A DNA stretch of 31,197 nt from a virus. The notes beneath the pieces are model-generated. The model saw nothing but the letters and a program-made list of their open reading frames with translations. It did not search any database and was not told the DNA's origin. The translations under genes and the position numbers were made by a program. The first letter of the stretch is position 1. The number at the start of each line of letters is the position of its first letter. Shown piece by piece: positions 1-31,197 of the stretch. The stretch covers positions 1 through 31,197 of the IMG/VR virus record IMGVR_UViG_3300030085_005130, one strand, 5' to 3'.

Positions 1-82
1 ACCTTTCACAAGACATGTGCCACCCATAAGGGTTGCCGTCATTATGATGGGCAAGGGTGAATGCCAGCAGAAGTGCTAACAT
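1..82 (-). CDS. 5' part of an unrecognised small protein with hydrophobic N-terminus (runs off left edge)
   Basis: Reading leftwards from an ATG at 82-80 the frame stays open to the window edge and gives 27 residues beginning MLALLLAFTLAHHNDGNPYGWHMSC. The first ten or so residues are hydrophobic and could be a short membrane or signal segment; they are followed by a His/Asn/Gly-rich stretch and a Cys. The start is chosen because a well formed sigma70-type promoter (-35 at 129-124, -10 at 106-101) would start transcription around position 94, leaving a very short leader with no clear ribosome binding site. I do not recognise the function with certainty; small proteins of this style occur in cyanophage genomes. 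The 3' end is outside the window. Confidence 0.55.
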   Translation of the reverse strand, partial: MLALLLAFTLAHHNDGNPYGWHMSCER

Positions 83-100
83 ATGGATGAACGTAGGTCT

Positions 101-129
101 ATTATAGACCCTATATTCTATATAGTCAA
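101..129 (-). promoter_or_regulatory. sigma70-type promoter (TTGACT - 17 bp - TATAAT)
   Basis: On the minus strand TTGACT (129-124) and TATAAT (106-101) are separated by exactly 17 bp, matching the bacterial vegetative sigma consensus at 11 of 12 positions. The predicted start near 94 is about 12 bp before the ATG at 82. Other promoters in the window are of the T4 late type, so this would be an early promoter read by unmodified host polymerase, marking the border between the late structural block and the next gene. Confidence 0.7.
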
Positions 130-131
130 GT

Positions 132-157
132 ATTTTTGTAATTTGTGATACAAAAAT
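132..157. repeat. AT-rich inverted repeat between two genes
   Basis: ATTTTTGTA at 132-140 is perfectly complementary to TACAAAAAT at 149-157, giving a 9 bp stem with an 8 nt loop. It sits between the TAA of the 62-residue gene (159-157) and the -35 element at 129-124. It could act as a weak terminator or as an mRNA 3' end protecting the late transcript, but no run of T follows the stem on the minus strand, so a classical rho-independent terminator is not supported. Confidence 0.4.
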
Positions 158-345
158 TACATTTCATAATCTTCTGACTCTTCAATCAACTCATCAATAA
201 CAGTTTTTTTACCATCAAGTTTTTGTAGAGTATGCAAATTAGACTTTTGATATTTTTTTAATTGCTTATATTTTTTCATCAGTTTTTTCATATCTTCCTT
301 AGGAAGTTCAAACTCAACTGATTCTACATCAAATCCTTTACTCAT
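157..345 (-). CDS. small charged phage protein, function unknown (62 aa)
   Basis: A 62-residue protein rich in Lys, Glu and Asp, with a Lys-rich central stretch (residues about 19-35, KKLMKKYKQLKKYQK) that probably forms an amphipathic helix, and an acidic C-terminus ending EESEDYEM. The ATG at 345 has an AGGA-type ribosome binding site about 11 bp upstream. It is the last gene of a run of small genes on the minus strand and is followed by an AT-rich inverted repeat and a sigma70-type promoter for the next gene. No domain is recognised. A DNA- or protein-binding accessory role is possible but unsupported. Confidence is moderate because the ORF is short, though strand, spacing and charge pattern fit a real phage gene. 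Confidence 0.6.
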   Translation of the reverse strand: MSKGFDVESVEFELPKEDMKKLMKKYKQLKKYQKSNLHTLQKLDGKKTVIDELIEESEDYEM

Positions 346-366
346 TTTTGAAAAATCCTACAGACT

Positions 367-376
367 GAAAATTTTC
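367..376. repeat. short perfect palindrome in the 59 bp spacer 346-404
   Basis: GAAAATTTTC is a 10 bp self-complementary sequence in the AT-rich spacer between the 62 aa and 117 aa genes. A neighbouring GGAAA...TTTCC pair lies at 378-391. No late promoter core is seen in this spacer, so the downstream gene is probably read through from upstream. The role, if any, is unknown. Confidence 0.3.
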
Positions 377-404
377 TGGAAATTTTTTTCCGGTATTTTT
401 GGAA

Positions 405-758
405 TCACTTCCTCTTTTTGGTTTCAGGTGCTTTAGCACCCCAGAGTTTGGGGTTGTAACTACCTTGACCATAGTCGATAGCCTTTAATCCATCACGAAA
501 CTTATCCCAATACATGTTGAAGATACTAACTGCTTTTTGACTACGAGTTAAATCATAACGAAGTTGTCCATCAACTTCATACTTTACAATACGGGCATCA
601 TTAGGACACTCTTTAGTATTAACTTGTTCCCAAGTTCCATTCTCGATCATGATTTCTACACCATATCTCTTCTTGGAATTTTCTCTTTCTGATGCCGTCC
701 ACGAATCCATAGATTCTTCCTTTGTAACTACTTCTTTTTCAAGAACTTTTTCTGTCAT
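405..758 (-). CDS. phage protein of unknown function (117 aa)
   Basis: A 117-residue soluble protein with an acidic N-terminus, a central segment around residues 30-70 (YGVEIMIENGTWEQVNTKE, then NDARIVKYEVDGQLRYDLTR) that looks like a small beta-rich fold, a helical aromatic segment (SIFNMYWDKFRDGL), and a basic tail ending ETKKRK. No catalytic motif or transmembrane segment is visible. It lies 21 bp downstream of the 195-residue gene and probably shares its transcript from the late promoter at 1744-1750. I do not recognise the family; it has the look of a conserved cyanophage hypothetical. Confidence 0.72.
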   Translation of the reverse strand: MTEKVLEKEVVTKEESMDSWTASERENSKKRYGVEIMIENGTWEQVNTKECPNDARIVKYEVDGQLRYDLTRSQKAVSIFNMYWDKFRDGLKAIDYGQGSYNPKLWGAKAPETKKRK

Positions 759-779
759 GATAAAAAAAATGATTAAATA

Positions 780-1367
780 TTAACCGCGATTGCCCCAGAC
801 AATATTTGGATATGCCTCAGCAACAACTGGTTGTGTAAGTTTATATTTAGTAGCAAGTTTTTTGTCTTTGCACAGACAGAGGATCTCTGCTTCTAGTGGA
901 TGAAGACCTTCTAACAAGTTGATAAACATAGATTCTCTACGCAACTTGCTCAAACCATCATTACCACCTTTCAAAAAATTGTAAAAGATTTTAAATTCTT
1001 TACGAATAGATGTTCTTCCTTGATCTTGAGATCCCAAAGATTGAGATCCAATCTCGTTCATTTTATTTACAGCATCTCCAATCTTATCGGAGAGTTGTCC
1101 GCTGTATGCCGTTTGTTCACCTGCAGATGCATAAGGAACATCTCCCTCAGGAAGCATGGATACAATTGAAGTATCAAAATTCCAAATTAAAACAGCTCTA
1201 AGGGCAGGATGGTCAAATTTACGAAGTGCTTCAATCTTCTTTGCTTTTGACCTTTGCTTACAAATTACTTGAAGCACTTCAAAAATAAAAGGATTTGCCG
1301 GTAAATCTGGAATTGGTACCGGTGCCTTCTTAGTTGTCGTCTTCTTCGCCGTTGTCTTCGTAGTCAT
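780..1367 (-). CDS. conserved T4-like cyanophage protein, DUF6433-like (195 aa)
   Basis: I start this gene at the ATG at 1367 (MTTKTTAKKTTTKK...), not at the ATG at 1400, because the extra 11 residues (MRLLHLILKTI) lie entirely within the upstream gene and add no conserved-looking sequence. After a Lys/Thr-rich N-terminal tail the protein contains helical segments with motifs I associate with DUF6433 proteins of marine T4-like phages: KIEALRKFDHPALR, LIWNFDTSI, LPEGDVPY, GGNDGLSKLRRESMF, LLEGLHPLEAEIL and CKDKKLATKY. Function of that family is unknown; assignment is from memory of the motif pattern. Its start overlaps the end of the small membrane protein gene by 38 bp, suggesting translational coupling. 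Confidence 0.78.
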   Translation of the reverse strand: MTTKTTAKKTTTKKAPVPIPDLPANPFIFEVLQVICKQRSKAKKIEALRKFDHPALRAVLIWNFDTSIVSMLPEGDVPYASAGEQTAYSGQLSDKIGDAVNKMNEIGSQSLGSQDQGRTSIRKEFKIFYNFLKGGNDGLSKLRRESMFINLLEGLHPLEAEILCLCKDKKLATKYKLTQPVVAEAYPNIVWGNRG

Positions 1368-1560
1368 GATAGTTTTCAAAATTAAATGCAATAACCTCAT
1401 CTGGAATCAGGTTGCCCTGATTATCAAACATTTCGGGGTGAGGTCTTGGTACTTCCCGATAGTTCATCATATATTCTCTAGCAGTCCAACCTCCAATTAG
1501 TCCCACGATAAGAAATAGGATGGTCATGAATGAACCAAAAACTAAACTAACTGCTAACAT
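1330..1560 (-). CDS. small single-pass membrane protein (76 aa)
   Basis: The first about 26 residues form one strongly hydrophobic helix (SLVFGSFMTILFLIVGLIGG), followed by WTAREYMMNYRE and a soluble acidic tail with HPEMFDNQGNLIPDE, ending in EDNGEEDDN. The predicted layout is N-terminal membrane anchor with an acidic cytoplasmic tail. Small proteins of this organisation are common in T4-like cyanophages, with no established role known to me. The start at 1560 is supported by a GGAGA ribosome binding site about 9 bp upstream. The nearest promoter is the late core at 1744-1750, some 180 bp upstream. The gene end overlaps the next gene by 38 bp. Confidence 0.8.
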   Translation of the reverse strand: MLAVSLVFGSFMTILFLIVGLIGGWTAREYMMNYREVPRPHPEMFDNQGNLIPDEVIAFNFENYHDYEDNGEEDDN

Positions 1561-1751
1561 TGTTCTTTCTCCGGGGTTTAATTCTTTTTTTCTTCCTTAT
1601 ATTAAAGGAAAACTCAAAATAGACGTTTACTTCCCGGTTTAGAAAGCAAACCATCTTTTCAAAAATAATGTGAAATGGTTGTGTCTGCTTTCTTTTACCT
1701 CCATTAAGTAAAAAATCAACACCACGATTAGCGTGATTATTTTTATTTATG
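1561..1751 (-). other. 191 bp spacer with a late promoter and no confident gene
   Basis: This is the longest gene-poor stretch in the window. It holds a late promoter core at 1744-1750, imperfect hairpin sequence around 1715-1740 (CACG...CGTG), and a 6 bp stem TTCCTT...AAGGAA near 1595-1612. On the minus strand an ATG preceding GAGGT near 1701 opens only 17 codons, and another ATG near 1667 opens 35 codons (MVCFLNREVNVYF...) ending inside the next gene. Neither has a good ribosome binding site. It may be a long 5' leader or the remnant of a lost gene. Confidence 0.45.
1744..1750 (-). promoter_or_regulatory. T4-type late promoter core (CATAAATA)
   Basis: ATAAATA on the minus strand, preceded by C, begins one base after the glutaredoxin stop codon. 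Downstream genes in this direction are the small membrane protein (start 1560) and the 195, 117 and 62 aa genes. The leader would be about 180 nt, far longer than at other late promoters here. Confidence 0.5.
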
Positions 1752-1994
1752 TTAAGATTTAATGACTTGTTGTTCTCTGAGAAATTCGATTGTGTCACTA
1801 CATCCTCCTATTTTTTTATCATCACAGATTACTTGAGGAAAAGTAGATCCTCTACCAAATTTTTGATAGAATTCAGTTTTAGTAAAGTCGCTTCCCAAAT
1901 TATAAGACACAAAGTCCTTACCTGTCAATTCTAGGACAAGTTTTAGTTTTTTACAATAGGGACAATCGTCTTTTGTATATACAATAAAATTCAT
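1752..1994 (-). CDS. glutaredoxin
   Basis: An 80-residue protein of the size and layout of a classical dithiol glutaredoxin. The active site CPYC is at residues 11-14 after the first beta strand (MNFIVYTKDD). The cis-proline motif TFPQV has Pro at residue 53, and the glutathione-binding loop GGCSDT is at 63-68, as in the usual GGxxD signature. Family knowledge: glutaredoxins use glutathione to reduce disulfides, for example in ribonucleotide reductase, and T4-like cyanophages often carry one. It lies 26 bp after the tail-assembly-chaperone-like gene with no late promoter core of its own, so it is likely co-transcribed from 2480-2486. The Shine-Dalgarno is weak. Cofactor and substrate are not visible; the fold assignment is very secure. 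Confidence 0.95.
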   Translation of the reverse strand: MNFIVYTKDDCPYCKKLKLVLELTGKDFVSYNLGSDFTKTEFYQKFGRGSTFPQVICDDKKIGGCSDTIEFLREQQVIKS

Positions 1995-2020
1995 AATTTC
2001 AATTTAATAATTCAATCTGA

Positions 2021-2461
2021 TTATGCTAAGTTAGGCCAAGAAACTTCTAATGGATTTGTTGTTGTAGATGTAATATCTCTAAGTTTCTGAATATAGTCAT
2101 CAAGGTCAGACATATTATCCGTTGTATCTAATCCTTGTCTGGTTTCACTTAAGTTTCTCATAACTCTCCACTCAACTTCTTTAATTTTTTCATCTCTAGT
2201 TTCTCTAACCTGATCCCATCTTTTAATATTTCTAGCAGAAATTTCAGATTCTGTCAAGGATGTAGTTTGCCACTCAGTACCACTCCAAGTAAGTTTATGA
2301 GTTTCTTGATTAAAATCTGGAGGATTTGAAACTTGAACATATCCAGCATCTACTAATTCATCACTAGTAAATGTAGAAGAATCTGTTCTAGTTGTTCCAT
2401 CAGAAAGCCTAATTCTCTCTGGTAAATTGGAAGTAGGATATTGTGTTTTATATGAGTACAT
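2021..2461 (-). CDS. tail assembly chaperone-like protein (146 aa)
   Basis: The N-terminal half contains a short beta-rich segment with TSDELVDAGYVQV and HKLTWSGTEWQ. The C-terminal half has the pattern W-x-Q-V-R-x-x-R-D-x-K-I, then VEWRVMRNLSE, a run of aspartates (TTDNMSDLDDYIQKLRDI) and a final PLEVSWPN. This order (charged helix, Trp, YIQKLRDI, then VSWP) is typical of the phage tail assembly chaperone family Phage_tail_APC (PF16778-like), often found next to tail fibre genes. Such proteins are thought to assist fibre or tape-measure assembly; the role is by family analogy. The ATG at 2461 has an AGAGG ribosome binding site and a late promoter 18 bp upstream. Confidence 0.8.
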   Translation of the reverse strand: MYSYKTQYPTSNLPERIRLSDGTTRTDSSTFTSDELVDAGYVQVSNPPDFNQETHKLTWSGTEWQTTSLTESEISARNIKRWDQVRETRDEKIKEVEWRVMRNLSETRQGLDTTDNMSDLDDYIQKLRDITSTTTNPLEVSWPNLA

Positions 2462-2479
2462 AATTTTATACCTCTGCGA

Positions 2480-2486
2480 TATTTAT
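2480..2486 (-). promoter_or_regulatory. T4-type late promoter core (CATAAATA)
   Basis: ATAAATA on the minus strand with C before it, one base after the TAA (2490-2488) of the upstream 629 aa gene and 18 bp before the ATG at 2461. It would drive the tail-assembly-chaperone-like gene and glutaredoxin. Confidence 0.65.
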
Positions 2487-2487
2487 G

Positions 2488-3267
2488 TTAGTATCCGAAT
2501 TCGGCTTTTATATCAGCAATAATATCATCAACAATACCTTGCATTTCACTCTGTACAGGAGCATTACCAGATGTTCTAGCAGCTAAAGTTGCTATAGCTA
2601 AGACATTATTTTGACCAGTACCATCACTCCACATACCATCATTCTGGACACCAGTCGAGGTATTATTATACTTCGTTATCGAACCAAATGTTGTTCCCCA
2701 TTCGCTATGTCCTAACAATATGTAAAGGTCACATGTACTAGGATCACCAGCACCAGTAATCATCATATAAGATGCATAAACTTGAAATCCATTAACAGTG
2801 GCGTTATTGTATAAATCTACTTGACTCTTTGTACCTTGACCATCAGCACCGGAGTTTCCACCTTTAGCAAATCCACAGTATTGAGATCCAGAATTACCTG
2901 TAGTAGCAGCAACGATTAATGCACCATGACTATTTAAGTTTGTATTAGTAGTCCATCCTCCTGCAACATATTTGTAATCACTAACAGCAGCAGCACTTCC
3001 ACTAGGTGTAGTAGAAGTTGTATTAGCATAACTTACGGGTTGACTACCACCAGTTCCACTGGAACCAAAATCACCACTAACATTACTGGTAACACAAATG
3101 GTATAGTTTCCACTGTCATACATATCCCCACCACCATCAGGTATGTATGTTGCATTACTTCCATACGTTATATTATGAGGGCTAGTTGTAAGTTTATAAT
3201 TAGTTCTGCCACCAACAATTGCTTGTGAGATTTTGGCCATTTCCACAGAGTCTCTTAAATCCGCAAT
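2488..3267 (-). repeat. C-terminal adhesin module, copy A (paralogous to 4380-5150)
   Basis: The coding segment for residues 371-629 of the 629 aa protein aligns along its length with residues 36-291 of the next gene upstream. Shared landmarks in the same order are DLR, GRTxY, a D-G-G-D element, YVAGGWTxN, NSGADG, VDLYN, DLYILLGH, KYNNT, MWS and VQxEMQGIV. DNA identity is visibly high near the 3' ends, where caat-acc-ttg-cat-ttca blocks match. Confidence 0.85.
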
Positions 3268-4377
3268 AGTGGTAGGTTCAGTACTTCCTGTTGATGTATC
3301 ATTAATCGTAACAGTAGCACTTGTTCCAATTACAGAATCATCTTCAGGAGATTTTAGTGAAATTGTAAATGATTCTGTCTGTCCAGACTCAGTATACCCA
3401 TCAGCGTCTGCTGTTATTACAATTGATCCTGTAGAACCACTTATAGAAACTGTTCCAGAACTGGGTGAAATATCTGTCGATTCCATGTCACTACTTCTGG
3501 TTGTGATCCAATCCAGTGTTCCACTAGTAAAATTGGTCATAGATATAGAGAACGTAACAGTTTGTCCTTCATTTACACTAGTTGTACTTGGAGTGATTGT
3601 TGCAACTGGTGTTAGTGAAGTATCTTGTATTGTTACACTACTACTGGCAACAATAGGTCCGCTAGTGCTGTTAGCTCGTGCATATATATTGAAAGTCTCA
3701 TTACCCTCTGTAGTAAGATCATCTCTTATAGAAAGAAAGAAAGTTCCTGATGATCCATTAAAAGAAAAACTACCTGTTAAATTGCTAAAAATATCAGTTG
3801 CATTTGCTGCTGTTCCTGTTAATGTATAATAGTGAGTTCCAGTATAAGTATCAGTTCCTGCCAGAGTCATGGTAACTGTTGTACCTTCGTTTGGCGTTGA
3901 AGTGCTTGGTGTGAGTGTATATGAAGGTTGTGGCATTGAAAAAGTTCCACTTTCCCCAAGTATAGGTCCAGAAACTGATTGTTCTCGTATTTGAAGTTTA
4001 TAAGACGCAGTATCGTTGGTATTATTTCTCACTAAGGTTTTGGTAAATGAACCCACACCAGAAGAATTTAAGTAAAATTGACCAGTCAATGTGCTATCAG
4101 TAAAAAAGCTACTGGTGGGAAGACCACCTGATGATTGAGATACGATTGAATAATATAAAGCATCTTGATTTTCATAACCATCCGTGTTAATCGTAAATGT
4201 TATAGGTTGCCCTTCCAAATGATTTCCACTATTGGGAGAAATACTGTTAAGATATTTTGTTTTCGGCCATTTATTGTTAATGCGAGCATTGTAACAATCA
4301 AATAAATCAAAAGTTCCTGTAGCAACATACAGATTAGTTGATTGTTTAACACCTATAATTCCATTATTTCTTCTCAT
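2488..4377 (-). CDS. virion adhesin with Calx-beta-like repeats and a duplicated C-terminal module (629 aa)
   Basis: Residues 1-40 (MRRNNGIIGVKQST...) look like a virion-attachment segment. Three beta-sandwich repeats follow at about 44-148, 152-254 and 258-363. Each has the Calx-beta-like opening (S/N)EG-x-x-(V/I)-T-(F/M), as in PNEGTTVTM and VNEGQTVTF, and the second and third end in I(Q/N)DTS. The last 260 residues, from ADLRDS onward, are homologous to nearly the whole neighbouring 291 aa protein: shared blocks include NSGADG, DLYILLGH, NAPVQSEMQGIVDDI versus TLPVQGEMQGIVNDI, and a C-terminal GY. The protein probably presents the C-terminal module on a flexible stalk. It begins 2 bp after the upstream gene, so it is likely translationally coupled. 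Receptor unknown. Confidence 0.85.
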   Translation of the reverse strand: MRRNNGIIGVKQSTNLYVATGTFDLFDCYNARINNKWPKTKYLNSISPNSGNHLEGQPITFTINTDGYENQDALYYSIVSQSSGGLPTSSFFTDSTLTGQFYLNSSGVGSFTKTLVRNNTNDTASYKLQIREQSVSGPILGESGTFSMPQPSYTLTPSTSTPNEGTTVTMTLAGTDTYTGTHYYTLTGTAANATDIFSNLTGSFSFNGSSGTFFLSIRDDLTTEGNETFNIYARANSTSGPIVASSSVTIQDTSLTPVATITPSTTSVNEGQTVTFSISMTNFTSGTLDWITTRSSDMESTDISPSSGTVSISGSTGSIVITADADGYTESGQTESFTISLKSPEDDSVIGTSATVTINDTSTGSTEPTTIADLRDSVEMAKISQAIVGGRTNYKLTTSPHNITYGSNATYIPDGGGDMYDSGNYTICVTSNVSGDFGSSGTGGSQPVSYANTTSTTPSGSAAAVSDYKYVAGGWTTNTNLNSHGALIVAATTGNSGSQYCGFAKGGNSGADGQGTKSQVDLYNNATVNGFQVYASYMMITGAGDPSTCDLYILLGHSEWGTTFGSITKYNNTSTGVQNDGMWSDGTGQNNVLAIATLAARTSGNAPVQSEMQGIVDDIIADIKAEFGY

Positions 4378-4379
4378 TT

Positions 4380-5150
4380 TTAATATCCCAACTGTGTTTT
4401 TATATCACTAATAATATCATTAACAATACCTTGCATTTCACCTTGAACCGGCAAGGTAGCACTCTGTCTAGAAAGAAAAAGTTTAATTGCCAATATATTG
4501 TTCTGACTAGTACTTTCACTCCACATAGCACTATTAGTAGATGTAGTATTAGTGTTATTGTATTTATTGATAGCACCAAATACTGATCCCCAATTAGGAT
4601 GTCCTAAAAGGATATACAAATCATTACTACTAGGATCACCCCCATTATAGGTACTCATATAAGAAGAGTATACTGTAAATCCATTTACATCAACTCCATT
4701 ATACAAATCTACTGTTGTTCTTGTACCACTGCCATCAGCACCAGAGTCTCCTCCAACCATCCATCCACACCACTGATATCCACTATTTCCTGTTGTTGTT
4801 GCAACAATTAATGGTCCATCATTTACCGAATAATTGTTGTTAGTCCATCCACCAGCAACATAAGTATAATTTGAAAAGGTGGGGTGAACTAATGGAGTAG
4901 TTTGACTATAATATATGGAATCGGGATGACTTGTGGCAGTACTACCATTTGATGGTGAACTATTACTTCTAGTGCTAGATGATATTGGTGTTGTCCAGTT
5001 TCCATTATCAAATATATCACCAGTACCATCATTAATCTTTCTGGCGTCACCACCATCAAATCTGTAACTATAATTGTTTGTAGTCAGTATATATCCAGTT
5101 CTACCGTTTTGAATTGCTGTACCAATATCACTCATAATAGTTCTCAAATC
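4380..5150 (-). repeat. C-terminal adhesin module, copy B (paralogous to 2488-3267)
   Basis: Second copy of the about 260 codon module described at 2488-3267. Here it makes up almost the entire protein. Tandem position on the same strand suggests a local duplication. Confidence 0.85.
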
Positions 5151-5255
5151 AGGTAGAGCCCCAGCACTTAAATGAGAGGAAATGATACTATGAACGCCAG
5201 TTGGGTTAACTGTTCCCGAACCTATAAGTCCACTATTTTCGGTATAGTACCCCAT
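4380..5255 (-). CDS. single-module virion protein paralogous to the C-terminus of the 629 aa protein (291 aa)
   Basis: Residues 1-35 are Gly/Ser-rich (MGYYTENSGLIGSG...). Residues about 36-291 form the same module as the C-terminal 260 residues of the following gene, with YVAGGWTNN, CGWMVGGDSGADG, VDLYNGVDVNGF, DLYILLGHPNWG and VQGEMQGIVNDI in order and GY at the very end. It lacks the beta-sandwich stalk of its paralogue. Aromatic residues, Gly and Asp are abundant, as in carbohydrate-binding phage tip proteins, but no known binding motif is identified. It starts 2 bp after the 123 aa gene and ends 2 bp before its paralogue, so the three form one tight unit from the late promoter at 5656-5662. 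Confidence 0.85.
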   Translation of the reverse strand: MGYYTENSGLIGSGTVNPTGVHSIISSHLSAGALPDLRTIMSDIGTAIQNGRTGYILTTNNYSYRFDGGDARKINDGTGDIFDNGNWTTPISSSTRSNSSPSNGSTATSHPDSIYYSQTTPLVHPTFSNYTYVAGGWTNNNYSVNDGPLIVATTTGNSGYQWCGWMVGGDSGADGSGTRTTVDLYNGVDVNGFTVYSSYMSTYNGGDPSSNDLYILLGHPNWGSVFGAINKYNNTNTTSTNSAMWSESTSQNNILAIKLFLSRQSATLPVQGEMQGIVNDIISDIKTQLGY

Positions 5256-5257
5256 GA

Positions 5258-5629
5258 TTAACTAATTTCTTCATAAGAGCAAGTAGCACTTAAATCTCCT
5301 GCAGAACTTGCTGCAAGATAAATTGAATGATCTTCTAACAAATAAATTGAAGTATCTTTTGAAATTACTACAAGAGTTGCATCAGCAGGGACTGCTATTG
5401 TATTTGCTAAGGTAGAATATGTTGTACCTCCAGCAGCATTTCTGATTGTTACAGTAATATCTGCAGAGTTTGTTCCGTCAATATTTGCAATAATCAAAGA
5501 ATTAATCTTTAAAATTTTACCAGACGATGCTGCATTCTCAAGGAGTTCGGATGCAGATGTAGCGATATCAGCATCAAATGCTATCTTCCCTAAAATACTT
5601 GTTGCACTAATTATATTTGGATTGGCCAT
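5258..5629 (-). CDS. small virion-type protein, common in marine myoviruses (123 aa)
   Basis: The sequence MANPNIISATSILGKI, then SSGKILKINSLIIANIDGTN, ADITVTIRNAAGG, ADATLVVISKD, IYLLEDHSIYL and GDLSATCSYEEIS matches in style a small beta-rich protein recurrent in marine T4-like phages: strands separated by turns, a central NIDGTNSADITV block, and a C-terminal CSYEEIS. Such proteins are usually annotated as virion structural or hypothetical; I know of no proven function. A late promoter core lies 26 bp upstream and an AAGGAGA ribosome binding site is present, so the start is well supported. It heads a tightly packed three-gene unit with the two adhesin paralogues. Confidence 0.8.
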   Translation of the reverse strand: MANPNIISATSILGKIAFDADIATSASELLENAASSGKILKINSLIIANIDGTNSADITVTIRNAAGGTTYSTLANTIAVPADATLVVISKDTSIYLLEDHSIYLAASSAGDLSATCSYEEIS

Positions 5630-5655
5630 TCTTTAGAGAGTCTCCTTCTTATGTT

Positions 5656-5662
5656 TATTTAT
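5656..5662 (-). promoter_or_regulatory. T4-type late promoter core (AATAAATA)
   Basis: ATAAATA on the minus strand sharing its first base with the last base of the upstream stop codon (TAATAAATA). It lies 26 bp before the ATG at 5629, with AAGGAGA between, and would drive the 123, 291 and 629 aa genes. Confidence 0.7.
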
Positions 5663-5961
5663 TATGAATTTAAAAATGCTAAGGTAGTTAATGAACTACT
5701 ACCTCCACCACCACCGCCGCCACCGCCATCAGTAGTAATCCGAGTACCATCAACAAAAAGTTGGTAACATGTTACAATACCAGAGACATTTACATTAGCA
5801 AGCGTAGAAATACCAGATACATTAACTTGTTTACAATTTACACGACCAACATCGGAACCACTTATAGTACATGCAGTACCAACATGAAAAGTATCATCAG
5901 TAGGATTTACAAATATATTATTATCAGTAACTAGATCACCAGTTTTTCTAGTCTTTCCCAT
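5662..5961 (-). CDS. small fibre-type protein with polyglycine linker (99 aa)
   Basis: A 99-residue protein made of fibre-like motifs: an N-terminal MGKTRKTGDLVTDNNIFVN segment, then two copies of the cyanophage fibre unit (NVSGISTLA and NVSGIVTCY), FVDGTRITT, a run of nine glycines, and a short hydrophobic tail TTLAFLNS. The N-VSG-I-(S/V)-T unit occurs many times in the large fibres of this window. It is probably a short adaptor or collar component that trimerises with, or mimics, the fibre N-terminus; that is inference. The start at 5961 has GGAGAAG closely upstream and a late promoter 16 bp upstream. The gene appears complete. Confidence 0.75.
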   Translation of the reverse strand: MGKTRKTGDLVTDNNIFVNPTDDTFHVGTACTISGSDVGRVNCKQVNVSGISTLANVNVSGIVTCYQLFVDGTRITTDGGGGGGGGGSSSLTTLAFLNS

Positions 5962-5977
5962 ACTTCTCCTTTATAGT

Positions 5978-5984
5978 TATTTAT
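5978..5984 (-). promoter_or_regulatory. T4-type late promoter core (AATAAATA)
   Basis: ATAAATA on the minus strand, a few bases after the TAA of the 1824 aa gene (5991-5989) and 16 bp before the ATG at 5961, followed by AAAGGAG. It would drive the 99 aa gene. Confidence 0.7.
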
Positions 5985-5988
5985 TTTA

Positions 5989-8900
5989 TTATGCCTGAGA
6001 TTCAGACCAAGAGATGTTTCCAGATACCTGAAGCGGTGCAGCAAGTGTGAGTCCAGAAGGATTCTGTGCTTGAACAGCAAGTGTAAGTAGGTCAGGTCCT
6101 GCGGGGAAAATATTATCTCCTCCCAAAATACTATTACCAATTTCAAGAAGTTCTGCAAGGTCAACTGATAATGAACCGGCAGAAACTTTTGTTGTATAAA
6201 TTGTAACTCCACCCAGAATTGTATCTCCGGCACGATGTTTAATAACCTGACTCAAACTTGGTCTTTGTGCCTTCTCATATGGGATAGCACTTGGTTGAGT
6301 ATTTTGAAGGAGGAACAATTCCACGTCTTTATTCGTGGTAACTGATGCCTGTCTCAGTCTTAACTGCATTCGGTTGATAACTTCTCTCTCACCCAATGCA
6401 CCTGTCAAAGAACTATCAACAGAAGGTGCAAGTCTTACACTAATCAGAGGAATTGGTCTCTGAAGTTCAACTGCTGTAGATTCACCAGCAGTAAATGATG
6501 TTGCACTAGCAATTGGCGAATATTCTGAACCTCCAGTTGGGTCAGCAGATGTTGCAGGATAATTTACAAACACCTTACTATTTGCACCAGATACAGTAAC
6601 CTGAGTTACATAAGTTCCTGCAGGAAGACCTCCACCAGAGAACTGGTGACCAACAACAAGTTTTTCAGCATCTACTTGAGACAGTTGCATAGAATAAACA
6701 TAAACCCGATTACCATCAAGAGTAATCTGTTCAAACGTAGATTCGGCGGTTGAAGCTACTGTATCATTAGCACCCGTAGTGAATGCGAATGGTCTGCTTT
6801 GTCCAGTAAATTGATATGCTTTATCATCATCAAATGTACCATCCATGATAACGGAAGTACCAAAGTGGAATAGTGTTGGAGCAGTGGATGAGTTTGGACC
6901 ATTCTCAATTTCATAACGAGCAGGTAAGTTACCTGAACGGAAGTATGATTCATCCAATACATTATTATGAATATATTCGTGCATGTATCTTACATGACCT
7001 TTTGCATCCTTAAATCCATAGCGAATCTTACCAGCACCATACCAGGAGTAATCCATGTATGCCATCTGAATCTTAGTCAGATCCAAGTTAAATCCAGTAA
7101 ATCCATTACCATCAGCAGGATCAAGATTCCATTGAGATTGAGGAGTCTTAGTATCGACAGTAAGAGTTGCCTTAACTTTTGTTGCATCCAATCCACGATA
7201 TGCAGGTTGAACTACCATGCGAACGTCAGAACTTACTTCAGTAATTTGATATGTCTGCCCTCTAATTACAATATAATCACTTACGTTTAATTGTGTCGTA
7301 AAACTTGTTCCCTCTCCGGTTACAATTTGACTTCCTCTAGTAACACTAACATTACCAGCAATTTGTAACGTACTACTACGTCTTACCGCACTAAGATTTT
7401 GTCCATCATACTCATAGAAGAATCCATTTTGGTCATCAAACATTCCAGCACGAACAAAACTATCAGTCCATGAAGTACGAACATAGTTAGGGAATCCACC
7501 TGCACGAACATCAGTTGGACTGCCAGACATAGTGTAAGTGAATTGGAATGGTGTTGGTGTTGTTGCCACAGTATAGTTGCCATTATAATAGTTTACACCA
7601 AATCCAACTGTAGCACCGGCAATTCTAACTGGATCTCCTGCTGATAAGTTATGCTGTTCTTGAGTATCAACAGTAGCAGTTGTACCAGAAGCTTTAATTA
7701 ATTGCTTAACTAATTTTGGTGGATTAAAGTTGACAGCAATACTAGTCTGAACACCTTTACCAGACTGATAACGGAAATACTTACGAGTCTGTCTGGCAAT
7801 ACGACTGTTTGGACTTGTTCCTGCAGTAATATCTACACCACCATCAAATGGTTTATGTAGATTGTATCCATCAGGTCTAAGTGCTAACTGAGTTGCATAA
7901 TAATAATTATTTCCATTAACAGTACTAGAAGCATTCTCAAATAAGGTCATATTTTCATTTGTGGTCACATTATCTACAGTCTTTTCTTCAATATATGTTC
8001 CGTTATCAATATAAATTTTATCAAATCTCTTGAAGTTAATTAAGAAATTAGTTGATGTTCCGGTAAGTTCTTTTGTTCCAGATACTGTTGATACTGAACC
8101 TTGACCCTGAATATTTTTAATTAAATTGTCAGAATTAAAATACTGTGTTCCAGATTGTGCCGTCAAATTAATTGCAACATTATTTTTAGCATCAAGACTA
8201 GAAGTTGCTAACTTAAAGGAAGTATTTCCTACACCAATAACGTAAACAGTAGTTGTATTAACACCTGTTAAAATTGAAGACCCTCCATTTGCATCATAAG
8301 TAATCTTTTCACCCGTAATAAAGTTATGAGCAGATGATAATGTAATTACTTCCGTAGAACTACTTACATCTGTTGCTGCATTAATTGAATATTGTCTAGT
8401 TGGAACCTTAAAATCCGAAGTTAAAGTAAACGTATTGGAAGAAGGAGTACTCGCGATTTGGAAAACACCATCATATGCACCAACAACTTTATCCAAATTA
8501 AAGTTATGAGAACCACTACCCGTTCCGGTCAGAAGAATATCAGAAGTAGATGCAGTTAAGTTAAATTTAATTCCCCACCATGGACCACCACCAGGACCAA
8601 AATTAACTTGGTTTGATGGAGCAATATTCATTTTGAATGATTTCTTATTGCTATTTCCAGCATCATCAAACAAATAACTCGTTACATTAACATTCTGTCC
8701 AAATTCTTTACTAACTACGTAAGTCTGAGAATCTCCTTGGTCCTCAGTACGTCCAACACGCCAAGTTTGAATTACAGTTCCACCACTATCTTTTAATTCT
8801 AAGTCAACATATTCATTGTTTGCTCCAAAGTCACCACGGAATTCCAGAGATGAAATTGTACAGGCAGTTGGAGCAAATCCAAATGCAGTCTCAACATCAA

Positions 8901-11463
8901 TATTATAATCAGCAGCAGTATTTGTGGAACCAGTTTGTTCTACAGAAGCACTATTTGCCGATCCACTAGTTGCAGAAATATTCAGTCTATTATCATTAAT
9001 TCTAACATACTTATAAGTATTCAAATCAACCAACGGTGGTATAACACTACCAGTTAAATTATCATATACACCCTCAACAGAACCAGTTACTTTATGGTTA
9101 GGAACGTAGATACTATTATATGTTGGATTGACCTGAGTATATTCTATCGTAAAGTTCTCAGGCACTTTGACCACATCATCAGTATTTGGAGATGATGATG
9201 TTTGTATCCTAATTACATCGTTATTAACTTTCGTAGCAGTACCACTAAACTGTAGTGGCATGTCAACGGCACCCGATGATGTATTGGTATATGCAAATCT
9301 TTGACCATTATTATAATTTGTAGTATCGGTAGTTACAGTTATTGCACTAGAACCTTCAATACCATGATTTTGTACATAAAAAGTATTTCTATCTGTGGTT
9401 AAAGGATTGCAGAAAACATAGTAAATATTACTTGAAGAAGTAAAATTACTATTACTATTATTATAGTTAATATTAAACGAACCATCACCAGCAGATCCAC
9501 TCCAACCAGTAGAACTTAGAACAGTCGATGCATTTCTTATAGCAAGAGTTCCATATCTACCGTAATCTCTCTGATTAGAAAGGTATGAGAATGAATCACT
9601 TGAACCATTAGTACTAGAACTTCCGGGTGTTCTTCCTTGGAATGCGACTATATTTGACGGAGAAGATCCTCCTAGTCCAAATTCAGCATCAAATAAATCA
9701 CCACCACTGCGGGCTTTATCAGACTCAGAAGCAGATGATCCTGACTGTGAGAGTCTAAGTCTGACTCTATAACGATCACCATTCCAAACAAAAGTACCAA
9801 CACTACCTTGACAAGAGTGTGTGATACTAAGGAAATAATTACCTGGAGTGCCAGTAATTAAACTTGAAATGTTAAGTCCATCAAATGGAGTAGTTCCTCC
9901 ACCAGGACTAGTAATTGCTCGGACATAAATTTGATTTTGACCACCACCATAAATGTTTCCTGTGGTGGATCCAATTGTTATTGTAACGTATTCACTAGTA
10001 CTATTAGTATCACCAGCAATTTCGAGATAATCAATAGTTACATTGGAAGAAGTAATACTTGATGGCAACGCCAGATTAGTTGTTACTGATGTTGTACCTG
10101 TAGAACCAACATAATTAGAAGTAACACTTGATGATTGAGAATTAAGAAAGACAGCCATCGGAGTACTTCTAGTATTTCCGTTTGCTGATTCAACTTTATA
10201 AACCAAACCAAGTCTACAAAGACCATATGTATTATTAAGTGTGCTAAGACTTACAGCAGAACTTAAAGCATCTGTTTCATGCAGCTCAATTGTATTGGCA
10301 TCAATCAGTTTTACATAATATACAGTACCATCAGTCAGTCCGGCATCAGATGCCCCATAATATGGACACTGGAAAACAACTGTATACTTATCTCTTAGAC
10401 TATGACCTGTCCAAGTAATTCGATTAGTTGAAGTATTAATATCTGCAGGGTCTAGATATGTCGTATATGTAGATTCCCAATCATAAGTAACTACCGGAGG
10501 TTTTCTGAAAGACTCTCTACCTGTATTAGTGCTCATACCAACATTGGTAGTGGTAGTAAATGTTGGTGTAGTATCGACGTATGGACGACCATCAGGAGCT
10601 GTTGCCGTACTATCAGAAATTGTTAATGTACGAGGACCTACAGTATTTCTAAGATAAACTTTTGTATTGGCAGCAAATCCATGAGTTTCAGTTGTAGTCA
10701 CTGTCAACGTACTGGGATCATTACCATCAGTAACTGCTCCATCTGCAGTACTTACAGGAAGAGTTGATCCTTCAAAAAACTTACTTGGAACAATAGTCGT
10801 ATAACTACCACTAATATCTCCAGTAGAAACTGCATCTACATCAAGTTCAAAGAAAAATTCTGTAGTAGAAGGAACGTTAGTTACAACAAAAAATCCTTCT
10901 GCTTGATATTGTGAAACACCTTGAACCGAAATTGGGTCACCAACGCCAAGACCATGTGGAATGGAAGTAACTACGTTTATACTTTTGCTATTTGCAACCG
11001 CATTAATAGAAGTAATACCATCAATAGGAGTATCTCCACTACTACTAAAAACGGTAGGAATATTTTTTACAGTCTGAAGAGTTTCCCACTTAGTTGATTG
11101 TAGTCCATATTCAAAGTCAGTATCAATTAGGTTTGCAGGATTACTAACTCTCAGTTTTCCAACAGGGTCTAAAATATCTTCTGCAGGAGTAATTTCAGCA
11201 TAATCTTGCTCTATAAAAACTTGAAGTTTATCAGAATCATTATGTGATGTTGTATCATATACAAGCGATAATGTAGTTTTACCTTCTGATCCATTATATG
11301 CGGCAGACCCACCTTTAGAGGCACTAGAAAAACTATAGATTATTTCATTTCTGGTAACATTAGTAATTACAAGAAACCTTTCTATGGAAATATTTCCGGT
11401 TACTTTTACAGTTTTTTCGCTAGCATCAAAAGTATATTGGCCTATTAGTAATTTCTTTGCCAT
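5989..11463 (-). CDS. giant virion structural protein (1824 aa)
   Basis: The N-terminus (MAKKLLIGQYTFDASEKTV...) is followed by a long Ser/Thr/Asn-rich beta region. It carries several copies of a loose unit opening H-x-(L/F/I)-x-x-G-(D/E/N), such as IPHGLGVGDPISV, ETHGFAANTKVYL, AHNFITGEKITY and QHNLSAGDPVRIAG, each followed by aromatic beta strands (VTNVPSTTEFFFEL-like). From about residue 1330 the sequence changes to a less repetitive, aromatic-rich part (MFDDQNGFFYEYDGQNL, MDYSWYGAGKIRYGF, HVRYMHEYIHNN), ending in TPSGLTLAAPLQ-like fibre-base sequence (NISWSESQA). This arrangement is familiar from large cyanophage virion proteins, possibly baseplate- or fibre-associated, with no assigned role. 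It is preceded by a late promoter (11495-11501) and AGGAAT. Confidence 0.85.
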   Translation of the reverse strand: MAKKLLIGQYTFDASEKTVKVTGNISIERFLVITNVTRNEIIYSFSSASKGGSAAYNGSEGKTTLSLVYDTTSHNDSDKLQVFIEQDYAEITPAEDILDPVGKLRVSNPANLIDTDFEYGLQSTKWETLQTVKNIPTVFSSSGDTPIDGITSINAVANSKSINVVTSIPHGLGVGDPISVQGVSQYQAEGFFVVTNVPSTTEFFFELDVDAVSTGDISGSYTTIVPSKFFEGSTLPVSTADGAVTDGNDPSTLTVTTTETHGFAANTKVYLRNTVGPRTLTISDSTATAPDGRPYVDTTPTFTTTTNVGMSTNTGRESFRKPPVVTYDWESTYTTYLDPADINTSTNRITWTGHSLRDKYTVVFQCPYYGASDAGLTDGTVYYVKLIDANTIELHETDALSSAVSLSTLNNTYGLCRLGLVYKVESANGNTRSTPMAVFLNSQSSSVTSNYVGSTGTTSVTTNLALPSSITSSNVTIDYLEIAGDTNSTSEYVTITIGSTTGNIYGGGQNQIYVRAITSPGGGTTPFDGLNISSLITGTPGNYFLSITHSCQGSVGTFVWNGDRYRVRLRLSQSGSSASESDKARSGGDLFDAEFGLGGSSPSNIVAFQGRTPGSSSTNGSSDSFSYLSNQRDYGRYGTLAIRNASTVLSSTGWSGSAGDGSFNINYNNSNSNFTSSSNIYYVFCNPLTTDRNTFYVQNHGIEGSSAITVTTDTTNYNNGQRFAYTNTSSGAVDMPLQFSGTATKVNNDVIRIQTSSSPNTDDVVKVPENFTIEYTQVNPTYNSIYVPNHKVTGSVEGVYDNLTGSVIPPLVDLNTYKYVRINDNRLNISATSGSANSASVEQTGSTNTAADYNIDVETAFGFAPTACTISSLEFRGDFGANNEYVDLELKDSGGTVIQTWRVGRTEDQGDSQTYVVSKEFGQNVNVTSYLFDDAGNSNKKSFKMNIAPSNQVNFGPGGGPWWGIKFNLTASTSDILLTGTGSGSHNFNLDKVVGAYDGVFQIASTPSSNTFTLTSDFKVPTRQYSINAATDVSSSTEVITLSSAHNFITGEKITYDANGGSSILTGVNTTTVYVIGVGNTSFKLATSSLDAKNNVAINLTAQSGTQYFNSDNLIKNIQGQGSVSTVSGTKELTGTSTNFLINFKRFDKIYIDNGTYIEEKTVDNVTTNENMTLFENASSTVNGNNYYYATQLALRPDGYNLHKPFDGGVDITAGTSPNSRIARQTRKYFRYQSGKGVQTSIAVNFNPPKLVKQLIKASGTTATVDTQEQHNLSAGDPVRIAGATVGFGVNYYNGNYTVATTPTPFQFTYTMSGSPTDVRAGGFPNYVRTSWTDSFVRAGMFDDQNGFFYEYDGQNLSAVRRSSTLQIAGNVSVTRGSQIVTGEGTSFTTQLNVSDYIVIRGQTYQITEVSSDVRMVVQPAYRGLDATKVKATLTVDTKTPQSQWNLDPADGNGFTGFNLDLTKIQMAYMDYSWYGAGKIRYGFKDAKGHVRYMHEYIHNNVLDESYFRSGNLPARYEIENGPNSSTAPTLFHFGTSVIMDGTFDDDKAYQFTGQSRPFAFTTGANDTVASTAESTFEQITLDGNRVYVYSMQLSQVDAEKLVVGHQFSGGGLPAGTYVTQVTVSGANSKVFVNYPATSADPTGGSEYSPIASATSFTAGESTAVELQRPIPLISVRLAPSVDSSLTGALGEREVINRMQLRLRQASVTTNKDVELFLLQNTQPSAIPYEKAQRPSLSQVIKHRAGDTILGGVTIYTTKVSAGSLSVDLAELLEIGNSILGGDNIFPAGPDLLTLAVQAQNPSGLTLAAPLQVSGNISWSESQA

Positions 11464-11494
11464 GTTATAAAAAAACTATTCCTGTCTGTTCTTC

Positions 11495-11501
11495 TATTTA
11501 G
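11495..11501 (-). promoter_or_regulatory. T4-type late promoter core, cyanophage variant (CTAAATA)
   Basis: CTAAATA on the minus strand, 31 bp before the ATG at 11463 and about 16 bp after the TGA of the 319 aa gene. A weaker GTAAATA lies at 11514-11508. CTAAATA is the variant I associate with cyanophage late genes. Confidence 0.55.
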
Positions 11502-11517
11502 ACAAAGTATTTACGAA

Positions 11518-12477
11518 TCATCCTAAAGCAATTGCCAAAGCAATTACATCCGATTCAGTTTGAAGTTGCCCACCATTAGCAGTTGCAATACCAGTAATAT
11601 TCATATTACCCGTTCCAGTAATATCATGATTATTAACATCCAAATCTCCACCAAGTTTAGGTGATGTATCATTAATGACTACAATATCATTAATACTTAC
11701 ATTCTCATATGCAACCAACTCAACAATATCATTAAGAGATGCTCCCGTTGTCAGAGTAACGGTAGTTCCATTTGATGCCGTAAATTCAGAACTATCAAGT
11801 TTAGAACCATTTAAATAAACATCAATATAACCTACAGTATAAGGTACTGTACCAGAAGGTGGGAATAATGTTTGACTAGCAGTTGCAGTATAACTATTAA
11901 CAGATCTAGTTGTTGCAGTTCCTATACCGCCACCGCCGCCACCACCAGTGGAAACAGAACCATCAGCCATCAAGTACTGAGAGGATGTACCACCAGTCTT
12001 GACAAATGAAGTTGCAGTTACAATACCAGAAGCATTTACATCTACAAGTGATAATTGACCAGCTTTTGTAAATGTATATCTTTCTGTAGTACCATCACGA
12101 ATCTTAAAGTCAGTAACGTATGCGGTAAGATCTAATGATAAATCAGTTCCATCATGGAATAGTCTAGAATTATCAGAACCACCAAAAGTTATTCCTATAT
12201 TATTATTAAATCTTAAATCGCCGACTGTTTTTTGGTCGGCAAAATCACTACGGAGGAACTGAAGACTGTCCAATCCATCAAGAGTGGCAGCATCACCACC
12301 ACCTCCTCCTCCACCGGCACTATAATTAACAATATTGAGTGTAGAGATACCAGTTATATTTGATCCGTCACCATAATAAGTTACAATACCCGCAGATCCT
12401 ACCGTAGCACCAGTTCCAACGGCCGTGATCTTTAGATTATTAACCTGTTCTAACTGGTGATTAATATTAACTGACAT
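11518..12477 (-). CDS. tail fibre-type protein with VSGIVTATSF units and glycine linkers (319 aa)
   Basis: The N-terminal segment MSVNINHQLEQVNNLKI leads into a fibre unit GIVTYYGDGSNITGIST, a run of seven glycines near residue 60, then DGLDSLQFLRSDFADQKT, NNNIGITFGGSDN and LFHDGTDLSLDL, the shaft repeat used in the larger fibres. A second VNASGIVTATSF unit and a second glycine run follow near residue 185. The C-terminal third contains PYTVGYIDVYLNGSKLD with TTGASLNDIVELVAYENV, a domain recurrent in marine phage fibres, and LGGDLDVNNHDITGTGN. It is probably a short fibre or a base component for the large fibres. A strong AGGAAGG site lies 10 bp upstream and a late promoter 24 bp upstream. No enzymatic motif. 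Confidence 0.85.
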   Translation of the reverse strand: MSVNINHQLEQVNNLKITAVGTGATVGSAGIVTYYGDGSNITGISTLNIVNYSAGGGGGGGDAATLDGLDSLQFLRSDFADQKTVGDLRFNNNIGITFGGSDNSRLFHDGTDLSLDLTAYVTDFKIRDGTTERYTFTKAGQLSLVDVNASGIVTATSFVKTGGTSSQYLMADGSVSTGGGGGGGIGTATTRSVNSYTATASQTLFPPSGTVPYTVGYIDVYLNGSKLDSSEFTASNGTTVTLTTGASLNDIVELVAYENVSINDIVVINDTSPKLGGDLDVNNHDITGTGNMNITGIATANGGQLQTESDVIALAIALG

Positions 12478-12501
12478 TAGAGATACACCTTCCTATGTTT
12501 A

Positions 12502-12508
12502 TATTTAT
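12502..12508 (-). promoter_or_regulatory. T4-type late promoter core (AATAAATA)
   Basis: ATAAATA on the minus strand, 8 bp after the stop of the 1982 aa gene (12519-12517) and 24 bp before the ATG at 12477, with AGGAAGG (12494-12488) between. Confidence 0.7.
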
Positions 12509-12516
12509 TGGATGAA

Positions 12517-15500
12517 TTAGAATGACATTTCAGTCGCTTCAATTGTGCATACCCATCGTATCGTAGTTGCTGCTTGCCCAGTCACCTCAACTTTTATAGC
12601 ACCATTTGTAGTGTCTGCCGTAATCTCAAGATCCCAAGCAGCAGCACCAGTATCATAAGCAATAACGTCTTTAATAACACTTCCAACAAGTGCTGTTGAT
12701 GCAGCATTTGCACCCCTCTTAAGCGCACCTCTCAGTTCCCATACTTTAGTGTTACCAGCACCAGTCACACCTGCAACACAGGTAGCTTTAAAAGTAATTG
12801 CACTATTATTTTTGAGAGTTAATTGGTTTGTTGTACCTGCACCATTAACATTAGACCTCAATACTGTAGGTGTTGCATTTGCCGTTTGTGCATAAACATT
12901 AAGAATTGACTTTTGACATAAAGCTCTGCCATTATGGTCTGTACCATGAGGATTAGCAGAAGCGGGAATAACGACTAGACCTTCAATAGTTCTAGTAGAC
13001 GCATACTTTCCACCCAGAACAATTGAATAGTTTGAATCAGCTAGAGAATGAGTTCCGAAAGCATAAGATTCATCACCACTAACAGTAATATGATTACCAA
13101 AACCAGCAGAATAAGATCCTGATACCGTTGATGCATAACTACCACCAATAAAGGAATAGTTGCCACTAGCTGTATTATGCCTTCCACCAATTAATGCAGC
13201 ATTCGTTCCAGAAGCAACAGCAGTTTGGCCCAATCGGACTAGTTGCAAGTCTACTGCCCCTGCACCACGCTTGTTACCACCAGTTGTAGTTCCATCAGGA
13301 ATAGCTGCAAGAATTGAACCACCACCTCCTTTTGGAACTAATGCAACGTCAATAGTTGTCTCGGTTCCAATTGCAGATAATGAATGAACAGGAACTGTAT
13401 TGTTTGGAGATGCATTATGTCTTCCATCAACTATAGTGCTGCCATTTGTCTGGATAGCATTACCCATATAAGGATGAGCACTACACTGATAATAAAGAAT
13501 AGAAGGTGTTGATTCTGTAACTACAATTTCAGTATATGTTGATGTTGAAGTAACATTTTCAGTATATTCTGTAGTCCTATCTGCCTCAAGATATAATCTG
13601 AATGGGTGACTTGTCATGTCACCAGAACTCAGAGTAAATCTATAAGTTCTACCTGGAGTGAATGTCAGGAATGGTGACTCAATACCATCCAAATAATATC
13701 CATTAGTACTAGCACCATTAACACCACCAGTATATCTGTGGTCAGACTTGGCAGCAACAGTAACAGCAAATTGAACTACAGTAGTTGATCCAGATCCAAC
13801 TAAAGTATCATACTTTTCAAAATTTCCTGATACTCCAATTCCAGTATTAGTAGTTTCAAACTTCTTAGAGTCTTGGTACCAAAGTTCGGCAGTTCCACTT
13901 CCAGTGAACACTGCCAGTCTTCCCCAACCAGTACTATAACCACCAGTAACTCCGGCAGTAGCAATAACTACATCACCACTAGTTCCTCCAGAATTATTAC
14001 AACCTAATAATAAATCGGTAGTTGAATTTGATGTTACTCGGAATTCATTACTAGTAACTCTGAGGTCACCTTTGTAAGTAGTACCAAGTTTTAATGAAAT
14101 TCCCGCATTAGTACTAGGCATTTCAAGAGTAATAGCATCATGGAAGTTAGAAGTTCCATTGACATCAAGTTTTGCTGTTGGTGATGTAGAATTGATACCA
14201 ACATTACCAGTTGTGTAATAAGCATCATTTCCACTTGTAGACCAAACAGAACCACCACCACTAGATACGGTTGTCCAAGAAACACCAAATCCAGTTACGT
14301 TGGATAATACTTGACCATTTCCTCCAAAGGTTCCATTAGTATCATAAACAGAACTTCCAAGTGCAACTGTTCCGTCAACGTCTAGTTTTGCTGTTGGATT
14401 TGTAGTTCCAATACCGACAAACTCAGTAGCACCGAATGGTGCCAACTGAATTGTTCCATCAGCATCTACATCAATTGAAGGAATACCAGAAACATCATTA
14501 ACTGAGAAGATACTTCCAGTAGTCAGATCATTTGTGATAGAGAATAACTGACCAGCAGAACCTTCAAAACTTAAGGTGCCATTATTTTGATTATCATAAG
14601 GAAGAATTTCAATACGAGTTCCAATACCAACTGCACTTGTGGTTCCGATACCTGTATATCCAGTTGTTATCCAAGGAGAACTACCACCAGCAGAGATACC
14701 AGTCAGTTGCGAACCATCACCATAATAAGTAACAATACCAGAAGATGCTGTTACAATACCAGATACTGCTATTCCATCAGTAGTGGTTTTAAATTTTTGT
14801 GACCCATAGTGATAAGCAATAAGTTCACCACTATTACCATCAGCCTTGAGATATATTGCACTACCGGATCCAGAACCATCGTCACTTTTAATTTGAATAC
14901 TCTTATCAGCTACCTGCTGGTCAATGATTATATCATTATTTTGTGTATTGATAATATAAGAATCACTATTGTCAGAATAAATTCTGAGGTCATCATTAGT
15001 TCCAAATACTGCTTGTGAATTATCTTTAAACCTAAGTACATCCCCAGTCTTATCCCATACTACGTCATAACTTGAACCAGTGAAAGTTACATCATCTTGG
15101 AATGTAGAAATACCAGAGACATTTAAATCATCTAATTCAGTATGTCCATCAACATCAATATTACCATTAAAATTAGCCTCACTAGTAAATGTAGAACCAC
15201 CACCAACATTTAACTGATCAGTCGAAGTAGTTCCTGTTACAATAATACCATTAGAAGCAGTTCTAAGCTTCTGAGCACCATTATGGTAAATGGTTACTCC
15301 GTATCCGTCTTCACCCTTTATATAAGTCTGAGTGGAACCAACGTTTCCGATCCTAACAGTTTCAGCACCAATCCTTAGTTCGGCGGTTGATCCAGTCTTA
15401 TTCTTAATGTAACTATGAGAAGAATGATATATTTCTAAATCTTGTTCATCACCAAATTTTGCTGTTGCACCTTCAGCAAAGTCAAGTGCGCTTTCAGACT

Positions 15501-18465
15501 TATCCCATACTACGTCATAATTTGCACCAGTAAAGGTTACATCATCATTAAATGTAGAAATTCCAGTAAATGTAGAAATTCCAGTTACGTTTAATGATCC
15601 AACAGTAACAATACCAGAGACATTTAGACCACCATAAACAGAAACACCATATCCTAATGTCTCTAATTTCTTCCCACCCGTACCACCAGGATGTGCAAAA
15701 TGAAGCTCTGTAGAATTTTGTCCATTACAATAGATATTAGTAGCGAGCTGGTGTGCGTCTATTCGTATATCATTTGTATTAGCAGTTCCACCCTCAATTA
15801 TGAATACATTAGACCCAGTATATTTAAGCTTACCATTACCACTACTAGGAGATATATTAACCTGACCACTAACATCCAACTTAACAGTTGGTTGTGTAGA
15901 ACCAATACCAATATTACCATCAGCAGCTATACTAAGTCTCTCTACATTATTTGTACCGAAAGTAATTGGTTCAGAAACAACGGTTCTAATCTCCAAAAGA
16001 CCAGGAGTTGGATCATACCTCATGTAAGCATCGTTACCAGTTCCAAATATTATAGCTTTATTGTCAATTAACCCGATTCCATCAAAGGTTGAAGAACCCA
16101 CGGTTTCCTGAGCAGCACCCTTAAATAAAGATAGAGTGCTACCACCTGCTCGTGTTTTAAATTCAAGATCTGGATGATCTGATGCATGTTCTGCAATTAT
16201 GAACGATCCATTTGAATCTTCAGCGAATAATCTAAGATGAGGATTAGTATTGGTAGCAGCTTTACTAATATGAACATCTCCTTGAACATCAACTTTTGCT
16301 GTTGGTTGTGTAGAACCAATACCAATACCAGTTGAATTATGAACTAGATTTAAACCAGGAATACGGAACTTAGTAATACTACTATTACCTAAAGTAATTT
16401 CATTATCAGTTGTTGCAGAACTTGCATCAGCATCATAACCTATACAGATATTATTATCGCCTGAAGTAATTGAATCTCCGGCACTCGGTCCAAGGAGAAC
16501 ATTGCTACTGCCTGTTGTCAATCCATATCCGGCAGAATATCCCAGCAACGCATTAAAATTGCCTGTTGTCGATTCATATCCAGCCCATGTACCGACAACC
16601 GTATTATTAATCGCACCGTTCTCAATTTGCGCTAAAGCACGATCACCAATAGCAACGCTACGAGCGACACTGCTTTGAACTGATCCTGTTGCACCACCTA
16701 ATGCCTGGTTACCAATAGCAACATTTTCTTCATTTCCAATAAACTTACCGGCTTGATATCCAACGAACGTGTTCTTTCTGGCGTTAATGTTTGCACCAGC
16801 CTCTTGACCAATTACTGTGTTTTCGGTGCTATTAGTAGAGACACCAGTTCCAATTAAAACACTGGTGGAACTGGTCGTGGCATCAGATAGATCATTTAAC
16901 TCAATATCATATGAAGTAGCAGTCAGCATTCCTGTAACGTTTATGCCTGGTGCTTCAATTAACTTATTAGCAACCCACTTATCACCAGTAGAAGCATAAG
17001 TAAATGTTGCACTAGCTCCATTAATTTCCAGTCCAGCACCATTTGCCTGAGTAGCATTCGTCGCACTCTTGGCAATTGAAACTAACTTATCATCAACTTC
17101 CAGTGTCGTAGAGTTAATGATGGTCTGGGTACCATCGACTTGGAGGTCACCAAGTATAATTACAGTTCCTGTGGCATCTCCAACTGCTGCTGGGTCAAGA
17201 ACTAAGTTTGATGGACCAGTTATTGTTGCAGTATTTCCTGTACCTACAATAGATACACCGATGCCAGTAGTTTTGAATTTTTGCGAACTATTATAATATA
17301 ATGCGGAATAACCTGTAGGATTAAAAACGGCACTTACATTAGTACCATCTGGATTATTAATCCATATTTGATTTCCACCAAAATATAAATTGCCAGTTCC
17401 AGTATCATTTATATAATTATGACTACCATTATGATATATTTCTAATCCATCATGCGCTCCTGCAGAACCACCAAGTAATAACTTATCATCATCTAAGAGA
17501 TGAACATTATTCTGGAATGTAGAAATACCAGAAACATTTAAGGTATCAGTTTCAGTATGACCCGTTACATCAATACCAGTAGACTTAGTGGCAAGTTTCT
17601 GAGTACCATAATGGTAAAGAATAGCTTCACCATTACTACCATCAGCACGGAAATAATCAGCAGAACCTCCAGAACCATTGTCGGTTTGAATAACAACATC
17701 TCCAAGATCAACACTGTTTCTGATGCGAATATTCCCAGTTCCAGTATTGACTATCATACTGGCAGTACCACTATGATAGAGTTGTAAATCATTATCAGTA
17801 CCAAAACGAAGTTGGACACCATCATTAAATTTTAAGTTTCCACTTGTCTTAATATCAGCAACATCACTACGAAGGAAAGAAGTAGAGCTAATGCCTCCCA
17901 AAGTATCGGCATCACCACCACCTTCTATAAGAATTGTTGCAATGCCTGCAGCACCAGTTGTTCCAGTAACTGTTACTCCACTGGAACCTTGAAAACTAAG
18001 ACTTGAAATACTTCCGGCAGTTCCTACCGTGCTACCATTTTCATCTTTAACAGTAAGTCCTTCAATTGCACCAGCGGCAGCAATACCAGTCAGTTGTGAG
18101 CCATCACCATATAGTTTGGTAGCACTGACGATACCAGTAGAAGCATAAAATGTGATACCAGTACCAACAATAACATCATTAGTAAAGGTCGCACCAGTAC
18201 CTAAGAAGTTTCTATTATTATCAATTACTACGTTAGTATCAATTAAGAATTTTGATGCTCTGAATGGTGAGTAAGCACTATTCCTCATTGCTTGGAGGTC
18301 ACCACCAGAGTGTCTTGAGAGTGATGCATCACCAATCTCAATCATATTATTATTAGGATCAAGAACAATCGTTCCAACACCGGCTGAACTGAATGTACTT
18401 AAACCCGCATTTACTATTTGTCTACTATCATCAATTATAGTAGAACCTTGAATCTTAATTGCCAT
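12517..18465 (-). CDS. giant modular tail fibre with YadA-like head and cupredoxin-like domain (1982 aa)
   Basis: Domain order: an N-terminal attachment region (MAIKIQGSTIIDDSRQI); long shaft of repeated units (NVSGISTF, DDVTFTG, YDVVWDK, DLEIYHS and similar) with GSTQPTAKxDV punctuation; a left-handed YadA-like head at about 530-690 (NTFVGYQAGKF, NVAIGNQALGG, NALLGYSAGYG); more shaft; a cupredoxin-like domain at about 1563-1676 with possible copper ligands His1620, Cys1661, His1664 and Met1667 (CSAHPYM); a second YadA-like stretch at about 1753-1820 (NYSFIGGSYAST, SYSAGFGNH); and a C-terminal domain of a type common in phage tail proteins (ELRGALKRGANAAST, IRWVCTIEATE). It probably forms a homotrimeric fibre. 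A GAGGA site precedes the ATG at 18465; late promoter at 18505-18511. Confidence 0.9.
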   Translation of the reverse strand: MAIKIQGSTIIDDSRQIVNAGLSTFSSAGVGTIVLDPNNNMIEIGDASLSRHSGGDLQAMRNSAYSPFRASKFLIDTNVVIDNNRNFLGTGATFTNDVIVGTGITFYASTGIVSATKLYGDGSQLTGIAAAGAIEGLTVKDENGSTVGTAGSISSLSFQGSSGVTVTGTTGAAGIATILIEGGGDADTLGGISSTSFLRSDVADIKTSGNLKFNDGVQLRFGTDNDLQLYHSGTASMIVNTGTGNIRIRNSVDLGDVVIQTDNGSGGSADYFRADGSNGEAILYHYGTQKLATKSTGIDVTGHTETDTLNVSGISTFQNNVHLLDDDKLLLGGSAGAHDGLEIYHNGSHNYINDTGTGNLYFGGNQIWINNPDGTNVSAVFNPTGYSALYYNSSQKFKTTGIGVSIVGTGNTATITGPSNLVLDPAAVGDATGTVIILGDLQVDGTQTIINSTTLEVDDKLVSIAKSATNATQANGAGLEINGASATFTYASTGDKWVANKLIEAPGINVTGMLTATSYDIELNDLSDATTSSTSVLIGTGVSTNSTENTVIGQEAGANINARKNTFVGYQAGKFIGNEENVAIGNQALGGATGSVQSSVARSVAIGDRALAQIENGAINNTVVGTWAGYESTTGNFNALLGYSAGYGLTTGSSNVLLGPSAGDSITSGDNNICIGYDADASSATTDNEITLGNSSITKFRIPGLNLVHNSTGIGIGSTQPTAKVDVQGDVHISKAATNTNPHLRLFAEDSNGSFIIAEHASDHPDLEFKTRAGGSTLSLFKGAAQETVGSSTFDGIGLIDNKAIIFGTGNDAYMRYDPTPGLLEIRTVVSEPITFGTNNVERLSIAADGNIGIGSTQPTVKLDVSGQVNISPSSGNGKLKYTGSNVFIIEGGTANTNDIRIDAHQLATNIYCNGQNSTELHFAHPGGTGGKKLETLGYGVSVYGGLNVSGIVTVGSLNVTGISTFTGISTFNDDVTFTGANYDVVWDKSESALDFAEGATAKFGDEQDLEIYHSSHSYIKNKTGSTAELRIGAETVRIGNVGSTQTYIKGEDGYGVTIYHNGAQKLRTASNGIIVTGTTSTDQLNVGGGSTFTSEANFNGNIDVDGHTELDDLNVSGISTFQDDVTFTGSSYDVVWDKTGDVLRFKDNSQAVFGTNDDLRIYSDNSDSYIINTQNNDIIIDQQVADKSIQIKSDDGSGSGSAIYLKADGNSGELIAYHYGSQKFKTTTDGIAVSGIVTASSGIVTYYGDGSQLTGISAGGSSPWITTGYTGIGTTSAVGIGTRIEILPYDNQNNGTLSFEGSAGQLFSITNDLTTGSIFSVNDVSGIPSIDVDADGTIQLAPFGATEFVGIGTTNPTAKLDVDGTVALGSSVYDTNGTFGGNGQVLSNVTGFGVSWTTVSSGGGSVWSTSGNDAYYTTGNVGINSTSPTAKLDVNGTSNFHDAITLEMPSTNAGISLKLGTTYKGDLRVTSNEFRVTSNSTTDLLLGCNNSGGTSGDVVIATAGVTGGYSTGWGRLAVFTGSGTAELWYQDSKKFETTNTGIGVSGNFEKYDTLVGSGSTTVVQFAVTVAAKSDHRYTGGVNGASTNGYYLDGIESPFLTFTPGRTYRFTLSSGDMTSHPFRLYLEADRTTEYTENVTSTSTYTEIVVTESTPSILYYQCSAHPYMGNAIQTNGSTIVDGRHNASPNNTVPVHSLSAIGTETTIDVALVPKGGGGSILAAIPDGTTTGGNKRGAGAVDLQLVRLGQTAVASGTNAALIGGRHNTASGNYSFIGGSYASTVSGSYSAGFGNHITVSGDESYAFGTHSLADSNYSIVLGGKYASTRTIEGLVVIPASANPHGTDHNGRALCQKSILNVYAQTANATPTVLRSNVNGAGTTNQLTLKNNSAITFKATCVAGVTGAGNTKVWELRGALKRGANAASTALVGSVIKDVIAYDTGAAAWDLEITADTTNGAIKVEVTGQAATTIRWVCTIEATEMSF
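13438..13779 (-). other. cupredoxin-like domain within the 1982 aa fibre
   Basis: Residues about 1563-1676. It shows beta strands FLTFTPGRTYRFTL, then SHPFRLYLEAD, YTEIVVTE and ILYYQCSAHPYMGNAI. The C-x-x-H-x-x-M spacing with an upstream His 41 residues before the Cys is the type 1 copper layout of small blue-copper proteins such as amicyanin (C-T-P-H-P-F-M). Similar domains occur in other cyanophage fibres from memory; copper binding has not been shown as far as I know. It may serve only as a structural beta-sandwich. Confidence 0.7.
16975..17285 (-). repeat. fibre segment shared with the S74 fibre (copy 1)
   Basis: About 310 bp encoding GVSIVGTGNTATITGP, NLVLDPAAVGDATGT, ILGDLQVDGT, ASATFTYASTGDKW in order. 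It aligns without obvious gaps to 19494-19803 in the neighbouring fibre gene, with blocks of identical DNA such as around the DLQVDG codons. This suggests exchange or duplication between the fibres. Confidence 0.8.
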
Positions 18466-18504
18466 CTACCGTCCTCGTATACACTAGGTAGTTTTTAGTA
18501 TAGG

Positions 18505-18511
18505 TATTTAG
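18505..18511 (-). promoter_or_regulatory. T4-type late promoter core, cyanophage variant (CTAAATA)
   Basis: CCTAAATA on the minus strand, 4 bp after the stop of the S74 fibre gene and 39 bp before the ATG at 18465. It would drive the 1982 aa fibre gene. Confidence 0.6.
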
Positions 18512-18515
18512 GCAA

Positions 18516-18791
18516 TCATTCAAGTTTGGAAAGTCTTTCGCTCAGAGTATCAATTTGCTTTTGTTGTTCTTTAACAGTTTCAATCAGAAGACCAATCAGA
18601 CCGTTGTAGTTAACAGTCTTTGTTCCATTATCAGTTACAAGTTCTGGAAGAACTTTCTCAACTTCTTGTGCGATGACACCAAGAGCAGGTCTTTGAGTTT
18701 CCTTCCAATCGAAATTAACACCACGAATCTGAACAACCTTTGCAAGTGGATCCTCAATCGTGCGAATATTAGTCTTCAGATTTTCGTCAGA
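18516..18791 (-). other. peptidase S74 chaperone domain (autocleaved C-terminus)
   Basis: Codons for residues 681-771. Conserved family landmarks are the S-D-x-x-L-K-x-N-I start, G-V-I-A-Q-E-V, LPELV and YNGLI...LLIE, followed by a heptad helix. The cleavage site is expected between Ala680 and Ser681. It is the only S74 domain complete in this window. Confidence 0.9.
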
Positions 18792-20831
18792 TGCCGAGTT
18801 AAAATCTTGTGCTGTTGCAATACCAGAGACATTTATTCCACCAGAAATTGTAACACCATATCCTGTGGTTTCAAATTTCTTGACATCATCATAATAAAGT
18901 TCTACTGCTCCATCTGCAATAAAGTTTGCAGCCGTTTCACTTCTGTCCCTCACCATAATACCAACATCATTATTAGAATTTAAGTTGATATCACCACCAG
19001 TTGAGGTGGTTCTAATATTCAAAGCTCCTGTGATATTGCTAATGTATGATTGTCCACCATTATGCCAAAGTTGTAAGTCAGCACCACTTCCAAACTGAGC
19101 TTCAACAGAATCATTAAATCTCAAAAAACCAGATGTCTTAACGTCAGCAATATCACTACGGAGGAATGAAGTGGAGCTGATACCACTAAGTAAACTTGAG
19201 TCGGTAGCGATACCACTAAAGTTAGCATAATTTAAGTAATAGGTTCCTTCCTGACCATCTAACTTATCAGCATCAGTTGCTACTCCAACAAAGTTACTAT
19301 AGTCTAAGTAATAAGTTCCCTGCTGACCATCTAACTTATCACTATCAGTAGCAATACCAACAAAGTTAGTATAGTCTAAGTAATAGGTTCCTTCTTGTCC
19401 ATCAAGAGTGTCGGCATCTAAACCATTACCAGTTCCTTCATCAGCAGTTGTGAGTAATCTATCGGTATTATAATATGGCGCTTTATTAAATACCCACTTA
19501 TCACCAGTAGAAGCATATTGTAATGTTGCAGAAGCACCATCAATTTCTATTCCGGCACCATTAGCTGCTGCAGAATCGGCAGCACCAGAAGCAAGAACAA
19601 TTGATTTATCATCAACAGTCAGTGTAGTCGAATTAATTTCTGTAGTCGTTCCATCGACTTGAAGGTCACCAAGTATAATAACTTTACCAGTAGCATCTCC
19701 GACTACTGCTGGATCAAGAACTAAGTTTTCTGGACCAGTTATTGTTGCAGTATTTCCTGTGCCTACAATTGATACACCAATACCAGTGGTTCTAAATTTC
19801 TCAATAGCATTATGATAAAGTATTGCTGAACCATTTGTGACGAATTTTGCTTTATTTTCGTTTGCAGCACTGTTTCTTATAATTAAATTATCAGCATTGA
19901 TGACTAAATTTCCGCTGCTCCCATTTTCCTGAATAATAGAGTTGCCATTACCAGTGTTGTAATAAATCTCTAATTCTTGATTAGCACCAAATCTCAGTTT
20001 GTCGTCATCACCAAAATCTACATTACTTTGAAATGTAGAAACGCCAGAAACATTCAGTTGTTGAGTCTCTGTTATTCCATAAACGGTAACACCTGCACCA
20101 GTGGTTTCAAATTTCTTGGAGTTATCATAATAGAGTTGTACTGTATTATTAGTAGCGAGTATCGCATTTTGAGAAAGAGCTCCAGTTCTAACATCAAGAC
20201 CTCCTTTAGCGTCTATTTTAAAATCATGTCCCGCACTATCTGCAAGAATATGAGACTTGCCAAATTGATCTGTCCAAAGTTGCAAGTCAGCATCATCACC
20301 AATTCTCAATCTATCATTATCACCAAGATTTACATTATCTTGGAATGTAGAAACACCAGAAACATTTAGAGTTCCATCTACATCTAACTTAGAAGTTGGT
20401 GATGAGGAACCAATACCAACTCTATGATTAGTACTATCAGCAAAAAGTAGTGTTGAAATTCCCGTAAGACTTCCACCACTAGCGAATTGAACTGCTCCGT
20501 CCTCCCCACCAACTACTGCACTATCTACAGTTATTGTTGCAACTCCAGTTACTCCTTGAGTAATTGTAATTGCAGCACCAACAAAATTAAGTGTAGTGAA
20601 TCCAGTTCCTACAAGATTACCCTCATCTTGAAGGTCTATATGATCAATTAAAGAACTTCCTGTTGGTCCAATAAATTGAGTGGCAGTTATAATTCCAGTA
20701 GTGCCAATTAAAACAGAAGAGGTCCCAATCCCAACCGTGTAAGTGCCAGCAGTTGAGATTCCTATAAAATTATTATCTTCTTGAACATCTATAAATGACG
20801 CTAGTTGAGAGAGCTCTCTGTTAATAGACAT
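18516..20831 (-). CDS. tail fibre with C-terminal peptidase S74 intramolecular chaperone (771 aa)
   Basis: A shaft of fibre units (NVSGVSTFQ, DDADLQLW, YYDNSKKFETTG) resembles the 1982 aa fibre and shares a 310 bp block with it. A perfect-length threefold repeat of 24 residues occurs at 19188-19403. The last 91 residues are a peptidase S74 domain: SDENLKTNI at 681-689, then GVNFDWK, ALGVIAQEVEKVLPELV, YNGLIGLLIE and a final coiled coil EQQKQIDTLSERLSKLE. In this family the chaperone assists trimer folding and is then cleaved autocatalytically just before the Ser of SD, here Ser681, so mature fibre would end near residue 680. The start at 20831 has AGGATA about 10 bp upstream and two late promoter cores further up. 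Confidence 0.93.
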   Translation of the reverse strand: MSINRELSQLASFIDVQEDNNFIGISTAGTYTVGIGTSSVLIGTTGIITATQFIGPTGSSLIDHIDLQDEGNLVGTGFTTLNFVGAAITITQGVTGVATITVDSAVVGGEDGAVQFASGGSLTGISTLLFADSTNHRVGIGSSSPTSKLDVDGTLNVSGVSTFQDNVNLGDNDRLRIGDDADLQLWTDQFGKSHILADSAGHDFKIDAKGGLDVRTGALSQNAILATNNTVQLYYDNSKKFETTGAGVTVYGITETQQLNVSGVSTFQSNVDFGDDDKLRFGANQELEIYYNTGNGNSIIQENGSSGNLVINADNLIIRNSAANENKAKFVTNGSAILYHNAIEKFRTTGIGVSIVGTGNTATITGPENLVLDPAVVGDATGKVIILGDLQVDGTTTEINSTTLTVDDKSIVLASGAADSAAANGAGIEIDGASATLQYASTGDKWVFNKAPYYNTDRLLTTADEGTGNGLDADTLDGQEGTYYLDYTNFVGIATDSDKLDGQQGTYYLDYSNFVGVATDADKLDGQEGTYYLNYANFSGIATDSSLLSGISSTSFLRSDIADVKTSGFLRFNDSVEAQFGSGADLQLWHNGGQSYISNITGALNIRTTSTGGDINLNSNNDVGIMVRDRSETAANFIADGAVELYYDDVKKFETTGYGVTISGGINVSGIATAQDFNSASDENLKTNIRTIEDPLAKVVQIRGVNFDWKETQRPALGVIAQEVEKVLPELVTDNGTKTVNYNGLIGLLIETVKEQQKQIDTLSERLSKLE
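19188..19403 (-). repeat. three tandem 72 bp (24 residue) repeats in the S74 fibre
   Basis: Three consecutive units of 24 codons: DGQEGTYYLDYTNFVGIATD..., DGQQGTYYLDYSNFVGVATD..., DGQEGTYYLNYANFSGIATD.... They are in frame, so copy number change would preserve the protein. The unit ends in (S/A)DKL or SSLL. This is a minisatellite-like coding repeat. Confidence 0.9.
19494..19803 (-). repeat. fibre segment shared with the 1982 aa fibre (copy 2)
   Basis: Partner of 16975-17285. It encodes the same order of motifs (GVSIVGTGNTATITGP, NLVLDPAVVGDATGK, ILGDLQVDGT, YASTGDKW). Long identical stretches of DNA alternate with diverged ones. Confidence 0.8.
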
Positions 20832-20867
20832 TTTGATATAGTATCCTACTTAGGGTTCCCATAAAGG

Positions 20868-20874
20868 TATTTAT
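20868..20874 (-). promoter_or_regulatory. T4-type late promoter core (CATAAATA)
   Basis: ATAAATA on the minus strand preceded by C, 36 bp before the ATG at 20831. It lies in a 70 bp spacer that also holds a second core at 20893-20899. Confidence 0.6.
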
Positions 20875-20892
20875 GATATAAAAAACAATCCT

Positions 20893-20899
20893 TATTTAT
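20893..20899 (-). promoter_or_regulatory. second T4-type late promoter core (AATAAATA)
   Basis: ATAAATA on the minus strand, just after the TGA of the 405 aa FG-GAP gene (20904-20902), 25 bp upstream of the first core. Two tandem cores are unique to this spacer. Confidence 0.5.
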
Positions 20900-20901
20900 T
20901 A

Positions 20902-22119
20902 TCAATCAAGGATATCAAATATATGATCAGACTCTGGAGTGTTGTAAATATGTGCCGATCCCTGGTGATTATTACTATTAACATCATCCCAGTGAGCGCC
21001 AACAACGATTTTACCAGATCCCACTGCGACTGATATTCCAAAGTAATCAAAATTCTCGCCATTAGGATGAGTTAGTTTTGAAATATAATTACCATCTAGA
21101 TCATAAACGTGTGCCGCACCGTCACTAGAACCGCTAGTAGAATTATTAATATCACCAACAACAATTTTACCGTCCCCTATCGCTACTGAATATCCAAAAT
21201 TATTGCTATTAGTACCATCATGACCAGTTATAATACCAACTTGAGTTCCATCTAAATCATAAATGTAAATTGCTCCATTACCATAGGTGTCAGCATCATA
21301 TCCAGGAGCACCGACAACGATTCTACCGGATCCTACTGCGACTGATGCTCCAAATTCATCGCCATTATTACCATTAGAATCAGTCAAGATACTAAGTTGA
21401 TTTCCATCCAAGTCAAAAATGTATGCTGATCCAGGAACAGTTTGATAATTACCACCCCAAGCACCAACAACGATTCTACCGGATCCTACTGCTACCGATT
21501 GTCCAAATTGATCTCTATAAGCGCCATCAGAAGCAACTATTTTAATTTCATTAGTTCCATCTAGATTATAAATGTATGCCGCTCCTTGTTCTTCATTACT
21601 ACCAACATCACGATAATAAGCACCAACAACAATTTTACCGGATCCTACCGCTACCGAATTTCCAAAGGATTGAGCACCTTCACCAGCGCCATCAGAAGCA
21701 ATTATCTTAACTTCATTAGTTCCATCCAGGTCATAAATGTATGCCGCTCCAGCATTACCTGCATTTTGATCTTCACCCAATGCGCCAACAACAATCTTCC
21801 CACATCCTACTGCAACCGAATTTCCAAAATAATCACCCCATTGTATATCAGAAGATGTTTTTTTAACTTCATTATTTCCATTTAAGTCATAAATGTATAT
21901 TGCTCCATATTCTAATCCTGACTGTATACTCTCCGGAACACCAACAACAATTATATCAGATCCTACTGCTACTGATTTTCCATATTCCTCCCCAGCAACA
22001 CCATCAGAAGCAGTTATTATTCCTACAGACGTTGGTTGCGTAGTCGTATCATAACGATCTGTTCCGATGAAAATTTTTTCATCACTACCAATAAAAATAT
22101 TTCTTCCTATGAGTGCCAT
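20902..22119 (-). CDS. FG-GAP seven-repeat protein, predicted beta-propeller, paralogue C (405 aa)
   Basis: After an N-terminal segment (MALIGRNIFIGSDEKIFIG) the protein consists of seven repeats of about 50 residues. Each has the order (D/N)-x-FG-x-SVAVG-x-G-(K/R)-IVVGA, an acidic loop with D/N residues, then GAAYIYDLDGTNEVKI. Seven FG-GAP-type repeats are what a seven-bladed integrin-like propeller needs; such propellers often bind calcium through acidic loops and mediate adhesion. A short tail (DHIFDILD) closes the chain. It starts 2 bp after its paralogue at 22122-23318 and has only a weak Shine-Dalgarno, so translational coupling is likely. It is probably a virion adhesin or tip; no signal peptide. 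Confidence 0.88.
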   Translation of the reverse strand: MALIGRNIFIGSDEKIFIGTDRYDTTTQPTSVGIITASDGVAGEEYGKSVAVGSDIIVVGVPESIQSGLEYGAIYIYDLNGNNEVKKTSSDIQWGDYFGNSVAVGCGKIVVGALGEDQNAGNAGAAYIYDLDGTNEVKIIASDGAGEGAQSFGNSVAVGSGKIVVGAYYRDVGSNEEQGAAYIYNLDGTNEIKIVASDGAYRDQFGQSVAVGSGRIVVGAWGGNYQTVPGSAYIFDLDGNQLSILTDSNGNNGDEFGASVAVGSGRIVVGAPGYDADTYGNGAIYIYDLDGTQVGIITGHDGTNSNNFGYSVAIGDGKIVVGDINNSTSGSSDGAAHVYDLDGNYISKLTHPNGENFDYFGISVAVGSGKIVVGAHWDDVNSNNHQGSAHIYNTPESDHIFDILD

Positions 22120-22121
22120 GT

Positions 22122-23318
22122 TTAATACCTATAATTGTCTACAATATCATCATAATAATCACTTAATGTTTTATCAATTTCCCATATATATGCTGAACCA
22201 ACAAGAGTCGCACCACCATGACCATCCTGATGAGCACCAACAACAATTTTACCCTCTCCTACTGCGACTGAGTTTCCAAAGTAATCACCCGCAGCACCGT
22301 CAGAAGCAGTTATTTTAACTTCATTATTTCCATCTAAATCATAAATATATGCCGCTCCTTGCTCATTATTTGGACCTGGAAGATCCGCATATGCAGCACC
22401 AACAACGATTTTACTAGATCTTACTGCAACTGAGTTTCCAAAGTAATCATTTAAACTACTATCAGAAGCAGATATAATACCAACTTGATTACCATTAAGG
22501 TCATGAATGTATGCTGCTTGTTTCTGCGTAGCACCAACAACAATTCTACCGGATCCTACTGCAACTGCTTTTCCAAATTCATCGACATTAACACCATCAG
22601 AAGCAGTCATAATACCAACTTCATTACCATTAAGGTCATAAATGTATGCTGAACCAGCATCAGTACCATTACTATTATCATCACCATAAGCACCAACAAC
22701 GATTCTACCGTCTCCTATCGCTACTGACCATCCAAAATAATCATTCATACTACCATTAGAAGCAGTTATCTTAACTTCATTAGTTCCATCTAGGTCATAA
22801 ATGTATGCCGAACCAGAAGAAAGGTTGTCACCAAAAGCACCGACAACAATCTTCCCACATCCTACTGCAACCGAGTATCCAAAATAATCATCGATAGCAC
22901 CATCAGAAGCAGTTATTTTAACTTCATTAGTTCCATCTAGATCATAAATGTATGCCGCTCCACGTCCTGCATTTTTATAAGCACCGACAACAATTTTACC
23001 GAATCCTGCTGCAACTGAGATTCCAAAAAAATTAGAACCAGCAGCATCAGAAGCAGTTATCTTAACTTCATTAGTTCCATCTAGGTCATAAATGTATGCC
23101 GAACCAGAAAGAAATGCATTATTATCATCATCATAAGGGGAACCAACAACAATTTTACCAGACCCTACTGCAACTGAGTTTCCAAAGTAATCACTAGCAG
23201 CACCATCAGAAGGAGTTAGTTTTTTATTCTCAGTAGTTCCAATTCCTGTGGTAGAAGCTATACTGACAATAATATCACTATTTTTTATAACAAATTTATT
23301 TCCTGCGTAAAGTCCCAT
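22122..23318 (-). CDS. FG-GAP seven-repeat protein, predicted beta-propeller, paralogue B (398 aa)
   Basis: An N-terminal segment (MGLYAGNKFVIKNSDIIV) precedes seven repeats, the first opening SDYFGNSVAVGSGKIVVG and the last GDYFGNSVAVGEGKIVVG. Repeats 1-3 and 6 end YDLDGxNEVK; repeats 4 and 5 end in the alternative NGNxVGI. Repeat 5 is short (VVGATQKQAAYIHD), with the acidic loop largely lost. The tail is LSDYYDDIVDNYRY, ending in aromatic residues. It starts 7 bp after paralogue A with a weak Shine-Dalgarno and no promoter of its own. The role is inferred as for the other paralogues: a host-contact propeller on the virion. Confidence 0.88.
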   Translation of the reverse strand: MGLYAGNKFVIKNSDIIVSIASTTGIGTTENKKLTPSDGAASDYFGNSVAVGSGKIVVGSPYDDDNNAFLSGSAYIYDLDGTNEVKITASDAAGSNFFGISVAAGFGKIVVGAYKNAGRGAAYIYDLDGTNEVKITASDGAIDDYFGYSVAVGCGKIVVGAFGDNLSSGSAYIYDLDGTNEVKITASNGSMNDYFGWSVAIGDGRIVVGAYGDDNSNGTDAGSAYIYDLNGNEVGIMTASDGVNVDEFGKAVAVGSGRIVVGATQKQAAYIHDLNGNQVGIISASDSSLNDYFGNSVAVRSSKIVVGAAYADLPGPNNEQGAAYIYDLDGNNEVKITASDGAAGDYFGNSVAVGEGKIVVGAHQDGHGGATLVGSAYIWEIDKTLSDYYDDIVDNYRY

Positions 23319-23325
23319 ATTTCTA

Positions 23326-24519
23326 TTAGTAATTAAGATCTATTGCATCATAAAGATTGTAAACAGGTGGAGTATCATAAATGTATGCTGATCCACCCTC
23401 CCATGCATTATCAGTATCACTACGAGCATTAATAAGGATTTTACCACACCCTACTGCAACCCTGTGTCCAAAATTATCATTAGGATCAGCACTAACAGAA
23501 GCAGTCACAATACCCAATTGATTACCTTCAAGATCATAAACATATGCTTTTCCGATAGTATTGATTCCCGCCAGGCGAGCACCAACAACAATTCTTCCGT
23601 TTCCTGCTGCAACAGTTTGTCCAAAATAACCCCCACCGCCAGAAGAGGCATTATTCTCCCATGGACCATCAGAAGCAGTTATAATACCAACTTCATTTCC
23701 ATCCAAGTCAAAAATATATGCTTTCTCTGATGAGAGAGTGCCAACAACGATTCTACCACTTCCTACTGCGACTGAGTGTCCAAAGTAATTAAGAGGAGCA
23801 CCATCAGAAGCAGTTATTTTAACTTTATTTGAACCATCTAGGTCATAAATGTATACTGAACCAGAATTATTACCATTATCATCATCATTATCAGCACCAA
23901 CAACAATTTTACCAGAACCTACTGCAACCGAGGATCCAAAACGATCACTAGGAATACTATCAGAAGCAGTTATCTTAACTTCATTAGTTCCATCTAGGTC
24001 ATAAATGTATGCAGAATTAGCATACTGAGTACCAACAACAATCTTCCCACATCCTACTCCAACCGAGTATCCAAAACGATCACTAGCAACACCATCAGAA
24101 GCAGTTATCTTAACTTCATTATTTCCATTCAGGTCATAAATGTATACTGATCCTTGCTCAGAGTTATCTCCCCGAGCGCCAACAACTATTTTTCCACATC
24201 CTGCTCCAACCCTAAATCCAAAATAATCATCAGCAGCACCATCAGAAGCAGTTATCTTAACTTCATTAGTTCCATCAAGGTCATAGATATATACTGCTCC
24301 TTGAAAGTTATTAGATCCAATATCAATACTCCAAGAACCAGCAACAACTTTACCAGATCCTACTGCAATTGCGTCTCCAAAATAATCATATGCACCGCCA
24401 TCAGAGGACATGATTTTAATCTCATTTGATGGAAGAGTGGTTACATCACCACTCTGCCACATATATGGGATACCATCATCAGTAGTTAATCTTTTTCCAG
24501 ACCCTACAATAATCGCCAT
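23326..24519 (-). CDS. FG-GAP seven-repeat protein, predicted beta-propeller, paralogue A (397 aa)
   Basis: The N-terminus MAIIVGSGKRLTTDDGIPYMWQSGD is a short cap of a kind seen before phage tip domains. Seven repeats follow, for example YDYFGDAIAVGSGKVVAG, DDYFGFRVGAGCGKIVVGA and DNFGHRVAVGCGKILINA. Repeat 6 carries an insertion (WENNASSGGGGYFG). Three of the seven replace SGK with CGK. The chain ends TPPVYNLYDAIDLNY. It begins one base after the 121 aa gene's TGA, with GAGGAAG within that gene's end, so the two are coupled. With paralogues B and C it forms a three-gene array; the high similarity of the repeat DNA points to recent duplication. Confidence 0.88.
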   Translation of the reverse strand: MAIIVGSGKRLTTDDGIPYMWQSGDVTTLPSNEIKIMSSDGGAYDYFGDAIAVGSGKVVAGSWSIDIGSNNFQGAVYIYDLDGTNEVKITASDGAADDYFGFRVGAGCGKIVVGARGDNSEQGSVYIYDLNGNNEVKITASDGVASDRFGYSVGVGCGKIVVGTQYANSAYIYDLDGTNEVKITASDSIPSDRFGSSVAVGSGKIVVGADNDDDNGNNSGSVYIYDLDGSNKVKITASDGAPLNYFGHSVAVGSGRIVVGTLSSEKAYIFDLDGNEVGIITASDGPWENNASSGGGGYFGQTVAAGNGRIVVGARLAGINTIGKAYVYDLEGNQLGIVTASVSADPNDNFGHRVAVGCGKILINARSDTDNAWEGGSAYIYDTPPVYNLYDAIDLNY

Positions 24520-24520
24520 A

Positions 24521-24886
24521 TCAATTTACTTCCTCAAGCAAAAACTTATACTTCTTACCATTTCTTCTGTTAATCAGGAAGAGATCTTCTTCACCTTCCT
24601 GAATAGTCCATTGTCCCCATGTCCCATCAACATCATTCTGCTTCCCTTCATTAGAAAGTTGAAGGTCAGTAGTATAGATATTTCTCCACCTCTTTGTTGA
24701 GGATCCTAAATCATAACTATTATCAGTCTCAGGAGAAGTAGTTGCACCAATAGCAACGGCACCACTTACAGACCGAAGACTCATTCCATTATTAGACTCG
24801 ATTAAAAGTGACCCAGTAGATTCAATAGCAGTAATACCATCGCCATCTACATTTAGTTCTGATACACCAAATCCTTTAGTTGCCAT
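24521..24886 (-). CDS. small fibre-associated structural protein (121 aa)
   Basis: MATKGFGVSELNVDGDGITAI is followed by IESTGSLLIES, AIGATTSPETDNSYDLGSSTKRWRNIYTTDLQLSNEG and the conserved-looking C-terminus with DVDGTWGQWTIQEGEEDLFLINRRNGKKYKF. The segment DLGSSTKRWxNIYTTDLQLSNEG and the DLFLINxRNGKKYKF ending recur at the ends of marine phage fibre and virion proteins. It is probably a tip-attachment or fibre-base component that precedes the propeller genes; the role is inference. The start at 24886 has AAGGATA directly upstream and a late promoter only 13 bp upstream, giving a very short leader. It heads the unit 24886-20902. Confidence 0.85.
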   Translation of the reverse strand: MATKGFGVSELNVDGDGITAIESTGSLLIESNNGMSLRSVSGAVAIGATTSPETDNSYDLGSSTKRWRNIYTTDLQLSNEGKQNDVDGTWGQWTIQEGEEDLFLINRRNGKKYKFLLEEVN

Positions 24887-24899
24887 TATCCTTTTTAGT

Positions 24900-24906
24900 T
24901 ATTTAT
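24900..24906 (-). promoter_or_regulatory. T4-type late promoter core (CATAAATA) embedding a stop codon
   Basis: ATAAATA on the minus strand whose own bases 24905-24903 are the TAA stop of the 455 aa gene. It lies only 13 bp before the ATG at 24886 and would drive the 121 aa gene and the three propeller genes. Confidence 0.7.
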
Positions 24907-26270
24907 GAAGTTCTAGTTAGTGTTCCACTACCGGTGATTTTATGAACCCAATATTTTTTAGTTCCTCCACCAGAAGAAACAATATATTCAGTAACTGTTT
25001 GAGCGCCAGTATAAGTAAACAGTGATTCTGGTGCAATATACTTTAGATATATTATTCCAGATCCACCATCTCCTCCCGTACTTAAAGATACACTAACATT
25101 ATATTGTGAAATGTAAGTCCAGTTTGGAGATGCTCCACCACCTCCACCGCCAGTATTATCATCCGCATTACCGCCAGGACCTCCAGCATAACCACCATTA
25201 CCACCTCCTCCAAGTCCTCCAACACCTGCATCATAAGAAGTCTGTTGTCCATTAACAGAAGATACAGAATTATATCCACCACCACCGCCACCACCAGCAA
25301 CAAAACCACTTAATTCGGAAAAAAAGTTTGCTAGTTGATATCCTGCACCGCCAGAACCAGAACTAGCAGAAACGCCAAAACCTCCTGATACATAATTTCC
25401 ACCAGGAGTTGCATATCCACCTCCACCTCCTGCACCACTGTTAATATTAGCATTTCCACCATTGCTTCCATAAGAACCACTACTTCCACCAGTGCTATCA
25501 TGCCATCCTGCTCCTCCACCACCAGATCCACCAAAAGGATCTGAAGAATTTCCAGCATAATTGAAAGAACCAGAAGATTCTGTTGCTCCTTCACCACCAC
25601 CTTTTACATAATGAAGAATTGTTCCACTAGAAGTATCTTGACGTAAATTGGTATTATTTCCGTTAGAATGAGTAGTCTGTGTAGCAGCAACTTCACAATA
25701 AATTGTGCTACCAATACCAATAGGTTCATTATTGACTATTAAAACTCCACCGGCACCGCCGCCACCTGCACATGTTTGATCAAAGGCACTTGAAGGTGTT
25801 CTTCCGCCTTTACCACCACCACCAACTAATAAGAAATCAAACTCTGGTTCACCCATTGAAGTATCATTAATAACAAAAGTATCTGACTGAATCAACGCTG
25901 TTCTAGCAGAATCAGAATATATTGAAAATGTAGCAGTCTCATTTACATTCAAGTCGGCAAAATTATCAGAACGAATTCCAATCGGAAACTGTTTTGATGT
26001 AGCATTTCCTGTTAAATTTACATATCCAGTAAGAGTTGTTCCAGCATCGGGATTACCATCGTTACCTACGTTCTCAAAGTCGGTTGATGCAATACCAACT
26101 CCTGAAATTTCCCAATAAATATTAACTGATAAATTAACATTATCAGTTACATTATTATCAGCAGAAGTAAATGAAATAATTGGAGAAATGCTCTGTCCTT
26201 CATCTATACTTCCAGGAAGATTAGAAAAAGCAAGAGAAGGTATCCTATTACTATGCAGTTTTAATCCCAT
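24903..26270 (-). CDS. beta-sandwich plus glycine-rich tip protein, paralogue 2 (455 aa)
   Basis: The N-terminal part (residues about 10-145) contains a Calx-beta-like sandwich, with SIDEGQSISP, VYWEI-type strands (IYWEISGVGIAST), GTTLTGYVNLTGNATSKQFPIGI and NETATFSIYSDS, ending INDTS. Residues about 150-410 are an extreme glycine/serine-rich domain opening FLLVGGGGKGG and containing AGGGGGGGY and GGGGGGGASP runs, as in polyglycine-helix phage tips and animal-type Gly-rich families. A C-terminal segment (GGTKKYWVHKITGSGTL) closes the chain. The glycine-rich part could be a lattice of PGII helices as proposed for some phage adhesin tips. It has its own late promoter at 26294-26300. Receptor binding is inferred. 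Confidence 0.85.
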   Translation of the reverse strand: MGLKLHSNRIPSLAFSNLPGSIDEGQSISPIISFTSADNNVTDNVNLSVNIYWEISGVGIASTDFENVGNDGNPDAGTTLTGYVNLTGNATSKQFPIGIRSDNFADLNVNETATFSIYSDSARTALIQSDTFVINDTSMGEPEFDFLLVGGGGKGGRTPSSAFDQTCAGGGGAGGVLIVNNEPIGIGSTIYCEVAATQTTHSNGNNTNLRQDTSSGTILHYVKGGGEGATESSGSFNYAGNSSDPFGGSGGGGAGWHDSTGGSSGSYGSNGGNANINSGAGGGGGYATPGGNYVSGGFGVSASSGSGGAGYQLANFFSELSGFVAGGGGGGGYNSVSSVNGQQTSYDAGVGGLGGGGNGGYAGGPGGNADDNTGGGGGGASPNWTYISQYNVSVSLSTGGDGGSGIIYLKYIAPESLFTYTGAQTVTEYIVSSGGGTKKYWVHKITGSGTLTRTS

Positions 26271-26293
26271 TATATCTCAACAGACTTTTTGAG

Positions 26294-26300
26294 TATTTAT
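26294..26300 (-). promoter_or_regulatory. T4-type late promoter core (AATAAATA) abutting a stop codon
   Basis: ATAAATA on the minus strand sharing a base with the TAA stop of the 467 aa gene (26302-26300), 23 bp before the ATG at 26270. It would drive the 455 aa gene. Confidence 0.7.
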
Positions 26301-27703
26301 TAGAGTAAAGAGAGTGCTCCATCACCTATTATTTTATGAATCCAAGTCCTCTTTGTTCCTCCGGCAACAGATTGATCATAAGAGGTTACGGTATGATCAG
26401 AAGCAGTTCCAGTCCAGTTGCCCACTAATTGTGTTTCGGACGTATATTTCAAATAAACAATTCCAGATCCACCGTGTCCACCACTTCTGCTGGTATTACT
26501 GAATACACTTCCGCCAGGATAATTGTGGTGTGGTCCTCCATCAGCACCTCCTCCTCCACCACCAGTATTTGGGGTGGCGTGAATGTTTGGTTGAGTATTT
26601 GATAATCTACCATTACCACCACCATCTCTACCATCTCCAGCAGAAGAAGAACCTGCACAAGATGCACTTCCCTCCCAGTAGTATTCAGTTCTTCCTCCAC
26701 CTCCTCCACCTGCAATCCTATTACTACCATCATACCCATCACCAGCCAGTTCGGAGAAGAAATTTGTCAAATCGTATCCAATACCACCATCAGCTCCAGA
26801 AGAATTACCATTTTGACCATCTCCGCCAGCGCCTCCACCACCAGCGGTATGGCAATAACTACTAGTGTCGCCACCATCATTTCCATAAGTTGATCCACTT
26901 CCACCATATTTGTTACTACCATTACCAGCGCCACCTCCAGATCCACCACCAGAAGGAGCATTATAACCATTTCCGTAATCAGTTCCACCTCTACCACCAC
27001 CACCAACACTGTCTATTTCATTTCCAGATTCATTAGTAACTCTCAAATAAGTAGGATTACCATTTTGATATCCATATACTGTTGTTCCACCAGTACCAAT
27101 TCCTATCCAAACAGTTGGATTGTTATCAAAGATATCAGGATGAGAAGCTACTTTAACACCACCGGCACCACCTCCACCACCACCTTGATGGGTCTGACCA
27201 GAGACAGGTCCACCGGCACCGCCGCCACCGACTAAAAGAAACTCAAAATTACTTGCGGTGGAAGTATCATTAATAATGAAATTAGAAGAGTCCAATAATT
27301 GTGTTCTGGAAGAATCTCTATATATTGAAAATGTAGCAGTCTCATTTGCATTAATATTAGCACCACTTGGGTCATCAGTATAATTATCCGAACTAATTCC
27401 TATCGGAAATTGTTTTGACGTTGCCGTACCATTTACATCAACATATCCAGTAAGAGTTGTTCCAGCATCAGGATTTCCATCGGCACCCACACTACTAAAG
27501 TCAGTTGATCCAATACCAACTCCTGAAATTTCCCAATAAACCCTATTAGTATCAACAAGTAAATTACGCCATTGAGAAGTTGCACCTATGGTAGGAGATA
27601 TGGATTGACCCTCATCAACACTTGCAGCTAAATTAATAATTTCAAAATCGGGTGAAACATTAGTACGGAAGTCTATGTTACCAGTTATATTTAAAGATGA
27701 CAT
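26300..27703 (-). CDS. beta-sandwich plus glycine-rich tip protein, paralogue 1 (467 aa)
   Basis: Paralogue of the next gene with the same order: a Calx-beta-like sandwich (SVDEGQSISPTIG, VYWEISGVGIGST, GTTLTGYVDVNGTATSKQFPIGI, NETATFSIYRDS, INDTS), then a glycine-rich domain from about 155 to 430 (FLLVGGGGAGG, QGGGGGGAGGV, AGGGGGGRTEY), and a C-terminal segment ending GGTKRTWIHKIIGDGALSLL. The linker GANINANETA contains an insertion relative to its paralogue. It follows the giant fibre gene by one base, with AGGAGG (27720-27715) inside that gene's end providing a strong ribosome binding site, so it is likely co-transcribed with it. A virion tip or adhesin role is inferred from the domain style. 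Confidence 0.85.
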   Translation of the reverse strand: MSSLNITGNIDFRTNVSPDFEIINLAASVDEGQSISPTIGATSQWRNLLVDTNRVYWEISGVGIGSTDFSSVGADGNPDAGTTLTGYVDVNGTATSKQFPIGISSDNYTDDPSGANINANETATFSIYRDSSRTQLLDSSNFIINDTSTASNFEFLLVGGGGAGGPVSGQTHQGGGGGGAGGVKVASHPDIFDNNPTVWIGIGTGGTTVYGYQNGNPTYLRVTNESGNEIDSVGGGGRGGTDYGNGYNAPSGGGSGGGAGNGSNKYGGSGSTYGNDGGDTSSYCHTAGGGGAGGDGQNGNSSGADGGIGYDLTNFFSELAGDGYDGSNRIAGGGGGGRTEYYWEGSASCAGSSSAGDGRDGGGNGRLSNTQPNIHATPNTGGGGGGADGGPHHNYPGGSVFSNTSRSGGHGGSGIVYLKYTSETQLVGNWTGTASDHTVTSYDQSVAGGTKRTWIHKIIGDGALSLL

Positions 27704-27704
27704 C

Positions 27705-30700
27705 TTATGACAAACCTCCTCTTACAATCTTGTAAGTAGTTATACCAGATATTCCAGTCTCAGGTGTTGCTTGTAGCAATACATTACTTCCAGAAATTGA
27801 AGCTTCAATTGAAACAATCTTATTTGGATTATACATGACTGCATATTCTTGGGAGTATGCAGTTGTCCCATCATGCATGACAAGAACTTTCTGTGCCTGT
27901 ATCGTACTACCACATCCAACATGAATTGTATATTCTGCAAGGTCATTTGCAGAAGTTGCAAAAGTATCAATCGTGAATGGTGTTCCGGCACTTGCAGTAT
28001 GACTGGTTGTTATGGATACTATTGAATGAGTTCCTATCGAAATTGTACCGTCAGTATTTGCTTGGACTCTTATAACTCCGTTAGAATCTTTAAGAGATGT
28101 TGCATCAATACCGGATAACTGAGAACCATCACCATAAAATGAAGTAGCAGATACTATTCCCGCAACATCAAGTTTTGCCGTTGGTTGTGCGGAACCGATA
28201 CCAATATTGCCATTAGCATCTGAGAATACATAAGTTTCTCTTTCCTGATCAAAGACATAGACAACACCAGATTGAGACCCAGATCCAGGAACATCATCAT
28301 TATAAGCACCAACAGCAATAGTCTTACCGTCAGCACTACATGTTACAGAGTATCCAAATTCATCATTAGATCCAGAAGCATAAGTTCCGGTTAAGATACC
28401 AACTTCATTAAAGTTATTTCCTTGACGATTAAAGACATAAGTAACTCCAGATGAGCTTGAGGATCCAGGAACCTCATCATAATGAGCACCAACGACAATA
28501 GTCTTACCATCGGCACTAGTTGCTACTGATTGTCCAAAAGAATCATTAGAGTCAGAAGCATAAGTTCCGGTTAAGATACCAACTTCATTAAAGTTATTTC
28601 CTTCACGATCGAAGACATAAACAACTCCAGAAAACGATCCATCATCACTATCCTGCGGAGCACCAACGACAATAGTCTTGCCATCGGCACTAGTTGCAAC
28701 TGATTTTCCAAAGTTTACTAAAGAACTTGAAGTTTCAAGAGAACCTGTTAAGATACCAACTTGATTAAAGTTATTTCCTTCACGATCAAAGACATAAGTA
28801 AGTCCAGAAGAATATCCAGGAACCTCATCCTGACGAGCACCAACGACAATAGTCTTACCATCGGCACTGGTTGCAACTGAGGTTCCAAAATAATCATTAG
28901 AGTCAGAAGCATAAGTTCCGGTTAAGATACCAACTTCATTAAATGTATTTCCTACACGATCAAAGACATAAGTAACTCCAGAAGAAGATGCAGATGTAGG
29001 AACCTCATCATTATATGCACCAACGACAATAGTCTTACCATCAGCACTAATTGCTGCTGATCTTCCAAAAACATCAGCACTATCAGTAGCATAAGTTCCA
29101 GTTAAGATACCAACTTCATTAAATGTATTTCCTTCACGATCAAAGACATAAACAACTCCAGATGATTCTGAAGATCCAGGAACCTCATCACCAATAGAAC
29201 CAACGACAATAGTCTTACCATCAGCACTGATATCAACTACCTCCCCAAATCCATCAACAACATCGGAAGCATAAGTTCCGGTTAAGATACCGACTTCATT
29301 AAAGGTATTTCCTTCACGATCAAAGACATAAACAACTCCAGAAGAAGATGCAGATATTCCAATTGCATCCCCCCAAGCACCAACGACAATAGTATTACCA
29401 TCGGCACTAGTTGCAACTGAGTTTCCAAAATAATCATTAGAGTCAGAAGCAAGAGATCCGGTTAAGATACCAACTTGATTATGAGTAGAAATTCCAGAGA
29501 TGCTTAGTGCAGAATTAGATATATCAGATGCCGAAGCATAAGATACCAAATCACTTCCGGCAGGAGGTAAGTTGGTTAATTCTTTACCATCACCAACAAA
29601 TTTCTGTGCGGTTACGATACCAGTAATCGTTACACCATCAGATGTGGTTTCTAATTTTAATGCAGTATCAGTATGATAAATTCCTACACCACCAGCACCA
29701 GTAAGATAAACTTTACCTCCATCTGCACCAGTCCTTATTTCAATATTTCCGACATTTCCACCCATGGAATTGGATGAAATCTTTATATGATTATTGGCAA
29801 CAGAGTTAATATTTAATCTTTGTGCATCTCCATATATACTATGGTAACCTCCGGCGGATGGTCCAAAATATATTCTTTTATTATCACCCATATATACATC
29901 ATCTTGGAATGTAGCAATACCAGAGACGTTTAGAGTTCCATTAACATCAAGTGTTGCCGTTGGTTGTGTAGAACCAATACCAATATTACCGGTCAGATGT
30001 TCGTGATGGATACCCTGAATAGTAGATGCTGGTGAGAATCCAACATCAGACCTATAGATATCACCATCACCAGTACTAGAACCACTACCTGCTAAGACAA
30101 TACCATTACCACAATAGACTAATGAAAGAACAGATTCTAGTCCAGAACCCATTTCGACTTTAGTCCAGTTCTCTCCAAGGTCGGTTGACTTTAAAATATC
30201 CCCATCACCAGTACTAGAACCAGCACCTGCCAATACAATACCATTATCACAATAGATTAATGAATGGATTGATTCTAAATCTGTATTATTAGAACCATCA
30301 ACATGTGGTATCTTTCTAACCCAGGATTTTCCATAATTTTTAGATTTAAAGACAACTCCATTACCTCTTATACCATCATCATCAAATCCAGCACCTGCTA
30401 AGACAATACCACTACCACAATAAAGTATTGTATGGATAGCTTCTAATGAATTTGAATAACCCATATCTTTCTGGGTCCAGGTTTGACCATAGTCAGTAGA
30501 CCTAAGAATATCTCCATCTCTAGTACTAGAACCAGTACCTGCTAGGACAAGACCATCGCCACAATAAGTTAATGAATAGATGATATTCAAAGAAGAGGTT
30601 AATGCTTCGTCAGTAGTACTATCGTGAGTCTTGGTCCAAGTTTGACCATAGTCAGTAGACCTATAAATATCACCATCGCCAGTATTGGAACCAGCACCTG

Positions 30701-31197
30701 CTAAGACAATACCATCACCACAATAGGTTAATGCAGGAATTTGTTCAAGTCCAGCACCCATTTCAACTTTAGTCCAATTAAGTCCAAAGTCAGTAGACCT
30801 ATAAACATCACCATCGCCAGTATTGGAACCAGCACCTGCTAAGACAATACCATCACCACAATACTCTAATGAAAGAATAGATTCTAATCCAGAACCCATT
30901 TCAATCTGAATCCAAGTGCGTCCAAAATCAGTAGACCTGTAAATATCACCATCATCAGCAGTATTTGTAGATCCACTACCTGCTAAGACAATACCGTCAC
31001 CACAGTAGACTAATGCAGGAATTTGTTCAAGTCCCGTACCCACTTCAACTTTGGTCCAGACTTTAGCAATATCATCATTAAGACCTATAGGCATCGCAGG
31101 AGTATGAAGTTCCTGTCTAATAAAACCTGTAACATCAAGTTTTACTACTGGGTCAGCAGTTCCGACACCAACATAACCAGTGTGATGTTGATGATGG
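27705..31197 (-). CDS. giant fibre with two seven-repeat propeller domains, 5' end outside window (at least 1163 aa)
   Basis: The frame is open to the right edge: upstream of the internal Met at 31094 lie 34 more codons reading HHQHHTGYVGVGTADPVVKLDV and onward, a fibre unit like the internal HHEHLTGNIGIGSTQPTATLDV. The true start is therefore outside. Visible order: fibre unit; seven BNR/Asp-box repeats (30039-31058), each with YC(G/D)xG, LAGxG and S-(T/K)-D-x-G-x-(T/N)-W; a shaft with NVSGIATFQDD; seven FG-GAP-like repeats (28226-29480) with GILTG, FGxSVATSADGKTIVVGA and VYVFDREGN; another GSAQPTAKLDV unit; and a C-terminal domain with HVGCGSTIQAQKVLVMHDGTTAYSQEYAVMYN. It is probably a trimeric host-contact fibre. 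Confidence 0.9.
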   Translation of the reverse strand, partial: HHQHHTGYVGVGTADPVVKLDVTGFIRQELHTPAMPIGLNDDIAKVWTKVEVGTGLEQIPALVYCGDGIVLAGSGSTNTADDGDIYRSTDFGRTWIQIEMGSGLESILSLEYCGDGIVLAGAGSNTGDGDVYRSTDFGLNWTKVEMGAGLEQIPALTYCGDGIVLAGAGSNTGDGDIYRSTDYGQTWTKTHDSTTDEALTSSLNIIYSLTYCGDGLVLAGTGSSTRDGDILRSTDYGQTWTQKDMGYSNSLEAIHTILYCGSGIVLAGAGFDDDGIRGNGVVFKSKNYGKSWVRKIPHVDGSNNTDLESIHSLIYCDNGIVLAGAGSSTGDGDILKSTDLGENWTKVEMGSGLESVLSLVYCGNGIVLAGSGSSTGDGDIYRSDVGFSPASTIQGIHHEHLTGNIGIGSTQPTATLDVNGTLNVSGIATFQDDVYMGDNKRIYFGPSAGGYHSIYGDAQRLNINSVANNHIKISSNSMGGNVGNIEIRTGADGGKVYLTGAGGVGIYHTDTALKLETTSDGVTITGIVTAQKFVGDGKELTNLPPAGSDLVSYASASDISNSALSISGISTHNQVGILTGSLASDSNDYFGNSVATSADGNTIVVGAWGDAIGISASSSGVVYVFDREGNTFNEVGILTGTYASDVVDGFGEVVDISADGKTIVVGSIGDEVPGSSESSGVVYVFDREGNTFNEVGILTGTYATDSADVFGRSAAISADGKTIVVGAYNDEVPTSASSSGVTYVFDRVGNTFNEVGILTGTYASDSNDYFGTSVATSADGKTIVVGARQDEVPGYSSGLTYVFDREGNNFNQVGILTGSLETSSSLVNFGKSVATSADGKTIVVGAPQDSDDGSFSGVVYVFDREGNNFNEVGILTGTYASDSNDSFGQSVATSADGKTIVVGAHYDEVPGSSSSSGVTYVFNRQGNNFNEVGILTGTYASGSNDEFGYSVTCSADGKTIAVGAYNDDVPGSGSQSGVVYVFDQERETYVFSDANGNIGIGSAQPTAKLDVAGIVSATSFYGDGSQLSGIDATSLKDSNGVIRVQANTDGTISIGTHSIVSITTSHTASAGTPFTIDTFATSANDLAEYTIHVGCGSTIQAQKVLVMHDGTTAYSQEYAVMYNPNKIVSIEASISGSNVLLQATPETGISGITTYKIVRGGLS
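27715..27720 (-). promoter_or_regulatory. strong Shine-Dalgarno AGGAGG for the 467 aa gene
   Basis: AGGAGG on the minus strand, 11 bp before the ATG at 27703. It lies in the last codons of the giant fibre gene (RGGLS), so translation of the upstream gene would expose it. Confidence 0.75.
28226..29480 (-). repeat. seven FG-GAP-like blades of the giant fibre
   Basis: Seven repeats of about 60 residues: GILTGTYAS, then DSNDYFGxSVA, TSADGKTIVVGA, an acidic loop D(E/D)VPG, and SGVVYVFDREGN. Blade 4 and blade 5 have shortened loops. DNA of the repeats is highly similar; the plus-strand block gttaagataccaacttcatt recurs in nearly every copy. Confidence 0.9.
30039..31058 (-). repeat. seven Asp-box (BNR-like) blades of the giant fibre
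   Basis: Seven repeats of 43-53 residues with the sequence W-T-K-V-E-M-G, L-E-x-I/V, YCGDGIVLAGAGS, GDGDIYRSTDFG. The S-T-D-x-G-x-T-W element is the Asp-box signature of sialidase and Ycf48-like propellers. No sialidase arginine triad or catalytic residues are apparent, so a binding rather than catalytic role is likely. Confidence 0.88.

Follow-up and report, generated by a model that had tools for sequence, protein, structure and literature searches.

The locus described here encodes several beta-propeller proteins in close succession among phage genes, raising the question of what such proteins do for the phage that carries them. The window that we analyzed comprises the first 31,197 nt of a 32,160-base virus record, of which 963 bases remain beyond it. 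The gene at 780-1400 has matches in 475 phage records, nearly all of them cyanophages, with the best to the freshwater phage S-SRM01 (69%), bearing out the source proposed in the first-pass annotation, a T4-like cyanophage; Pfam and PHROG matches of the neighboring genes likewise agree with its placement of the propeller genes among tail fiber genes. We conclude that the window carries the tail fiber (adhesion) gene cluster of a T4-like cyanophage. Three genes for stand-alone propeller proteins, p1, p2 and p3, lie back to back before the gene for an S74-chaperone fiber, with operon-like packing between fiber genes and a spacing of 1-7 bases, and none of the three products has a good match to any PHROG of known function. 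The features are listed in Table 1.

Table 1. Features of the propeller and fiber region, in window coordinates.
Feature	Coordinates	Strand	Evidence
Fiber with C-terminal S74 chaperone domain, next operon gene	18516..20831	-	Pfam and PHROG matches
p1, stand-alone FG-GAP_2 propeller protein, 405 aa, seven repeats	20902..22119	-	Pfam E 6.6e-70
p1 C-tail, NTPESDHIFDILD	20905..20943	-	Tail comparison
p1 N-tail	22024..22119	-	Pairs with L016_2, L020_3
p2, stand-alone FG-GAP_2 propeller protein, 398 aa, seven repeats	22122..23318	-	Pfam E 2.1e-90
p2 C-tail, EIDKTLSDYYDDIVDNYRY	22125..22181	-	Tail comparison; short helix predicted, low confidence
p2 ring	about 22164-23243	-	AlphaFold model
p2 N-tail	23226..23318	-	Pairs with L016_1, L020_2; low pLDDT
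p3, stand-alone FG-GAP_2 propeller protein, 397 aa, seven repeats	23326..24519	-	Pfam E 5.6e-61
p3 C-tail, class A, DTPPVYNLYDAIDLNY	23329..23376	-	Tail comparison; separate pattern scan, 13 records
p3 N-tail, class A, ...MWQSGDVTTLPSNE	24421..24519	-	Conserved in L016, L020 lineages; DNA pattern scan, 11 records
Lone fiber C-terminal module, 121 aa, directly before p3	24521..24886	-	phrog_892, 2.5e-21, last 73 positions
Large fiber protein, 5' end beyond window, two propellers here	27705..31196	-	Pfam E 6.5e-42 (FG-GAP_2)
FG-GAP propeller of large fiber, seven blades (predicted)	28239..29489	-	Pfam, AlphaFold, Z 38.8
Linker between the two propellers, fiber-type GNIGIGSxxPxAxLDVxG motif	29490..30044	-	Sequence; pLDDT mostly <50
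Asp-box propeller of large fiber, seven repeats, six complete boxes	30045..31067	-	Pfam, motif count, AlphaFold

Several neighbors of these genes deserve mention. The 121-aa gene product equals the C-terminal module of cyanophage fibers and is a possible docking base for propeller proteins, and the two adjacent glycine-rich proteins encoded at 24903-27703 have a common N-terminal domain with a DEGQSISP motif and are perhaps another pair of tip proteins. The product of 5989-11463, a relative of a virion structural protein from a cyanophage, finds its best match in a groundwater podovirus (Manatee Spring) and a further one in a phage of actinobacteria, which hints that exchange has crossed phage types.

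Pfam FG-GAP_2 (PF14312) recognizes seven stretches in each of p1, p2, p3 and the 27705-31196 frame, and every one of the 28 repeats in the whole record scores above the curated family cut-off, so that the claim of seven repeats per FG-GAP unit stands, coordinates included. Our own repeat-counting model over-calls by one at times, giving eight for p1 where Pfam gives seven. The motif FGxx[VAI] occurs six to eight times per protein, compared with about 0.5 times in shuffled proteins (1.1 for the long protein). A DNA-level search of phages returned short matches only, and viral pattern scans with p1 and p3 gave almost no matches, the patterns being too specific.

An AlphaFold model of p2, computed from a 26-sequence alignment with the S-TIM5 row left out, has seven blades with a pLDDT of 87 and a pTM of 0.88; residues 1-25, the N-tail, are predicted with low confidence, and the last blade is completed by the strand at residues 28-34. 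In both p2 and the large fiber the models contain seven four-stranded blades, with closure by one N-terminal and three C-terminal strands, as judged from strand lists and superposition rather than from coordinates. VIA-align matches the p2 model (26-383) to integrin alpha headpieces with a Z of 42.4 and an rmsd of 2.4 Å over 333 residues, and the large-fiber FG-GAP domain matches integrin alpha with a Z of 38.8. The likeness extends to the predicted fold, the seven blades and the mode of closure. However, none of the four FG-GAP proteins contains the integrin calcium-binding DxDxDGxxD loops, and we therefore do not file them as integrins; identity to integrin alpha is also only about 20%, with no further integrin domains. 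These predictions support the proposal of closed seven-bladed FG-GAP propellers: p2 and the FG-GAP domain of the large fiber are closed seven-bladed rings by prediction, and p1 and p3, at 53% identity to p2, presumably form such rings too.

The large fiber protein is longer than first thought, as the frame was taken to end at an ATG at 31,094 but is actually open to the end of the window at 31,196. Its AlphaFold model (1129 residues) contains two well-predicted rings joined by low-confidence linkers, the Asp-box ring at about 10-350 and the FG-GAP ring at 536-952. In the Asp-box domain both BNR_6 and BNR score above the Pfam cut-off, seven YCGDGIVLAG-type repeats are spaced at 46-56 aa, and the strand list of the model gives seven blades with moderate confidence. 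The expected count of seven thus applies to the repeats but not to the boxes, since a complete SxDxGxxW box is present in only six of the seven; the seventh is split with the N-terminus supplying its W strand, as velcro ring closure predicts. A Foldseek search with the two-propeller model was discarded as a counter of Asp-box blades, as the alignment spans both domains with a high rmsd.

Beyond 31,197 and up to 32,160, a short run of Ns gives way to a further Asp-box domain that is read in another frame and likewise has seven repeats. The record therefore contains at least six propellers, and the five originally counted are an underestimate; three of them probably sit in a single fiber gene cut by an assembly gap. 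The first-pass description of a multi-propeller region is correct and falls short of the full number; a single apparatus in which all the propellers act jointly would be conjecture. Asp-box domains of similar type are present in phage contigs L086 and L108-L111 at up to 66% identity, that of L086 near a portal-like gene, and those in L108-L111 also have seven repeats (of the eight matches in L108, two overlap).

A scan of IMG/VR for relatives yielded 70 loci. Among 80 non-truncated and well-scoring FG-GAP arrays, 51 have seven repeats, 14 have eight, 12 have six, two have four, and one has 14. Exactly seven is thus correct for the FG-GAP units of the window but describes 51 of 80 arrays among relatives, and a strict rule of always seven was dropped. 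The stand-alone FG-GAP trio recurs directly after an S74 fiber in two further uncultured lineages (L016/L017 and L020/L029/L122), to one of which the pair L119/L122 is closely related, and an S74 fiber gene adjoins the trio in the window and in every complete trio examined. FG-GAP clusters beside fiber genes, which the first-pass annotation had suggested seeking elsewhere, are found among the IMG/VR relatives. In L029 (13003-16797) and L122 (11789-14165) a sugar-transferase-type gene (PF04488) and other non-fiber genes directly follow the trio.

We compared the nine trio proteins of three lineages (the window, L016 and L020), treating N-tails and C-tails separately. The two tails choose the identical pairing of proteins between the window and L016, and likewise between the window and L020, the chance of each agreement being 1/6. 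Between L016 and L020 the matching is not clean, with near-tied N-tails and C-tails favoring another order, so that the pairings agree on class A only, and our claim extends no further than this class and the two clean pairings that involve the window. Of the classes, A stands out most clearly, with an N-tail of the form W-x-S-G-D-V-T-T-x-P-S-N-E and a C-tail containing TPxVY. In contrast to the tails, the propeller bodies of the nine proteins give no clear pairing between lineages, and the notion of three clean orthologous families was abandoned when a protein tree, reflecting mostly the body, failed to recover tail classes A, B and C. The identity of the trio classes resides in the tails.

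We also considered whether the class-A tail is attached to another type of head, and rejected this: the N-tail scan finds 11 records, of which the new ones, L119 and L122, likewise proved to hold FG-GAP trios, and the others are contigs on which this tail had been seen before. The C-tail scan adds two contigs in which the gene start is cut off or collapsed. In L124 (3771-4055) a class-A C-tail ends a fiber with an apparent single blade, which is probably an assembly-collapsed repeat.

The pair L029 and L122 gives a closer view of how bodies and tails diverge. The C-tails of all three genes are 100% identical and the N-tails 85-97%, while the bodies are 73-76% identical; most flanking genes encode proteins at 87-98% identity, but the fiber fib866, at 60%, falls below the bodies. 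For this one pair of metagenomic lineages, DNA similarity of the inner blades is 0.777 at the same position and 0.778 under random pairing (P 0.58), whereas the end blades still show an effect of position when all blades are included (P 0.002). Depending on how the blade windows are cut, a blade is most similar to its same-position counterpart in two to four of 21 cases, as against about 16-20 of 21 in simulations of point mutation at comparable divergence. We read this lost positional matching of inner blades as recombination or gene conversion among blades. We also put forward, tentatively and at somewhat less than an even chance, that the trio is a three-gene cassette of integrin-like heads whose 21 near-identical blades are exchanged by recombination between positions and between genes, so that receptor-binding surfaces could be reshuffled with no retroelement involved, the class-specific tails meanwhile setting where each head docks.

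A propeller within a larger fiber-type protein offers a related comparison. L032 (6581-8275) and L037 (3227-3823) encode the same protein (88% identity along 197 residues), which has a tail-fiber PHROG match and, at its C-terminus, weak TNF/BclA-like matches; a whole seven-blade propeller is present in L032 and none at that place in L037, showing directly that it is gained or lost as a single unit within a fiber-type protein. In a comparison of propeller proteins from L032 and L037, which form a second lineage, the N-part is 88% and the C-part 84% identical compared with 62% for the propeller, and positional matching of the blades is only partly lost, a blade's own position being best in three of seven.

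The trio combines an adjacent S74 fiber gene with conserved ends and a variable body, as in phage fiber-tip adhesins. We favor, with a probability of roughly 0.6, the reading that the stand-alone propellers are exchangeable receptor-binding heads with fixed docking tails and reshuffled blades, where virion presence, docking and binding are what we infer. Most likely the proteins would be distal heads on the fibers, with the short N- and C-tails, specific to each protein, setting the docking place, and the propeller body determining the binding target, probably a surface glycan. Selection would preserve the tails while the bodies diversify through recombination among near-identical blades, and the number of blades would be held at seven, the fold requiring a closed ring. 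A hint that such proteins belong to the virion comes from the S-TIM5 relative, which was deposited under the label virion structural protein.

The stand-alone propellers could instead be decoration proteins of the capsid, tail sheath or baseplate that bind glycans or particles loosely, and it is consistent with this that the S-TIM5 relative is deposited as a virion structural protein with its gene not beside fiber genes, and that the S-MbCM6 propeller lies in a giant baseplate-wedge-type protein. We regard this as unlikely, as S74 fiber genes adjoin the trio in every complete case examined and elsewhere (L032/L037) a tail-fiber-type protein carries the propeller as a plug-in part. Stand-alone FG-GAP genes of Vibrio phage nt-1 and of the S-TIM5 group lie away from fiber genes, among metabolic and unknown genes, which would suit proteins of the infected cell rather than the virion, altering for example the host surface to exclude other phages; the operon-like packing of p1-p3 between fiber genes and the presence of propellers within fiber proteins of the same phage make this very unlikely. 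An enzymatic role, such as a glycan-degrading or sialidase-like activity clearing surface polysaccharide, is highly improbable in our judgment. Sialidases do exist among Asp-box propellers, and GH74 xyloglucanases give a loose alignment with the two-propeller model, but that alignment has an rmsd above 25 Å, no Pfam enzyme family reaches its cut-off, and the integrin heads that the FG-GAP rings match are binding domains.

A separate concern is that blade shuffling could have arisen in assembly, through repeats put together wrongly from short reads, with the bodies merely diverging by mutation, as every trio sequence comes from metagenome assemblies and the repeats are many. However, separate IMG records agree to the base in their trio sequences, in one case five of them and in another four, and within the trio the longest stretches repeated exactly measure 44-84 bases, which together make random misassembly unlikely. 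Repeats of that length are shorter than common read lengths; moreover, the frames remain open and the count remains seven, and we consider this explanation quite unlikely.

Returning to receptor-binding heads as the preferred reading, its interest lies in the fact that host recognition by cyanophages is poorly known, partly because adhesins escape sequence recognition. Should the propeller heads prove to be adhesins, the motifs in their tails would allow them to be found by sequence, and shuffling of blades at a fixed seven would, if true, be a route of diversification apart from point mutation and diversity-generating retroelements. The question is now testable with purified proteins and with isolates such as S-SRM01 and S-TIM5.

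FG-GAP propellers are encoded by the isolated cyanophages S-TIM5, S-MbCM6, S-H9-1 and S-SCSM2R, where their labels read virion structural protein, baseplate wedge or TolB, and, according to BFVD matches of the p2 model, by giant viruses and other phages; very similar propellers in giant viruses adjoin collagen-like repeats. The first-pass annotation knew of no multi-propeller apparatus described for cyanophages, and although the gene content is thus known, a search confined largely to open-access literature turned up no account of FG-GAP propellers in phages. The S-TIM5 protein resembles p2 closely, as a 407-aa stand-alone PF14312 propeller whose predicted structure matches at 1.5 Å. Unlike the window, S-TIM5, S-MbCM6 and S-SCSM2R have a single stand-alone copy or a propeller inside a large baseplate-type protein, and we saw in these three phages no trio whose tails are class-specific.

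The nearest isolate, S-SRM01, also encodes three stand-alone propellers in its fiber region, with six to seven RCC1 repeats; the start of the first gene overlaps the end of the S74 fiber gene, and the two others lie further on. These genes differ from the trio in being spread among others rather than back to back, and they represent a different propeller family in the same kind of place. The tip adhesin gp38 of T-even phages is a separate small protein encoded beside the fiber gene, with conserved ends, a variable middle and a glycine-rich fold. By analogy the trio may be comparable, in being small separate proteins by a fiber gene with fixed ends and a variable middle, but the fold differs. 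Recombination that swaps adhesin specificity has been cited previously (PMC7468147). The fibers of eCIS use beta-propeller lectins as binding domains (PMC12923769), and thus also carry a propeller as the binding domain on a contractile-injection fiber, although these are domains inside one fiber protein and not stand-alone trios. The arrangement in the window therefore joins the phage adhesins with an exchangeable tip, which are already known, and the version built from an FG-GAP trio is new.
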